A stretch of 59,438 nucleotides of DNA from an uncultured Alphaproteobacteria bacterium (lineage in GTDB: Bacteria > Pseudomonadota > Alphaproteobacteria > Rhodobacterales > Rhodobacteraceae). The DNA lies in contig CACJUU010000012.1 of the NCBI GenBank assembly GCA_902596605.1, forward strand, positions 1 to 59,438, in the 5' to 3' direction. How positions within the stretch are numbered: the first letter of the stretch is position 1; each line of letters opens with the position of its first letter. A model generated the notes under the pieces. That model was not told where the DNA came from. It worked only from the letters and a program-made list of their open reading frames with translations, and searched no databases. Shown one piece after another: positions 1 to 59,438 of the stretch. The position numbers and the translations under genes are program-made.

Positions 1-2
1 AG

Positions 3-671
3 ATGAAATTATCAATTATTGGAGGAACTGGGCCTCAGGGTAAAGGTCTTGCCGTTAGATTTGCTAAGGCAGGTTTTGAAGTTGCTTTGGGATCACGTGA
101 TGAATCCAGAGCTATCGAAGTTGCAGATAGTCTAACATCAAAAAATCAAAACCTCGTGGGGTCAATAACTGGGCTCTCGAATAGCGAAGCAGTAGCATTC
201 ACCGACAAGTTTGTAATATTTTCAGTACCTTGGAGTGGTCACAACAACACACTTTCTGAAATGAAAGGAATGCTAGCGGATAAGGTACTTGTTGACATAG
301 TAGTTCCATTGGAAGACGGAAACCCCAGAAAAGTAGCTATGCCCCCTGAAGGCTCAGCTACAGAAGCAGCCCAAGCCATATTAGGGCCTGACATACCAGT
401 AGTTGGAGCCCTCCATAATGTTTCCGCGAATACACTTAATCACCTAGAGAAAAAAATTAATTGTGATATCTTGGTATGTGGAAACAATTTGGATGCTAGG
501 TTAGATACTATAGAGTTGTTAAAAAACTTAGAAGTCGAAGCTTACAATGCTGGTGATGCAACATCAGCGAGATGTTTAGAGGCTATAACGCCAGTATTGA
601 TCAGAATAAATATGTCTAAAGCGGTGCCTTTTTCACATGCTGGAATAAAAATTTGGCCACCGGAGGAATAA
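3..671 (+). CDS. npdG: NADPH-dependent F420 reductase (F420H2:NADP oxidoreductase)
   Basis: This 222-residue protein should transfer hydride between NADP(H) and the deazaflavin F420 in the cytoplasm. It opens with a dinucleotide-binding strand and a [10 protein letters not shown] loop at residues 7-16, followed by GSRD at 30-33, the NADP 2'-phosphate-contacting motif typical of this family, and a VPW motif near residue 75. The length matches the family. The start lies two bases into the window, so its ribosome site is not visible. The next gene is an F420-type oxidoreductase 14 bases downstream, which strongly supports an F420 rather than a ketopantoate or proline-reductase role. Direction in the cell is inferred: it probably makes F420H2 from NADPH for the neighbour. 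Confidence 0.85.
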
Positions 672-685
672 AAAAGGAGGAAGAT

Positions 686-1687
686 ATGGAATTTGCAATT
701 TGTTTTAAAGGGTTTGTTCAACCAGATCGAGCGAAAGCCCTAGTTAGATTGGCTGAAAGCGCTGGATTCACATATTGTTGGTTCTACGATAGCCATATCC
801 TTTGGAGAGAAAGCTTTGCTCAAATGGCTATGTGTATGGAACACACAAAAAAAATGCGGTTTGGACCATGTGTAACCAATCCCAACACTAGAGACTGGTC
901 TTTAGCGGCATCAATGTTTGGCTCACTAGCTCTACAATCGAATGGACGATTTGATATCGGTGTTGGAAGAGGAGACAGCGCCGTTCGCGTAATGGGAAAG
1001 AAGCCTGCGAACCTAGCACGAATGGAAGAATTTATTTTAAAAGTAAAGGCAATGGTTAAGGGGGAAGAAGTCCAGTATGGTGATGTCCCCAACCCAATTC
1101 AATTTCCATGGGCAGAAGGATATGATTTGCCAGTCTGGGTAGCTGCATATGGGCCAAAGGCTCTTACATCCGCAGGAAAAGTTGGAGATGGTTTGGTGCT
1201 TCAAATTGCTTCTCCAACCGTTTGCAAATGGCTAAGAGATCAAGCGGTGAAAGCAGGAGAAGAACACGGACGTGATATGTCAGACTACAAGGTAATGGTG
1301 GCCGCACCTGCTTACTTTGGAGACAGAGCAGAAAGTATTGAGAAAGTGAAGTGGTTTCCCGCGATGGTTGGAAATCACGTAGCTGACATAGTTGAGAAGT
1401 ATGGTGAAGATAATAAAGACATTCCCAATAGCCTTACGGATTATATCAAAGATCGTCGCGGCTATGATTACTCTAAACATGGCCAGAGCGACAATCCCTA
1501 TTTAGAATTTATCACAGATGAAATAGTTGAAGAATTTTGTGTTTTAGGAACCGCTGATCAACATGTAAAAAAACTTAAAACATTAAAAGATCTCGGAGTA
1601 ACCCAATTCAATATTTATCTGGATAGCGGAGACGAAGAGAGAATTATCGCAGAATATGGCGAAAATGTTATACCAGCTTTTTCATAA
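686..1687 (+). CDS. LLM-class F420-dependent oxidoreductase (CPS_4043-like)
   Basis: A 333-residue luciferase-like (LLM) TIM-barrel oxidoreductase. I place the start at the ATG at 686 because an AGGAGG ribosome site lies about six bases upstream; a longer reading from 653 would overlap npdG. The sequence has the family's N-terminal barrel strand (FAICFKGFV), the FGPCVTNP strand, and the GVGRGDSAVR segment that binds the cofactor phosphate. It most resembles the F420-dependent group first named from Colwellia CPS_4043, which is known from genomes but not, as far as I know, characterised. Partnership with npdG, dihydropyrimidinase and ureidopropionase suggests it reduces a pyrimidine-like ring or acts on a related heterocycle; the substrate is inference. 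Confidence 0.8.
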   Translation: MEFAICFKGFVQPDRAKALVRLAESAGFTYCWFYDSHILWRESFAQMAMCMEHTKKMRFGPCVTNPNTRDWSLAASMFGSLALQSNGRFDIGVGRGDSAVRVMGKKPANLARMEEFILKVKAMVKGEEVQYGDVPNPIQFPWAEGYDLPVWVAAYGPKALTSAGKVGDGLVLQIASPTVCKWLRDQAVKAGEEHGRDMSDYKVMVAAPAYFGDRAESIEKVKWFPAMVGNHVADIVEKYGEDNKDIPNSLTDYIKDRRGYDYSKHGQSDNPYLEFITDEIVEEFCVLGTADQHVKKLKTLKDLGVTQFNIYLDSGDEERIIAEYGENVIPAFS

Positions 1688-1785
1688 GAAGCCTCAGTTA
1701 TTGTAAAACAGACTTTTCTCCGTTACTTAGCTGTAAAAACAGCATCACAAATATAACTTGGGGAATGTTTTAGGTTAATTAGCTC

Positions 1786-2697
1786 TTGAAAAAAAAAATA
1801 TCAGTAGAGACATCAGAGGTTTGGGGACACGGGGCAATGCTTCTTTTCTCCCTTTGTGTATCGGTTTCTTACATTTTAGGTGCGATGGTTGCAAATGATA
1901 TAGAACCAGGAGCCATAACAGCAGCAAGGTTTTTGATAGGGGCAAGTGTAATGGGAACATTATTATATATCTCAAAAAAACTAAAGAAAGAGGACTTTAA
2001 AAAACCATGGCGATTTCTCATTCTCGGATTAAGCATAGTTATCTATTTTGTCTTAATGTTCGAAGCGCTAAAAACAGCTTCTTCTCTATCACTGGCTGTA
2101 GTTTTTACGCTCACCCCTTTTATTGCACTTTTTTTTGAATATTTTTTAAACAAAAAAGTGACACTCAAGGCGTTTGTCGCGATTTCTCTTGGAGCAATTG
2201 GAGCAATTTGGGTAATTTTCGAAGGCAATCTAGGAAACCTTATAGCATTTCGAATAGGCTATGGCGAACTACTTTTTTTTTGGGGGTGTGTTGGACACGC
2301 TCTATATGCTATTTTAATCCCTGTTCTCAACAAAGGAGAAAATGCAGCGACGCAAACACTAGGAACTTTAAGTGCTGGATTCCTACTACTCATATTAATG
2401 TTTACTAGTGACGTTGTAGAAACAAATTGGCTCAGCTTATCTCCATTGATTTGGATAACTATAATTTACTTGGCAACATTTGCGACAGCTTTTACTTTTT
2501 TCTTAATTCAGTTTGCAGCAAAAAAAATCAGTGCTTCAAAAGTAATGGCCTACACCTATGCTGTTCCCTTTTGGGTGGCACTAGGAGAGATAATTATTAA
2601 CTCAAGCTTTCCAAATGCAAACATAATTTTTGGAGGCTTTATAATTGCCTTTGCATTATTAATGCTAATTAGTGATAATACAAAGGCGAAGATATAA
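1786..2697 (+). CDS. EamA/DMT-family membrane transporter
   Basis: A 303-residue protein with about ten hydrophobic segments arranged as two EamA repeats, typical of the drug/metabolite transporter superfamily. Such proteins usually export small metabolites or amino-acid-like compounds across the inner membrane. The start used is TTG, giving a KKK-rich N-terminus and the EVWGHGAML segment that commonly precedes helix 1; an internal ATG at 1837 would remove that segment. No strong ribosome site is visible. It sits between the F420 oxidoreductase and the amidohydrolase gene in the same direction, so it probably moves a substrate or by-product of the pathway, but specificity cannot be read from sequence. 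Confidence 0.8.
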   Translation: MKKKISVETSEVWGHGAMLLFSLCVSVSYILGAMVANDIEPGAITAARFLIGASVMGTLLYISKKLKKEDFKKPWRFLILGLSIVIYFVLMFEALKTASSLSLAVVFTLTPFIALFFEYFLNKKVTLKAFVAISLGAIGAIWVIFEGNLGNLIAFRIGYGELLFFWGCVGHALYAILIPVLNKGENAATQTLGTLSAGFLLLILMFTSDVVETNWLSLSPLIWITIIYLATFATAFTFFLIQFAAKKISASKVMAYTYAVPFWVALGEIIINSSFPNANIIFGGFIIAFALLMLISDNTKAKI

Positions 2698-2716
2698 AAT
2701 TTATTAAGAGGATCGA

Positions 2717-3964
2717 ATGTCAACACCAGCAGCTAATTTAAAAATAAATTCATCTCGTCTTTGGGACTCCCTAATGGAGATGGCAAAAATAGGTCCCGGT
2801 GTCGCAGGTGGAAACAACAGACAAACACTCACAGACGAAGACGCAGAAGGACGAGTGTTGTTTCAAAAGTGGTGTGATAAAGAAAATTTGGAAATGGGTG
2901 TTGACAAAATGGGAACAATGTTCGCTAGACGTGAAGGAACAGACCCAAATGCTTTACCTGTTTACGTTGGAAGCCATCTTGATACCCAGCCAACTGGCGG
3001 TAAGTATGATGGAGTTTTAGGAGTTCTGGGTGGGTTGGAAATAATAAGAACACTCAATGAACTTGATATAAAAACAAAGCACCCAATTGTTGTCGTAAAT
3101 TTTACAAATGAAGAGGGAACTCGCTTTGCTCCTCCAATGATGGCATCGGGAGTTTTTGCAGGAATACATGATCTCCAATGGGCTTATGATAGAAAGGATG
3201 CAGCTGGAAAAACGTTTGGAGAAGAAATCAAGCGCATCGGATGGATTGGTGACGAAGAAGTAGGGTCACGAAAAATGCATGCTTTTTTCGAACTCCACAT
3301 AGAGCAAGGGCCAATATTAGAAGCTGAAAATAAAGATATTGGCGTTGTGACCCATGGACAAGGCCTAAATTGGATACAAGTAACACTTAATGGTCGAGAA
3401 AGTCATACGGGATCAACCCCTATGCCGATGCGTAAAAATGCTGGTCTAGGTATGGCTAGGATTACAGAGCTTGTTCAAGAGATCGCTATGAGCCACCAAC
3501 CATCCGCAGTTGGTGGAATAGGTCAATGCGATGTGTTTCCTAATAGTAGAAACATAATACCTGGTAAAGTGGTGTTTACTATAGATTTTAGATCTCCATC
3601 GTTTGACGTCCAAGATGATATGGAAAAACGTTTGTATGAAGGAGCTAAAAAAATTGCTTCTGATTTGGAATTGACTGTGGAATTTGAAAAGGTTGGGCAT
3701 TTTGACCCCGTGACTTTTGATGAAGGATGTGTAGACAAAGTTAGAAGAGCCGCTGAAAGACTAGGGTACTCACATAAAAATATTATATCGGGAGCAGGAC
3801 ATGACGCGTGTTGGATTAATAAAGTTGCACCAACGGCTATGATAATGTGCCCGTGCGTCGACGGTTTGAGCCACAATGAGGCAGAAGAGATATCCGAAAA
3901 GTGGGCTTCAGCAGGTACAGATGTTTTATTGCATGCAGTATTAGAAGCTGCAGAAATAGTTTAA
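2717..3964 (+). CDS. Zn-dependent N-carbamoyl amidohydrolase (beta-ureidopropionase-like, M20 family)
   Basis: A 415-residue M20-type metallohydrolase of the group containing beta-ureidopropionase, N-carbamoyl-L-amino acid hydrolase and allantoate amidohydrolase. Zinc-ligand motifs are present: GSHLDT at 85-90, the following D98, NEEG at 131-134, HIEQG at 194-198, GHDA near 364, and a C-terminal SHNEAE histidine. It would open the N-carbamoyl product of dihydropyrimidinase to an amino acid, CO2 and ammonia. The dihydropyrimidinase gene follows 13 bases later, which favours N-carbamoyl-beta-amino acids as substrates over allantoate. A GAGGATCG stretch just before the ATG serves as ribosome site. 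Confidence 0.85.
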   Translation: MSTPAANLKINSSRLWDSLMEMAKIGPGVAGGNNRQTLTDEDAEGRVLFQKWCDKENLEMGVDKMGTMFARREGTDPNALPVYVGSHLDTQPTGGKYDGVLGVLGGLEIIRTLNELDIKTKHPIVVVNFTNEEGTRFAPPMMASGVFAGIHDLQWAYDRKDAAGKTFGEEIKRIGWIGDEEVGSRKMHAFFELHIEQGPILEAENKDIGVVTHGQGLNWIQVTLNGRESHTGSTPMPMRKNAGLGMARITELVQEIAMSHQPSAVGGIGQCDVFPNSRNIIPGKVVFTIDFRSPSFDVQDDMEKRLYEGAKKIASDLELTVEFEKVGHFDPVTFDEGCVDKVRRAAERLGYSHKNIISGAGHDACWINKVAPTAMIMCPCVDGLSHNEAEEISEKWASAGTDVLLHAVLEAAEIV

Positions 3965-3977
3965 TCGGGAGGGTAAA

Positions 3978-5438
3978 ATGACAAAAGTAATAAAAGGTGG
4001 AACCATTGTAACAGCTGACAGAGAGTGGAAAGCCGACGTGTTAATAGAAAATGAAAAAATTAAGCAGATTGGGGAAAATCTAAAAGGGGATGAAACCATT
4101 GACGCCGAAGGCGCTTACGTGATCCCCGGTGGAATAGACCCACATACACACCTTGAGATGCCATTTATGGGAACCACTGCCGCTGAGACTTTTGAAACAG
4201 GCACCTGGGCAGCCGCAGTCGGCGGAACAACGATGTTAGTAGACTTCTGTCTTCCAGGAGAGGATGGCAGCTTGGTTAATGCGGTAAAGGAGTGGCATAG
4301 AAAATCAGAGCCTCAAATTTGTTCTGACATTGGTTATCACATGGCTGTTACCGGTTGGTCTGAACAGATTTTTGATGATATGCCAAAGGTAGTTGATATG
4401 GGAGTGAATTCCTTCAAGCATTTTATGGCTTATAAAGGAGCCCTAATGATTGAAGATGATGAAATGTTTGCATCTTTTAAAAGATGTGCCGCTATCGGTG
4501 CTCTGCCAATGGTTCATGCAGAAAATGGTGATATTGTCGCCGAGCTTCAACAAAAATATCTTCAAGACGGAGTAACTGGTCCTGAGGGGCATGCATACTC
4601 TAGACCGCCAGAGGTAGAAGGTGAAGCAGCTAATAGAGCAATAATGATAGCAGATGCCGCAGGAGTACCATTGTATGTTGTTCACGTATCTTGTGAGCAG
4701 GCCCATGAAGCAATTAGAAGAGCTAGGCAAAAAGGTATGAGAGTTTTTGGTGAGCCCCTTATTCAATTTCTGACCCTAGATGAGAGCGAGTACTTTAATA
4801 AAGATTGGGAACATGCCGCTAGACGGGTGATGTCGCCTCCCTTTAGAGACAAATCGCATCAGGACGGATTATGGGCTGGTCTGCAGTCTGGGTCTCTGCA
4901 AGTTGTCGCTACAGACCATGCCGCGTTTTCAACGGAACAAAAAAGAATGGGAGTAAATGACTTCACGAAGATTCCGAATGGTAGTAACGGGCTTGAGGAA
5001 AGGTTATCAGTTCTTTGGACAGAGGGCGTAGAAACCGGGCGTCTAACCCGACAAGAGTTTGTTGCAATTACTTCAAGTAATATTGCTAAAATTCTTAATA
5101 TTTATCCAAAAAAAGGAGCTATTTTAGAAGGCGCAGATGCAGACATTGTTGTTTGGGACCCAAAGATTTCTAAAACAATTTCGACAAGTACCCACAAATC
5201 AATTTTAGACTACAATGTTTTCGAAGGTTTCAAAGTCACAGCACAACCGAGATACACGTTATCAAGAGGCGATGTCATTTGGGCATGGGGTAAAAACTCT
5301 AGTCCTCAACCAGGAAGAGGTAGATTTGTCCCAAGACCTGCGTTCCCAGCGTTACATAGTGCTGTCTCAAAATGGAAGGCGCTTAATACACCTAGGAAAA
5401 TCGAACGAGACCCTTTAAATATACCATCTGGCATCTAA
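3978..5438 (+). CDS. Dihydropyrimidinase / hydantoinase
   Basis: A 486-residue cyclic amidohydrolase that hydrolyses dihydropyrimidines or 5-substituted hydantoins to N-carbamoyl amino acids. It shows the metal-binding DPHTH motif (H56, H58), a FMAYKG segment whose lysine (about K153) is the expected carboxylated bridging residue, H180 in VHAEN, the VVHVS histidine, and the ATDHA aspartate near 318. Length and C-terminal region match the D-hydantoinase/dihydropyrimidinase family. It has a GGGAGGG ribosome site 13 bases after the preceding stop and is followed within six bases by the ABC transporter ATPase, so all are probably co-transcribed. Confidence 0.9.
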   Translation: MTKVIKGGTIVTADREWKADVLIENEKIKQIGENLKGDETIDAEGAYVIPGGIDPHTHLEMPFMGTTAAETFETGTWAAAVGGTTMLVDFCLPGEDGSLVNAVKEWHRKSEPQICSDIGYHMAVTGWSEQIFDDMPKVVDMGVNSFKHFMAYKGALMIEDDEMFASFKRCAAIGALPMVHAENGDIVAELQQKYLQDGVTGPEGHAYSRPPEVEGEAANRAIMIADAAGVPLYVVHVSCEQAHEAIRRARQKGMRVFGEPLIQFLTLDESEYFNKDWEHAARRVMSPPFRDKSHQDGLWAGLQSGSLQVVATDHAAFSTEQKRMGVNDFTKIPNGSNGLEERLSVLWTEGVETGRLTRQEFVAITSSNIAKILNIYPKKGAILEGADADIVVWDPKISKTISTSTHKSILDYNVFEGFKVTAQPRYTLSRGDVIWAWGKNSSPQPGRGRFVPRPAFPALHSAVSKWKALNTPRKIERDPLNIPSGI

Positions 5439-5444
5439 TAAAAA

Positions 5445-6236
5445 ATGACGGATAAAATAATTTCAGCAAAAAATGTTGAATTAAAGTTCGGAAGAGGTTC
5501 AGAGGAAGTTGTTGCCCTTAAAAACATTTCGTTAGAAGTGGGCGCAGGTGAATTTGTATCTTTTATCGGACCCTCAGGTTGTGGAAAGACGACATTTTTG
5601 AGAACTGTTGCAGCTTTAGAGAAACCTACCTCGGGACACATATTAGTGAATGGAGTTTCGCCAGATGAGGCAAGAACCAATAGAGCATATGGCTATGTCT
5701 TTCAATCAGCAGGTCTTTATCCATGGAGGAACATATCTAAAAATGTAAGTTTACCATTGGAAATCATGAATTACAGCAGAGAAGAAATTTCGAAAAGGGT
5801 AAGTGAGTCACTGAATTTAGTAGAATTAAATGGCTTCGAAAAGAAATTTCCATGGCAGTTATCTGGTGGAATGCAACAAAGAGCTTCTATTGCTAGAGCC
5901 TTATCTTTTGATGCCGATCTGCTTCTTATGGATGAACCGTTTGGCGCATTAGATGAAATAGTAAGAGATCACCTAAATGAACAACTATTGGATCTTTGGC
6001 AAAAAACTGGTAAGACAATCTGCTTTGTAACGCATTCAATCCCTGAAGCTGTGTTTCTATCAACAAAAATTGTAGTAATGTCGCCTAGGCCAGGGAGAAT
6101 TGTGGATGTTATTAAGAGTCCATTTCCTTCTTCTCGTTCGTTAGAAATAAGAGACAGTAAAGAATTTATATCAATTTCGCAGAGAGTAAGAGAGGGGTTA
6201 CGTTCTGGGTATGACTACAATGAGAATAAGGGCTAA
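5445..6236 (+). CDS. ABC transporter ATP-binding protein (SsuB/TauB type)
   Basis: A 263-residue ABC ATPase of the nitrate/sulfonate/taurine/pyrimidine importer class. Walker A GPSGCGKTT is at 42-50, the Q-loop glutamine at 87, signature LSGGMQQ at 139-145, Walker B LLMDEP about 160-165, and the switch histidine in FVTHS follows. It energises the two permeases encoded immediately downstream; its end overlaps the first permease gene by 26 bases, indicating tight translational coupling. Position just after dihydropyrimidinase suggests import of a pyrimidine, hydantoin or related ureide. Confidence 0.92.
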   Translation: MTDKIISAKNVELKFGRGSEEVVALKNISLEVGAGEFVSFIGPSGCGKTTFLRTVAALEKPTSGHILVNGVSPDEARTNRAYGYVFQSAGLYPWRNISKNVSLPLEIMNYSREEISKRVSESLNLVELNGFEKKFPWQLSGGMQQRASIARALSFDADLLLMDEPFGALDEIVRDHLNEQLLDLWQKTGKTICFVTHSIPEAVFLSTKIVVMSPRPGRIVDVIKSPFPSSRSLEIRDSKEFISISQRVREGLRSGYDYNENKG

Positions 6237-7128
6237 GAAGTTTTTGAAGACAATTGCTGAAAAAATTTTACCAATTTTAACTATTCTATTTTTACTAACT
6301 GTAGTTTGGTATTTTTTTACTATTTATTTAAATTCAGCTATGCAAATAGATAAGTATAACAAGCAGGGCATTTCATGGAATATTTCAAAACTTGTGCTAG
6401 ACACAATGTCTCAAGAGAGACCGAAATTGCCAGCACCACATCAAATAGCGGAAGAAATTTGGAAAACAACAGTTGAAAAAAAGATTACCTCAAAAAGGTC
6501 ATTGATTTATCACGGTTCGATTACGTTGTCCTCTACCATTGTTGGTTTTATGCTGGGGACTGTATTAGGAGTTGTGCTAGCAGTAAGCATAGTAGAAAAC
6601 CGAGCAATGGAGAGTTCCTTGATGCCTTGGATAATAGCAAGTCAAACAATTCCCATATTGGCTATTGCTCCAATGATTATCGTAGTATTGAATTCATTGG
6701 GTTTTTCTGGCCTTCTTCCGAAAGCACTGATATCCACTTACCTAAGTTTTTTTCCTATTGTTGTTGGTATGGTGAAAGGTCTTAGAAGCCCTGATATTAT
6801 ATTGGTAGATTTAATGAAAACTTATAATAGTTCAAAAGTTGACATATTTTTTAAATTACGACTACCAGCATCGGTACCATTTCTTTTTACATCGATGAAA
6901 GTAGCAATAGCAATATCGCTTGTCGGCGCGATCGTCGGAGAACTTCCGACAGGAGCAGTAGCAGGTCTTGGGGCACGCCTTTTAACTGGATCGTATTATG
7001 GTCAGACAATCCAAATTTGGTCCGCGTTAATAATGGCATCAATTTTGGCAGCTACTCTCGTTTTTTCCATTCAAGCAATCGGATATTTAGTATCAAAAAA
7101 AATGGGCTATACTAATGAAGAAGCTTAG
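6211..7128 (+). CDS. ABC transporter permease (SsuC/ThiX-like) 1
   Basis: A 305-residue inner-membrane permease with an N-terminal helix, a periplasmic stretch of roughly 80 residues and then the usual bundle of helices. The EAA-type cytoplasmic loop that docks to the ATPase is seen as the region around MKTYNSSKVDIFFKLRLPAS. The gene overlaps both the ATPase before it and the second permease after it (14 bases). Two ATGs, at 6211 and 6220, are possible starts. Having two different permease genes implies a heterodimeric channel, seen in several pyrimidine-type NMT1 importers. Confidence 0.88.
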   Translation: MTTMRIRAKKFLKTIAEKILPILTILFLLTVVWYFFTIYLNSAMQIDKYNKQGISWNISKLVLDTMSQERPKLPAPHQIAEEIWKTTVEKKITSKRSLIYHGSITLSSTIVGFMLGTVLGVVLAVSIVENRAMESSLMPWIIASQTIPILAIAPMIIVVLNSLGFSGLLPKALISTYLSFFPIVVGMVKGLRSPDIILVDLMKTYNSSKVDIFFKLRLPASVPFLFTSMKVAIAISLVGAIVGELPTGAVAGLGARLLTGSYYGQTIQIWSALIMASILAATLVFSIQAIGYLVSKKMGYTNEEA

Positions 7129-8209
7129 CAATATTTTATTAACTTTTGCTCTATTTTTTTCAGCCATGTGCTTCGTCAGCTCTACTATTTCATTTTCAGA
7201 GTCAAACATCATTGTTTTGATACTTTCTATTGTCGGAATTTTATTAGGCCTTAGACTTTTTTTTCCTTTTTTTGCATCTTTTTATTACGATTTATTTATT
7301 GGCGTAGCCACAATAATATTTGTTATTCTAAATCTACATGAAGATCTTCCAATTGGAAGTTGGCCTCTTATCTTCTCTTCTTGGTTGTATAGCTGGCTTG
7401 CAGTTGAAAAAATAATGCAAAAACAATTTGAGACTGATTATTCAAGTACCATAAGAAACTTTGTAGCCCCCATTTTTTTTGGTGTGTGGATAATTTTTTT
7501 CTGGGAGGTGGCTACTGTGGGGCTAAAAATTCCAGTTGTGATATTACCTTCTCCCAGCGTAATTGGTATCAAATTTATTGCTTCTCTAGATATATTGTGG
7601 GCAGACTTTATTCAAACTTTTGTAAAATCCGCTTTAATTGGCTATTTGATAGGTTGTAGCAGTGGGCTTCTCATTGCTATTTTGATCGATAGCTCTCCTT
7701 TTTTGAAGCGAGGCTTATTACCTATAGGGAATTTTATTTCAGCATTGCCTATTATTGGAGTGGCACCAATTATGGTTATGTGGTTTGGTTTTGATTGGGA
7801 GTCTAAGGCAGCGGTAGTTGTGATAATGACTTTTTTCCCGATGCTTGTAAATACAATAACGGGTTTGAGCATTAGCAGTCAAATTGAGAAAGATCTAATG
7901 AAGACATATGGGGCGTCATATTCGCAAACTTTATTTTTTTTACGGCTTCATGGAGCTGCTCCCTTTATATTCAATGCGCTTAAAATAAATTCCACACTTG
8001 CATTAATAGGAGCAATTGTAGCTGAGTTTTTTGGAACACCGATTGTCGGGGTAGGGTTCAGAATATCAACTGAGGTGGGAAGAATGAACTTAGATATGGT
8101 TTGGGCTGAAATAACTGTTGCGGCGCTAGTCGGCACTATTACCTATGGAATAATAACTTTTATTGAAAAAAGGTTAACATTCTGGCATCCTTCAATAAGA
8201 GGGAATTAA
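7115..8209 (+). CDS. ABC transporter permease (SsuC/ThiX-like) 2
   Basis: A 364-residue permease. The first 110 residues form about four extra hydrophobic helices before the standard BPD permease domain, so it is longer than most SsuC-type proteins. The EAA loop (LMKTYGASYSQTLFFLRLHG) lies near residue 270 and closely parallels that of the preceding permease, showing they are paralogous partners. It begins inside the end of the previous gene and is followed 18 bases later by the binding-protein gene. The role of the extra N-terminal helices is unknown. Confidence 0.88.
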   Translation: MKKLSNILLTFALFFSAMCFVSSTISFSESNIIVLILSIVGILLGLRLFFPFFASFYYDLFIGVATIIFVILNLHEDLPIGSWPLIFSSWLYSWLAVEKIMQKQFETDYSSTIRNFVAPIFFGVWIIFFWEVATVGLKIPVVILPSPSVIGIKFIASLDILWADFIQTFVKSALIGYLIGCSSGLLIAILIDSSPFLKRGLLPIGNFISALPIIGVAPIMVMWFGFDWESKAAVVVIMTFFPMLVNTITGLSISSQIEKDLMKTYGASYSQTLFFLRLHGAAPFIFNALKINSTLALIGAIVAEFFGTPIVGVGFRISTEVGRMNLDMVWAEITVAALVGTITYGIITFIEKRLTFWHPSIRGN

Positions 8210-8227
8210 AACATAAGGAGAAAGTAT

Positions 8228-9220
8228 ATGAAAAAAGTTTTAGGAGGCCTTTTAGGTGCATTGCTTTTAGCTTTAAGTAGCATCACTGCAAATGCAGCTG
8301 ACAAGCTCACGTTACAACTTCAGTGGGTAACTCAGGCACAGTTTGCCGGATATTACGTAGCTAAAGACAAAGGTTACTATGCTGACGAAGATTTAGACGT
8401 AACTATTAAGCCTGGTGGTCCCGATATCGCACCTCCACAGGTGCTCGCAGGTGGTGGTGCAGATTTAATGCTTAATTGGATGCCCTCAGCGCTAGCAGCG
8501 AGAGAAAAAGGCGTTCCAATTGTAAACATTGCTCAGCCATTTAAGTCTTCAGGTTTACAGCTTACCTGCAGAAAAGAGACTGGAATTAAATCACCTGCAG
8601 ATTTCCGAGGAAAAACAATAGGAGTATGGTTTTTTGGTAATGAATATCCATTCCTATCATGGATGAGCCAGCTAGGGATTCCTACAAACGGAGGATCTGA
8701 CGGCGTTACGATCCTAAAGCAAGGCTTTAACGTTGACCCAATCTTGCAAAAACAAGCCGATTGCATTTCTACGATGACTTACAATGAATATTGGCAGGTC
8801 ATTGATGCTGGCTTAACACCAGATGATCTCGTTGTTTTTAAGTATCAGGACCAGGGAGTAGCTACTCTAGAAGATGGTATTTACGTTCTTGAAGATCGGT
8901 TAAAGGATGCAAGTTTTAAAGATCAAATGGTACGATTTGTAAGAGCTTCTATGAAGGGTTGGAAGTGGGCAGAGAGTAACCCAGACGGGGCTGCTGAAAT
9001 AGTCTTAGATAATGACGCTACCGGTGCGCAAACCGAGAAACACCAGAAGAGGATGATGGGCGAAATTGCAAAGCTTACAGCTGGGTCAAATGGCGCACTT
9101 GAACCTGCCGATTTTGACAGAACAGTGGCAACACTTCTTAAGGGAGGGTCCGATCCTGTTATAACTAAAAAGCCAGTTGGCGCATGGACTCACGAGATTA
9201 CGGATGCTGCATTAAAATAG
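8228..9220 (+). CDS. ABC transporter substrate-binding protein (NMT1/THI5-like)
   Basis: A 330-residue periplasmic binding protein with a clear signal peptide ending at ANAADK near residue 24. The mature start LTLQLQWVTQAQFAGYY is the hallmark of the NMT1/THI5-like family that binds pyrimidines, riboflavin precursors or similar flat heterocycles. An AAGGAG ribosome site precedes the ATG. It is the last gene before a strong terminator and would be expected to be the most abundant product of the importer. The fold family fits the dihydropyrimidinase context; the exact ligand cannot be deduced. Confidence 0.9.
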   Translation: MKKVLGGLLGALLLALSSITANAADKLTLQLQWVTQAQFAGYYVAKDKGYYADEDLDVTIKPGGPDIAPPQVLAGGGADLMLNWMPSALAAREKGVPIVNIAQPFKSSGLQLTCRKETGIKSPADFRGKTIGVWFFGNEYPFLSWMSQLGIPTNGGSDGVTILKQGFNVDPILQKQADCISTMTYNEYWQVIDAGLTPDDLVVFKYQDQGVATLEDGIYVLEDRLKDASFKDQMVRFVRASMKGWKWAESNPDGAAEIVLDNDATGAQTEKHQKRMMGEIAKLTAGSNGALEPADFDRTVATLLKGGSDPVITKKPVGAWTHEITDAALK

Positions 9221-9240
9221 ATCCAAACTAATATTTAGTA

Positions 9241-9272
9241 AAAAGGGCAGAAACAATAGTCTGCCCTTTTTT
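9241..9272 (+). terminator. Rho-independent terminator after the importer genes
   Basis: An 11-bp perfect inverted repeat (AAAAGGGCAGA at 9241-9251 and its complement at 9260-9270) with an eight-base loop is followed by further T residues. It lies 20 bases after the binding-protein stop and 15 bases before the aminotransferase start, so the downstream genes depend on read-through or their own promoter. Confidence 0.9.
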
Positions 9273-9287
9273 CAAATGAAGAAATAA

Positions 9288-10571
9288 ATGAATAAAAATA
9301 TATCCCTCAAAGAATGGCAAAGCAGAGCACAGAAGGTTCTTCCAGGTGCAGGTTTTGGCAATTTTGATCCTAGCATCAGTCTAAAAAGAGGTTTGGGTTC
9401 GCGCGTATGGGATGAAGACAACAAAGAATATATCGATTTTTTAATCGGTTCAGGGCCAATGATACTGGGCCATGGAAATGAAGAAGTATTGGATGCTATA
9501 CGGGCCCAACTCGGTGAAGGTCTTACTTTTTTTACCAATAATTCAAAAGGAATAGAGTTAGCTGAAGAAATTTGTAACGCAGTGAAATGTGCCGATCAGA
9601 TTAGATTTGTAAGCTCTGGTGGTGAAGCTGATATGTATGCGATGCGATTGGCAAGAGCACATACAGGTAGAAATAAAATCCTCAAGTTTGAGGGAGGGTA
9701 TCATGGGATGAGTGGGGACTCATTGATGAGTCTTGCACCTAGCAAAATGGTAAATTTTCCATTAGCAGTGCCGGATTCAGCGGGAATACCTGAAGCCGTT
9801 AGAGATGATATCTTGGTCGCACCATTCAACGATCCTCAAGTCGCTACGGAAATAATGAATGAGTATTCAGATCAAATTGCTGGTGTAATTGTAGAACCAC
9901 TTCAAAGAATCATTCCGCCAATAAAAGGATTTTTAGAGCATCTAAGGGCTGAAACAAAAAGAATTGGAGCGCTTTTGATTTTTGACGAAATAGTAACTGG
10001 TTTTAGGTTGGCCTACGGCGGTGCACAAGAGCTGTACGGCGTAGTGCCTGATTTATGCACGCTTGGGAAGATCATTGGAGGTGGCTTACCTCTGGCGGCT
10101 ATTGCCGGTGAAAAAGAAATTATGAATCATTTTGATAAAAATATTGTTGGCGAGGAAAAGTTTACTTTCCAAATCGGTACCCTTAGTGGAAACCCATTGG
10201 CAGCAGTAGCTGGTTTAAAAACGATGGAGATACTTAGAAGAGATGGTGCTTATGACAGGATAAGAGAAAACGGGCAGTTTTTAATCGATAGCATTACAAA
10301 ACATCTTAAGAGTAATAATATAGAGTTTCAAATTGTTGGTGATCCAACACTCTTCGATATAATTTTTTCTGAAACACCGGTTATTAATTACCGAGATACA
10401 AAGAAAAATAAGGCTGAATATTCAAAAACTTTCAATCAAATAGTTAGAGAACACGGAATACTCAAAGCCGATGCCAAACTTTATACACACCTTGCGCTTA
10501 CCGAAGAAGATCTTCAGAAAACTGATAGCGCATTTAAAAAAGCGGCTGAGGGCATTGCAGCAATATCCTAG
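9288..10571 (+). CDS. Class III PLP-dependent aminotransferase (omega-transaminase / glutamate-semialdehyde aminomutase-like)
   Basis: A 427-residue class III PLP enzyme. It has the SSGGEADMYAMRLAR segment that binds PLP phosphate, the FDEIVTGFR motif near residue 230, and the lysine in LGKIIGGGLPL that forms the Schiff base. Overall it resembles glutamate-1-semialdehyde aminomutase-like transaminases. After pyrimidine breakdown, an enzyme of this class would move the amino group from beta-alanine or beta-aminoisobutyrate to a keto acid; that assignment is inference from context. It starts 15 bases after a terminator and is followed closely by a second PLP enzyme. Confidence 0.85.
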   Translation: MNKNISLKEWQSRAQKVLPGAGFGNFDPSISLKRGLGSRVWDEDNKEYIDFLIGSGPMILGHGNEEVLDAIRAQLGEGLTFFTNNSKGIELAEEICNAVKCADQIRFVSSGGEADMYAMRLARAHTGRNKILKFEGGYHGMSGDSLMSLAPSKMVNFPLAVPDSAGIPEAVRDDILVAPFNDPQVATEIMNEYSDQIAGVIVEPLQRIIPPIKGFLEHLRAETKRIGALLIFDEIVTGFRLAYGGAQELYGVVPDLCTLGKIIGGGLPLAAIAGEKEIMNHFDKNIVGEEKFTFQIGTLSGNPLAAVAGLKTMEILRRDGAYDRIRENGQFLIDSITKHLKSNNIEFQIVGDPTLFDIIFSETPVINYRDTKKNKAEYSKTFNQIVREHGILKADAKLYTHLALTEEDLQKTDSAFKKAAEGIAAIS

Positions 10572-10586
10572 TTTAAACAAGAACAC

Positions 10587-11720
10587 ATGATCCCTTGCCA
10601 AAGACATCTTTTTGATATTCCTGAAGACGTTGCATATTTAAACACCGCATACATGTCCCCCCTTTTGAACAGCGTCGTCACTGCCATAGATAGCGGAAGC
10701 CGTTTAAAAGCCAATCCATGGAAACTTAAGATAAGCAACTTTTTTGATGATATAGAAGAGGCTCGAAATTTATTTTCAGACCTTATGCATACAGTTGGAA
10801 CCAATATAGCTATCATTCCCTCTGCTTCTTATGGTGTTCAAACTGCTGCAAAAAATTTACAAATTTCAGAGGGCTCAAAAATACTTGTTCTATCTGATCA
10901 GTTTCCATCTAATGTCTATCCATGGCGACGTGTCGCTGAACAAAAAGGTGCTGAGATCAAAACTGTAAAAGTCCCTGATAGTGAGGCGGCTACAGATCAT
11001 ATAATCGACGCTTTAGATGAACGGGTTAGCGTTTGCGCAACGGCAAATGTATTATGGACCAATGGGTCATTAATAGATTTAGAAAAAGTGAAAGCAAAAT
11101 GCTTGGAATGTAAAACCGAACTTGTTATTGACCTTACCCAATCGGCAGGCGCTTTTGATATAGACCTAAGTAAAATAGATCCTGCTTTTGCAATTGTAGC
11201 AAATTATAAGTGGATGCTTGGCCCCTACTCAACTGGATTTCTTTATGTTTCCCCTAAATTCCATAATGGCGAGCCACTTGAAGAAGGTTGGATAACAAGA
11301 AAAAACAGTAAGGATTTTGCAAATCTCGTCGATTACCAGGATTATTATGAACCTGGAGCAATCAGGTATGATATGGGGCAAAGATCAAATTTTTCTCTTA
11401 TTCCCGGTGTGCTAGAGGCACTCCGTCAAATACAGAAATGGGGTATACCCAACATTCAAAACACTCTCTATAACTCTAATCTAAATCTCTGTAAAAAGCT
11501 AAGCGATTTGGGGTTGCAAGTTCCAAGACCTGAAAATAGAGGACCTCATTTTATAGGTGCAAAACTACCTTATAAAGCTCCGAAAAACATTCTTGAAACT
11601 TTGGCAGAAAACAAAATATTTGTCTCTGAGAGAGGTGGCAATTTAAGAATTACACCTCACTTATGGAACAATTCTAACGACTTTGAGCGATTTATAGAAA
11701 TCTTGAAACAAACATTATGA
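10587..11720 (+). CDS. Class V PLP-dependent aminotransferase family protein
   Basis: A 377-residue fold-type I PLP enzyme of the class V (cysteine desulfurase/isopenicillin N epimerase-like) group. Features are the early VAYLNTAYMSP segment, the IDLTQSAG aspartate that contacts the PLP nitrogen near residue 182, and the Schiff-base lysine at about 208 in ANYKWMLGPY. It lacks an obvious cysteine-containing loop for desulfurase activity. The gene starts 15 bases after the class III aminotransferase and ends the plus-strand locus. Substrate unknown; aminotransferase, lyase or epimerase are all possible. Confidence 0.8.
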   Translation: MIPCQRHLFDIPEDVAYLNTAYMSPLLNSVVTAIDSGSRLKANPWKLKISNFFDDIEEARNLFSDLMHTVGTNIAIIPSASYGVQTAAKNLQISEGSKILVLSDQFPSNVYPWRRVAEQKGAEIKTVKVPDSEAATDHIIDALDERVSVCATANVLWTNGSLIDLEKVKAKCLECKTELVIDLTQSAGAFDIDLSKIDPAFAIVANYKWMLGPYSTGFLYVSPKFHNGEPLEEGWITRKNSKDFANLVDYQDYYEPGAIRYDMGQRSNFSLIPGVLEALRQIQKWGIPNIQNTLYNSNLNLCKKLSDLGLQVPRPENRGPHFIGAKLPYKAPKNILETLAENKIFVSERGGNLRITPHLWNNSNDFERFIEILKQTL

Positions 11721-11732
11721 AAATGATTTTGA

Positions 11733-12314
11733 TTACTCTAAATCGGTTGCCAAAATACATCTACGGTCATTATTTATTGGCGAGTTAACATATTTACTGA
11801 CTGGGTGAGATTTTATTCTTTCTAATAAACTAGATGAGGAAACTTTTTGTTTATCTTTTAGCCAAAAAGATGTTTCCAGCCGATCTAAAAACATCGGTTG
11901 TCTGCGGTGAATATTAGTCAAGCTTGGATGAGCATTAATCGTGACTATAGCTGCTCCAGAAGCATTTTTAATACCAGCAAAATAAAAAATTTCATTATCA
12001 GCATGAATAAATATTGGATGCTTTTCGCCCCTAGAGTTCTTTTGCCATTCGAACCAGCCATCCGCAACAAAGACGCAGGTTTCATAATCCTTAAAACTGG
12101 GTTTAATATCCAAACTTTCATATTTGGCATTTATTAAATTCATGGGCTTTTTTGCCCAAACGGGAGAATAGCCCCACTCTAAAAAATCTGGCCTCATCTC
12201 CTGATTAAAAATTAATGTAGTGTGTGAGGGAGCAATATTATAAGACGGTTCTATTAAAATATTATGAAAGTCTTTTACATCAGTAAAATTTGAAAGTACA
12301 AACCTTCCACACAT
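11733..12314 (-). CDS. SOS response-associated peptidase (SRAP, YedK/HMCES-like)
   Basis: A 193-residue SRAP protein. These proteins crosslink to abasic sites in single-stranded DNA through Cys2 and protect them. The N-terminus MCGRF exposes the catalytic Cys2 after methionine removal, and the family's other signatures are visible: NIAPS with the active-site asparagine, NAKYE with the conserved glutamate, FEW, and the histidine in HRRQPM. It is slightly shorter than typical SRAP proteins (about 220). It converges with the aminotransferase gene and diverges from a DMT transporter gene. Confidence 0.9.
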   Translation of the reverse strand: MCGRFVLSNFTDVKDFHNILIEPSYNIAPSHTTLIFNQEMRPDFLEWGYSPVWAKKPMNLINAKYESLDIKPSFKDYETCVFVADGWFEWQKNSRGEKHPIFIHADNEIFYFAGIKNASGAAIVTINAHPSLTNIHRRQPMFLDRLETSFWLKDKQKVSSSSLLERIKSHPVSKYVNSPINNDRRCILATDLE

Positions 12315-12383
12315 TTTTACCCCTAATATTAATCTTTGACCATTTGTGTAAAAGAGAATAACAACAAAGCAGAAAGAAAATAA

Positions 12384-13265
12384 ATGAAAAATCTACAGGC
12401 AATTTTTTGGATGGTGGTTACTACACTGCTTTTTGCAATTGTTACGGGCATAGTAAGATATATTGGCAGTGATATTCCTGCACCTGTAGCTGCATTTATT
12501 CGATACATAATTAGTACAATATTCTTTATTCCATTAATAGTAAGAATGTTCATTTTAGAACGAAATAGAAGCAATAGACGGGTTTATTGGTCTAGAGGTT
12601 TAGCTCACGGTTTTGGAGTTATTCTTTGGTTTTTTGCAATGGCCAGAATCCCAGTCTCTGAGGTTACGGCAATAGGCTATATAACTCCAATTTTTGTTTC
12701 AATAGCTGCATTTATTTTTTTAAAGGAGACCCTTTCTATTAGTATTATTGGTGCATTAGCTATTTGTATGATCGGCATGATTATAATTATAAGACCTACA
12801 ACTAGTGGTATAGCGACAGGTCAATTGTCGATGATAATAGCTACACTGTTTTTTGCTGCATCATATATATTGGCAAAAAAATTATCAGAAACAGAGAGCA
12901 CTTTGGAAATTCTTGTTGCACTGAATTTCATTGTGACCCTTACATTAGCCCCATTTGCAATAGCTTTTTGGGTAACTCCAAGCCTTCAAGAAGTATTATT
13001 TTTGGGTGTTGTGGCTTTGTTTGCAACTGCCGGACATTTCACAATGACAATTGCCTTAAAGCTGGCTCCTATTACAATTACTCAACCTATCTCCTATGTC
13101 CAAATAGTTTGGGCATCCGGTATAGGATTTATTTTCTTTGGAGAGACAATTAGCTTATGGTTCACTTTAGGCGCTGCATTGATCATACTATCATCATTGT
13201 ATGTAACTTACACCTCCTCTGCCAATCAAAATAAGAATTTAAGAAGTCTGACAGCCAAAAACTAA
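12384..13265 (+). CDS. EamA/DMT-family membrane transporter
   Basis: A 293-residue membrane protein with about ten helices in two EamA repeats; the second repeat contains the conserved glutamate-containing turn (FFGETISLW). The N-terminus MKNLQAIFWMVVTTLLFA enters helix 1 immediately. Likely an inner-membrane exporter or importer of small metabolites; specificity cannot be assigned. It is one of three DMT proteins in the window, and its nearest neighbours (SRAP and enoyl-CoA hydratase) give no clear functional clue. Confidence 0.85.
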   Translation: MKNLQAIFWMVVTTLLFAIVTGIVRYIGSDIPAPVAAFIRYIISTIFFIPLIVRMFILERNRSNRRVYWSRGLAHGFGVILWFFAMARIPVSEVTAIGYITPIFVSIAAFIFLKETLSISIIGALAICMIGMIIIIRPTTSGIATGQLSMIIATLFFAASYILAKKLSETESTLEILVALNFIVTLTLAPFAIAFWVTPSLQEVLFLGVVALFATAGHFTMTIALKLAPITITQPISYVQIVWASGIGFIFFGETISLWFTLGAALIILSSLYVTYTSSANQNKNLRSLTAKN

Positions 13266-13318
13266 TCTTTGTATGAGTTAACATCGCTTTTATTATTAAG
13301 AAGGGTTATTATTACTCG

Positions 13319-14137
13319 ATGAAAAATTCTAATAAAATTCTTTATTCAGTTAGTGGCAACATAGCCATACTTACTATAAATAGACCAGAAAGACGCAATG
13401 CTCTTGATGCAGAAACTTTAGAACAGATTAATATTTTACTAGACAGAGCAGAAAATGATGAAAAGGTTCGGGTTATATTAATTACTGGTCAAGGCGATAC
13501 CTTTTCTTCCGGATTTGATTTGAAAGATCAAATGGAAAAAGCCCCTAAAGGTAAGGAATGGAAGCCAATCCTTGAATTAGACCATCGAACTATCATGCGT
13601 TTTTGGAATAGCCCAAAGCCAACAATAGCGGCAGTAAAGGGAGCGTGTTTGGCCGGTGCATTTGAACTATCTCTTGCTTGTGATTTTACAATTTGTTCAA
13701 AAGACTCCTTTTTCGGTGAGCCTGAACTAAAGTTCGGAGCGGGAATAGTTACAATGCTATTGCCTTGGGTAATCGGCATGAAAGCAGCAAAAGCAATAAT
13801 TCTATTGGGGAAAGACGATATATCAGCATCAACAGCTCTAGAATTAGGAATTGTTACCGAGATAACCGAAAATGATCAGGTATTCGAAAGGTCGTTGCAA
13901 ATTGCCAAACACATCTCAGTTATTGATCCCACCTTAGTCAAAAGAACGAAAAAGGCTATTAACCAAAGTTTTGAGACTGCAGGAATTCATGAATCTTTGG
14001 AAAATAGTCTTGAGATAGATTATCAGATAGAATCCGAGGGATCGCCAGACAAAAAAAATTTTATGGAAATAGCAAGAAAAGAAGGAATGCGAGAAGCTAT
14101 AAAGTTTAGAGACAAACGTTTTTCGATAAATGAATAA
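13319..14137 (+). CDS. Enoyl-CoA hydratase/isomerase family protein
   Basis: A 272-residue crotonase-fold protein. The N-terminal NRPERRNALD, the oxyanion-hole strand FSSGFDLKDQ, and the second oxyanion segment AVKGACLAGAFELSLACD are all present, as is FGEPELKFGAG, whose GEPE glutamate corresponds to a catalytic position in hydratases. It most probably acts on an enoyl-CoA or related thioester in fatty-acid or amino-acid catabolism. The downstream MFS gene overlaps its stop by eight bases, so they are translated together. Confidence 0.87.
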   Translation: MKNSNKILYSVSGNIAILTINRPERRNALDAETLEQINILLDRAENDEKVRVILITGQGDTFSSGFDLKDQMEKAPKGKEWKPILELDHRTIMRFWNSPKPTIAAVKGACLAGAFELSLACDFTICSKDSFFGEPELKFGAGIVTMLLPWVIGMKAAKAIILLGKDDISASTALELGIVTEITENDQVFERSLQIAKHISVIDPTLVKRTKKAINQSFETAGIHESLENSLEIDYQIESEGSPDKKNFMEIARKEGMREAIKFRDKRFSINE

Positions 14138-15317
14138 TCCTATTTTACTAATAGTTGTAGCCCAAATGTTTGGTACTTCGTTATGGTTCAGTACCAACGG
14201 TGTATTGAAACAGATTGAACGAATATGGTTGCTTTCAACTAGTGATCTCGGTTTGTTAACAAATTCTGTTCAGTTTGGTTTTATTGTTGGCACACTACTC
14301 TTTTCAGTAACTGGATTTGCGGACAAGTTTAAACCATCACGAATTGTAATGCTTTGCTGTTTCTTAGGGGCAACATCCAATGCTTTAATCATATTTGAAG
14401 AAATTTCTTTTACCTTCGTTATTTTTTCTCGATTAGTTGTTGGGGTGGCGCTAGCAGGAATATACCCAATTGGCATGAAACTAATTATTAGTTGGAACCC
14501 TCAGAAGGCGCCCAACACGTTAGGGCTTCTTGTAGGCATGTTAGTCCTAGGTTCATCTTTACCATATCTTATAAGAGCTTTAGGTATTTCATTTGATTGG
14601 CAATATACCGTTATAATTACTTCTGGGCTATGCTACATTGCAGGAATTACAATATATCTTATGGGTGACGGACCTCATTTAGTAATAACCAAAAAACCTT
14701 CTTTTCGACTATTAGACCAATTCAGCGAACTGTTAAAAAACAGAAAATATATAGCTTCTGCAGTTGGCTACTTTGGACACATGTGGGAGTTATATGCTTT
14801 TTGGACTTGTGTTCCAATTCTAATAGCGATATCGGTGTCACAGCATAAAATACAAAATCAAGAGTTTATTGTTTCATTATTAAGTTTCCTAATTATTGGC
14901 TTAGGTTTTATAAGTTGTGTCTTAGGTGGAATTTTAGCAAAATCTTTAAATAGCAGCAGAGTTGCCTCACTATCGCTAGCCTTTAGTCTTTCCATCTGCT
15001 TAATTTATCCACTGCTAGGCAATCATAGCTTTTTTCTTGATCTATTTTTACTGATGCTATGGGGGTTTTTCGTTATCTCTGACTCACCTCAATTTTCGGC
15101 AATATCCGCAAGTGTTTGCCCACAACATTTAGTTGGAACCGCTTTAACTACTCAAAATTGTGTTGGCTTCTCGATCAGTATGATAACTATCTTTCTGACC
15201 ACCCACTTTCATGAATCTCTTGGTCTGTATTTTGTTTGGATCCTATTGCCTGGGCCAGTCTTAGGTTTGATATTCTTTTCTCGTCAATTTGGATTTTTTA
15301 GACTAAAAACAGGCTGA
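14130..15317 (+). CDS. MFS transporter
   Basis: A 395-residue protein with about twelve hydrophobic helices, consistent with the major facilitator superfamily. The loop after helix 2 carries a degenerate ADKFKPSRIV motif in place of the usual GxLaDrxGrk. The start codon overlaps the end of the enoyl-CoA hydratase gene, indicating a two-gene operon, so the transported compound may be an organic acid related to that enzyme's pathway. That link is inference. It converges with the cNMP-binding gene. Confidence 0.85.
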   Translation: MNNPILLIVVAQMFGTSLWFSTNGVLKQIERIWLLSTSDLGLLTNSVQFGFIVGTLLFSVTGFADKFKPSRIVMLCCFLGATSNALIIFEEISFTFVIFSRLVVGVALAGIYPIGMKLIISWNPQKAPNTLGLLVGMLVLGSSLPYLIRALGISFDWQYTVIITSGLCYIAGITIYLMGDGPHLVITKKPSFRLLDQFSELLKNRKYIASAVGYFGHMWELYAFWTCVPILIAISVSQHKIQNQEFIVSLLSFLIIGLGFISCVLGGILAKSLNSSRVASLSLAFSLSICLIYPLLGNHSFFLDLFLLMLWGFFVISDSPQFSAISASVCPQHLVGTALTTQNCVGFSISMITIFLTTHFHESLGLYFVWILLPGPVLGLIFFSRQFGFFRLKTG

Positions 15318-15332
15318 ATATTTAAACGTAAG

Positions 15333-15710
15333 TCATGGCGAACCAAAATTTTCGTTATGAGTAAGTGCTTGTCTAAATAGCAATCTCATAAAAGGGTCGA
15401 GGGTTGACAATTTCTTATCCAGAGTAGCTTTTGGTATAATTAACGCGGATGACTTTTCCAAAGCCTTCGCGGTAAATAGTCGTACGTTATTTCCTAATAT
15501 AGAATTCCAAACTCCAAAGACCTGCATAGAGTTAATAGTTTGTTTTTCGGCTAGTTTTCCATCGCTAGTATTCTTAAAGAGCTGCACTTTGCCTAGTGAC
15601 AAAATATACCCGTCACCGAGAGGCTCGCCCTCTTCATAGATAATCTGATCTTTTTCGATAGTAATGGAAGAAAGCACGTTTTTTAATTGTTCAACAGCAT
15701 TTAAATCCAT
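15333..15710 (-). CDS. Stand-alone cyclic nucleotide-binding domain protein
   Basis: A 125-residue protein composed almost entirely of one cNMP-binding (Crp/Fnr sensory) beta-barrel: KDQIIYEEGEPLGDGYILSLGKV near the N-terminus is the typical start of the domain. The phosphate-binding cassette is poorly conserved, and there is no DNA-binding helix-turn-helix, so it is not a classical regulator. It may be an adaptor that binds another protein or a nucleotide. It converges with the MFS gene. Function unknown. Confidence 0.75.
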   Translation of the reverse strand: MDLNAVEQLKNVLSSITIEKDQIIYEEGEPLGDGYILSLGKVQLFKNTSDGKLAEKQTINSMQVFGVWNSILGNNVRLFTAKALEKSSALIIPKATLDKKLSTLDPFMRLLFRQALTHNENFGSP

Positions 15711-15775
15711 TTTTTGAAATCCGTGAGAATGTGAACGTCATATTTTCATATTTTAATTCATATTAGTCAAGTGAT

Positions 15776-16723
15776 TTACGTAGGGGAAACTTTGTTATTA
15801 ATTTTATTTCGTTGATGTTCCCTAAAAAACAGAGCCCATCCTCCCAGAATAATTAAAATAATTCCTGCCAAAGATAAGTAATCTGGAATATTACCAAAAA
15901 AGAAATAGCCATTTATTATCGCTAAAATTAACAAAACATACTCGGTCGGCCCATTGGTAATTGGAGACCCAACCTGGTAAGCATGTATTAATGAGGTCAT
16001 ACCGAGAGTCCCAAAAATTGATAATATAGCTATTGAAATTAAAATATTATAGTTATCAAATTTTATTGAACCAAATATAAACCTCCATTCCTCTTTATTT
16101 ATAAAATCTAACGGAAACACCAAAATAATAATATATGTAATTACTGAAAGAAGTAGGCTGACAGAATACTGCTGAAATGCTTGAAGAAATGCATTTTCAT
16201 TCTCTTTAGTATATTTAGAAATCACCATTGCAACAGCATAACAAAATGCAGTGAATAAAGGAGCCAACATAAAAAAGCTAAATTCAGATTCCTTAAAAGG
16301 CTTTACTATAAGAAATACACCAATGAAACCTAGGACTATGATCAAAATTCTAATAAGGCCTATTCTCTCTGATAAAACCAATGCAGATAAAATAGTAATG
16401 AAAAACGGAGCGGCAAAGAATAGAGCCGTCACCGTGGAAAGAGATAATTTTTCTAAACTTATAAAGAATATAAAGAACCCAAAATGCATCAACACACACC
16501 TAATTAAAGTTAACTTTGGATAAACCGGGATTATTAAAATTCTATAATCTAAATACTTCAAACAAGTCAATGTCACTATTACACCAATAAATGCTCTAGT
16601 TATAAAGAGTTGGAATATAGTTGTTTCATTAGCTAGTATTTTGACAGCTAAATCATGAAAGCTATAAATTAGCATGCCTATAACAATGAAAATCATTCCT
16701 ATCTGATTGTTATTAGCTCTCAT
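15776..16723 (-). CDS. EamA/DMT-family membrane transporter
   Basis: A 315-residue protein with about ten transmembrane segments in two EamA repeats (motifs ITRAFIGV in the first repeat, NGPTEYVLLILAIINGYFFFG in the second), ending in a basic, hydrophilic tail. It belongs to the drug/metabolite transporter superfamily; homologues in marine alphaproteobacteria are very numerous and mostly uncharacterised. The gene stands alone on the minus strand with short AT-rich flanks. Confidence 0.85.
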   Translation of the reverse strand: MRANNNQIGMIFIVIGMLIYSFHDLAVKILANETTIFQLFITRAFIGVIVTLTCLKYLDYRILIIPVYPKLTLIRCVLMHFGFFIFFISLEKLSLSTVTALFFAAPFFITILSALVLSERIGLIRILIIVLGFIGVFLIVKPFKESEFSFFMLAPLFTAFCYAVAMVISKYTKENENAFLQAFQQYSVSLLLSVITYIIILVFPLDFINKEEWRFIFGSIKFDNYNILISIAILSIFGTLGMTSLIHAYQVGSPITNGPTEYVLLILAIINGYFFFGNIPDYLSLAGIILIILGGWALFFREHQRNKINNKVSPT

Positions 16724-16788
16724 CTATGGCCTATCGTGTTAAATGTCCGATTATACGATTAACTCCACGATAATCTATTCATAAACTA

Positions 16789-17112
16789 TTATTTTAGTCT
16801 AACAGTATAAGAAAATGAAAAGTTACTACCTGAGGTAGCAGGCAGAGCTGTAGAAGCATTTAATGATGAATTTAACCTGCTTCGTTGATCTATTTTATTT
16901 AGGTCTCTTTTGTTTTCCATGCATAATTTGTGCGCGTTTGTATTTAATTGGAACCCTGCTCTAAGGCATTCAGTCGAAAAGGTTTTTTCCAAACGTGCAT
17001 TGTATTCTTCGTTGCTCAGGCAACCAACGAGTCCAATAAAGGATATAACCGCAAGTTGCACCAATATAGCATGCTTAACTATCTTATCTTTTCGCAAAAA
17101 AAACCCATCCAA
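16789..17112 (-). CDS. Small predicted lipoprotein of unknown function
   Basis: A 107-residue protein with a basic N-terminus, one hydrophobic stretch and a lipobox-like LVGC at about residues 28-31, followed by NEEYNARLEKTFSTEC. This predicts a lipid-anchored periplasmic or outer-membrane protein. Two more cysteines could form a disulfide. The ATG at 17112 overlaps the end of the upstream methyltransferase gene by 34 bases; a TTG at 17097 is an alternative that would shorten the overlap. I do not recognise the family. Confidence 0.6.
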   Translation of the reverse strand: MDGFFLRKDKIVKHAILVQLAVISFIGLVGCLSNEEYNARLEKTFSTECLRAGFQLNTNAHKLCMENKRDLNKIDQRSRLNSSLNASTALPATSGSNFSFSYTVRLK

Positions 17113-17678
17113 TTTTCTTTTTTGCCAGCCAAACCGATACTAGCACCCTCACAATATTTTTTAGTCCGAAAGCATGCTTTTTCAAGAATTTTTTCTATTT
17201 CGCTCTTTTCATAGTAACTGTAAAACCTACCTAAATTGTCACGACTTTCTCCTTCGCCTCGTTTGAGGCTGAAAAAGAGAACACCCCTTTCCTTGAGAGC
17301 AAAAAATAATCGTTTCAAGATTTCACCAAATTTATTCTTTTTTACATGAAGTAAGCTAAAATTAGCCCAAATTGCGTCATAAAACTCATGCTCATCTATT
17401 TCATCAAAAGATATTTGTCTTGGCTTATTTCCCAACAAGACTTCTGCTACTTTTATCATTTCTAGAGAAGCATCAACAGGGAATGGTGCAAAGCCGTTTT
17501 TTAGAAGCTCAAGTGATGCAGTTCCGGTACCACAACCAAGATCAAGCACTTTTCCTTCTCCTTCTATCATTTTCATAAAAATATCTAAGTTTGCATCCTT
17601 GAGCTCTTTTGATATCAGTTTTTTATAGTCTGAAATGTACTTATCATATACATCTAAAGTTTTTTGATCAGCGCTCAT
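17079..17678 (-). CDS. Class I SAM-dependent methyltransferase
   Basis: A 199-residue Rossmann-fold methyltransferase. Motif I is clear as VLDLGCGTGTASLELL near residues 44-57, followed by an acidic loop (VDAS) and the WANFSLLHV motif-IV strand characteristic of the Methyltransf_11/25 type small-molecule enzymes. Substrate unknown. It is five bases downstream of the carbonic anhydrase gene and overlaps the small lipoprotein gene, so the three are likely one operon. Confidence 0.85.
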   Translation of the reverse strand: MSADQKTLDVYDKYISDYKKLISKELKDANLDIFMKMIEGEGKVLDLGCGTGTASLELLKNGFAPFPVDASLEMIKVAEVLLGNKPRQISFDEIDEHEFYDAIWANFSLLHVKKNKFGEILKRLFFALKERGVLFFSLKRGEGESRDNLGRFYSYYEKSEIEKILEKACFRTKKYCEGASIGLAGKKENWMGFFCEKIR

Positions 17679-17683
17679 TCAAT

Positions 17684-18325
17684 TCAAAACTCCATAGGCA
17701 TAAAAGCATCAGACCCTTGAGCCTTTTTCCATAACATCACTGATTTAAAATCTAACCACCACGCGTGGATTTCTAAAGAATTTTCATTTACTGCGTCATT
17801 TAGCCAGGGGTAAGTTAGTAAGTTATTATAGGAATAAAGCACCACTGCCCTCTCTGAATTAACCTCAATATTTTCGTCTTTGTGATCAAAGTATACTTTT
17901 GATAAAGCCGGTTTCGCAATATCAACCCAACTTTTTATAAAATCGGTCAGATTATCTGTAATCTCTCCTTCTTTATCATTATTAATACTCTTACATAGAG
18001 CTGCAACACCTCCACAGTGAGCATGACCCAGCACGATAATATCCTTTACCCTTAAAATCTTTACGGCATATTCTAAAGCTGAGCCGATGCTTACATTATC
18101 TTTTGATGTGAATGGAGGTACCAAATTTGCTACATTTCTGACAACAAATAAGTCTCCTGGCCCTGTACCAAACAAAATAGATGGTTCTACACGGGAGTCA
18201 GCACAACAAATGACCATCGTTTGGGGTGACTGGCCCTTTTCAGCAAGCTGTTGAAGTACTTTACTCCTTTTTTCAAAATAGGACTTCCGAAAATTTTTAA
18301 ACCCATTCACCAGTTTTTCAACCAT
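17684..18325 (-). CDS. Beta-class carbonic anhydrase
   Basis: A 213-residue enzyme that interconverts CO2 and bicarbonate. Zinc ligands are visible: C41 with the CADSR dyad (D43, R45), and H101 with C104 in GHAHCGG. The start was set at 18325 because an AAGGAG ribosome site lies about eleven bases upstream; a longer reading from 18349 would run over that site. The first gene of a likely operon with a methyltransferase and a lipoprotein. Its role is probably bicarbonate supply for carboxylases. Confidence 0.92.
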   Translation of the reverse strand: MVEKLVNGFKNFRKSYFEKRSKVLQQLAEKGQSPQTMVICCADSRVEPSILFGTGPGDLFVVRNVANLVPPFTSKDNVSIGSALEYAVKILRVKDIIVLGHAHCGGVAALCKSINNDKEGEITDNLTDFIKSWVDIAKPALSKVYFDHKDENIEVNSERAVVLYSYNNLLTYPWLNDAVNENSLEIHAWWLDFKSVMLWKKAQGSDAFMPMEF

Positions 18326-18574
18326 TATAAAAATTCTCCTTAATACCACTTTAAATTGTTGAACTCTATTTTTGTCTTATCTTTTATTGGTTTTCTTTGT
18401 TTGGTGCAATTCTATTTGACATTTATACCTTTTGGAGACATACAAACTTTCATTATCAAACACATCGAGTACAAAATTAAAAACAGTTATTCAATAATTT
18501 CTAAGATACTGAATTGCAAGTGACCTAAATTACCTCTGATGAAATTAATAATAATTTACCAAGGGCATCAGTAA

Positions 18575-19189
18575 ATGTTATCCCACAATCATAAATTTTT
18601 TTATATATTGTTGCTTTCTGGCATCGTCATAATATTTTCCTTTTCCTATAACATCTACACGCATATATCAGAATCTGGGACTTGTAATAAATCAACCAAT
18701 TTTGTTGATGGATTAGGAGGACCAATAGATTTAATTGATCAGAATGAAAATGCTTTTTCTTTAGAAAAACAAAATGCTTCCCTTTCATTATTATACTTCG
18801 GATATAGCTTTTGTCCTGATATCTGTCCCTATGATTTAGAAAGAAATGCTTATGTAAAAGATATTATGGATGAAGAACAATTAGATATTAATTTAGTCTT
18901 TATCACCCTTGATCCATCACGAGATACAACAGAGCGATTGAAAGACTTTTCAGAGTACATCCATAGTTCAATGATCGCTCTAACCGGTTCCAATGATCAG
19001 ATAGAGGGCCTCAAGAAGGCATATGGTGTTTTCGGAAAATCAAATAAGGTTGATTACGAAGATCAATCCTATTTAGTTGATCACTCAACTTTTTCTTATC
19101 TCGTGAACAAGGATGGAGAAGTCTTATCTTATTTTAATAGAAGAGAGTCTCCTGAAAAAATCTCTGAAAAAATTAAATGTTTTTATTAA
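18575..19189 (+). CDS. SCO1/SenC-family protein
   Basis: A 204-residue membrane-anchored thioredoxin-fold protein. It has an N-terminal signal anchor (residues 8-28) and the copper-binding CPDIC motif at 80-84 together with H170 in VDHSTF, the three conserved copper ligands of SCO proteins. SCO proteins help load the CuA or other copper site of cytochrome oxidase, or act as periplasmic thiol reductases. ctaD lies far away at 52 kb, so this copy is not next to oxidase genes. It diverges from the carbonic anhydrase operon. Confidence 0.85.
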   Translation: MLSHNHKFFYILLLSGIVIIFSFSYNIYTHISESGTCNKSTNFVDGLGGPIDLIDQNENAFSLEKQNASLSLLYFGYSFCPDICPYDLERNAYVKDIMDEEQLDINLVFITLDPSRDTTERLKDFSEYIHSSMIALTGSNDQIEGLKKAYGVFGKSNKVDYEDQSYLVDHSTFSYLVNKDGEVLSYFNRRESPEKISEKIKCFY

Positions 19190-19293
19190 ATTTTTTTTTA
19201 TAATTGCATAAGCGATTTCGGTTTTTATTGTTCATATATAGAAAAATATGCTAACAATATCGCTAATATATTTGAGGTGAGGATTATATATAA

Positions 19294-19782
19294 ATGGCTT
19301 TACACTGCCCAGGCTGGATACTCTGTATTTTTTGTGCAAATACCGCTAGGGAAACCCTTCTTTACTCAGCACCTATAAACACAATCGTCAAAAAATATTC
19401 GGTTGCAATAGATGAACATTATTCCGAAATATCTCCTGATTTTATACAAGTATGTGCAGAGAAAATGCTTGCATCACTTGTAGAGGTTGATGCAGGAAGC
19501 GCCGCAGAAGAGATAATTCGAGGATATATCCATAAAAAAATAAAGACTAAGGATGATGGCTCAGCTAGAAAGTTGTCGGGAATATTTTCTTCGGAGTTTA
19601 AAGGTGAAAGAACACCTACAGGGACTGAAAAATATATTGTTACCAACTTTAGAGCTTTTTTATTTTCAATGAGATCAGGAGCAAAAGGTCTTCCACCTCC
19701 AGGCTGGCAAGTGGATCAGGTTCAAGATTTAGATTGGGTCGGTGAAGTCATGATGCAAAAAGTTTCTATAATGGATGTATAG
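19294..19782 (+). CDS. Unknown protein, first of a tandem paralogous pair
   Basis: A 162-residue protein I do not recognise. It starts MALHCPGWIL and shares an evident pattern with the next gene: CP.WIL at the N-terminus, an HYSEISPDF segment, a KIKTKDDGSAR segment, FSSEFKGE, then a FRAFLFSMRS segment, and a tryptophan-rich end (GW..DLDW). These are spaced almost identically in both. A GAGGTGAGGA ribosome site precedes the ATG. No signal peptide or long membrane helix is certain, though residues 8-25 are hydrophobic. Function unknown. Confidence 0.7.
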   Translation: MALHCPGWILCIFCANTARETLLYSAPINTIVKKYSVAIDEHYSEISPDFIQVCAEKMLASLVEVDAGSAAEEIIRGYIHKKIKTKDDGSARKLSGIFSSEFKGERTPTGTEKYIVTNFRAFLFSMRSGAKGLPPPGWQVDQVQDLDWVGEVMMQKVSIMDV

Positions 19783-19944
19783 TAACTAGATATTATTATT
19801 TCCAATATTTTTTGGTTCGTTATTAACGAGCTCGTAGGGATACCTTTTTAAAAAAAATATCTTAACGTCCTAATATTGATTGGATTTTTATAATTATAGT
19901 GTTAACTTTCTATCTTCCGAAACTCGAACACAGGTCGTTAAGTG

Positions 19945-20427
19945 ATGTCAAACTATTGCCCAGAATGGATATTGAGTGTAGCAGTGGGCGTAATTGTAGG
20001 AGACGCTCTAACAGGGAGTACTTCAATTCTAGCTAACTCCCAAAAATTTAGTGATGGCTTATCCAAACATTATGAAGAAGTTAGTAAAGATTTTTTAAAT
20101 GATACTGCAAACGACATAATTGCAGAGTTGAATGATATAGGAATCGATGAATTTACTGCTCGATTTGTTAAATCATTTGTATTTAATAGAATTAAATTTA
20201 AAGAAAACGGGAGTACGAGACGATTTAATGTGTTTTTCAATCAATTCAAAGGGGAGAAAGGAGCAGTAACCTCTAAAAAACTCGTCAGCTCCTTTAAAGC
20301 ATTTGTATTTAGATGTAGGGCTCAAAAAGTATCCTTAGCACCCAAGAGTTGGAATATACACCAAGAGGAACAAATTGATTGGCTTTTGACTTTGGTACAG
20401 CAGGATCCACCTAAGTTGTCAGGATAA
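19945..20427 (+). CDS. Unknown protein, second of a tandem paralogous pair
   Basis: A 160-residue relative of the preceding gene (CPEWIL, HYEEVSKDF, RIKFKENGSTRR, FNQFKGE, FKAFVFRCR, and a final DWLL). The ATG at 19945 is preferred over an adjoining GTG at 19942. The two copies lie 160 bases apart in the same direction and have diverged strongly, retaining mainly aromatic, charged and glycine positions, which suggests an old duplication under selection. There is no recognisable catalytic motif. Confidence 0.7.
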   Translation: MSNYCPEWILSVAVGVIVGDALTGSTSILANSQKFSDGLSKHYEEVSKDFLNDTANDIIAELNDIGIDEFTARFVKSFVFNRIKFKENGSTRRFNVFFNQFKGEKGAVTSKKLVSSFKAFVFRCRAQKVSLAPKSWNIHQEEQIDWLLTLVQQDPPKLSG

Positions 20428-20473
20428 CGTTTAAACTTAAAATGATGTTCACGCAATCAATAAATTTGTATAG

Positions 20474-20490
20474 CTTGATCTCAGGTCAAG
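20474..20490. promoter_or_regulatory. Candidate operator: 17-bp imperfect palindrome
   Basis: CTTGATCT-C-AGGTCAAG is a palindrome with seven of eight arm positions matching. It lies just upstream of a TATAAT hexamer at 20508-20513 and in front of the remnant transporter gene. No good -35 element is seen, consistent with an activator- or repressor-controlled promoter. The regulator family is not identifiable. Confidence 0.45.
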
Positions 20491-20507
20491 GTTAGACATT
20501 TAATTAG

Positions 20508-20513
20508 TATAAT
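20508..20513 (+). promoter_or_regulatory. Candidate -10 element (TATAAT)
   Basis: A consensus TATAAT 55 bases upstream of the remnant ATG at 20568, with a palindrome 17 bases further upstream and no convincing -35. It would drive the leader remnant and the cytosine deaminase gene. Confidence 0.4.
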
Positions 20514-20567
20514 CTGGTTTAAATGTAGTACCATTTTATCAAATTAAAACAAGTTCAGGAGAGAATC

Positions 20568-20684
20568 ATGCCTAAATTGATTTTAAACAGGCGAGAGTTC
20601 GCCGTTGGAAGTGCCGCTTTGGTTACTGCAATGAGCTCTTTTGGGAGCACTTTTTTTTGCTGGACTGGATGCTTATCAAGTTAG
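20568..20684 (+). pseudogene. 5' remnant of a BMP-family (nucleoside-type) ABC substrate-binding protein
   Basis: A strong AGGAG ribosome site is followed by a 38-codon frame starting MPKLILNRREFAVGSAALV. This is a Tat-type signal peptide (RREF followed by a hydrophobic stretch) of the kind that begins BMP/PnrA-like nucleoside-binding proteins. The frame stops after the fusion point at 20684. Beyond about 20640 the sequence matches, in another frame, the end of a permease (see next entry). I infer that an internal deletion removed the rest of the binding-protein gene, the ATPase and most of the permeases. Confidence 0.65.
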
Positions 20685-20835
20685 AGCTCAACAATTGGCC
20701 GGAGCAGTTATTCCTTATCAATTTTTCCTAATGCTTCCTTTTTTGTTGAGTATTGTTGCAATGGTAATTGCAGCTAAAAGAACAAGGTATCCAAAGGCAC
20801 TCTTGATCCCATTCCGACGTGGTGAAAGACACTAA
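20641..20835 (+). pseudogene. 3' remnant of an ABC permease (nucleoside/sugar type)
   Basis: In a frame offset from the preceding remnant, codons from about 20641 encode a roughly 64-residue tail: GLDAYQVRAQQLAG, IPYQFFLMLPFLLSIVAMV and KALLIPFRRGERH. This resembles the last two helices and C-terminus of permeases of BMP-type nucleoside importers, which normally precede a nucleobase deaminase gene. There is no own ribosome site or plausible N-terminus. It ends 17 bases before the cytosine deaminase start, exactly where a complete permease would be expected to end. Confidence 0.65.
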
Positions 20836-20852
20836 AAAAAGGGAGGATTTAC

Positions 20853-22127
20853 ATGACTGATTTATTAGTAAAAAACTGCTTGTTATTTGAAAAAAAAGAC
20901 CCTCAAGACATTTTAATTAAGGGAGGAATTATTAAAGACATAGCATCAAAAATTACAGCGGATAATATTCCCATCATAGACGCCGATTTTCACTTTGTTA
21001 CTCCCCCATTTGTTGACAGTCACTTTCATATGGATGCAACACTAAGCTATGGCCTTCCCCGCATGAATAAAAGTGGCACTTTACTTGAAGGCATCAAATT
21101 ATGGGGAGAATTGAAACCAAATCTCACTGCTGATGCTATAAAGGAACGAGCCTTGAAGTTCTGCAGGTGGGCGATAGCTAGGGGAACTTTAGCAATTCGA
21201 AGTCATGTCGATGTCTCTGGTCAAAATCTAGTAGGTGTTGAAGCACTCCTAGATGTCAGAGAAACAATGAAAGATTTTATTGATATACAATTGGTTGCTT
21301 TTCCACAAGATGGATTACTCAGAGCCAATTGTTTGGACAATTTGAATGCAGCTCTGGACATGGGAGTTGATGTCGTTGGTGGAATCCCTCACTTTGAAAG
21401 AACAATGGAGGAGGGTCATGAGTCCATTCGTATACTGTGTGAGGTTGCCGAAAAGCGTGGACTTCTTACAGATTTACATTGTGATGAAACAGATGACCCA
21501 ATGTCAAGGCATGTTGAGAAGGTTGCATTGGAAACTACTAGACTTGGTCTTAAGGGACGTGTAGCGGGTTCTCACCTGACCTCTATGCATTCAATAGATA
21601 ATTACTATTTCACAAAACTTATCTCGTTGCTTGTTGAGGCTGATCTAAATATTATAGCTAACCCCTTAATTAATATAACAATACAAGGAAGGCAAGATAC
21701 TTACCCTAAGAGAAGAGGATTAACTAGAATACCAGAGCAACTCAATGCAGGCCTTAAGGTCGCATTTGGACATGATTGCGTTATGGATCCTTGGTATCCA
21801 CTAGGCTCCCATGATATGCTCGAGGTTGCGCACATGGCTTTACACTGCTGTCATATGACTGGCATTGATGAGATGAAATCATGCTTCGATGCAGTGACGG
21901 CAAATGCGGCCTCCATACTTCATTTAGATAATTATGGTATAAATAAGGGATCAAATGGAGATTTGGTAGTTTTGCAATGTAAAGACCCCATAGAGGCCAT
22001 AAGACTTAAGCCAGCAAGGCTATTTGTTGTTAGACGTGGAAAAGTTATCAGCACTACTAGTCCAGTACACTATGAACTAAACTTAGGCTCAAACACAGAG
22101 AGCGAAGATTTGCTTTTTGAAGGCTAA
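20853..22127 (+). CDS. Cytosine deaminase-type amidohydrolase
   Basis: A 424-residue amidohydrolase of the cytosine deaminase/CodA group, which deaminates cytosine or related pyrimidines and triazines. The metal motif DSHFHMD (H57, H59) is near the N-terminus. IRSHVDVSG, DLHCDETDDP (catalytic His and Glu), GSHLTSMHS and the FGHDCVMDPWYPLG aspartate segment follow in the family order. A GGGAGG ribosome site precedes the ATG. It follows the scar of an ABC transporter that probably once delivered its substrate. Confidence 0.85.
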   Translation: MTDLLVKNCLLFEKKDPQDILIKGGIIKDIASKITADNIPIIDADFHFVTPPFVDSHFHMDATLSYGLPRMNKSGTLLEGIKLWGELKPNLTADAIKERALKFCRWAIARGTLAIRSHVDVSGQNLVGVEALLDVRETMKDFIDIQLVAFPQDGLLRANCLDNLNAALDMGVDVVGGIPHFERTMEEGHESIRILCEVAEKRGLLTDLHCDETDDPMSRHVEKVALETTRLGLKGRVAGSHLTSMHSIDNYYFTKLISLLVEADLNIIANPLINITIQGRQDTYPKRRGLTRIPEQLNAGLKVAFGHDCVMDPWYPLGSHDMLEVAHMALHCCHMTGIDEMKSCFDAVTANAASILHLDNYGINKGSNGDLVVLQCKDPIEAIRLKPARLFVVRRGKVISTTSPVHYELNLGSNTESEDLLFEG

Positions 22128-22142
22128 TCTCCTTTTTGTTCG

Positions 22143-23357
22143 ATGAATATTGGTGTTCTATTTGAGATTTGGCGAACTAAGTCCTTTACAATTTTATTTC
22201 TAGCAGGTTTCCTTACAAGCGTTGCCCGATGGTTCGAAGTATTCTTATTTTCAGTGATTGCATGGAAAATCACCGGGAACGCTTCAATAGCAGCACTTTT
22301 AATAATGCTCAGGTTGCTAGGTGTTGCAGCAACTGGGGTAACATTTAGTTTTGCTGGCGCATTTGTAGTAAAAAAGAAAGTTGTTTTGGGTGCAAGTTTA
22401 ATTTGTTCTTTATCCTCATTGATTGTCTTCGTCTACTCACAAACAGGCCAAAACATAAATGTTTTTTTATTGGGACTACTATCGACTGTGAGTGGCGCGC
22501 TATGGAGCATCGATTTTTCATTTCGAAGACCTATGCTTGCTGATACCCTCCCCGAAGATTTAATTTCCGCCGGAGTTTCTTTAGATGTTTTATCTAGTCA
22601 CGCAACAAGAATATTGGGACCTTTATTTGGTGGTATTTTTTTGACTTATTTTGATCTGAATGCAGGTGTTTTTTTTCTATTTCTTCTTTATGCCCTGTCG
22701 GTTTTTTTAGTTTCTACCCAAAAAGAAGATGCTTTAACAACTAATACAAATAGCTATACTCAGTCACTTCTAAAAGTTATTGGACAGACAAGAGATGATG
22801 TCAATTTGTTATCCGTAATATCTCTAACTTTCGTTTTCAATATTTTTGCCCTCCCATTCATTGCATTAATAAGTCTATTAATTATCGAAAAATTTAATCC
22901 AACCGAGTTTTATATTGGGATGTTTACATCCTTGGAAGGAATTGGAGCTCTATTAGGAGGAGCAGCTATAACAATTATTACGATCAAGAGAAAATTGATT
23001 AGCTTTATATCCTTCCTTGCAATTATTTTGCTATCTATATTTCTATCTGCGTCAAGCAACTCGATTTTCGTGTATCTTCTTTCTATATTAATTTTCGGCA
23101 TGGCTACGGCTTGTTATTCAGCATTACAAAGTACCATAATCTACGTTAATTCCGTTCCAGATCTTCGCTCCTCAACTTTCAGTTTGCTTACAATAGCAAT
23201 TGGCTGTGGAGCACTCGGTTCGTTAAACATTTATTTAATGTCAGATTTCTTCACAACTGAAGAGATTTCTAATATTATGGCAATCGAAGGATTGCTTGTG
23301 GGTTTAATTTTCATAATTATAGCCTTAGTACGGTTCCCAATGCACAAATTTTTATGA
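22143..23357 (+). CDS. MFS transporter
   Basis: A 404-residue protein with about twelve hydrophobic helices and an MFS-like layout, including an LGPLFGGIFLTYF stretch near the middle of the first half that resembles helix 5 of multidrug exporters. It starts 15 bases after the cytosine deaminase stop, so co-transcription is likely. A role replacing the lost ABC importer, or export of a product, is possible but speculative. Confidence 0.8.
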   Translation: MNIGVLFEIWRTKSFTILFLAGFLTSVARWFEVFLFSVIAWKITGNASIAALLIMLRLLGVAATGVTFSFAGAFVVKKKVVLGASLICSLSSLIVFVYSQTGQNINVFLLGLLSTVSGALWSIDFSFRRPMLADTLPEDLISAGVSLDVLSSHATRILGPLFGGIFLTYFDLNAGVFFLFLLYALSVFLVSTQKEDALTTNTNSYTQSLLKVIGQTRDDVNLLSVISLTFVFNIFALPFIALISLLIIEKFNPTEFYIGMFTSLEGIGALLGGAAITIITIKRKLISFISFLAIILLSIFLSASSNSIFVYLLSILIFGMATACYSALQSTIIYVNSVPDLRSSTFSLLTIAIGCGALGSLNIYLMSDFFTTEEISNIMAIEGLLVGLIFIIIALVRFPMHKFL

Positions 23358-23444
23358 AAAGTAAAATTAAAATAACTTTATTTTTTATGCTATAATTAGT
23401 TGAAAAAAGCTGTATTGCATTCTATTTTGCTGTAACTTTAATTT

Positions 23445-25115
23445 ATGGACAGTAAGGATAAGTACAGAAAATATAAGCCATCAGACCAGGTATCTTTGGA
23501 TAAAAGAACTTGGCCAAGTAAAACTATTAAAAAACCTCCAATTTGGTGTAGTGTTGACCTAAGAGATGGAAACCAAGCCTTGGTAGAACCAATGGATACA
23601 TCACGCAAGCTTAGGATGTTCAAAACGTTAGTCTCTATGGGCTTTAAAGAGATTGAGATCGGTTTTCCATCTGCCTCTGACACTGACTTTCAATTTTGTC
23701 GACACCTAGTAGATAATAAGCTTATACCAGATGATGTAACGGTACAGGTCCTTACACAAGCCAGAGAACACCTCATTGATAAAACCTTTGAAGCTTTAAA
23801 GGGTTGCAAGTCAGCAATTTTACACCTTTATAACTCAGTATCGACTTTGCAGCGCAAAGTGGTTTTCAAACAAGATAAAGAGGGAGTTAAAAAAATCGCA
23901 GAAGATGGTGCGGCGATGGTGTTTGAGAGATTAAAGCATTTGCCAGATACTGAACTGACTCTTCAATATTCTCCAGAAAGTTTCACGGGAACTGAACTAG
24001 ATTACGCACTCGATGTTTGTGAAACTGTATTAGATTGCTGGAAGGCATCAAAACAAAACAAAGTAATAATTAATTTGCCAGCAACGGTAGAGATGTCTAC
24101 CCCTAATATTTATGCGGACCAGATTGAATGGATGAGCAATAATTTCACAGATAGAGAAAGAGTTATATTATCGTTACATCCCCATAACGATAGAGGAACT
24201 GGAGTTGCTGCAACTGAGCTTGGTTTAATGGCGGGAGCCGATAGAGTTGAAGGAACACTTTTTGGGAATGGGGAGCGAACAGGAAATGTAGATATAGTGA
24301 CCTTGGGACTAAACATGTTTACGCAAGGTATTAATCCAGAGCTGGACTTTTCTGATATCAACAATCTTATTGAAACGGCGGAGTTTTGCAATCAACTACC
24401 CGTACATCAACGGCACCCTTATGCAGGCCTTTTAGTACATACTGCGTTTTCGGGAAGTCATCAGGACGCGATTAGAAAGGGAATGGAAGCAATTTCAAAA
24501 TCGAATGAACCTCATTGGGAAGTTCCATATTTGCCTATTGATCCCAGTGATATTGGTAGAACTTATGAAGCAATCATTAGGGTAAATTCCCAGTCAGGGA
24601 AAGCAGGCTCTGCTTGGTTATTAGAACAAGAGCATAATATTAATATACCTAGGGGAGCTCAAATTCAATTTAGTGAGGCAGTTCAGAATATCGCTGATAA
24701 GACGGGCAAGGAAATAACCCCAGATATGATTTGGGATATCTTTGAGAAAGAATTTTTTAGAAAAGGTAAGTTTTCTCTTATCAAATTTAAAAGTAAGAAA
24801 ATTTCAAAAGACGACAACGCCGAATTTGTAGAAGCGACCATAGATCACAATGGGGATAAATTAAAAATTTCGTCCACAGGTAATGGCCCAATAAGCGCTT
24901 TTGTAAATGCGATGAGAGATACTTTCAAGTTAAACTTTATGCTTAATGATTTTGGGCAAAATACAAGAAGCTCTGGATCTACTGCCGAAGCAGCTGCTTA
25001 CATTGAAATCAAAGTTCCAGATGAAAATGGGAAAAGTGTGTTCGGAGTGGGGATAGATACTTCCATTACTCTTGCTCCAATCAAGGCTGTGATAAGCGCT
25101 ATAAACAGAATATAA
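23445..25115 (+). CDS. leuA: 2-isopropylmalate synthase
   Basis: A 556-residue enzyme committing acetyl-CoA and 2-oxoisovalerate to leucine synthesis. It has the divalent-metal motif SVDLRDGNQAL near residues 36-46, the HPHNDRGTG metal-ligand motif near 245-253, FGNGERTGN, and a C-terminal regulatory domain ending with SGSTAEAAAYIEI. The length and N-terminal PSDQVSLDKRTWPS segment identify the LeuA type 2 subfamily found in alphaproteobacteria and actinobacteria, distinct from the ~510-residue enteric form. It stands alone and I see no leader peptide or attenuator upstream. Confidence 0.95.
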   Translation: MDSKDKYRKYKPSDQVSLDKRTWPSKTIKKPPIWCSVDLRDGNQALVEPMDTSRKLRMFKTLVSMGFKEIEIGFPSASDTDFQFCRHLVDNKLIPDDVTVQVLTQAREHLIDKTFEALKGCKSAILHLYNSVSTLQRKVVFKQDKEGVKKIAEDGAAMVFERLKHLPDTELTLQYSPESFTGTELDYALDVCETVLDCWKASKQNKVIINLPATVEMSTPNIYADQIEWMSNNFTDRERVILSLHPHNDRGTGVAATELGLMAGADRVEGTLFGNGERTGNVDIVTLGLNMFTQGINPELDFSDINNLIETAEFCNQLPVHQRHPYAGLLVHTAFSGSHQDAIRKGMEAISKSNEPHWEVPYLPIDPSDIGRTYEAIIRVNSQSGKAGSAWLLEQEHNINIPRGAQIQFSEAVQNIADKTGKEITPDMIWDIFEKEFFRKGKFSLIKFKSKKISKDDNAEFVEATIDHNGDKLKISSTGNGPISAFVNAMRDTFKLNFMLNDFGQNTRSSGSTAEAAAYIEIKVPDENGKSVFGVGIDTSITLAPIKAVISAINRI

Positions 25116-25188
25116 TTTTCTGAGCCAGATCACTTAACAAACAATAGATTTGATTGCAATTTAATAATGTTTCTCTCATTATCTTGAA

Positions 25189-25791
25189 ATGAAAAAATAT
25201 AGCGCTTTATTTTTTATACTTTTATTCTGTTCCCTCAACCCTAGGGTCGGCGTGGCTGAACCAGGCTTTTTTTTTCAAACACTCACCAATAGTTTTGTAG
25301 ATTGGGTTTTTGGTCGATTAGACAGTTATATCCAGGATAAACCAGATGAAAGTGACGAAACACAAGATGAAAAAATTCTCTCAAAAGCTGGAGAACCTTC
25401 TGAGAAAAAAATTGCAATTCAGATGGATGAAATCGTCAAAAGAGAAGCTACTTTTTACAGAAAGTTTTCTAATATCCCTTTTTCAGGACATATTGAATCC
25501 TATCACCCCAACGGTCAACTAAAAATTATTGGAGACTTGTCGGATGGTAAAAAAGTGGGGAACTGGATCGAATATTATTTAAGTGGAATAAAGAAATCTG
25601 AGGGTCAGTTTGCTAACGGGAAAAAGGACGGCCTTTGGATATATTATTTTTTAAATGCAAATATTAAAGAGAAACAATTCTTTATCGACGGTCATAAAGA
25701 CGGTTTATGGGAAAAATTTGACGTGAATGGGACTGTAGTCCAAACCGAGTCTTATCAGAATGGAAAGTGGATTATTACTACAATTAATTGA
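25189..25791 (+). CDS. Secreted YwqK/MORN-like repeat protein
   Basis: A 200-residue protein with an N-terminal signal peptide ending around VGVAEP, a low-complexity acidic linker (residues 50-85), and then about four repeats of roughly 22 residues with the pattern YHPNGQLK..G....GKKVGNW, as in MORN/YwqK-family proteins. Such repeats form beta-hairpin ribbons. No partner toxin gene is visible. A related gene lies at 31318. The next gene, a P450, begins 23 bases downstream. Confidence 0.75.
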   Translation: MKKYSALFFILLFCSLNPRVGVAEPGFFFQTLTNSFVDWVFGRLDSYIQDKPDESDETQDEKILSKAGEPSEKKIAIQMDEIVKREATFYRKFSNIPFSGHIESYHPNGQLKIIGDLSDGKKVGNWIEYYLSGIKKSEGQFANGKKDGLWIYYFLNANIKEKQFFIDGHKDGLWEKFDVNGTVVQTESYQNGKWIITTIN

Positions 25792-25814
25792 AATCATCTT
25801 ATAAACTTTAATCT

Positions 25815-27020
25815 ATGAGCATCGAATCTTTTGACCTTTATAACCCTCCAAGTGACTTTATTAACAACGTTTATAAGTACTACAATTTACTCCGAGAGAA
25901 ATCACCTATTCACCAAAACCCCGATGGCTCTTATGTTTTAACAACGTATAAAGAAATTATTAGTGTTTATCGAAATTTTGAGATTTGGAGCTCTGATAAA
26001 AAAACAGACTTTGGCGCTAAATTTGGTGCATCGCCACTGTTTGAACACCATACTACTTCCATCGTTTTTGTAGATCCGCCAGATCACACTAGAATAAGGA
26101 AAATTTTCCAGCAGGCCTTCACTCCCAAATCTATTCGTGCGTTAGAAAAAGATATTATCAAATTAGTAGATAGTTATTTAATTATGATGCACGAGAAAAA
26201 AAAGTTTGATTTTGTTTCAGATTTTTCTTTTCGACTTCCGGTAGATGTAGTTTGTAGCGTTTTAGGGATCCCAAGCGAGGATCGACAATTAATTAGAGAT
26301 TGGGCACATAAAATTCTTGGTGCATTAGAGCCTAAACTTACTCCTAAACAGTTAGATGAGGGTTCGACCGCTGTTATAAACTTCAAGGAATATCTTAGGG
26401 ATCAGATTAGATACCGAAAAACTCATAAAGATATCAATAAAGCTCATGAAATTCTTTCGCTTTTGATTGAAGCTGAAGGTCTAGAATTATCAGAGACAGA
26501 GCTTCTTCATCAATGCATTTTTATGTTGAATGCAGGCCATGAAACGTCGACAAATATGTTATCGCATGGGCTTAATGAACTAATTAACCACAGAGATCAA
26601 TATAGATTGTTACAAAAAGAGCCCGAAAGAATTGATACAGCTATCGATGAAGTTCTCAGATTTCAACCACCAATCCAAATAAATAATAGGCGTTGTTTGG
26701 AAACAACAATGCTAGGAGATGTAACAATTCAAAAGGGAACTTCAGTTCATATGATTATTGCCGGAGCCAACAGAGATCCCTCACAATTTTGTGAGCCTGA
26801 AATCTTCGATATATCAAGATCACCAAATAGACATTTATCTTTTGGACTTGGTATTCATATATGTGCTGGCATTAATCTGGCGCGTCTAGAAGCAAAAGTT
26901 GCCTTCTTAAGACTAATGTCATCATTTAAAGAAATAAACCTATCAAAAAAAATAAAACTTGCTAACCGTATTCGATTCCGAGAAATAACAGAGATGGAGG
27001 TCGAAGTTTCTTCGTTTTGA
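25815..27020 (+). CDS. Cytochrome P450
   Basis: A 401-residue soluble bacterial P450. The I-helix AGHETS (residues 240-245) carries the acid-alcohol pair, the K-helix ExxR is E279/R282, and the heme loop FGLGIHICAG provides the C350 ligand. It would hydroxylate an organic substrate using electrons from a ferredoxin or flavodoxin; no redox partner gene is adjacent. It could share a transcript with the preceding repeat-protein gene. Substrate unknown. Confidence 0.93.
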   Translation: MSIESFDLYNPPSDFINNVYKYYNLLREKSPIHQNPDGSYVLTTYKEIISVYRNFEIWSSDKKTDFGAKFGASPLFEHHTTSIVFVDPPDHTRIRKIFQQAFTPKSIRALEKDIIKLVDSYLIMMHEKKKFDFVSDFSFRLPVDVVCSVLGIPSEDRQLIRDWAHKILGALEPKLTPKQLDEGSTAVINFKEYLRDQIRYRKTHKDINKAHEILSLLIEAEGLELSETELLHQCIFMLNAGHETSTNMLSHGLNELINHRDQYRLLQKEPERIDTAIDEVLRFQPPIQINNRRCLETTMLGDVTIQKGTSVHMIIAGANRDPSQFCEPEIFDISRSPNRHLSFGLGIHICAGINLARLEAKVAFLRLMSSFKEINLSKKIKLANRIRFREITEMEVEVSSF

Positions 27021-27043
27021 TGTCTTTGATCATATCTTTCTCT

Positions 27044-27069
27044 AAAAAAAGCCGCGTCCCTCTGCGGCT
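27044..27069 (-). terminator. Rho-independent terminator, minus strand
   Basis: On the minus strand a six-base-pair stem (AGCCGC and GCGGCT, 27069 to 27050) with an eight-base loop is followed by a run of seven T. It would end minus-strand transcription coming from 27220-28622 and separates it from the converging P450 gene. Confidence 0.75.
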
Positions 27070-27219
27070 GAGTTAGGGAGGAAAGTACAAAGGCTACTGA
27101 TCATTATCTATAAATCGTTAAGTCTTATTTTCTAAACCTTTGCAATTCTAAGTTAGTAGAGAAAACTAATTCGTATACCTAATTGTTTGCTGACTCCATA
27201 ATGGTTTTCGGTTTTGCAA

Positions 27220-27435
27220 TTAGAAAAATGAAAGAAGGGAAATTAACATCAGAATAGTAACAATGGTATAGCCAATAAATTGAACTACACCTTTGCTTCT
27301 CATAGTGAGCTTATGATTAAGAACATTTAAAAAGAAATAAGCAAATAAATGGAAAATTAAATACATTATAATGCTAACAGGAATAAGTATCCACCAATCT
27401 AGGAAACCTACCAATTTAATATCTTTTACTTTCAT
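27220..27435 (-). CDS. Small membrane protein of unknown function
   Basis: A 71-residue protein with two hydrophobic segments (about residues 12-35 and 48-68) separated by a basic loop, KLTMRSKG. It starts MKVKDIKLVGFLDWW, a charged amphipathic entry. It lies 41 bases downstream of the FkbM methyltransferase gene on the same strand and just upstream of a terminator. No family recognised. Confidence 0.55.
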   Translation of the reverse strand: MKVKDIKLVGFLDWWILIPVSIIMYLIFHLFAYFFLNVLNHKLTMRSKGVVQFIGYTIVTILMLISLLSFF

Positions 27436-27476
27436 TTAATCATTCTACCCTGCCTTTATTTATAATAAAATTTACT

Positions 27477-28622
27477 CTAAAAACAATGTATAGCGAAAGC
27501 GTTAGGTTTTTGTTCATTAAATATTATATCATTAGCGATTTTAAATATAATATCAGGAGTCGCCTTTTCCCATTCATTATGGAAAGTTTCTTCACCTTTA
27601 ATCTGACCCCAATGGTTTCTAGCATACTCCATGTTGTAAAGTTGAAAAAGTTCATCTATTAGTTTATTAAATGCCGTTGGATTTCTTTTGTTAATAAACT
27701 TTGGGTGTATTTCCAAAAATAATTGTGGTCTAAGATTTCTTATTATTTCCCACCCTCCTTCAAATGCTTCTACTTCAAAACCTTCAATATCCATCTTTAT
27801 TACTGAAGGCTCCAAATTAAGCATAGATGGTAAATCATTTAAGGTGGTCGTATTGTAGCCTAACTTACTTCCAATGAACTTGTTAACTACAATACCTTTC
27901 CCATTTGTATTCCTTTTAATTAGATTACTCGAATAAAAATCAGGTTCAAGGGATACAACTTGTTTACTCTTAGTCAGTATATTAAATAGGCTGCTGTAAT
28001 AACCTATATGTGCACCGATATCATACACAATATCCGTTTCTCGAACATTTTTTAATATTTTTTTTACCATTAAGGGCTCATAGCAACCGTAATTATTGAT
28101 AGATTTCTGCATCGTAGATCTAGGATCTATTCCTATCAAAGAAAAGCTAATATTTGAGTCAATCGATACATTCACTGAGTCCGCAAGCTTCAAATAAAAA
28201 TTTTCATTTTCTTTAAGTTGCACTCCATTTTTATTCAAAAAGACATTTATTTCTTCTCCGTTGAACCCTTGTTCAATAAAAAAATGTATGCAACCATTTA
28301 TACTCGTTTGAGATCGTGAATGAGATTTCAATGAACTTAAATAATGATCTTGAGCAGCTGATAATTGTCCCTTCTTAAAATAAATATATGCAATCCAATG
28401 AAGGCTATCAGAGTGATTAGGCACATATTTTAATGCTTTCAAAAAATAATCTTCAGCAGGCACTAAATCTTCCAAAAAAATTAAGCTTAACCCCATATTG
28501 TATAAAGTAAGATGCTTATCAGTTGGTATATTTTCTCTATGGGACTTTTCAAAAAAGGTAAAGGCTTGCTCATATTTACCTTCAGAAAAAGCTAGCAATC
28601 CCTTGCCAAAATTTGTTTTCAT
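27477..28622 (-). CDS. TPR-containing FkbM-family methyltransferase
   Basis: A 381-residue two-domain protein. Residues 1-110 hold about three tetratricopeptide repeats (KYEQAFTFFEKSHRENIP, LVPAEDYFLKALKYVPNH, QLSAAQDHYLSSLKSH). The C-terminal half is an FkbM-type methyltransferase with the SAM-binding motif VYDIGAHIGYYSSLF, VSLEPD, then VIKMDIEGFEVEAFEGG and LFLEIHP. FkbM enzymes O-methylate sugars, polyketides or lipids. The TPR part probably binds a partner. An isolated gene with one small membrane protein gene downstream. Confidence 0.85.
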   Translation of the reverse strand: MKTNFGKGLLAFSEGKYEQAFTFFEKSHRENIPTDKHLTLYNMGLSLIFLEDLVPAEDYFLKALKYVPNHSDSLHWIAYIYFKKGQLSAAQDHYLSSLKSHSRSQTSINGCIHFFIEQGFNGEEINVFLNKNGVQLKENENFYLKLADSVNVSIDSNISFSLIGIDPRSTMQKSINNYGCYEPLMVKKILKNVRETDIVYDIGAHIGYYSSLFNILTKSKQVVSLEPDFYSSNLIKRNTNGKGIVVNKFIGSKLGYNTTTLNDLPSMLNLEPSVIKMDIEGFEVEAFEGGWEIIRNLRPQLFLEIHPKFINKRNPTAFNKLIDELFQLYNMEYARNHWGQIKGEETFHNEWEKATPDIIFKIANDIIFNEQKPNAFAIHCF

Positions 28623-28761
28623 TTATTTAGTCTCGCTGGTTAAAGTAATAGTATCCATAAACACAAACTAGTAAAGGCTCATCAACTTTTTTTAGTTACT
28701 TCATAACTGAACTTTTTTTTGGTACTCTATGATTTAATAAAAATTTCTGAGGGGGTTTAAT

Positions 28762-29511
28762 ATGCGTTTAAGGCAATTGGTTATTGCTACAAGTGAGATG
28801 GATCTTCTTGCAGATAGTATTTGCGATCTTTTCGAGCTGAAAAGAACATTCAGTGATCCGGAGTTAATTGTCTTTGGCTTACAAAATGTTCTCATTCCTT
28901 TGGGCGATACCTTTTTAGAGCTGGTAACACCCATTAAAGACAATACATCGGCAGAACGTTTTCTTAAAAGAAGAGGTGGCGATGGAGGCTATATGGTCAT
29001 TGTAGACTCAGTCGATCTAGAAAAAGAACGGAAAAGGCTAGAAAAAGTTAAAATGGATATTGTGTGGTACGAAAATCGTAAGTTTGACGATATTCATGGT
29101 CAATCACTTCATCTTCATCCAAAACAAGTTGGCGGTGCTATTTTGTCGATAGATAATATGAAACCTGCGTCTTCTTGGCTCTGGGCAGGAAAAGAATGGG
29201 AGAAAGATATAAATAAATCGCTGGTAAGTCACGTTTCTGGGGTTAACATCTGCAGTCCAGACCCAAATAATTTATTATCTAATTGGGAAAAAGCGCTAGG
29301 TAGGAAAAGATCATTAGATAAAACCTCAATCGATTTATCAGGATCTAGTATAAACTTTGTTATAAATACTCAGTCACAATCTGAGCATATATCTGCCTTT
29401 CAAATTCATACAGCAAAAAGGTTGGAAATAGAAAAAAGAGCGGTAAGTAGAGGAGTTTTGATAAACAATAATATTCATTTGGGCGGCGTAGACTTTTTAC
29501 TAGTTGAATGA
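28762..29511 (+). CDS. VOC-family (glyoxalase-like) protein
   Basis: A 249-residue protein with two VOC-type halves: the first from RLRQLVIATSEMDLLADSICDLF with a later FLELVTP strand, the second from HVSGVNICSPDPNNLLSNWEKALG. The layout fits the glyoxalase-like domain-3 family, often of unknown function. A GAGGGGG ribosome site precedes the ATG. No catalytic assignment can be made since metal ligands are not obvious. Confidence 0.75.
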   Translation: MRLRQLVIATSEMDLLADSICDLFELKRTFSDPELIVFGLQNVLIPLGDTFLELVTPIKDNTSAERFLKRRGGDGGYMVIVDSVDLEKERKRLEKVKMDIVWYENRKFDDIHGQSLHLHPKQVGGAILSIDNMKPASSWLWAGKEWEKDINKSLVSHVSGVNICSPDPNNLLSNWEKALGRKRSLDKTSIDLSGSSINFVINTQSQSEHISAFQIHTAKRLEIEKRAVSRGVLINNNIHLGGVDFLLVE

Positions 29512-29618
29512 ACTACTCTCAGTAAGGATATATATAAGTTTGCTTTCCATAACCTAATTGATAAACGATCTATTGACGTTCATTAATCTCACCCTATTTG
29601 TACGTGAGGAGAGATTGT

Positions 29619-29978
29619 ATGATAACAGTATTTTATGACGGAAAGTGTGGCCTCTGTAGCAGGGAAATAGGCCACTATATGAAGATCTGCCCTCCCACAA
29701 CCTTCATTTGGCACGACATCGCAAATGAACCACAGCACCTAGAAAAGATCAATGTGTCTCAACGTGATGCCCTAAGAAGGTTGCATGTTTCTGACCAAAC
29801 TGGATCAATCTATGTTGGAATTGACGCGTTTATAGCTATTTGGAAAAAACTTCCAAGGTGGCGTCTGATAGCGTTAATATGTGCTGTCCCAGGGGTGCGA
29901 TCTATTCTTAGTTTACTTTATAACAAATTTGCTGATTGGAAGTTTTCGCGATCTGCTCATTGCCAGATGTCAATCTAA
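29619..29978 (+). CDS. DCC-family thiol-disulfide oxidoreductase (DUF393)
   Basis: A 119-residue protein starting MITVFYDGKCGLCSREI, with C10 and C13 forming the DCC/thioredoxin-like motif that names the family. The rest, including IYVGIDAFIAIWKKLPRWRLIA, matches the usual DUF393 layout. The start at 29619 is chosen because of a GAGGAGAG ribosome site 6-13 bases upstream; the longer TTG reading from 29598 would contain that site. Probably a redox protein; substrate unknown. Confidence 0.85.
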   Translation: MITVFYDGKCGLCSREIGHYMKICPPTTFIWHDIANEPQHLEKINVSQRDALRRLHVSDQTGSIYVGIDAFIAIWKKLPRWRLIALICAVPGVRSILSLLYNKFADWKFSRSAHCQMSI

Positions 29979-29987
29979 AATAGATCA

Positions 29988-30386
29988 ATGAGGAATGAGT
30001 TAAAAAAAGCGGTCTTAGTGAAATCTCTGCTCTTCATACTAATAGTTTTGTGGGGTGGCTATAATTCTACTGTAATGGGTACAGGCGGAAGCACAGAGTA
30101 TTTTACTGATATTGGGAATGTATTATTTCTCGTTTTTTCCATTATTTATATGTTCAATGCATTTTTTCTTATAAAGCTTAAAAATTTGGGTAGATTGACC
30201 TACTTACCATTGGTCCTTCTCTTTATTTTTCTAGGATTTATAAGCGAACTCTTTAATCCAATGCAAATAAAACGAGATTATTTTTACCTCTTTACTTTTT
30301 ACATTATTTCCCCTCTATTTTTCATTATGCAGGGGGTAGTACTAACCATGCTAATGTCAAAAAGTGTTCAGACAAACTTCTCCTAG
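29988..30386 (+). CDS. Four-helix membrane protein of unknown function
   Basis: A 132-residue protein with about four hydrophobic helices (residues 12-28, 45-66, 72-90, 100-124) and short charged loops. It begins nine bases after the DCC-family gene, so the two probably form an operon. No family recognised; it may be a membrane partner for the redox protein, which is inference from position only. Confidence 0.6.
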   Translation: MRNELKKAVLVKSLLFILIVLWGGYNSTVMGTGGSTEYFTDIGNVLFLVFSIIYMFNAFFLIKLKNLGRLTYLPLVLLFIFLGFISELFNPMQIKRDYFYLFTFYIISPLFFIMQGVVLTMLMSKSVQTNFS

Positions 30387-30475
30387 TCTTAAATCATTAA
30401 TCTATAATCTTTTCAACTCTCTACAAAATGGAGTAATTAGGTCGTTACCAATATATGATTAGATGGAGCATATAA

Positions 30476-30700
30476 ATGAGAAAATGGGAATACTTAGTAT
30501 TGGTCGAGAACATAAGAAGCTTAAAAAGCTTGCAGGATCTCGCGAAAGATGATGAATTATACGCCGATCAGTTGCGACAGGGAAATTATGCGCCCTCTTT
30601 GAATAAATACGGTGACCAAGGTTGGGAATTAGTAAGTGCTAGTCGTGTTGGTGGAGGAAGAGCTTTGACCGAATATGTCTTCAAGCGTCCCAAAGAATAA
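30476..30700 (+). CDS. DUF4177-like small protein
   Basis: A 74-residue protein with the pattern MRKWEYLVLVENI, LNKYGDQGWELVSASRV and a final TEYVFKRP, which matches DUF4177-type small domains (a two-layer alpha/beta fold of unknown role). A short complete gene in the plus direction with an AT-rich leader. Its function is not known. Confidence 0.7.
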   Translation: MRKWEYLVLVENIRSLKSLQDLAKDDELYADQLRQGNYAPSLNKYGDQGWELVSASRVGGGRALTEYVFKRPKE

Positions 30701-30803
30701 TAAGATAAAAAGAAGTTGATTTAGTATTTGTATAGGCTGATATTTTTTGCATGAACCTCTTTCAAGCCCATAAAACAATCGCGGTTCCTCAAAATGTGAC
30801 AGC

Positions 30804-31194
30804 ATGGCTATTGATCCCTATTCAAACGAGGTCTTATTAAATAAAAAACATTTTTATGGTGCATTACGAGACGGAGGGCCATTTGTCTACCTTAGTAAAT
30901 ATAAAATGCTCGCTTGTAATCGATATAAGTAAATAAAGGAAGTCTTATCGAACCACAAAAGGTTTGTTTCTTAAAGAGAAGTGGGAATTCAAGATTTCAA
31001 ACTGTAGAAGCCATGGAAACCACCATCTCTTGTATTAGAAGTTGACCCCCCTAGCACACAAAAAATATGCGTTTTTTACTCGATCGCTATCACCAAATAA
31101 AATATCTCAACTTAATGATTTTTTTAAAGATTGTGCTGACAAATTGATACGTAAACTATTAAAAAAAAAGACAATAGTAAGACCAAAAATTTAA
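30804..31194 (+). pseudogene. Decayed N-terminal part of a cytochrome P450 gene
   Basis: Conceptual translation across stops and at least one frameshift reads as the beginning of a class of P450s: AIDPYSNEVLLNKKHFYGAL, GGPFVYLSKYKMLACNRYK, stop, KEVLSNHKRFVS, stop, VGIQDF, stop, KPPSLVLEVDPP, then in another frame FFTRSLSPNKISQLNDFF and ADKLIRKLL. The order and spacing follow the first ~120 residues of a CYP199-like P450, but the I-helix, ExxR and heme loop are missing altogether. It is therefore a relic and not the partner of the intact P450 at 25815, which differs in sequence. Confidence 0.75.
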
Positions 31195-31317
31195 GCTATT
31201 TTATAAATCTAAGATATTGGAATTAATTTCAATTGATTAGATATGTGAGCATACTATCTATTCTAACTGAGTTCTTTCCAATTGAAAAATGTTAAAGCAT
31301 GGGAAAGTGTATAAAGC

Positions 31318-31884
31318 ATGTATCAGAGAGATAAAAAAATAAATATTAAATTACTTGCTCTTACCACAGTTTTTTTGAGCTCACTAATTCTTTTGCCTGT
31401 AAATAAATGCCTGTCTGAGCCGAAAACTTGGGAGAATTTAGTCGAGCGTAAGAACCAGTTTTTCGAAAAATTCAAGAATACACCCTTCAATGGACAAATT
31501 GAGATTTATTGGCCAAATGGCTATCTTAAAGAAACTGGAATGATCAAAAATGGTAAAAAGGATAACCTATGGGAATATTATCACAAGAATGGGAAAATAA
31601 AAGAGGTTGAGTTTTTCACTCTTGGAACATTGAATGGCACAAGAGAGCAGTATAGTAGTGGTGGTCAGCTGTACATAAAGGCAACTTATAAGGACGGTAA
31701 GTTGGATGGGCCATGGATTTATATAGACCCATATGACGGTTGGCTCTACAAAAAGGGTCAATATGAACTCGGCAAAAAAACTGGCACTTGGACATATTAT
31801 ACAATTCTTGGAGATATTGAAAAAACAGAGATATGGAAAAATGGATTGAAAATCTTTGATTCAACCGATGCAAAGAGTTCATGA
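31318..31884 (+). CDS. Secreted YwqK/MORN-like repeat protein (second copy)
   Basis: A 188-residue protein with a signal peptide (hydrophobic core about residues 11-27, cleavage near LSEP) and about five YwqK-type repeats such as IYWPNGYLKETGMIKNGKK, YYHKNGKIKEVEFF and GQYELGKKTGTWTYY. It shares with the protein at 25189 the lead-in FKNTPFNGQIE versus FSNIPFSGHIE, so the two are paralogues. Likely extracytoplasmic. Function unknown. Confidence 0.75.
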   Translation: MYQRDKKINIKLLALTTVFLSSLILLPVNKCLSEPKTWENLVERKNQFFEKFKNTPFNGQIEIYWPNGYLKETGMIKNGKKDNLWEYYHKNGKIKEVEFFTLGTLNGTREQYSSGGQLYIKATYKDGKLDGPWIYIDPYDGWLYKKGQYELGKKTGTWTYYTILGDIEKTEIWKNGLKIFDSTDAKSS

Positions 31885-31912
31885 AGTTAGGCTTTTCTAA
31901 AAATAAAAATTC

Positions 31913-32365
31913 CTAGCGACTTTCCAGACTTGAAAGAAGAGCATTCAACCTCTCAGGTATTCCGTTGCCCTCAAAGGCTTCTAAAATACATTCAGACTTT
32001 GATAAGAAAGTTAGCTTTTCCTCACTCCAAATTTCAACTTTTGGCGCTAATTCATTTGTGTTATTGAAGCAGCCTAAGGGAATGCTTACCATGCCTTCCA
32101 TTACTTCGGGAGCAGGCTTATTATAAACACGTACGTTACATGTTGAACAAAAATAAGCTTTATTGATAAATCCACTGCCTCCAGCAAATTCATAGACATT
32201 TGTTTCACCTTCAAAATCGACTTCTGTATCTCCATAAAGACACCCAATGTTTATTGAGCCTGTGAGCCGTCTACAACTCTTGCAGTTACACTGAACGACT
32301 AACATCGGATCCATGTCGGTTTTAAAACTAAATTGTTTGCAATGACAGCCACCCTGATGTTTCAT
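31913..32365 (-). CDS. GFA/CENP-V-fold zinc protein
   Basis: A 150-residue protein of the glutathione-dependent formaldehyde-activating-enzyme-like (GFA) family. Zinc cysteines are clear: GCHC near residue 7, CNCKSC near 27-32, and CSTC near 92-95. Most family members have no proven formaldehyde activity, so only the fold is claimed. It is transcribed away from the VOC gene at 32502. Confidence 0.88.
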   Translation of the reverse strand: MKHQGGCHCKQFSFKTDMDPMLVVQCNCKSCRRLTGSINIGCLYGDTEVDFEGETNVYEFAGGSGFINKAYFCSTCNVRVYNKPAPEVMEGMVSIPLGCFNNTNELAPKVEIWSEEKLTFLSKSECILEAFEGNGIPERLNALLSSLESR

Positions 32366-32501
32366 TAATAACAGCTCCCTTGATGTTTAAACGAGGTTCG
32401 ATATAGCACTCTGTAGGTATTTGGTAGTGGTCAGGTAGTATATCTCCAAGCAAAACTTGATTTTTAGACAAATTAAATTATTTTCTGACAAGGAACAGTC
32501 G

Positions 32502-33050
32502 ATGCAAGCAATATTACAATCCCAAGGAATCCATCACATTACCCTGAATGGCGCTGATAGGAAAACTTCTATTAGCTTTTGGCAAGATGTTTTGGGAATG
32601 AAGCTTATTTTTGAGCAGCCCAACCTAGATGATGAAAGTGAAAACCACTTATATTTTGATTGTGGTGATGGGCGAACCGTTACCATTTTTACTAACGAAG
32701 CGCGAACAGGAAAACAAGAGCCGTTAGACACCTCTATAGGGTCTGTACACCATGTAGCGTTCTGGGTAAGTCAAAGCACCATAAGGATTGCAGAAAAAAA
32801 ATTGAAGGAAAGGGGTATTGGTAGTTCGGGTATAAAAGATAGAGGATTTATGGACTCAATATATTTCCGAGACCCGCTAGGTTTATTAATTGAACTAGCA
32901 AGTTATAAATTTGAACCGCCCCTAGGCTATACTCATGGACAGGTTCTAGAAAACGCTCATAAACTGCGACTCTCAAGAGGAGCCAAGAATATAGAGGATG
33001 AAGACATATCAAATGCCCTCATAAGTCTGAGTAGAAACGGCAGTTCATGA
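32502..33050 (+). CDS. VOC-family (glyoxalase/dioxygenase-like) protein
   Basis: A 182-residue protein with a standard VOC fold: GIHHITLNGADRKTSISFWQDVLGM at the start, FDCGDGRTVTIF in the middle, VHHVAFWV and FRDPLGLLIELAS toward the end. Possible metal ligands are H11, H92 and E143 as in glyoxalase I or ring-cleaving dioxygenases. The start at 32502 has an AAGGA site about nine bases upstream; the TTG reading from 32457 lacks one. The ABC exporter gene lies 46 bases downstream. Confidence 0.82.
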   Translation: MQAILQSQGIHHITLNGADRKTSISFWQDVLGMKLIFEQPNLDDESENHLYFDCGDGRTVTIFTNEARTGKQEPLDTSIGSVHHVAFWVSQSTIRIAEKKLKERGIGSSGIKDRGFMDSIYFRDPLGLLIELASYKFEPPLGYTHGQVLENAHKLRLSRGAKNIEDEDISNALISLSRNGSS

Positions 33051-33096
33051 AACACTCTCATTTTAATAAAAATTCAAAGATATTAGGGCTCAGGAT

Positions 33097-34929
33097 ATGA
33101 AGCCAGCCAACTGGATCAATCACAAACAAAAGGCTGAGGGACCTCCTCCTTCTAATACTCTGAGTTTTTTCCACTGGGCTCTGAGAGGAAGTTTTCCAGT
33201 ATTATTTTTATCCGGTTTTGTCTCTATTTTGACTGGTTTTATTGAGGTATCTGCTGTGATCCTATTAGGACTTCTTATAGATGCGGCACTAGCCTCTTCA
33301 TCCAACAACCCAATAAGTAGCCAGATCTTACTTTTAGCATTAGGTTTGCTGTTTTTTTTAGTAATTAGACCGATAATATTTGGCGCTTTTTCGTATACGC
33401 AAACAGTCATTGTGTCACCAAACATATTTAATTTAATTTTATCAAGACTCCATCGATGGACACTCGGTCAGTCCGTTACCTTTTTTGAAAATGATTTCGC
33501 TGGAAGGATTGCACAAAAAGAAATGCAAACAGCTCGAGCCGCAACAGACGTAGTGATAGAAATAATTCACACTATACTATTAGCTTTGGCTTCAGTGGTA
33601 GGAGCGGCTCTCATGCTTACAACTGTTAATATAACACTTTCAATAGCTCTATTCGCTTGGTTGGTTGGATATCTTTTTCTCATTCGATATTTCATGCCCA
33701 AGATTAGGAACAGATCACGTGACAAAGCTGGCGCAAGAGCATTGGTGACTGGACAAATTGTAGATACGGTTACCAATATAAAAACGGTAAAGCTATTTGC
33801 TCATGACAAAAAGGAAGATGATGCGGCGATTGATGCAATGGATAATTTTAGAGAGTTTTCTATCAATTATGGTGTAATTGCTGCCTGGTTTAGGTTCTGT
33901 TTAAACGGTCTCTCAGGAATCTTGCCAATAATGTTAGTTGGTGGGAGCCTTTATTATTGGAGCGTTGGAAATGTTTCAGCAGGCGATATTGCTGCTGCTG
34001 GGGCAATATCATTAAGACTATCACAAATGACTGGATGGGTAAGTTTTACTCTGATGACTTTATACGCAAACTTGGGAGAAGTTGAAGATGGAGTAAAAAC
34101 TTTGTCTACGTCATATATACTAGGTGATAAAGATAATGCACCAGACCTTTTGGTATCAAAAGGATCTATAGACTTTAACAATGTTAGCTTTACCTATGGC
34201 CGAAATTTAGCTGCCGTAAAAAATATCTCTTTGTCTATTAAAGCAGGAGAAAAAATTGGACTTGTGGGAGCGTCTGGAGCTGGCAAATCTACTTTAGTAT
34301 CACTCCTACTAAGGCTCTATGAACCGCAAAAGGGAGCCGTATTGATTGATTCCATCAATATAAACGATATAACTCAATCAAGTTTGAGAAAGCAAATAGC
34401 GATGGTGACTCAGGAAACTGCTCTTTTTAATAGGTCTGCACGCGACAACATCATGTATGGGAATCCCAATGCAACAGAAGAAGACTTAATTCGAGCGAGC
34501 AGGCAAGCAGAGGCTCATGAGTTCATCCAAGATTTAGAGGATCATGGGAGAAGAAAAGGTTATGACGCGCATTTAGGCGAACAAGGTGTAAAACTATCTG
34601 GAGGCCAAAGACAAAGAATTGCGCTTGCGCGAGCAATTTTAAAAGACTCGCCTGTTCTTGTTCTGGATGAGGCTACTAGTGCGTTGGATAGCGAAGTTGA
34701 GAACTCAATACAAAATGCGCTTGAGTTAGTCATGGAAAATAAAACTGTTTTAGCTATTGCCCACCGCTTATCTACTTTGGCGAAAATGGATAGAATAATT
34801 GTTCTTTCGGATGGACAGATAGTTGAAGAAGGTTCACATGAAAAACTTTTGAAGATTAATGGCTTGTATAGACAATACTGGGATAAACAGTCGGGAGGTT
34901 TTATCACAACTGAACAGGCTGCTGAATAA
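33097..34929 (+). CDS. ABC exporter (fused membrane and ATPase domains)
   Basis: A 610-residue half-transporter: six transmembrane helices in residues ~20-330 and a C-terminal nucleotide-binding domain. Walker A GASGAGKST is near 391, the Q-loop is VTQETALFN, signature LSGGQRQR near 507, Walker B VLVLDEATSALD near 527, and the switch histidine is in AIAHRLST. This layout fits MsbA/multidrug or lipid exporters that work as homodimers. No partner gene. Substrate cannot be assigned. Confidence 0.9.
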   Translation: MKPANWINHKQKAEGPPPSNTLSFFHWALRGSFPVLFLSGFVSILTGFIEVSAVILLGLLIDAALASSSNNPISSQILLLALGLLFFLVIRPIIFGAFSYTQTVIVSPNIFNLILSRLHRWTLGQSVTFFENDFAGRIAQKEMQTARAATDVVIEIIHTILLALASVVGAALMLTTVNITLSIALFAWLVGYLFLIRYFMPKIRNRSRDKAGARALVTGQIVDTVTNIKTVKLFAHDKKEDDAAIDAMDNFREFSINYGVIAAWFRFCLNGLSGILPIMLVGGSLYYWSVGNVSAGDIAAAGAISLRLSQMTGWVSFTLMTLYANLGEVEDGVKTLSTSYILGDKDNAPDLLVSKGSIDFNNVSFTYGRNLAAVKNISLSIKAGEKIGLVGASGAGKSTLVSLLLRLYEPQKGAVLIDSININDITQSSLRKQIAMVTQETALFNRSARDNIMYGNPNATEEDLIRASRQAEAHEFIQDLEDHGRRKGYDAHLGEQGVKLSGGQRQRIALARAILKDSPVLVLDEATSALDSEVENSIQNALELVMENKTVLAIAHRLSTLAKMDRIIVLSDGQIVEEGSHEKLLKINGLYRQYWDKQSGGFITTEQAAE

Positions 34930-35020
34930 TCAAATAATTCATATAAGTTGTTTTGCATTTTTAGTTCGTTACCGATTTGCAGATAAGTGTGAAAGTGATG
35001 TTAAAGAAATTTAATAAAAA

Positions 35021-35629
35021 ATGGTGAAAGCGATGGATGAGAAAAGATTGAGAGAGATTTACGGCCCAACTAAGGAAAAAGCTGCAGCTAAAATTTTAGA
35101 CAGATTAGATAAACACTGTGTAAGTTTTATTGAAAACTCATCCTTCGTTATTATTGGAACACTAAATAATCAAAGCATTGACCTATCGCCAAAAGGAGAT
35201 CCCTATGGTTTTGTAAAGGTTATAGGTCAACATCTTTTGGAAATTCCAGATAGGCCGGGCAACAACCGCATAGATGGACTATTAAATATTGTTAGAAATA
35301 ATTTTATTTCTCTTTTGTTTTTAATCCCCAGCGTAAACGAAACATTGAGAGTGCAGGGCGAAGCTTCAATAAGTGAAGATATGGTTACTAGAGAAAGACA
35401 CAAATTAAAAAATAATGTCCCCAAAACAGTTCTGCAAGTGAAAGTTACGCAAGCCCACTTACATTGCGGAAAATCAATGTTAAGAGGAGGCTTATGGGAT
35501 CCGAGAAAGTGGCCTGGAAAACGCCCAATACCAACACTTTTTGAAATGATAGAGGATCAGACCGGTATTGATTGCGAAATAAAGGATGAGCAGGAGATAT
35601 TAGCACAGTATAAAAAAGAGTTGTACTGA
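35021..35629 (+). CDS. PPOX-class flavoprotein (pyridoxamine 5'-phosphate oxidase-like)
   Basis: A 202-residue split-barrel flavin protein of the MSMEG_1061-like PPOX group. Signature segments are SSFVIIGTLNNQSIDLSPKGD, LLEIPDRPGNNRIDGLLNI and VTQAHLHCGKSMLRGGLWDP. Members bind FMN or, in some branches, F420. Its place about 100 bases before the cofG-cofH-cofC genes hints at an F420 connection, but that is inference. A start at the internal ATG at 35033 is also possible. Confidence 0.75.
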   Translation: MVKAMDEKRLREIYGPTKEKAAAKILDRLDKHCVSFIENSSFVIIGTLNNQSIDLSPKGDPYGFVKVIGQHLLEIPDRPGNNRIDGLLNIVRNNFISLLFLIPSVNETLRVQGEASISEDMVTRERHKLKNNVPKTVLQVKVTQAHLHCGKSMLRGGLWDPRKWPGKRPIPTLFEMIEDQTGIDCEIKDEQEILAQYKKELY

Positions 35630-35728
35630 GGTTTAAATTCAGACTTTTGTTTAATCGATGTAAATTGTTATATTATTGCCCTTTGTTATTAACCGTGTCA
35701 TAATTTAATTTATATTTTGGGGGGGAAA

Positions 35729-36907
35729 ATGACGGGGCTGTCAACTCATCTTAACGACAGAGATTTGTGGAAAATAGATAAGGATGAAGTTGCCTTCTAC
35801 GGACATATGGTCCTTAATGGTTCTTTAGAAAAACTTATAGATGCCGCATCGAGTAAGCGAGACGAACATTGGGGTAATGTAATTAGTTACTCCAGAAAAA
35901 TTTTTGTCCCCTTAACAAATATGTGCAGAGACACTTGCAATTACTGCACTTTTGTAAAACATCCAGATGATCCAGATGCGAAAATAATGTCCCCCCAAGA
36001 GGTTCTGTTATCTGCTCGCGAAGGAGAGAAAAAGGGGTGTAAGGAGTTGTTATTTAGTTTAGGAGAAAAACCTGAAAAAAGGTATGCTAAACCAAAGCGT
36101 GCCCTAGAAGCTCTAGGCTATGAAGCAATGACAGACTATCTAACTGATATGTGTAAATTGGTTTTAGAAAAAACATCACTTCTGCCTCATGTAAATGCAG
36201 GAACACTTAACGAGTATGAAATTGTGAAGCTTAAAAATGTATGTGCATCAATGGGAATGATGCTTGAAACCACCAGTAAAAGATTAACCCAAAAAGGAGG
36301 TCCTCATTATGCATGTCCCGATAAAGTTCCAATCCAAAGAATAAGAACTTTAATTTCGGCTGGTTATTGTCAGGTGCCGTTTACCACAGGTATTCTTATA
36401 GGCATAGGGGAAACCCTTGAAGAAAGGATTGAGGCTCTTCTATTGATAGAAAAGATCAATAACAGGTATGGACATATACAAGAGGTAATTATCCAAAATT
36501 TCCAAACGAAACCTAACATCCAAATGTCAAAGCACCCAGAGCCCAAATTAGAAGAAATGCTACAAACTATTGCCTTGGCCAGAGTTATTTTAAATCCTGC
36601 GATCAGCATACAAGCACCCCCAAATTTAGAGAAAAAGCACTTAGAGTATGTATATGCAGGAATAAATGATTGGGGTGGGATTTCTCCGGTTACTCGAGAC
36701 TTTATCAACCCTCAACACCCTTGGCCTAATATTAATTCGCTTGAGACCATGATGAATGAAATAGGATTTCGTCTAATGGAACGACTTACTGTTTATCCAA
36801 AATTTAATACACAAAATTTCTTATCCACCACTATTAGAAGCCATATGTTGAAACATTCTGCTTACCTTCATCCTGACAATAAGCTAAAGGAATTAGAAAC
36901 GGTATGA
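35729..36907 (+). CDS. cofG: FO synthase subunit 1 (7,8-didemethyl-8-hydroxy-5-deazariboflavin synthase)
   Basis: A 392-residue radical-SAM enzyme. NMCRDTCNYCTFVKHPDDPD contains the CX3CX2C iron-sulfur motif that identifies CofG, the subunit that completes the deazaflavin ring of FO from tyrosine and 5-amino-6-ribitylamino-uracil with CofH. The start at ATG 35729 follows a run of seven G acting as ribosome site; the TTG reading from 35717 would contain it. Its last codons overlap cofH by four bases (ATGA). Bacteria outside actinobacteria usually carry split CofG/CofH, as here, instead of a fused FbiC. Confidence 0.95.
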   Translation: MTGLSTHLNDRDLWKIDKDEVAFYGHMVLNGSLEKLIDAASSKRDEHWGNVISYSRKIFVPLTNMCRDTCNYCTFVKHPDDPDAKIMSPQEVLLSAREGEKKGCKELLFSLGEKPEKRYAKPKRALEALGYEAMTDYLTDMCKLVLEKTSLLPHVNAGTLNEYEIVKLKNVCASMGMMLETTSKRLTQKGGPHYACPDKVPIQRIRTLISAGYCQVPFTTGILIGIGETLEERIEALLLIEKINNRYGHIQEVIIQNFQTKPNIQMSKHPEPKLEEMLQTIALARVILNPAISIQAPPNLEKKHLEYVYAGINDWGGISPVTRDFINPQHPWPNINSLETMMNEIGFRLMERLTVYPKFNTQNFLSTTIRSHMLKHSAYLHPDNKLKELETV

Positions 36908-38142
36908 AAGATTTACAAATAATTTGTCACTCAAAGCGTATTGAAGATACTCTTTCAGACGCGTCAATAGAGACTCGTTTAATATTGGAAAATTGTCTAA
37001 AAAACCAACAACCCTCTTTAAATGATATCGAGAAGCTGTTCTTAACAAAAGGCAAAGATAAGCGGGTTGTTTTGAATTTTGCTGATTTTTTACAAAAAAA
37101 GGTAAATGGCAATAACGTTACCTTTGTAATTAATAGGAACATTAATTTTACCAATGTATGTTACATGGGCTGCAAATTCTGTGGGTTTGCAAAGCGAGCA
37201 AACGACCTCGGTGCTGAATGGTTAAATTTGGATGAAGTAGTGAGAAGAGCCAAGGAGGCTTCAAAAAGAGGAGCCACTGAAGTTTGCATACAAGGGGGGC
37301 TTCACCCAAAACTTCCTGGTACTTATTATCGAGAGATACTAATTGCTATAAAGAAAGTGCTGCCTAAAATGCATATTCATGCATTTTCACCTTTTGAGAT
37401 TTGGTATGGTGCAAAGAAAAGTAAAATGAGCTATGCAGATTTTCTTGAAGATTTAAAAGAGTGTGGATTAGGCTCAATGCCAGGTACAGCGGCTGAAATA
37501 CTTGATACAAAAATCCGAAAAAAGCTGACAAAAAATAAATTAACTGCCGATCAATGGATTGAAATCATTAAGACTGCACACCGTTCAGGTATTCCATCTA
37601 CAGCTACAATAATGTACGGCCATATAGATTCTCCTAAAGAATGGGCTGTCCATCTAGATATCCTACGTCGCATTCAAGTTGAGACTGGAGGTTTTACAGA
37701 ATTTGTTCCATTATCATTTGTCCATTATGACTCACCGCTGTATCTGGAAAGCCCTTCACTTGTACGAGCAGGTGCAACTGATAATGAAATAGAGCTTATG
37801 CATGCTGTTGCTCGAATTGTCTTGCATGGATTTATAGATAATATACAAGTGTCTTGGACGAAATTGGGAGCTGAGAAAGCAAGAAATCTACTATCTATGG
37901 GCGTTAACGACTTAGGTGGCACTTTGATGAATGAAAGTATTTCGCGAGCAGCGGGATCAAAAAACGGGCAAGAAATTACAGAGACGGAAATGGTTGAGAT
38001 AATTCGGTCAGCTTCAAAGATACCAATTAAGAGAGACACGTCATATAGAAAACTTAAAACCTATGACCCAGCGGTTTCTGTAGTTGGTCACGATCCATTA
38101 GTAGCAAGAAATGGGTCTAACCCACTTAGTTTTTTAAATTGA
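36904..38142 (+). CDS. cofH: FO synthase subunit 2
   Basis: A 412-residue radical-SAM enzyme with the CX3CX2C motif NVCYMGCKFCGFAKR near residues 86-100. CofH couples a tyrosine-derived fragment to 5-amino-6-ribitylamino-uracil; CofG then forms FO. The 4-base overlap with cofG signals translational coupling. CofC follows 16 bases downstream, so all three genes are one transcript. Only the steps to FO plus the guanylyl transfer are encoded here; CofD and CofE must be elsewhere. Confidence 0.95.
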   Translation: MKDLQIICHSKRIEDTLSDASIETRLILENCLKNQQPSLNDIEKLFLTKGKDKRVVLNFADFLQKKVNGNNVTFVINRNINFTNVCYMGCKFCGFAKRANDLGAEWLNLDEVVRRAKEASKRGATEVCIQGGLHPKLPGTYYREILIAIKKVLPKMHIHAFSPFEIWYGAKKSKMSYADFLEDLKECGLGSMPGTAAEILDTKIRKKLTKNKLTADQWIEIIKTAHRSGIPSTATIMYGHIDSPKEWAVHLDILRRIQVETGGFTEFVPLSFVHYDSPLYLESPSLVRAGATDNEIELMHAVARIVLHGFIDNIQVSWTKLGAEKARNLLSMGVNDLGGTLMNESISRAAGSKNGQEITETEMVEIIRSASKIPIKRDTSYRKLKTYDPAVSVVGHDPLVARNGSNPLSFLN

Positions 38143-38158
38143 TCGAGGCTCTATTTGC

Positions 38159-38812
38159 ATGGACTTAGGATATCAGAAAAGTAAAACCTCAATCTTAATT
38201 CCAATGAGATCACTAAACGAAGGTAAAACACGGTTATCCAATTTACTTTCTCCAAACAAGAGAGAAAAACTTATTAAACTTTTGTTCACGCAACTTTTGA
38301 AAAAGCTTAAATCATTGAAAAATCAATTTCCTCTTATCTTTTTCGATATACTGGTGATAACCCCTTGTAAGGAGGTAGAAAAAATATCAAAGAATTTTAA
38401 TGTGCACGTTCTTAAAGAACACAACTTAAATGGATTGAACTCAGCTGTAAATAAGGGCATATATTGGTCTTCAGAAAACCTTTATGATTCAAGTCTTATA
38501 CTTCCGGGTGATATAATTGATCCGGAAACAGAGGATATTAAAAAGATTTTGGAGATGGGAAAAAAATCAAAAGACTCCATGGTAATATGTCCCTCAACTG
38601 ATTTCGGTACAAACGCTTTATTCTTGTCTCTGCCAACAAAATTCAATTTTAAATTTGGTCCAAACTCATTTTATGAACATCAAAAGGAAGCAAAAAAGAT
38701 TTCCATAAGATCAATAATAGCTCCATTAGATAGTCTTAAGGATGACTTGGATACAGGCAAAGACTTAGAAAAATTTAAAATCATACAACCTAAATTTTTT
38801 CACTCAATTTGA
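38159..38812 (+). CDS. cofC: 2-phospho-L-lactate (or 3-phosphoglycerate) guanylyltransferase
   Basis: A 217-residue nucleotidyltransferase. It activates the three-carbon side chain of F420 with GTP. Conserved segments are SLNEGKTRLS near residues 18-28, LPGDI near 117, and FGTNALFLS with FKFGPNSFYEHQ near 150-175. Proteobacterial CofC enzymes of this type have been shown to prefer 3-phospho-D-glycerate in one case (Paraburkholderia), so this organism may make 3PG-F420; which substrate applies here cannot be read from sequence alone. A terminator follows. Confidence 0.85.
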   Translation: MDLGYQKSKTSILIPMRSLNEGKTRLSNLLSPNKREKLIKLLFTQLLKKLKSLKNQFPLIFFDILVITPCKEVEKISKNFNVHVLKEHNLNGLNSAVNKGIYWSSENLYDSSLILPGDIIDPETEDIKKILEMGKKSKDSMVICPSTDFGTNALFLSLPTKFNFKFGPNSFYEHQKEAKKISIRSIIAPLDSLKDDLDTGKDLEKFKIIQPKFFHSI

Positions 38813-38850
38813 TTTAATCGCAAGCCTAATTCAAAGAGTCCAGTTTCTGT

Positions 38851-38866
38851 TTACGTTAACGTCACG
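38851..38866. promoter_or_regulatory. Candidate MerR-type (LiuR-like) operator
   Basis: TTACGTTAACGTCACG contains a perfect 10-bp palindrome, ACGTTAACGT. It resembles sites for LiuR-type MerR regulators of branched-chain acyl-CoA catabolism (TTTACGT-W-ACGTAAA class). No gene follows on either strand that fits this regulation, so it may be a relic or a chance match. Confidence 0.25.
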
Positions 38867-38936
38867 TTATGCTTGAACTATCAGTGATTTAATGTAGGGT
38901 AAAATCATTCACAACGTGAATTTATCCTCCCCTAAT

Positions 38937-38969
38937 TGGGCTAACGTTTATAATGTTGGCCCATTTTTC
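38937..38969 (+). terminator. Rho-independent terminator after cofC
   Basis: A nine-base-pair stem, TGGGCTAAC (38937-38945) with GTTGGCCCA (38955-38963, one G-T wobble), has a nine-base loop and is followed by five T. It ends the cofGHC transcript. Confidence 0.85.
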
Positions 38970-39250
38970 TCAAAGAAAACCATCCCATGTATTATTCTTG
39001 TTTCTTAATGATAAAGACACAAGAGCCCTCCCCCAACTGGCAAACATTTTAGGAATGGCTTTCTTGAGTTTCAAAAGTATGGCACGGAAAAAAAAGTTGT
39101 CAAATAGTGTTTGCATTACTGTGACAAAATTACTTTTTTATATTTCTTGATGACAAATACAAATAAGTCACAAAGCCAAAAATCAAAAATACCTTAATCA
39201 ATATAAAGATATCCATTAGTTCCATTTGTAAAGACGGCCCCTCTCTATGC

Positions 39251-40153
39251 CTATGCCCAAATCTGATGCGCAGCTTTGACTACAGTTGCATGACGAAAAG
39301 CAAGCTCGCGATTGTCATCGGAGTATCCACCACCCATCACTGTTGCAATAGGAATATCTCTTTTCTTAAAAAAGTTCAATACTGTCATTTCTCTCTCAAA
39401 AAGACCTTCATCATCGATACTCAACCTACCCAGCTTATCGTTAGCATGTATGTCCACTCCGGCTACATATAGAACTAAATCTGGAGAAAATCTTTCTACG
39501 CATTTATTCAATCCCTCCAGCAAGTGCCTCTTATAGTCAAACCAAGACATGTTATCCTCCAAACCGATATCGAGATCACTATTAGCCTTTCTATAAGGAA
39601 AGTTTTTTATAGAATGTATTGAACAGGTAAATGTTCTATCATTATTCTCTAATATTCTAGCTGTCCCATCTCCTTGATGCACATCACAATCGAATATAAG
39701 AATATTTTTTACTTCTTTTGTTTTAGTCAGGGTTAATGCAGTAAAAGCTAGATCATTAAAGACACAAAACCCTGACCCAAAATCAAAATGAGAGTGATGA
39801 GTACCCCCTGCCAAATGGCATGAAACGCCGTATTGCAAAGCAGATCTTGCAGCTAATAAGGATCCATTTACGGCAATAAAGGATCTCTTTGCCAATACTG
39901 GACTCCAACGCAACCCTAACCTTCTTTGTTCTTTTTCATCTAATGAACCATTCGCTATCTTCTCAACATATTCGCTACAATGAGCGATGGCAACTTGTTC
40001 TGCGTTCGCCTTATCAGGTACTAAAATAGTCGCTGATTCTATATATTCAGACTTTTTCAATAATTCGAAGAGATCTGAAAACTTTGTTGAGGTAAATCTA
40101 TGACCCGGAGGCAATGGAATGTCATATTCAGGATGTGTAATCCAAGTTATCAT
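39251..40153 (-). CDS. Histone deacetylase-like amidohydrolase
   Basis: A 300-residue arginase/deacetylase-fold enzyme. HDAC-class motifs are visible: GGTHHSHFDFGSGFCVFNDLA with the tandem active-site histidines, FDCDVHQGDGT with zinc-ligand Asp/His, YVAGVDIHANDKLG with the third ligand, and a C-terminal MGGGYSDD. Bacterial members act on acetylpolyamines or acetylated small molecules and some resemble human HDAC11 (class IV). The substrate here is unknown. It diverges from the SDR gene. Confidence 0.9.
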   Translation of the reverse strand: MITWITHPEYDIPLPPGHRFTSTKFSDLFELLKKSEYIESATILVPDKANAEQVAIAHCSEYVEKIANGSLDEKEQRRLGLRWSPVLAKRSFIAVNGSLLAARSALQYGVSCHLAGGTHHSHFDFGSGFCVFNDLAFTALTLTKTKEVKNILIFDCDVHQGDGTARILENNDRTFTCSIHSIKNFPYRKANSDLDIGLEDNMSWFDYKRHLLEGLNKCVERFSPDLVLYVAGVDIHANDKLGRLSIDDEGLFEREMTVLNFFKKRDIPIATVMGGGYSDDNRELAFRHATVVKAAHQIWA

Positions 40154-40349
40154 TCAGAACCCTAAAAACAAAAAGCAGCGTTAAGATCACTGTTATTAAG
40201 AAAATATATAGTATTTTAAACCCTCTTATTAAACTTTTTAATTCTGGAATTAGAAAGCTATCATTTATAAATATCTTCTTAATTATCATATTCTTTTTAT
40301 TAACTATTTCTATTAAGCTAAAAAGCAAAAATTAAATATGGAGCATATC

Positions 40350-41051
40350 ATGACCGATCAAGTTTGTGTTGTTGTTGGTGGCGGTAAGGGAATGGGCGCA
40401 GCGATTGCGCGTGAAATGAAAAAAAGAAACTACAGGCTTTCATTGATGTCTCCATCAGACAATTGTGAAAACCTTGCTGATGAGCTCGACGGAATAGCAT
40501 ACCGTGGCAGGGCCGAAAACTCTAGAGATACCGATAACCTTATAAAATTTACGATGGAGAAATTTGGTAGAATAGATAGCCTTTTAATTCATGTAGGTGG
40601 CCCACCTAAGGGCGATCTTCTTGAAATATCAGAGGATGATTGGAAGAAAGCTAATGAAATGGTGCTAATGCCTGTAATCCGGTTATCCAAGTTAATAACT
40701 CCTATTATGCAAGCTCAAGGAGGTGGCTCAATCGTAAACATAACAACATTTTCAGTCTTTGAACCTAGCTTAATGTTTCCAACATCAAGCGTTTATAGGG
40801 TGGGCGTATCGTCCTACACCAAGCTTTACTCTGATCGGTATGGGACAGAAAATATTAGAATGAATTGCTTATTACCAGGATTTACAGACAGTCTGGATTT
40901 GCCAGAAAAACTATCTCATATGTCCGTATTCAAAAGGTTCGCTAGAGCAGAGGAGCAGGCAAAAACGGCAGCTTTCTTACTATCAGATGACAGCAGCTAT
41001 ATAACCGGACAAAGTATAAGGGTCGATGGAGGTGTTACGAGACATATCTAA
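40350..41051 (+). CDS. SDR-family oxidoreductase
   Basis: A 233-residue short-chain dehydrogenase. The nucleotide-binding segment VVVGGGKGMGAAIAR replaces the usual TGxxxGxG by GGxGxG. The catalytic residues are less typical: the serine/threonine region reads ITTFSVFEPS and the YxxxK motif becomes YRVGVSSYTKLY, where S-Y-T-K may supply the tyrosine and lysine. The C-terminal DGGVTRHI is standard. The start at 40350 has a GGAG site eight bases upstream and is preferred to 40338. Confidence 0.82.
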   Translation: MTDQVCVVVGGGKGMGAAIAREMKKRNYRLSLMSPSDNCENLADELDGIAYRGRAENSRDTDNLIKFTMEKFGRIDSLLIHVGGPPKGDLLEISEDDWKKANEMVLMPVIRLSKLITPIMQAQGGGSIVNITTFSVFEPSLMFPTSSVYRVGVSSYTKLYSDRYGTENIRMNCLLPGFTDSLDLPEKLSHMSVFKRFARAEEQAKTAAFLLSDDSSYITGQSIRVDGGVTRHI

Positions 41052-41055
41052 TGAA

Positions 41056-41529
41056 TTATTCAGAAAATGTCCTTTTAATTGCTGGAATGATAGCACTGAT
41101 ATTTTCAACCTTCTCGGTAATCATTCCCTCTACAAATAAATTTCTAAATCTTCTCTCCGAAGCATCAATACCAATAATCGGTTTTCCCTGTGCAAACGTA
41201 TACCCTATTTCGGCTGAAGTCCCTGAATCTATGTCCCAACCCGTTATTAATGCAACGGTTAGATCCGACTCTCTAAGAGCGATTAAATCTGCAACAAATA
41301 TTTTGTCCTTAGTCTCTTGGGTCATAGATGTTGTCTTTAATTCAGACTCTTCAACACCCGTTAAGTCTCGATGTGGGAGAAAACATTTGAAGCCTTCTTT
41401 TTCAAGATTGAGCGCTATGGATTCTAAAAAATCTCTCTCATGATCATTGAATAAAGGTCCTGCGATATAAACCTTCTTTTTCATCACATTATCTACATAG
41501 CGTTGTTCAGTATTTAACATGTAATGCAT
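41056..41529 (-). CDS. Nucleoside 2-deoxyribosyltransferase-family protein
   Basis: A 157-residue protein with the family's KVYIAGPLF strand and loop, LESIALNLEKEGFKCFLP, the DSGTSAEIGYTFAQGKPIIGI segment containing the catalytic glutamate, and D56-region aspartates. These enzymes exchange bases between deoxyribonucleosides or hydrolyse 5'-nucleotide-like substrates. The start at 41529 has a clear AGGAG site eight bases upstream; an internal ATG at 41484 would begin closer to the conserved strand. Nucleobase salvage would fit the pyrimidine-related genes elsewhere in the window. Confidence 0.8.
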   Translation of the reverse strand: MHYMLNTEQRYVDNVMKKKVYIAGPLFNDHERDFLESIALNLEKEGFKCFLPHRDLTGVEESELKTTSMTQETKDKIFVADLIALRESDLTVALITGWDIDSGTSAEIGYTFAQGKPIIGIDASERRFRNLFVEGMITEKVENISAIIPAIKRTFSE

Positions 41530-41740
41530 ATTTATTACTCCTACAAGTTTTCCTTTATTCAGAACTTATATCTCTGAAATTCTTTTGCTATTTAAGTTGC
41601 ATTCATTTTTGTATGATATTACTTGCGTATTATTCTTTATGGCGTTAGACCTTTTTTCTACCTTTTTAATAAAAATAAAACTTTTGCAAAATTACTAAAG
41701 AGCACTATCTCGAGACATTATAACATTTTGAAAGAAATCA

Positions 41741-42094
41741 TTGAAGACGAAGACGCTTACCCTTTACGATGAAGAGCCCTACTTTAGTAACGCTCTAAAC
41801 TTAATGGCAAAAAAAAACTGGATTTTAGTGTCTACAAAACGGTTTCAAGAGGAATTCTCCTTTAAAACGATAGTAGAATGCACTTTTAGAAAAAAACGTG
41901 TCTCCCATTGGAAATCAGAGTATGAAATTGATTATTGGGTCAATTCGGTATGTAACGGAAAAATTGTTAATGAGAATAGTATATGGATAGTAGAAGCGTA
42001 TTCACTTGATGAGGCTAGGTCAATAGCAACTAAACATTTTGCAAACGTGTCTGGATTTAATATTAGAAATATAAAGAAAGTTTGGTCATATTAG
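41741..42094 (+). CDS. Hypothetical protein, DUF4177-like pattern
   Basis: A 117-residue open frame from a TTG start. NALNLMAKKNWILVSTKRFQ and TIVECTFRKK repeat the layout of DUF4177-type proteins (see 30476) but the match is weak. The second half, YWVNSVCNGKIVNENSIW and DEARSIATKHF, is unrecognised. There is no good ribosome site. The gene may be real but I cannot be sure of the start or family. Confidence 0.4.
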   Translation: MKTKTLTLYDEEPYFSNALNLMAKKNWILVSTKRFQEEFSFKTIVECTFRKKRVSHWKSEYEIDYWVNSVCNGKIVNENSIWIVEAYSLDEARSIATKHFANVSGFNIRNIKKVWSY

Positions 42095-42124
42095 CCCTAT
42101 ACAGTGCGTGACATATCGAGAGTT

Positions 42125-42979
42125 TTATAGAGGAATTCTAATTCCATCTCTACCAAGGATAACCTTTCCAGACCAATGCCTTCTAATAGCTTGCAACCAA
42201 TCGTCGTCATTAAACTCTGCAAATCCATCAGGAACAAAGTGATTTAAAGCTAAGCATTTTACTTTGGCACACTTGGCAATTAATCCTACATTCTCAGCTA
42301 GAGTATGGCTTTGTAAAAGATGATTCTTAAGCTTTTGATCTTCATGACCTAAACGGCTCATTATTAAGTCAATTCCTTCAGATAACATGACCTCGTGTAT
42401 GAGGAGATCGGCTTGATCGGCAAAATCTATCATCTCTGGCATATAAGCGGTGTCACCAGACAACACAATTGAATGATTTCCCCACTCAAAACGAAGTGCA
42501 AAACTATCCCGTATCGGGGGATGTAGATTGCGCATAACGCGTATATTGACGTCATATAATGATAAAGACTGTCTATCTTCTAAATCATAAAATGCCGTTA
42601 GTTTCTCTAAATCAATTCGTCCCTCATCCTCTATTCTAAGCGCAATATCATCAACCATCGACTCAAGAAAAGCTCTCCAATAATGCTTTAGCCGTTTAGG
42701 ACCATAGATAGGTAAAGGTTTTACGCGGCCTGATACCCATGCTGTGTGAATAAAAGGTCCGAGCTCAAGGTAGTGATCTGAATGCATATGCGTAATAAAA
42801 ATAGCGTCTATTTGATGAAGTTCGATACCTAGGTCACATATAGATCGTGAGACCCCTAAACCTGTATCTACTAACAAATTTTTTCCGTTGATTTGAATTA
42901 AAGTAGAGGTCGGCATATTCGAACCGGGTCTGATAGCCGGGCCACCTTTTACGCCTAAAAGGGAAACAAAATCTACCAT
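42125..42979 (-). CDS. MBL-fold metallo-hydrolase (RNase Z-like)
   Basis: A 284-residue metallo-beta-lactamase-fold hydrolase. THMHSDHYLELG supplies the HxHxDH metal motif near residues 60-66, VLSGDTAYMPEM the next aspartate ligand, and CLALNHFVPDG the final histidine. It resembles RNase Z/arylsulfatase-type MBL enzymes, and also hydrolases of small phosphodiesters or lactones. A specific substrate cannot be given. Its neighbours on the minus strand are TauE/SafE and PCu(A)C genes. Confidence 0.85.
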   Translation of the reverse strand: MVDFVSLLGVKGGPAIRPGSNMPTSTLIQINGKNLLVDTGLGVSRSICDLGIELHQIDAIFITHMHSDHYLELGPFIHTAWVSGRVKPLPIYGPKRLKHYWRAFLESMVDDIALRIEDEGRIDLEKLTAFYDLEDRQSLSLYDVNIRVMRNLHPPIRDSFALRFEWGNHSIVLSGDTAYMPEMIDFADQADLLIHEVMLSEGIDLIMSRLGHEDQKLKNHLLQSHTLAENVGLIAKCAKVKCLALNHFVPDGFAEFNDDDWLQAIRRHWSGKVILGRDGIRIPL

Positions 42980-43123
42980 TTGATCCCACTCATTTCCTTT
43001 ATTAATTAATAATTAATTTGCAGTTTAAAGGAAGAACAGTGTTCAGCAAAATCTATATTTATAAAGTTCTGCAGTTTAGGCTAATGATAGACAGTCCCAC
43101 AAGCGGTAATTTTTTAATTAAAT

Positions 43124-43876
43124 TTAAAGAGCATAAAAGAAATCAATTATTAATTTTGTGCTTGCTACTAAGATCAAAGTGTAAATTGCATTATAAAAAA
43201 TACTTTCTTTTATTACCTTTAAAAGCCTATACCCAACAAATATACCGAATACAGATAAAGGTAAGAGCGCTAGCGAATGGATTAAAGAAGTAGAATTGAC
43301 CATTGATAGGTGAATATAAAAAGGTAACTTTACCATATTAATGCACGTAAAAAACATTATTCTGGTTCCAACATAAATCTCTTTTCGTAATCTCAATGGA
43401 AGCAAATATATGCTAGTCGGAGTACCTCCGGAGTGAGCACAAAAAGAGGTAAACCCAGCAATAGAAGAACAAATAGCGCCTTTTAAAAAATTTTCTTTTG
43501 GCGGTTTTTGAGCCTCTTTTTTTATAAAAAAATAATGAAACGAAAATAAAAAACCCATTATCCCTAAGATAACTTTGAGATAATCCTCAGAAAAAAATGA
43601 GAAAGTAAATGCCCCAATAATTGCTCCAATCGCAGCAAACGGAACCATTAACTTTAGTGTGTTGAGATCAAATTCCTTACGAAATCTAAAGGCTGAAATG
43701 AAGTCGGAAAAAATCAGTATAGGTAAAAGAATTGCCAGAGCCTGGTTTAATGGCATCATAAAAGTCATCAGAGGAATGGATATCAACGAGACAGACCCGC
43801 CGAGTCCAGATTTTGCAATGCCAAATAAAATAATTGCAGGCACTACAGTAAACAGAAATAGTAGATTTATTTCCAA
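43124..43876 (-). CDS. TauE/SafE-family membrane permease
   Basis: A 250-residue protein with about eight hydrophobic helices and the family's GxxKSGLGGS and FCAHSGGTPTS-type motifs, both present here. It likely exports or imports sulfite, sulfonates or organic acids. A TTG at 43876 is used as start; the GAG eight bases before it is the only ribosome-site-like sequence. It precedes the MBL hydrolase gene on the same strand with a gap of about 145 bases. Confidence 0.82.
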   Translation of the reverse strand: MEINLLFLFTVVPAIILFGIAKSGLGGSVSLISIPLMTFMMPLNQALAILLPILIFSDFISAFRFRKEFDLNTLKLMVPFAAIGAIIGAFTFSFFSEDYLKVILGIMGFLFSFHYFFIKKEAQKPPKENFLKGAICSSIAGFTSFCAHSGGTPTSIYLLPLRLRKEIYVGTRIMFFTCINMVKLPFYIHLSMVNSTSLIHSLALLPLSVFGIFVGYRLLKVIKESIFYNAIYTLILVASTKLIIDFFYAL

Positions 43877-43917
43877 TATTTAAACTCGTTCTTTAAAATA
43901 AATGAACATAGAGCTAT

Positions 43918-44454
43918 TCAGTGATCGTGCTTATGACTATGAGCGTGTCCATGTTTGTGTTTATGCGCCTTTTGGCTTTTCTTTGCACTTTTAAGTTTAA
44001 GATCAATATCTAATGACCCCTGCTCCTCAAAAACCAAGGTTGCAGGATATTTACCACTCTCATCAAACTCAATCGAAATATTCATAAACATAATGTGGGT
44101 TCCCCCAGGCTCAAGTTTCAATAAACCATTACCTGGAACTGCTATACTTTCTAAGTGCTCCATTTTAGCGACACCTTTTTTATCGACATCCGTCTTATGC
44201 AACATAGCCTTTCCAAAATCAGCTGTAACTTTTTTTAAAATTACAGGATCAGAATTTTTATTTGAAATAACCAAATAGCCCGCCCCTGATTTAGCATTTT
44301 TTCCAAAAACTACTAAGTGTGGATTGCTAACTGTTATTCCCTTTAATTCAAACTCAGCAGCATTTGCCGGTATAAGGCATACTGAAAGGGCAGCTAGAAA
44401 AAACCAAAAAATGTATTTCTTCGATAGAAAGTAAATAATTACACAGCCCTCCAA
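43918..44454 (-). CDS. Copper chaperone PCu(A)C with a His-rich tail
   Basis: A 178-residue periplasmic protein: a signal peptide (hydrophobic residues 15-31, cleavage near ANAAEF), a PCu(A)C domain with the GAGYLVISN, MLHKTDVDKKGVAKMEHL and GGTHIMFMN segments that supply His/Met copper ligands (H-M-H-M), and a tail of alternating His and Lys/Ala/Gly over the last ~15 residues. PCu(A)C delivers copper to the CuA or CuB site of oxidases with SCO. The start is uncertain: TTG at 44454 has no ribosome site, and another non-ATG start may be used. Confidence 0.85.
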   Translation of the reverse strand: MEGCVIIYFLSKKYIFWFFLAALSVCLIPANAAEFELKGITVSNPHLVVFGKNAKSGAGYLVISNKNSDPVILKKVTADFGKAMLHKTDVDKKGVAKMEHLESIAVPGNGLLKLEPGGTHIMFMNISIEFDESGKYPATLVFEEQGSLDIDLKLKSAKKSQKAHKHKHGHAHSHKHDH

Positions 44455-44586
44455 AAAAGTGTTGAATATAAATGACTTATCTATTTATTTATTGCACTTG
44501 GCAAGAATTTTCTATTTCTTAATACAATTGTAAAAGAACGGAATTTGATTACTATCGAATGTGCTTGCTGTCAGAAAAACAAAATA

Positions 44587-45006
44587 ATGATACAAAATAA
44601 AATTTACACATTAAGGCGAGCAACTATTGATGATGCACCAGCATGTGCATTAATAGTTGATGACTGGATTGAAAAAACGGTAGAGATGCCGCGCCTTTTT
44701 GACGAATACAGTCTTACCGAAATGATTAGAAATGCAATTCCACAGAGAGAAGTATGGGTAATTGGTCAGCCAATTAATGGGTATATTTTTTATAATTCTG
44801 ACTTATTACAAATTTCTGCATTATATGTTAACAAAAGAGGCGAAGGCATTGGGAAGATACTTCTTGACCAAATAAAATCTGACCACAAATATTTACATCT
44901 GTGGAGTCATGAATTTAATAATTCGGCACATAAGTTTTATAAAAGAGAAGGATTTCAGTTGAAAAATAGAAAAGACCGCGGTTCGGATGGCATACCGGAA
45001 ATATAA
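44587..45006 (+). CDS. GNAT-family N-acetyltransferase
   Basis: A 139-residue GNAT protein. YTLRRATIDDAPACALIV opens the domain, LQISALYVNKRGEGIGKILLDQIK is the acetyl-CoA-binding beta4-alpha3 region with the RGEGIGK pyrophosphate loop, and NNSAHKFYKREGFQLKNR closes it. The start at 44587 replaces a TTG reading from 44545. It precedes the HAD hydrolase gene by 23 bases. Substrate unknown. Confidence 0.85.
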   Translation: MIQNKIYTLRRATIDDAPACALIVDDWIEKTVEMPRLFDEYSLTEMIRNAIPQREVWVIGQPINGYIFYNSDLLQISALYVNKRGEGIGKILLDQIKSDHKYLHLWSHEFNNSAHKFYKREGFQLKNRKDRGSDGIPEI

Positions 45007-45029
45007 TTCGAGTGGATTAAAAGTAACTA

Positions 45030-45719
45030 ATGAGCAATAAACAAATAATAGGTTTCGACGCCGATGATACCCTTTGGGAAAATGAAGTATTTTTTCACCG
45101 AGCACAGATGAAGTTTATCGAACTACATCCCCATATCAATGATCCTGAAGAAGTGATACTTCAAATTGAGAAGGAAAATATTATGTTTTATGGCTATGGA
45201 ATAAAAGGGTTTATACTTTCATTATTAGAAGCATCAGTACGCTTCTCCCATAACCAAATCGATTGTAAGAATATAGATAAAATAATAAAAATAGGAAAAG
45301 ATATGCTTGCACAGACTATTCAGCTTTTACCTGAAGTTGAAGAAACACTTCGGCATCTTTCAGAGTACTATATGCTTATAATGATAACAAAAGGTGATTT
45401 AGTTGATCAGCAGAGAAAATTAGAAAAATCTGGGCTTTTGAAATACTTTAGCTCAACAGAAATCGTCTCAGAGAAAGATGAGCAAACATATTTGGAAATT
45501 TTGGAAAAGAATAATATTTCACCGAAGGACTTTTTAATGGTTGGAAATTCATTAAAATCTGATGATCTACCTGTTAGAAATATTGGGGGAACGGGAATTT
45601 ATATTCCCCATAAATTTACATGGAAAAATGAGGAAGTTGAAAGTACTTTTGATTTAGAGAGGGTTGTCGAACTTAAAACAATATCTGCTTTGAAGGTATG
45701 GTTAAAAAACCAAATTTAA
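45030..45719 (+). CDS. HAD-superfamily hydrolase
   Basis: A 229-residue phosphatase-like protein. GFDADDTLWENEVFF gives the nucleophile and acid aspartates of motif I (D-A-D near residues 9-11). ITKGDLVDQQRKLEKSGL is motif II, and VSEKDEQTYLEI with MVGNSLKSDDLPV supplies motifs III and IV. The layout fits the YjjG/2-haloacid-dehalogenase-like type of small-molecule phosphatases. Follows the acetyltransferase closely, so the pair may be an operon. Confidence 0.85.
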   Translation: MSNKQIIGFDADDTLWENEVFFHRAQMKFIELHPHINDPEEVILQIEKENIMFYGYGIKGFILSLLEASVRFSHNQIDCKNIDKIIKIGKDMLAQTIQLLPEVEETLRHLSEYYMLIMITKGDLVDQQRKLEKSGLLKYFSSTEIVSEKDEQTYLEILEKNNISPKDFLMVGNSLKSDDLPVRNIGGTGIYIPHKFTWKNEEVESTFDLERVVELKTISALKVWLKNQI

Positions 45720-45778
45720 AGTAAGTTCTATGCTTTCAGCTAATGCTTTTCAAAGCAAATAAAACAACGGAGACCTCT

Positions 45779-46033
45779 ATGACTGTTTGGTATTCACTTA
45801 TATTGATCATAAACCTTACCCCTAACGTTGGGATTACGCCAAATGCGAATTTTCAGTCTCATATCATACAAAATAACTTATCTAAAAATGAATGTATAAG
45901 ACAAGCATATGAACTTAAAAAAGACCCAAGGTTCTATATAAAAAACAATGGGGAGGTCTTGGAGAATTTTCAGAATTCGGATGAAGTGCTTGGCGACCAC
46001 CGGTACTATTGCTATCCAACTCGTAGCAATTGA
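45779..46033 (+). CDS. Small secreted or membrane-anchored protein of unknown function
   Basis: An 84-residue protein with a short hydrophobic start (VWYSLILIINL) and a hydrophilic rest with two cysteines (CIRQAY, YYCYP). The start at 45779 has GGAG about eight bases upstream and is preferred to 45743. The ECIRQAYELKKDPRFY part looks like a small periplasmic domain. Family unknown. Confidence 0.5.
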   Translation: MTVWYSLILIINLTPNVGITPNANFQSHIIQNNLSKNECIRQAYELKKDPRFYIKNNGEVLENFQNSDEVLGDHRYYCYPTRSN

Positions 46034-46135
46034 TAAGTAAAGTTTTTTTTAGATAAAATCTTTGAGCATTAATTGCGCTATTTTTTTAATAATTTTCACC
46101 GTTGAAGGTCATATCATATAGTAGTTAAATAAAAT

Positions 46136-46456
46136 ATGTTCAAAACAACAATCATAAATACTTTTTCTTCGGAAGATGAATGTGAAATGTTCATTATGGT
46201 ATTAAAACAGCAGTGGCCAAAATATAAAGATTCAATTCCCGAGAGCACTCTGGAAATCGTTAAAGATATAGATATGCCAAATAGAATGTTGGCGCTCTGG
46301 AGCTTTAAACAAAAGGCAGACCAAAAAGTTATTATGAAAATAGGAGAGCAAATTAACGTACCTTTTAGAGATCGACTAGCACCAAAAACAATCACGTATA
46401 ATTGGAAGGTTGACCAAGTTCTATCACTAGGAAAGCAAACGCTTCTGCGGAAATAG
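46136..46456 (+). CDS. Small soluble protein, possible dimeric alpha/beta-barrel domain
   Basis: A 106-residue protein starting MFKTTIINTFSSEDECEMFI. The alternating strand-helix-strand pattern suggests an antibiotic-biosynthesis-monooxygenase or EthD-like ferredoxin fold, but no signature residue supports an enzyme. The gene lacks a clear ribosome site. It is one of four short orphan genes in a row, and the FSSED start is echoed by FSEED in the gene at 46927. Confidence 0.5.
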   Translation: MFKTTIINTFSSEDECEMFIMVLKQQWPKYKDSIPESTLEIVKDIDMPNRMLALWSFKQKADQKVIMKIGEQINVPFRDRLAPKTITYNWKVDQVLSLGKQTLLRK

Positions 46457-46564
46457 GTATTCCTGAATATGTAATAAATAAAAAAAAATTTAAATAAAAT
46501 ACCTTTTTGGGGAGCTAATCAATAAAATTTATTATGAGTGTGAAACAGGAATTTAGAGGTGCAA

Positions 46565-46900
46565 ATGAACAAATGGAACACAATTAAAAGCCTTATTGAG
46601 AATAAAGACTTTGAGGGACTTCAGGATATTTTACATGATGAATATTTATATCTAAGAGAAACTACATTGATTTCCAAAGATGAGATGGTCTCGTTCATAA
46701 AAAAAAGATTTGAGGACGGTTTAACTTTTGAAAAGCTTGAGCTTATAATTGAAAACAAAGATCTATTGGCTTGGAGGGATGTGTTGATAGAGCACGGAGG
46801 TAAAAAATGGGAAACTACCAATGTGCAATTATGGAAAGATAATAAAGTTTGGAGAGATGTTGTCAGCGTTCGTGATTTGGAGAAGGTAGATCGCATCTAG
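46565..46900 (+). CDS. Small NTF2/SnoaL-like protein
   Basis: A 111-residue protein. The helical start (NKWNTIKSLIENKDFEGL), the LHDEYLYLRETTLISKDEMVSF segment and the strand-rich end KWETTNVQLWKDNKVWRDVVSV resemble an NTF2-fold cone as in SnoaL-like proteins, though without clear catalytic residues. The start at 46565 follows AGAGGT and is favoured over GTG at 46559. Function unknown. Confidence 0.55.
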   Translation: MNKWNTIKSLIENKDFEGLQDILHDEYLYLRETTLISKDEMVSFIKKRFEDGLTFEKLELIIENKDLLAWRDVLIEHGGKKWETTNVQLWKDNKVWRDVVSVRDLEKVDRI

Positions 46901-46926
46901 GAATCAAATGAAGAAAATCTATATAA

Positions 46927-47229
46927 ATGGTAAAAATTGCTGTAGCTAGAACTAATATCATAAATTTTTTTTCGGAAGAAGATTTCGATAAATATTTTGC
47001 TCTTCATAAAGAGTTTGCAAGTTCTCTGGATGAATGTGGTCTTCTTGAAGCGACGTACGTAAGGGCAAGTAGAACCTCACTTCTATATTTTTCTGTCGTT
47101 GAAACCGAGGAAGGCGCTCAAGAGATATTAAGAAGGGCGAATGAATGGCGTAAAAAGTACGACTTTAAAGTTGACGTAATTACCTTTAATGGCGAAATCC
47201 TATATGAATATGGTAAGATGAAAAATTAG
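46927..47229 (+). CDS. Small protein with ferredoxin-like pattern
   Basis: A 100-residue protein, MVKIAVARTNIINFFSEEDF, with LLEATYVRASRTSLLYFSV and EILRRANEWRKKYDFKVDVITF, consistent with a beta-alpha-beta antiparallel (ABM-like) domain. It starts 27 bases after the preceding SnoaL-like gene. It may be distantly related to the protein at 46136. No function can be given. Confidence 0.5.
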   Translation: MVKIAVARTNIINFFSEEDFDKYFALHKEFASSLDECGLLEATYVRASRTSLLYFSVVETEEGAQEILRRANEWRKKYDFKVDVITFNGEILYEYGKMKN

Positions 47230-47414
47230 TATTGTTATCTAATCAAGTCAAAAGAATAATCTCGCATTATAGTTGTTGGTAGGGTTGGCCAGTATTGTGT
47301 TCCTAAAGCTGGTACCGAAAGGGATAGGCATAGACATATGATCAATAGCGATTTAGCGAGCATTTTTAGTGATTCAATATTAAAAATAAGTTAAAAAAAA
47401 TATACCTAATACCT

Positions 47415-47849
47415 TTAAATTTGCTTTTTTTCTATGCGTGAGCAAGATGAATCGAAAATTACTGGCCCATCAATCAAAGCATGTAGCCAAAGACGATAGT
47501 AACTGATCAGTCCGTCTCTCAGTGTAAAAAAGCTAAATACATCCGCTGAAACTTCTTTTCCTGTTGGCTCACGCCTTAACCAGGGCCCCTTATGTATCCC
47601 GGTAAAAAACCAATGTGCCATGACTTCATTTTCATTTCCTACTATTTGTTTTATCTCAAGATTTAACTCTCCAATCTGACTACGAAACGTCTTAACGTGA
47701 GCTATAAGCCCGTCTCGCCCAACAGGCCCACCAAACGCTCTGTTTGCTTCATCAATCATATCTGGTTGTGCAATAGTCTTAATTAAATCTAATCGGCCTT
47801 TTTGACCAACCTCTATCAAATAAGTTTTCATTAGTGTTTTTGAATCCAT
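47415..47849 (-). CDS. SnoaL/ester-cyclase-like NTF2-fold protein
   Basis: A 144-residue protein starting MDSKTLMKTYLIEVGQKGRL. The segments FGGPVGRDGLIAHVKTFRSQIGELNLEI, VMAHWFFTGIH and FFTLRDGLISYYRLWLHAL fit the SnoaL-like/ester cyclase (polyketide cyclase) family of NTF2-fold proteins. The start at 47849 has AAGGA about twelve bases upstream; the reading from 47888 lacks one. Family members often act on ring closure or hydration, but many have no known activity. Confidence 0.75.
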   Translation of the reverse strand: MDSKTLMKTYLIEVGQKGRLDLIKTIAQPDMIDEANRAFGGPVGRDGLIAHVKTFRSQIGELNLEIKQIVGNENEVMAHWFFTGIHKGPWLRREPTGKEVSADVFSFFTLRDGLISYYRLWLHALIDGPVIFDSSCSRIEKKQI

Positions 47850-48002
47850 AAACTTAGTGAAATCCTTTAGTATAGGTCTTAATAACACGAGATACCCGAT
47901 GTGCTTCAGATAGGGTATTTTTTATAAATAAGATAATTCCAATCCTTTGACAAATAGTTAAACGAACTAAATCCCTCATATGTAAATAAAAAAGGGTTTC
48001 AG

Positions 48003-48251
48003 ATGGAAGAAAATAATGAAGGCTTCGGCATAGCTTTCGTAACGATAATATTCGTTGCATTTATATTACCTTCGATTGTACTTTTGTCGGTTGGAGACAC
48101 ATGGGACAGATTTATCGATAAGTATGGTTCTGCTGTGACAACCAAATGTTGGGAAAATAGTAAGCACGAAAAGGTTTGTCGAAGTGATAGAAAGTGTAAA
48201 TTTGGGCGTTTGTTTTGTATAGAAGAAGGTTTCAGATGGCAAGCCGATTAG
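48003..48251 (+). CDS. Small membrane protein with a cysteine-rich tail
   Basis: An 82-residue protein with one hydrophobic segment (residues 10-31) and a tail carrying four cysteines (TKCWENSKHEKVCRSDRKCK and LFCIEEG), probably facing the periplasm and possibly disulfide-bonded. A GTTTCAG leader gives no ribosome site. It begins a row of four very short genes. Not recognised. Confidence 0.5.
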   Translation: MEENNEGFGIAFVTIIFVAFILPSIVLLSVGDTWDRFIDKYGSAVTTKCWENSKHEKVCRSDRKCKFGRLFCIEEGFRWQAD

Positions 48252-48511
48252 TATCTGTTTTTAAAAATATATTTGGGAAGGCATTTTATTCTAATCTTTG
48301 GATTGCTATTTCCTTTGGATTAGTTTCTCAAGTAATAGGTTATACAAAATACGAGGGATATTTTGATCTTTATTGGATAATTATAAAAGATGGTTATCTT
48401 TACCTTAATCTATATCCTAGCATTGATGAACTAAGTGCTGTTTTATTTATTAGGATATTTTTAGCTGTTTTTGTCTTTCTAACAGTTAAAGATAAATTAA
48501 ACGGTAAATAA
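48236..48511 (+). CDS. Small membrane protein of unknown function
   Basis: A 91-residue protein with about two or three hydrophobic segments (ISFGLVSQVIG, LDL-type middle, and IRIFLAVFVFLTV at the end). Its ATG at 48236 overlaps the end of the preceding gene and has GAAGAAGG just upstream. It is translated in a different frame from its neighbour. Not recognised. Confidence 0.45.
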   Translation: MASRLVSVFKNIFGKAFYSNLWIAISFGLVSQVIGYTKYEGYFDLYWIIIKDGYLYLNLYPSIDELSAVLFIRIFLAVFVFLTVKDKLNGK

Positions 48512-48539
48512 AATTACACAAGAATTCTCAGGAGATCTA

Positions 48540-48632
48540 ATGGAGTACATAAAATATAAGTTAACCGGAGCCTTAATAGTGGCTTTTCTATTTTTGTCAG
48601 CATGTAATGGTGGAGATGGAAGTGGCTACTGA
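48540..48632 (+). CDS. 30-residue small lipoprotein
   Basis: A very short gene: MEYIKYKLTGALIVAFLFLS then ACNGGDGSGY. The hydrophobic core followed by LSAC is a good lipobox, so after processing only about nine residues would be left on a lipidated cysteine. An AGGAG ribosome site lies seven bases upstream of the ATG. It resembles entericidin-like or phage Rz1-like mini lipoproteins in architecture only. Confidence 0.5.
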   Translation: MEYIKYKLTGALIVAFLFLSACNGGDGSGY

Positions 48633-48786
48633 AAAAGCTGTCGAAATTATAGATATATACACTCACAATGTGGAGAAGAGATTAGATAGACTAGGAACTT
48701 ACTTAATCTTTATCGTAATACCCTTATTATTAATAATAGCGATGCAACTAGGTGCTTTAATAATCTACTTGTTTAATTCTTGCTAG
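48616..48786 (+). CDS. 56-residue single-helix membrane protein
   Basis: MEVATEKAVEIIDIYTHNVE leads to a hydrophobic helix (LIFIVIPLLLIIAMQLGALIIY) and a short tail ending LFNSC. The ATG overlaps the end of the lipoprotein gene by 17 bases and has GGTGGAG immediately before it, so the two would be coupled. Not recognised; it is too short to assign. Confidence 0.45.
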   Translation: MEVATEKAVEIIDIYTHNVEKRLDRLGTYLIFIVIPLLLIIAMQLGALIIYLFNSC

Positions 48787-48918
48787 AGTGAGGCATAGGA
48801 AAAATGGAGTTTACTGGTGGTATGTTCTTGGAGTATGAAGCAGATGGGTATTGACAAAAACATTTTGCAAGTTCAAAAAAGAGACTGAATATATTTCATA
48901 CCATTTTTAAGGAACTTT

Positions 48919-49857
48919 ATGGCTAACGAACTTATTTGCTCAAAAGAGACACTTCAAAAAGATCTCTCTGGCAAAATTTATATTGTAACAGGAACAACCT
49001 CAGGAATAGGCCTAGCAACTGTAAAACAACTGGCAAGGCAATCAGCTACTATAATTTGTGCTTCACGAAATGTTGAGCTTGCAAGAAAAATTGGTGTCGA
49101 GATAATTGAAGAAACTTCCAATAAAAATATCCACAATTTTCTACTTGAATTGGACTCACTTGATTCTGTAAGAGATTTCATCAAAGTTTTTAATAAAAAA
49201 TTCTCGCGCCTTGATGGACTTGTAAATAATGCAGCAGTAATGAACACTCCTCACAGAAGAACTAAAGATGGATTTGAGTTACAGTTTGGAGTTAATTTTT
49301 TAGCCCATTTCTTATTAACTGAATTACTACTACCAAAATTAAAAAAAGCTAAGGCATCGAGGATTGTGCATACATCTAGTGTTCTTCATGAGAAGGGCTC
49401 AATAGATTTAGCTGACCTTAATTTTGAAAAGAAAAAATATTCTGGTTGGGATGCCTATAATCAATCAAAATTAGCACAGGTTCTTTACTCAAGGTATCAA
49501 GCAAGGTTATTAAAAGGTTCAAATATAACCTCTGTAAGCATTCACCCAGGATGGGTTCAAACTCCTTTGATAAAACATACGTTACCGGAATTTTTTCAAA
49601 ATGTTTTACTTAAACCCTTTTTGTCAATGGCTGGCATGACTAATACAACAATTGGGTCACAAACCACCCTACATTGCTTACTTGACGATAGTGTAGCCAA
49701 TAAAAGTGGCTGTTTTTATAGTCAGGTTGGAATTTATAAAGATAAAGAAAGCAGAAAGGGTGGATGGCCCATGAAAAGTCCAAACAGCCAAGTTTATGAT
49801 GATTTGTTGTGCAAAAAACTCTTCAAAGCAGCAAATTCGATGGTAGGCATAAAGTAA
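48919..49857 (+). CDS. SDR-family oxidoreductase (retinol dehydrogenase-like)
   Basis: A 312-residue short-chain dehydrogenase of the larger RDH/WWOX/protochlorophyllide-reductase type. VTGTTSGIGLATVKQLA carries the TGxxxGIG cofactor motif near residues 26-36, NNAAVM follows near 109, HTSS the catalytic serine, and YNQSKLAQ the YxxxK pair near 188-192. HPGWVQTPL is typical. Substrate unknown, probably a lipophilic alcohol or ketone. Confidence 0.9.
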   Translation: MANELICSKETLQKDLSGKIYIVTGTTSGIGLATVKQLARQSATIICASRNVELARKIGVEIIEETSNKNIHNFLLELDSLDSVRDFIKVFNKKFSRLDGLVNNAAVMNTPHRRTKDGFELQFGVNFLAHFLLTELLLPKLKKAKASRIVHTSSVLHEKGSIDLADLNFEKKKYSGWDAYNQSKLAQVLYSRYQARLLKGSNITSVSIHPGWVQTPLIKHTLPEFFQNVLLKPFLSMAGMTNTTIGSQTTLHCLLDDSVANKSGCFYSQVGIYKDKESRKGGWPMKSPNSQVYDDLLCKKLFKAANSMVGIK

Positions 49858-50012
49858 CTACCTATAGAAGACCAGTTTTGCCCTTTAGCTGAATGTATGT
49901 CAAAAAAGATACTGAAATATAATATAAATATATTTTTAAAAATGTGTTAAATTTAAATCTTTTGATACAAATGTCTTTTTGAAGATAAATTTGTCCGAGC
50001 GATTTATTGATT

Positions 50013-51101
50013 TTAAAAAACGATACTATCTAGTATTAGTTTCACAAATTTTGCTACCTTATCTTCTTCAATCCACCTGTTAACGATTACTAAATCATTT
50101 TTGGGGTCTATATATAAAATTTGTGTGCCCACTCCCATAGCTGCAAATGCGGTAGTCGGTGCGCCAGGAAACATCCCAGTTTTTTTATCATTGAGCCACC
50201 ACATATAACCATAATTTAATGCTAACTCGCATGGTTTGGTACTCATTTTGACCCATTTTTTGGGAATAACTTCCTTACCATCCCAAAGTCCTTGGTTAAT
50301 CATTAATTGACCGACACGCGCAAGATCAATAGTGCTTATCCATAATCCACCACCCCAATGAGCTCCTCCGGAAACAGATTGTAATCGCTTACTATTAACC
50401 TCTTCCCATGAATTCTCATATCCATGCCATTTCCAGGTATTACTTGCCCCTATCGGAACCATTATGTGCTCTCGTAAGACATCAGGGAGTGAGCGTTCAA
50501 ACGCCAACATAAGAGCATATGAGAGGACATTAACTCGTACATCATTATATTCCCAAAACGTTCCTGGTGAGTTTAAACTTCTTATTTTTCCTTTTTCTAA
50601 TCTGTTTTTCTGAGGATCATTTAAATTACGATTATGATCGATCCAATCTGGCTTCCCCCAGAGTTCTCCCTCCCACTCACTCGTGAGTTGTAACATTTGA
50701 GACCATGTGATTTTTCTATTTTGTGCTGTTTCAAAAATTCTCGTTTCAATTGTATCCAATATGGGAGCATGGAAATCGCTGATAATATTTTCTTTAAAAG
50801 CAATTCCAGCGCATAGGGAAAGAAAACTCTTGCTCATACTAAATGCCATATCAACATATTCAACATCGCCCCAAACTTGAACAATTTCATTTCCCCGTAA
50901 TATCGCTCCAGAGTTACCTTTTCTTTTTTTTACCGACCCTATAGTTTTGCTGATTGGCCATGGTTCATGAAAATGACCCTCCCTAAGAGCTTTTTCGATA
51001 TCACGATCCATTTTTGACTCGTTTTTTTTTGAAAATTCTATTGCTTTAAAAAGCTTTACTACATCAAAACCTAGGCTACTCGCACTTTGTCTTTGTTTCA
51101 T
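50013..51101 (-). CDS. Beta-lactamase-family serine hydrolase
   Basis: A 362-residue serine hydrolase of the class C beta-lactamase/esterase-like family. The SxxK motif is S88-M-S-K91 in AFSMSKSFL, and the YxN-like pair appears in FWEYNDVRVNVLS. No signal peptide is seen, so it is likely cytoplasmic. Such enzymes are esterases, amidases or peptidases. Nothing nearby points to a substrate; it stands alone before a tRNA gene. Confidence 0.85.
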   Translation of the reverse strand: MKQRQSASSLGFDVVKLFKAIEFSKKNESKMDRDIEKALREGHFHEPWPISKTIGSVKKRKGNSGAILRGNEIVQVWGDVEYVDMAFSMSKSFLSLCAGIAFKENIISDFHAPILDTIETRIFETAQNRKITWSQMLQLTSEWEGELWGKPDWIDHNRNLNDPQKNRLEKGKIRSLNSPGTFWEYNDVRVNVLSYALMLAFERSLPDVLREHIMVPIGASNTWKWHGYENSWEEVNSKRLQSVSGGAHWGGGLWISTIDLARVGQLMINQGLWDGKEVIPKKWVKMSTKPCELALNYGYMWWLNDKKTGMFPGAPTTAFAAMGVGTQILYIDPKNDLVIVNRWIEEDKVAKFVKLILDSIVF

Positions 51102-51416
51102 TTTTCTCCAACTGACTTATCATCTCATTCTCAAATGAGTAAAATTATTTAACTGTTTCCAACAAAACTAATGATTTTTCTAGAATAAGAAGCCTTGGAG
51201 GCTAAATAAACATGTTTATTAACTAAAAAGTAAAAAGTTTTTAAATAAAAAAACACCACACTTGTATATCTCATTGATAAACCACTAGCGAAGTAAATGT
51301 ATCCTATCTAAGATTTAGAGAGCCTTAATTGTTTCTAAATTTGTTTCATACCCTATCGCATAATCATAATAAGGTTCATATAAATCAGTGATCTTAGACA
51401 AATTAGATCCAGAATA
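51102..51416. other. Noncoding stretch beside tRNA-Leu
   Basis: About 315 AT-rich bases without a supportable gene. It includes a 14-base palindrome, ATAAACATGTTTAT, near 51207, and on the minus strand a 34-codon open frame ending at 51325 that starts inside the 3' end of the tRNA. I could not identify either. Confidence 0.5.
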
Positions 51417-51503
51417 TGGTGCGGCTGAGAAGACTTGAACTTCCACGGGTTTTACCCCACAGCGACCTCAACGCTGCGCGTCTACCGATTCCGCCACAGC
51501 CGC
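51417..51503 (-). tRNA. tRNA-Leu (anticodon GAG)
   Basis: An 87-base tRNA on the minus strand with a 7-bp acceptor stem (GCGGCTG/CAGCCGC), a D arm, an anticodon arm CAGCG-TTGAGGT-CGCTG giving anticodon GAG, a long variable arm typical of tRNA-Leu, a T arm with GTTCAAG, and an encoded 3' ACCA. Confidence 0.95.
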
Positions 51504-51573
51504 GCTTATAATACCATTTTCAATGTGAAGTTAAATATGATATTTTCCCTAAAAAAGCAACACGATTATATTT

Positions 51574-52227
51574 ATGGCACAAATGATAGAATGGAAGCAC
51601 GAGAAAAATCTCATAGATTACAAAATTGCGGAGGAGACAATGTCTTCACGTGTTGAAGATATTATTTCAAACCAAAAAACGGAGCTTATCTGGTTTTTAG
51701 AGCATAAAAACGTTTTCACCCTTGGTACGTCTGCAAAAACGAGCAACTTTAAAAACAATGTTAATATTCCAATTTATCAAACAAATAGAGGTGGGCAGAC
51801 AACCTATCACGGTCCCGGGCAAAGAATTGTCTATCTGATGCTAGATCTGAGAAATGGGAAAAGAGACATAAGACAATTAGTATGGAACATTGAAGAATGG
51901 CTCATTTTGGTCCTCAAAGATCTAGGCATTTTAGGTTATAGAATACCTGGAATGGTTGGGGTTTGGGTTAAGGATCTTGGTCATGTTAATATAGATGGAA
52001 CTTATGATAAAAAAATAGCGGCACTCGGACTAAGGGTAAAGAAATGGGTCACATTTCATGGCTTAGCATTAAACGTAAATCCTAACCTTAACTTTTTCAC
52101 TAACATTGATCCTTGCGGTATATCTGGGAAGGGAGTTACTTCTTTGCATGAATTAGGAATTAAAATAAATATGGCCGATGTAGATATGGTATTTAAGCAA
52201 ACTTTTTCAACAATTTTTACAAAATGA
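51574..52227 (+). CDS. lipB: Octanoyl-[ACP]:protein N-octanoyltransferase
   Basis: A 217-residue enzyme that moves the octanoyl group from acyl carrier protein to lipoyl domains of 2-oxoacid dehydrogenases and GcvH. Key segments are TNRGGQTTYHGPGQRIVYLMLDL, KIAALGLRVKKWVTFHGLALNV with the catalytic lysine, and DPCGISGKGVTSL with the catalytic cysteine. It starts at ATG 51574, 71 bases past the tRNA-Leu gene and divergent from it. Confidence 0.95.
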   Translation: MAQMIEWKHEKNLIDYKIAEETMSSRVEDIISNQKTELIWFLEHKNVFTLGTSAKTSNFKNNVNIPIYQTNRGGQTTYHGPGQRIVYLMLDLRNGKRDIRQLVWNIEEWLILVLKDLGILGYRIPGMVGVWVKDLGHVNIDGTYDKKIAALGLRVKKWVTFHGLALNVNPNLNFFTNIDPCGISGKGVTSLHELGIKINMADVDMVFKQTFSTIFTK

Positions 52228-52344
52228 GAAATCACTCACGTGCGTCGAACGGTCTCTAAATTTGGGGTGGAAAAATTAATTTGTATGTACTATATATATA
52301 TGGATTAATCAATTTACTGTCAGTGCGCTAGGGGGCTTCTTTTA

Positions 52345-53991
52345 ATGGTTGATGTTACAGATCAAATTTCACATGGACACGAAAAGAAAAATTTCTTCAC
52401 TCGTTGGTTTATGTCAACAAATCATAAGGACATAGGTATCTTATACATATTTACTGCGGCCCTCTTAGGTTTTATCGCAGTGGCATTTACTGTTTATATG
52501 AGACTAGAGCTCATGGAACCAGGGGTTCAGTATATGACCAACGCCGATGGTGAACCAAACGGGCATATGTGGAATGTTTTGATTACTGGCCACGGCGTGT
52601 TAATGATGTTTTTCGTTGTCATTCCAGCTCTATTCGGCGGTTTTGGTAATTACTTCATGCCATTAATGATTGGAGCACCTGACATGGCGTTCCCAAGAAT
52701 GAATAACTTATCTTATTGGTTGTTCGTCGCAGGTTCATCTCTTGCGGTATGTAGCTTGTTAGCACCAGGAGGAAATGGTCAATTAGGATCCGGAGTTGGA
52801 TGGGTGTTGTACGCTCCTTTGTCAACCTCTGAGCAGGGGATGTCTATGGATTTAGCAATATTCGCCATTCATTTATCCGGAGCTTCATCAATATTAAGCG
52901 CCATAAATATGATCACAACGTTTTTAAATATGCGTGCTCCAGGTATGACACTTCACAAAACACCTTTATTTCCTTGGTCAATAGTGGTTACAGCTTTTCT
53001 TATACTTTTGTCATTACCTGTATTAGCAGGTGCGATTACAATGCTCCTAACCGATAGAAATTTTGGCACGACATTTTTTGATCCTGCAGGAGGTGGTGAT
53101 CCAGTACTTTACCAACACCTTTTATGGTTTTTTGGCCACCCAGAAGTCTATATGATTGTAATTCCTGGGTTTGGAATAGTGAGCCATGTTATTTCAACAT
53201 TTTCCAAGAAGCCAGTATTCGGATATTTACCAATGGTGTATGCTATGATAGCAATTGGTGCATTAGGTTTTGTTGTGTGGGCCCATCACATGTATACAGT
53301 CGGTATGTCTGTTACGCAGCAAGCCTATTTTATGCTTGCAACAATGGTTATAGCGGTTCCTACCGGCATAAAGATTTTTTCATGGATTGCAACAATGTGG
53401 GGAGGATCAGTCGAGTTTAAAACACCCATGCTATGGTCAATAGGCTTCCTATTTCTTTTCACCGTTGGTGGAGTAACAGGCATAGTTTTAAGCCAAGCGG
53501 GAATAGACAGAGCATATCATGATACATATTATGTTGTAGCTCACTTTCACTATGTTATGTCTCTAGGCGCTGTCTTTTGTATATTTGCTGGGATATATTA
53601 TTGGATAGGGAAGATGTCTGGTCGTCAATATCCTGAGTGGGCAGGGAAACTACACTTCTGGGCCATGTTCGTTGGATCAAATATCACGTTTTTCCCACAA
53701 CATTTTCTTGGGAGACAAGGTATGCCTCGACGATATATAGATTATCCAGAGCAATTTGCATTATGGAATTATGTATCATCTATTGGCGCTTTCATATCCT
53801 TTGGATCATTTATATTTTTCTTTGGTATAGTTTTTTACACATTAATGTGGGGAAGACGTGTAACTGAGGAGGCTTATTGGGGGAAACACGCTGATACATT
53901 GGAGTGGACATTGCCAAATCCACCACCCGAGCATACTTTTGAAACATTACCTACTCGAGACATGTGGGAGTCCAAATCAACTAGCCACTAA
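52345..53991 (+). CDS. ctaD: Cytochrome c oxidase subunit I (aa3-type)
   Basis: A 548-residue 12-helix heme-copper oxidase subunit. [23 protein letters not shown] opens the protein, [14 protein letters not shown] bears the heme a ligand, [17 protein letters not shown] has the CuB histidine and the covalently linked tyrosine (H-PEVY), YTVGM, and [15 protein letters not shown] supplies the heme a3 and heme a ligands. It is the mitochondrial-like type typical of alphaproteobacteria. It stands apart from subunit II and assembly genes, as in Rhodobacter and Paracoccus. Confidence 0.97.
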
Positions 53992-54002
53992 TTAGGGTTA
54001 TT

Positions 54003-54506
54003 ATGTTGAAAATATCGGATAACTGGGGTGACGCAAATGATGCACCATTTACAAACATTCGTTTGATGCCAAATAGATCGCTAGATTCATATGGAACTAA
54101 AGTTGTTTTTGCTGTAATAGCATGTGGTTTTTTACTTCCTATAATACCTTTTATTGGCAGTCCAATAGGTACAACACTAACGATTTTTTCAGGGTTGACA
54201 TTCTATCTTTTTCTTACCCTGCTTCAAAAAAACTTTCATCAGGGTAGCACTTTCGAAGAAGTTTTAATTTCAAAAAATAAAATTAAAGTAGTACACCAAG
54301 AAAAGAATAAAAAGCGAATGACTTGGGAATGTAATCCTTATTGGACCAAGGTACATCTCGACATTAATAATCCAAAATTGAAAAATTACTTAACCTTAGC
54401 TGGAAAAGGAAAGCATATTGAATTGGGTGCATTTTTGAGCCCAGATGAACGCCTTGAGCTACGAGATAAAATTCAGAATGCCCTAGCTAAAGCCAATAGT
54501 TCATGA
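54003..54506 (+). CDS. DUF2244 membrane protein
   Basis: A 167-residue protein with two hydrophobic helices (KVVFAVIACGFLLPIIPF and TLTIFSGLTFYLFLTLLQ) and a soluble tail. The order ctaD then DUF2244 is common in alphaproteobacteria; the domain is associated with cytochrome oxidase gene neighbourhoods, and its role is not established. It starts 12 bases after ctaD and is probably co-transcribed. Confidence 0.8.
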   Translation: MLKISDNWGDANDAPFTNIRLMPNRSLDSYGTKVVFAVIACGFLLPIIPFIGSPIGTTLTIFSGLTFYLFLTLLQKNFHQGSTFEEVLISKNKIKVVHQEKNKKRMTWECNPYWTKVHLDINNPKLKNYLTLAGKGKHIELGAFLSPDERLELRDKIQNALAKANSS

Positions 54507-54539
54507 TATATCTCACCTAATTGATATTCTTGAAGTCAC

Positions 54540-55322
54540 ATGAAAATAATTGCTAATGAAACCTCTGGATTCCAGTTCAAGCGTTTTGCATTGCTTGGTA
54601 TGTCTGGGCTCGGTAAGACATTCATCTCTCGCAAACTGGTGAACAAAGACAGATGGACACATTATTCAGTGGATTACGAGATAGGTAAGCTCCTCTTTAC
54701 GAAGGAGCATAAACACTTACTTGATGGTTTTGAAATAGGCAATCTAACAAATCTATCTAATTTCCTAGGCAAACCTGGCTCTCAGTCGATGGGAGGAATA
54801 TTATTTTCAGAGTATTTAAAACGTCAACAACTTCATCGCGATGCAGAAATTAAGGCAACGCTCAATGCAAGTTCACTAGTAGAAGACTCACCGGAGTTAT
54901 CGCACTTTATGTGTGATACATCTGGTTCTATCTGTGAGCTGGTGAATCCACTAGACGAAAATGATAAAATACTATCATCATTATCCAAAAACTTTCTTAT
55001 AATCTGTCTTGAAGCACCTGACACCATGTATCAGGTATTAATTGACAGATTTCTAGCCAAGCCTAAACCAATGTATTATGATGAAAATTTCTTACACTCT
55101 CTATGGCAACGTTTTAGCGATGACAATTCCTCTATTTGTGATGAAATAAATCCTGATGACTTCATGGTTTATGGATTTAAAGCACTTATTAAAAGAAGAA
55201 AAGCTATTTTCGATACAATCTCCAAAAATTGGGGTATATCCTTAAACTTCGAGCAATTACGTGAAGTAAAAAGTGCCGCCGATTTAATTGGGGCTATCGA
55301 GTGCGCAATCCGAGTAAAATAA
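54540..55322 (+). CDS. P-loop ATPase of unknown function
   Basis: A 260-residue nucleotide-binding protein. [19 protein letters not shown] is the Walker A, near residues 15-30, and [14 protein letters not shown] lies where the Walker B-like region is expected. The rest is helical and not recognised beyond the alphaproteobacterial ATPase family that often sits downstream of DUF2244. It may be a kinase, given [10 protein letters not shown] and the [15 protein letters not shown] segment. No function claimed. Confidence 0.7.
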
Positions 55323-55332
55323 AGGGCCAATA

Positions 55333-56253
55333 ATGCCGATAAAAATTCCTAAAAGTTTGCCAGCCTTCGAAATTCTTCAAAATGAAGGTGTTATGGTAAT
55401 GTCTAGTCAATTAGCAGAGAAGCAAGATATTCGACCTTTACAGATAATATTACTTAACTTGATGCCGGAAAAAATAAAAACTGAGACGCAATTTGCGCGA
55501 CTCATCGGAGCAACGCCTCTTCAAATAGAGTTTACCTTATTAAGAGTATCGTCGCATGTTTCAAAGAATACGTCTAAAGAACACCTTGAAAACTTTTATA
55601 AGACTTTTGATGATGTGCGTGATTACAAATTTGACGGACTAATTATTACAGGTGCACCAATAGAGCACCTTCCATTTAAAGCAGTCGATTATTGGGGAGA
55701 ATTGAAAGATATTTTAGAATGGGCAAAAGCGTCTGTGCACTCCGTATTTGGTGTTTGTTGGGGGGCGATGGCTATGCTTTATTATTATTACGAAATTGAA
55801 AAACTTATGCTGGAAAGAAAGGCTTTAGGACTATTTCGGCATAAGAACAGAAAAGTTAACTCGCATTTTTTAAGAGGTTTCTCAGACGATTTGATTGTGC
55901 CTGTTAGTCGCTGGACAGAAATATCTAGAGGTGAAATAGTTGAGAAAAAAAATCTAGAAATACTTCTGGATTCTGATGAAGTTGGACCTTGTCTTATAGA
56001 AGATAAGGAAAAAAACTTTTTATTTTTACTTAATCATTTGGAATATGACAGTAATACTCTTAATGATGAATATTTAAGAGATAAAGATACAGAAAAAAGA
56101 TTTCAGGTTCCTAAAAACTATTTCCCTAATGATGACCCAAAAAAAAATCCGATAAACAGGTGGCGCAGTCATGCACATCTTTTATACGGTAACTGGATAA
56201 ACGAGATCTATCAGACAACTCCTTTTGAGATAGAAAAGATTGGCTTGAAATAA
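55333..56253 (+). CDS. metA: MetA-family homoserine O-acyltransferase
   Basis: A 306-residue enzyme making the activated homoserine for methionine synthesis. The triad-type residues are visible: catalytic C142 in FGVCWGAMA, and the H/E pair in [10 protein letters not shown]. Residue 111 is glutamate (GAPIEHLPF), the position where glutamate favours acetyl-CoA and glycine favours succinyl-CoA in characterised MetA proteins, so this is predicted to be an O-acetyltransferase despite the family name. It follows the ATPase gene by 10 bases with AAGGG as ribosome site. Confidence 0.92.
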
Positions 56254-56279
56254 CCATAAATTTAAGGTTATTCTAAGCT

Positions 56280-57086
56280 ATGCGACACTCTCTACCTCAA
56301 AATCCACAATTTTATGTTACAGCCCCCCAAGATTGTCCTTATTTAGATAATCAAGTCGAAAGAAAGCTGTTCACAGCCTTATATGGCATTAATTCTAGAC
56401 GCCTAAATAATTCTTTGTCAAAACAAGGGTTTAGACGATCGCAAAATGTTTTATATAGACCTTCTTGTGCAAACTGCAGCGCTTGTATGTCGGCAAGAAT
56501 TTCTAGTAGAGAGTTCAAACCTTCAAAGTCACAAAAGAGAATACTTTTAAAAAACTCAGATATTGTAAGAGTTGTAAATCCTGCACTGGCAACCGATGCC
56601 CAATATGATCTTTTCAAACAATATATAACCGCAAGACATCCCAATGGAGGAATGTCAGATATGGATGCTAACGACTTTACTGCAATGATTGAAGAAACAA
56701 ATGTTGAGTCCAAGTTGATTGAATACTATGCAAAAAAAAATGGCGAGTTAGAACTTATTAGTTTTTCGTTAGTCGACATTTTGGATGATGGTATTTCTAT
56801 GGTCTATTCAGTATTTAATCCATATCTCAAGGAGAGAAGCCTTGGAACATATATGATTATAGACCATAACAGATTAGCATTAGAAATGACACTGAGGTTT
56901 GTTTATCTAGGCTACTGGGTTAAAGGAAGTTCTAAGATGGACTACAAAAAAAGGTTTAGTCCGCTTGAGGTGTTCACAGAAGATAAGTGGGTTTGCTCTA
57001 GCAAAGTTAGTCACACCAGGACCAAGCCGGTAAATGGGTCCAAAGAGAAACTTGGCGTGCCTATCTACTTGCCTTCCGATCAGTAA
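56280..57086 (+). CDS. bpt: Aspartate/glutamate leucyltransferase (arginyl-tRNA-protein transferase family)
   Basis: A 268-residue transferase that adds leucine from Leu-tRNA to N-terminal Asp or Glu of proteins for the N-degron pathway. The N-terminus has CPYLDNQVERKLFTAL and YRPSCANCSACMSARI, the cysteine cluster of the family. The end, SVFNPYLKERSLGTYMIID, is the GNAT-like half. It lies 26 bases after metA and converges with the TRAP permease gene. Confidence 0.93.
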   Translation: MRHSLPQNPQFYVTAPQDCPYLDNQVERKLFTALYGINSRRLNNSLSKQGFRRSQNVLYRPSCANCSACMSARISSREFKPSKSQKRILLKNSDIVRVVNPALATDAQYDLFKQYITARHPNGGMSDMDANDFTAMIEETNVESKLIEYYAKKNGELELISFSLVDILDDGISMVYSVFNPYLKERSLGTYMIIDHNRLALEMTLRFVYLGYWVKGSSKMDYKKRFSPLEVFTEDKWVCSSKVSHTRTKPVNGSKEKLGVPIYLPSDQ

Positions 57087-57092
57087 ATTTTC

Positions 57093-59438
57093 TTAAAAGC
57101 TAAGAGACAGGTCTCTATGATTAGCGTTACAGCTAGCTAAATATAGCGCAAGTTCTTTATGAAATTTGGGCTGAGCTCTTACACCAAGAGTTGTTCTTGT
57201 TTTTTCTAAATAAGTTTCAAGAGGAGAAGCTAAAGTAGCCTTTGCGCCAAGAACCCATAATTCTAACTCATTTATTTCTTTAAGAGCTTTCTCTAAGCTC
57301 TTTTCAACCCTATCTTGTTTAACTTTCTTTTTCTTTAACTCTTTGATTGCCTTTGAAACATTCTTTTTGAACTCAGTGGTGCCTTTTACATCCCTATACT
57401 TCTTTACAAAATCGTTAAGACGTTGAATAGCTTCTTCTTTTTCTAAATTTACCATCTCATTAAGAATTGAGGAGTACTCTATTTTTACTTGTGCTATTTC
57501 TTCGCTTGAACCAAAAATATCAAAAACTTTTTCGATGGTTTGATATGAGTTTTCACCCTTGCGCCTATAAATATTCCTCAATTTTTCTTCTTCTTTCATC
57601 AAAGCTTTAAAATCCTTATAAGTCTGTGGCCAGGTGGCTGGTATAGTGGCTTTTAACTCGTCTATCTCTTGTTGTATATAGCCAATTTCACCTTCTATCT
57701 CCTCGACTGACTCCATATTATTTAATGTCTTCTGAAGAACCTGGTCTTTTTTCAACTCCTTGATATCTCTAAGTTTTATATTTATTTGGCTCTCTATTCT
57801 TCTTACCTTTCTTAGGATAGGTTTATATTCGATTGCCTCTTGCTTAATTTTTGCTTCTTGGTCCAGTGCCATTTTTAGACTATCAATGGCCAATGCAGCA
57901 TCGGTAAGAGCACGCTCCAAATTGCCTTTTTCTTTTTTCGATAGCAAATCAAAATCAATCGCTTTTAACTCATTTACTGCGTTTTGAATGACTTTATCTT
58001 CTGAAAATATAATACCAGCACTATACTCTTCAATACAATATTGAAGTCTCGGGTTTTTTGGGGGTGGAGAGTTTTCTGATAAGAAACTCGTTCTATTAGG
58101 CAGATAATTAACTAAAGCGGGATAATACCCAACAATGAATAGTGCTAATATTTGTAGACCTATAAAAGGTACAACCCCTTTATACATTTGTACTGTTTTT
58201 ACAATTGCAGGAGCAACTCCTCTAAGATAAAACAATGCAAATCCAAAGGGCGGTGTGAGAAATGACGTCTGAATGTTTAGCCCTATCATAACACCAAGCC
58301 AGACAGCAGTTATGTTAGCGGAAGGGTCTGATAGGAGGATTGGAGCCACTATAGGCACAACGACAACCGCTATTTCTATAAAATCAAGAAAAAATCCAAG
58401 AACAAAGATAACAGCCATAACAATAATGAATTTTGCCCAAAAGCCTCCAGGAAGAGAATTAAGAAACTCGCGTACTAAGTCTTCACCCCCAAATGCCCTG
58501 AAAGCAGCTGTCAGCACAGCCGCTCCTAACAGTATTATAAAAACAAGCGATGTGGTTTTTGCTGTTTCTAGCATAACCTCATTTAAAGTATTTTCAATTT
58601 TGTATAAACGCAAAGAGCTCCAAACCAAAGATACAATAAATATTATTGCTCCAAAGACACCGATTAAAATACCTATTAAATCTTTTGCATCCTGTATCTT
58701 TAGAATATTCATATCAAAATAGGTCAGAGCAAAAGTCATGATGAGAAGCGAGACCAACAGTAGTATAGCTGGTAAATATGCCGTGTAATCTTGCTTGGGA
58801 TTTAATCTATATCCGGCCATTATAAGAGCTCCAGCAGCCCCTATTGCTCCGGCCTGATTAACTGTCGCTATTCCTGAAATAATTGACCCAAGAACCAAGA
58901 TTATCAAAGTCAGTGGAGGTATTAAAATGAAGCCAACCCTAACCCAAAAAGCAGCATTCATTTTTCCATTGTAAGGAACAGAAGGAGCTAGCCTTGGGAA
59001 GAAAGTAGCTAACACAAGAATAAAAATCATATACAATAAAACAAGAACTATCCCAGGCACAAAAGCTCCTAAAAACATCTCGCCGGCACTCGTGGATGTT
59101 ACATCCATTACTGACGGCATCGATAAATCCCCAGTAGCCTCTTTATGTAAAGCCTTTCGAAGAGAACTTGCTTGATCTGCTGCGGATCCGAGCTGATCTG
59201 CAAGAATTATAAGTACGATAGATGGCGGTATTATTTGTCCTAGTGTTCCGGAGGCAGCAATCGTGCCTGTAGCAAGAGCAGGAGAATATTTATTTCTAAG
59301 CATAACCGGCAAAGATATTAATCCCATGGCTACGACAGTAGCACCGACTATCCCTGTCGTAGCAGCAAGAAGTGCACCTACAAATACTACTGAAATTCCC
59401 AGACCCCCTGGAACTGGACCAAATAAATTTGCCATCGT
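57093..59438 (-). CDS. TRAP-transporter large permease (DctM type) with a C-terminal coiled-coil extension, partial
   Basis: An incomplete gene cut by the window edge at its 5' end; about 780 residues are visible. It begins inside the DctM domain at MANLFGPVPGGLGISVVF, which in complete homologues is preceded by roughly 80-100 residues, so the ATG at 59435 is not the real start. Twelve or more hydrophobic helices occupy the first ~430 residues and include the IIPPSIVLIIL motif and FLDFIEIAVVV. The last ~330 residues are charged and mostly helical, with long coiled-coil-like stretches (KIKQEAIEYKPILRKVRRIE), an unusual extension for DctM. TRAP systems move organic acids or amino acids. Confidence 0.9.
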   Translation of the reverse strand, partial: TMANLFGPVPGGLGISVVFVGALLAATTGIVGATVVAMGLISLPVMLRNKYSPALATGTIAASGTLGQIIPPSIVLIILADQLGSAADQASSLRKALHKEATGDLSMPSVMDVTSTSAGEMFLGAFVPGIVLVLLYMIFILVLATFFPRLAPSVPYNGKMNAAFWVRVGFILIPPLTLIILVLGSIISGIATVNQAGAIGAAGALIMAGYRLNPKQDYTAYLPAILLLVSLLIMTFALTYFDMNILKIQDAKDLIGILIGVFGAIIFIVSLVWSSLRLYKIENTLNEVMLETAKTTSLVFIILLGAAVLTAAFRAFGGEDLVREFLNSLPGGFWAKFIIVMAVIFVLGFFLDFIEIAVVVVPIVAPILLSDPSANITAVWLGVMIGLNIQTSFLTPPFGFALFYLRGVAPAIVKTVQMYKGVVPFIGLQILALFIVGYYPALVNYLPNRTSFLSENSPPPKNPRLQYCIEEYSAGIIFSEDKVIQNAVNELKAIDFDLLSKKEKGNLERALTDAALAIDSLKMALDQEAKIKQEAIEYKPILRKVRRIESQINIKLRDIKELKKDQVLQKTLNNMESVEEIEGEIGYIQQEIDELKATIPATWPQTYKDFKALMKEEEKLRNIYRRKGENSYQTIEKVFDIFGSSEEIAQVKIEYSSILNEMVNLEKEEAIQRLNDFVKKYRDVKGTTEFKKNVSKAIKELKKKKVKQDRVEKSLEKALKEINELELWVLGAKATLASPLETYLEKTRTTLGVRAQPKFHKELALYLASCNANHRDLSLSF

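Follow-up and report, generated by a model that had tools for sequence, protein, structure and literature searches.

A putative F420H2-dependent uracil/thymine reductase in place of PreTA in an alphaproteobacterial pyrimidine degradation operon

Introduction

How would the pyrimidine ring be reduced by an operon that carries the hydrolases of reductive pyrimidine degradation (Pyd) behind an NADPH-dependent F420 reductase and an LLM-class oxidoreductase? Such an operon opens the window, by which we mean the whole 59,438-nucleotide stretch of DNA analysed here, from an uncultured bacterium of the Rhodobacteraceae. We propose, at a probability of about 0.85 and from sequence comparison, that it encodes a Pyd pathway in which the LLM protein, as a predicted F420H2-dependent uracil/thymine reductase, replaces PreTA. 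The role of F420 in many Gram-negative bacteria was called unknown in 2022 (PMC8764529), and one role reported later is that of 3PG-F420 in a fungal symbiosis (PMC13367373). A literature search with most subscription papers and bioRxiv outside its scope found no report of F420-dependent pyrimidine degradation.

Results

Positions 3-11720 form one plus-strand operon with intergenic gaps of -26 to +98 bp. It opens with npdG (3..671), whose NADPH-dependent F420 reductase product scores 170.5 bits against TIGR01915 (cut-off 149.8), followed by the gene for the LLM-class F420-dependent oxidoreductase (686..1687; TIGR03842, 504.2 bits, cut-off 295.45), which likely starts at 686 with an ATG preceded by a GGAGGA stretch, the mechanical list of open reading frames having given a TTG at 653. 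Downstream lie an M20 enzyme of the N-carbamoyl-β-alanine amidohydrolase type for the β-ureidopropionase step (2717..3964; TIGR01879, 391.2 bits, cut-off 204) and a dihydropyrimidinase (PydB; 3978..5438; TIGR02033, 590.7 bits, cut-off 393.25). The M20 enzyme qualifies as a ureidopropionase at the level of its family, the TIGR01879 hydantoinase/carbamoylase amidases, and its nearest solved structures are 8apz, 8aq0 and 8c46. An ABC importer follows, comprising an ATPase (5445..6236), whose best NCBIfam match is the taurine-type NF008421 at 216 bits, below the cut-off of 357, two permeases (6211..7128 and 7115..8209; PF00528, 82.3 and 76.1 bits) and an NMT1-domain substrate-binding protein (8228..9220; PF09084, 140 bits), which is probably a pyrimidine binder and whose nearest solved structure is that of a formylaminopyrimidine-binding protein, 3ix1. 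The class III aminotransferase (9288..10571; PF00202, 195.9 bits; GSA-aminomutase-like at 372.9 bits, below the cut-off of 398) is probably a β-amino-acid transaminase. Every gene that an earlier note on this DNA had listed, namely the F420 reductase, LLM enzyme, ureidopropionase-like hydrolase, dihydropyrimidinase, NMT1-type importer and class III aminotransferase, was thus confirmed, tightly spaced on the plus strand. Two operon genes absent from that list encode an EamA/DMT-type transporter (1786..2697; PF00892, 83.6 bits) and a class V aminotransferase-fold protein (10587..11720; PF00266, 82.3 bits), the latter having no NCBIfam match at E 1e-20. Promoter and terminator scans gave signal no better than shuffles.

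From this gene content, order and family membership we infer a route in which the LLM protein binds F420H2 and reduces uracil or thymine, with flow in the following direction. The ABC importer would take up a pyrimidine base, and a plus-strand cytosine deaminase (20853..22127; NF005748, 704.5 bits, cut-off 438) may convert cytosine to uracil, feeding breakdown. NpdG would charge F420 with electrons from NADPH, and the LLM enzyme would use hydride transfer from F420H2 to turn uracil or thymine into the 5,6-dihydro ring, which the dihydropyrimidinase would open to N-carbamoyl-β-alanine (or the β-aminoisobutyrate analogue). The M20 enzyme would then release CO2 and ammonia, and the aminotransferase would convert the β-amino acid to a semialdehyde, with NpdG-LLM substituting for PreT-PreA (PydA).

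F420 biosynthesis genes had been claimed for the window and are present on the plus strand at 35717-38812, namely cofG (35717..36907; TIGR03550, 456.9 bits, cut-off 213.35) and cofH (36904..38142; TIGR03551, 485.4 bits, cut-off 374.1) for chromophore synthesis and cofC (38159..38812; TIGR03552, 125.8 bits, cut-off 105) for the side-chain guanylyltransferase. Neither cofD nor cofE was seen within the window, and CofE was not found across the whole assembly, which is 84% complete; the contig begins at npdG, and a sister genome (L020) carries cofD-cofE just upstream of that position. The claimed absence of PydA/PydB agrees with the PreA searches, which gave no match at E 1e-40 in the window's assembly and none in sister genome G385, the sole DHO_dh match in the assembly being a 360-aa frame on contig C10 that we take to be PyrD. 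Because a PreA match is absent, we file the operon as a variant that works like Pyd and not as standard Pyd.

To place the operon among its relatives we compared it with five hand-picked PreA loci (G154, G022, G117, G222 and G397), in each of which PreT-PreA is followed, after 1.1 to 3.4 kb, by a six-gene block in the order M20, dihydropyrimidinase, ATPase, permease, permease and NMT1 protein; G154 and G022 belong to the window's own family. The same block, in identical order, lies downstream of the LLM gene in the window (with the EamA gene between) and in its close relatives L020-L026, L050, L204 and L205, and NpdG-LLM occupies the position in the window that PreT-PreA holds in the related operons. 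A quick-method tree of 56 dihydropyrimidinase rows gives the window protein two PreA-linked enzymes as its sister group (SH-aLRT 100; 84% identity), mixes rows labelled LLM with rows linked to PreA, and sets 8 of the 10 rows linked to neither apart as an outside group. By these comparisons the hydrolases and importer of the window are orthologous to their PreA-operon counterparts. The earlier proposal that the LLM enzyme is a candidate reducer of the ring named a PydA/PydB pair elsewhere in the genome as a refuting condition, and the lack of a PreA match speaks for the proposal; the presence of PreTA in the same operon of related genomes, a stronger test, supports it as well. The two operon types are alike in dihydropyrimidinase, N-carbamoyl-β-alanine amidohydrolase, ABC importer and gene order, with orthologues within the same bacterial family, whereas PreT-PreA uses NAD(P)H with FAD, FMN and Fe-S centres and NpdG-LLM would carry electrons from NADPH to F420 to the substrate by way of a smaller, unrelated LLM protein that is free of Fe-S clusters.

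Genome-wide co-occurrence follows the same pattern. TIGR02033 dihydropyrimidinase was found in 48 of 50 LLM genomes, the Roseisalinus and Thioglobus genomes giving no TIGR02033 match, while PreA exceeded its cut-off in 7 of the 50 and had no match in the LLM genome of Paracoccus denitrificans DSM 413. Since those seven also hold PreA, the LLM protein is not always the sole reductase; Leisingera and Limimaricola each carry PreA, LLM and two dihydropyrimidinases. Among LLM-negative genomes within a 240-genome alphaproteobacterial draw, PreA was present in 32/34 of those with a dihydropyrimidinase of at least 572 bits, a threshold picked post hoc, and in 34/63 of those with a dihydropyrimidinase at the family cut-off, and Fisher tests of these proportions against 7/48 LLM genomes, which ignore kinship, gave p values of 1e-13 and 2e-5, respectively. 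Of 36 alphaproteobacterial genomes whose dihydropyrimidinase scored high, two held neither PreA nor LLM.

By score, the window LLM protein is a full member of TIGR03842 (F420_CPS_4043), a hypoth_equivalog family that has no assigned function in NCBIfam 20.0. Its AF2 model (pLDDT 92.1) has F420-bound Mer (8qpl) as top PDB match, and 14 of its 15 best PDB matches are F420 enzymes (Mer, FGD2, Adf, FGD1), rank 14 being bacterial luciferase. This predicted fold and the linkage to cof genes and npdG are what supports the predicted binding and use of F420 by the LLM protein. Mer, the F420-dependent methylene-tetrahydromethanopterin reductase, is the closest solved relative in sequence and fold, but the LLM protein scores far under the cut-offs of the Mer profiles (125.4 and 116.3 bits against 276 and 348.7), differs in the conserved region 223-265, with its invariant W223, N230, H231, R257, Y260, Y262 and H265, and lacks Glu6, a catalytic residue of Mer whose E6Q mutant is 8qq8. 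Because this position is C, T or V in 40/40 aligned sequences, the protein is unlikely to be a Mer, and that identity was rejected on scores and residue alike.

RutA is likewise an LLM superfamily member and acts on uracil, and the window protein might on that ground be a flavin-dependent pyrimidine oxygenase and not an F420 reductase. We regard this as highly improbable, given that RutA is absent from the 21 NCBIfam families matching the LLM protein at E 0.001, that its best folds are F420 enzymes with Mer first, that npdG lies directly upstream, and that F420 genes lie near LLM in many of 80 named LLM loci (CofE-like in 64/80, NpdG in 52/80). No operon gene is annotated as a Rut component, and a downstream dihydropyrimidinase is at odds with the Rut pathway, whose product does not suit that enzyme. 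A search of the window's genome at E 1e-60 gave no RutA (TIGR03612) match, and the family exceeded its cut-off in 1 of 50 LLM genomes, one further genome reaching 223 bits, below the cut-off; a RutA-like identity was accordingly discarded on profile matches and genome counts.

Linkage of LLM to dihydropyrimidinase recurs in Pseudomonadota, in Chloroflexota and in one Streptomyces record, the only one representing Actinobacteria, and this recurrence is more than chance. TIGR03842 occurs in 34 of 201 Chloroflexota genomes; a dihydropyrimidinase (>150 bits) lies within 10 kb at 31 of these 34 loci and a CN-hydrolase at 27, and six loci hold a near-complete pathway. The aldehyde dehydrogenase of one of the Chloroflexota loci (L173) is a TIGR01722 methylmalonate-semialdehyde dehydrogenase (625.8 bits, cut-off 448.5). 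A PreA-like FMN part of 288-310 bits was found in 5 of the 34 Chloroflexota LLM genomes, near the LLM cluster in L176, and one of the five also has PreA above cut-off. In Streptomyces (L018) a CN-hydrolase, aminotransferase, dihydropyrimidinase and LLM are grouped, and in Leisingera (L017) an NCS1 nucleobase symporter, dihydropyrimidinase, M20 enzyme, AptA-type omega-aminotransferase and PntAB adjoin cofGHDCE-npdG-LLM.

NpdG and LLM could instead serve some other F420 function, such as a C1 or stress reductase, their adjacency to the hydrolases having arisen from F420 cassettes inserting there. Consistent with this, the LLM of a Devosia genome adjoins a putative F420-0 importer and not a dihydropyrimidinase, and no dihydropyrimidinase was found around the several TIGR03842 copies of G196 and G289 in the stretches retrieved. 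As a point against the main reading, none was seen within the 10-kb flanks of 48 of the 80 named loci, where some flanks are truncated at contig ends, nor near LLM in Pelagibacterium. We nevertheless consider another F420 function very unlikely, since most Chloroflexota LLM-dihydropyrimidinase clusters are without cof genes (CofE near LLM in 4/34), which argues that the link is no by-product of the F420 cassette, since each of the two deep LLM tree groups shows the link, and since PreA is mostly missing where LLM is present; the residues at the Glu6 position make a Mer role unlikely in particular. A chance location beside an F420 cassette was rejected on the Chloroflexota clusters and the linkage in both tree groups.

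Discussion

Beyond the window, we lean towards the view that TIGR03842 is an Fe-S-free, single-polypeptide, F420H2-using class of dihydropyrimidine dehydrogenase that has replaced PreTA more than once, and that pyrimidine breakdown is the main, portable reason for which cofGHDCE-npdG is kept in Pseudomonadota (Paracoccus denitrificans, Marinomonas, Halomonas, Pseudovibrio). If true, this would provide a reaction for a widespread F420 family that has no known function, explain the purpose of F420 in many Gram-negative bacteria, and add F420H2 to NAD(P)H and ferredoxin as a donor for reductive pyrimidine breakdown, via an unrelated and much simpler enzyme. Genomes scored as Pyd-negative for want of PydA may then have the pathway.

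The Pyd cluster of Clostridium chromiireducens also draws on a different electron donor, its ferredoxin-dependent dihydropyrimidine dehydrogenase PydAc being a PydA homologue without the FAD domain, whereas the LLM protein has an unrelated fold (PMC7332683). The nearest precedents are the mureidomycin uracil-part reductase, putatively F420/FMN-dependent, and a predicted F420 yanthine reductase. The former, SSGG-03002/NpsU of mureidomycin and napsamycin producers, reduces the C5-C6 bond of the uracil moiety according to genetics and NMR; its F420/FMN assignment is putative, in vitro activity was undetected and homologues are few (PMC10714638). It resembles the role proposed for the LLM protein, a likeness drawn from its description, but serves antibiotic biosynthesis. 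The yanthine reductase of Chloroflexota is a putative luciferase-family F420 enzyme predicted to reduce a uracil-like ring and encoded beside a hydantoinase, in a uric-acid cluster with SsnA (PMC12507026); its activity and that of the LLM protein are both predictions.

The substrate had been put forward as uracil, thymine or a similar ring. We favour uracil and thymine over hydantoin and other ureides because PreA operons hold orthologues of the window's hydrolases and importer, and because a nucleobase symporter (NCS1), cytosine deaminase or methylmalonate-semialdehyde dehydrogenase is encoded at other LLM loci. Both observations also weigh against the reading that the LLM enzyme reduces a related ring (a modified pyrimidine or nucleoside, an unsaturated hydantoin, or a purine-derived compound such as yanthine), the product of which the shared hydrolases would open. 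That reading draws on the general promiscuity of hydantoinase-type enzymes, on Leisingera, where an LLM and a PreA cluster together hint at different substrates or conditions, and on the reduction of the mureidomycin uracil part in the cell by SSGG-03002, and we judge it unlikely. A uric-acid or yanthine cluster was rejected for the TIGR03842 loci by tblastn, as E. coli ssnA, xdhD, xdhA, ygfK, ygeX and ygeW had no match of at least 55 bits in the 34 Chloroflexota loci; the same six genes gave scattered matches only, at 24-29% identity, in the 80 named loci. The operon genes of the window belong to families other than those of the reductive uric acid pathway (SsnA, XdhD, YgeX, YgeW).

Operon content and proposed pathway

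Eleven plus-strand genes with intergenic gaps of −26 to +98 bp occupy window positions 3-11720, and profile matches place them in the order npdG, LLM (TIGR03842), EamA transporter, M20 hydantoinase/carbamoylase, dihydropyrimidinase, ABC ATPase, permease, permease, NMT1-domain binding protein, class III aminotransferase and class V aminotransferase. The gene set claimed for this region in an earlier note (F420 reductase, LLM oxidoreductase, ureidopropionase-like hydrolase, dihydropyrimidinase, NMT1 importer and class III aminotransferase) was found in full, and the F420 biosynthesis genes it had also reported are CofG, CofH and CofC at 35717-38812. In the putative pathway NpdG would transfer electrons from NADPH to F420, LLM would use F420H2 to reduce uracil or thymine, and ring opening by the dihydropyrimidinase would be followed by decarbamoylation by the M20 enzyme and transamination by the class III aminotransferase. 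Among solved structures, the M20 enzyme comes closest to N-carbamoyl-L-amino-acid and N-carbamoyl-beta-alanine amidohydrolases, the dihydropyrimidinase to 4tqt, which is named as a D-hydantoinase, and 3dc8, named as a dihydropyrimidinase, and the NMT1 protein to a formylaminopyrimidine binder. A cytosine deaminase is encoded at 20853-22127. Directly 5' of cofG lies a gene for an MSMEG_1061-family PPOX flavoprotein (35021-35629; TIGR04025, 211.7 bits, cut-off 170), possibly another F420-linked enzyme.

The same operon is present in the near relatives L020-L026 (uncultured alphaproteobacterial genomes; LLM 97-100% identical), where cofD-cofE immediately precede npdG, the place at which the window's contig starts. 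No CofE match was obtained in the window's own assembly (1.97 Mb, 84% complete), and we attribute this to sequence missing before the first base of the contig. The ABC importer genes of L021, L022, L023, L025 and L026 are only 58-71% identical to window 5445-9220, with flanking genes on both sides at 87-99%, and L020 and L024 carry the window's version; the divergent importer looks like an exchanged cassette, which may have changed the substrate range.

Apparent exchange of PreT-PreA for NpdG-LLM

In two genomes of the window's own family, PreT-PreA, the standard dihydropyrimidine dehydrogenase, is followed by M20-dihydropyrimidinase-ATPase-permease-permease-NMT1 at a spacing of 1.4 kb (G154) or 2.5 kb (G022), and the identical order recurs in G117, G222 and Leisingera G397 at 1.1 to 3.4 kb. 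In the window those six genes come after NpdG-LLM (and EamA), and G154 and the window share 83% identity in the dihydropyrimidinase, 78% in the M20 enzyme and 76% in the NMT1 protein. A check of related genomes for gene order, as the earlier note had advised, returned PreT-PreA-headed versions together with LLM-headed ones, the latter in L050, L204, L205 and L020-L026 among 124 loci tested with EamA allowed between; the closely related L020-L026 are to be counted once. In a dihydropyrimidinase tree of 56 rows the window's enzyme groups as sister to its PreA-linked counterparts from G154 and G117, and LLM-labelled and PreA-linked enzymes are intermixed. The rows L232 (Leisingera) and L234 (Limimaricola), which in these draft assemblies lie on contigs other than that of LLM, received their LLM label on the model of the Leisingera plasmid L017. 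Eight of the ten enzymes linked to neither reductase form an outside group, the ten including L238, whose genome has PreA elsewhere. Given the shared gene order and the mixed tree, we conclude that the hydrolases are shared and the reductase is what varies; judged by these sequence comparisons, the window's operon is a Pyd (reductive pyrimidine degradation) operon with a new head.

NAD(P)H-dependent and ferredoxin-dependent dihydropyrimidine dehydrogenases have been described (PMC7332683), and the open literature searched yielded neither a report of F420-dependent pyrimidine degradation nor a record of an assay of LLM on pyrimidines. The role of F420 in Gram-negative producers is called unknown in a 2022 paper (PMC8764529), and a role of 3PG-F420 in a fungal symbiosis is cited in a 2026 paper (PMC13367373).

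Distribution of PreA, dihydropyrimidinase and RutA

A set of 50 genomes, all TIGR03842-positive by selection, comprised G000 (apparently the window's own genome) and 49 of 80 named loci picked for diversity. TIGR02033 dihydropyrimidinase was detected in 48 of them and RutA, the pyrimidine oxygenase, above cut-off in one (Poseidonocella). As counter-evidence, PreA (NF006183 above its cut-off) accompanies LLM in 7/50: three Leisingera, two Limimaricola, Trinickia mobilis and Devosia psychrophila. In line with the earlier note's statement that PydA/PydB is not present, the window's 84%-complete assembly gave no PreA match. Three further genomes gave PreA-model matches of 142-149 bits, far under the cut-off of 335. 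Leisingera and Limimaricola carry two dihydropyrimidinases, one of them close to PreA on the PreA contig.

A draw of 240 alphaproteobacterial genomes, used for comparison, contained dihydropyrimidinase in 65 and PreA in 37. PreA was present in 34/63 LLM-negative dihydropyrimidinase genomes of the draw at the family cut-off and in 32/34 with a dihydropyrimidinase of at least 572 bits, a threshold chosen after seeing the scores. Compared with 7/48 LLM genomes, these counts give p values of 2e-5 and 1e-13, respectively, in Fisher tests, which serve as a guide only, since kinship is ignored and the LLM set includes other classes. Among 39 LLM genomes (34 Chloroflexota and 5 alphaproteobacterial), one (G491) has PreA above cut-off. 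Five Chloroflexota LLM genomes, G491 included, contain a PreA-like FMN part that scores 288-310 bits, under the cut-off. This FMN-domain protein (L176:5300-6600, beside the LLM cluster, and in G464, G491, G564 and G588) is a possible second reductase.

LLM neighborhoods in distant relatives

In the window's class TIGR03842 is found in 6/385 genomes, one of the six being G000, and in Chloroflexota (here the phylum of L096, a record labelled Anaerolineaceae bacterium) in 34/201. A dihydropyrimidinase above 150 bits lies within 10 kb of LLM in 31 of the 34 Chloroflexota loci, some of them short and at contig ends, and within 5 kb in 30; CN-hydrolase is present in 27, class III aminotransferase in 20, an NMT1 protein or NCS1 permease in 21 and CofE in only 4. 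Six loci (L172-L175, L177 and L178) combine NCS1 permease, LLM, CN-hydrolase, dihydropyrimidinase, aldehyde dehydrogenase and aminotransferase, and the L173 aldehyde dehydrogenase matches methylmalonate-semialdehyde dehydrogenase (TIGR01722, 625.8 bits, cut-off 448.5). The CN-hydrolase best matches N-carbamoylputrescine amidase under its cut-off and is therefore only a putative ureidopropionase. For Chloroflexota, a 2025 uric acid paper (PMC12507026) predicts a yanthine reductase of the F420 luciferase family encoded beside SsnA, whereas neither SsnA, XdhD nor other uric-acid genes were found beside the 34 LLM loci; we therefore regard the yanthine reductase as a sister idea and not the same cluster.

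Most of the 80 named loci are from Pseudomonadota, and contig ends truncate many of their 10 kb flanks; dihydropyrimidinase-like proteins occur in 32 (26 above 150 bits), M20 in 33, NCS1 in 21, CofE-like in 64, NpdG in 52 and cytosine deaminase in 4. Two of the 32, in L028 and L029, are only 30% identical and, by sequence, probably other amidohydrolases. One Streptomyces record clusters CN-hydrolase, aminotransferase, dihydropyrimidinase and LLM. On a Leisingera plasmid, NCS1-dihydropyrimidinase-M20-AptA-type aminotransferase-PntAB adjoin cofGHDCE-npdG-LLM, which suggests that the PntAB transhydrogenase supplies NADPH to NpdG. Dihydropyrimidinase-linked members occur in both deep groups of an LLM tree (105 rows, quick method). 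On Caballeronia plasmid pSBC2-6 an LLM gene matched over its 3' third only (L019:10001-10384) is followed by genes for an M20 hydrolase, alanine dehydrogenase and a PntB-type protein; this appears to be a degenerate copy of such a cluster. Contig L033, labelled Nocardioides marinus, has F420 genes that share 84-94% identity with those of Leisingera (67% for CofC); this record, probably mislabelled or contaminated, was left out of genome searches.

Other possible substrates and the LLM protein

The LLM substrate could instead be a related ring. Several genomes, beyond those in which PreA accompanies LLM, yielded results that count against the pyrimidine reading. The Devosia and Pelagibacterium loci showed no dihydropyrimidinase in the vicinity of LLM, and in Devosia crocina (L085) there was none within 10 kb. 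Two related alphaproteobacterial genomes, G196 and G289, carry several TIGR03842 copies (L010-L015 and L206-L208) with no dihydropyrimidinase in the stretches fetched around them, and the family may have other substrates. Thioglobus MED-G25 (L093), a 1.6 Mb genome with a TIGR03842 LLM, gave no TIGR02033 or CofE match and is either an incomplete bin or a case of another use of LLM. Neither PreA nor LLM is present in two alphaproteobacterial genomes whose dihydropyrimidinase scores high. Not every TIGR03842 protein, a hypothetical equivalog in NCBIfam, need therefore be a pyrimidine reductase. In Devosia crocina, genes for a putative F420-0 ABC importer (L085:13017-15868; TIGR03868 and TIGR03869 above cut-off, TIGR03873 below) are found close to LLM, and such bacteria may import an F420 precursor for LLM.

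For uracil or thymine as the substrate, PMC10714638 offers a precedent by analogy in another setting, which makes the LLM chemistry plausible: a putative F420/FMN enzyme that reduces the uracil part of mureidomycins in the cell, although activity in vitro was not detected. The AlphaFold2 model of LLM (mean pLDDT 92.1) retrieved F420-bound Mer, the methylene-tetrahydromethanopterin reductase, first in Foldseek (8qpl, TM 0.78), then FGD2, Adf and FGD1, with luciferase at rank 14; Mer is also closest by sequence. The position of Mer Glu6 (E6Q mutant 8qq8), which we take to be catalytic, is C, T or V in 40/40 LLM-family rows. W223, F224, N230, H231, P247, R257, Y260, Y262 and H265 are invariant in the same 40 rows, and aligned Mer sequences have no matching motif where these residues lie; we propose that the pyrimidine pocket lies in this stretch.
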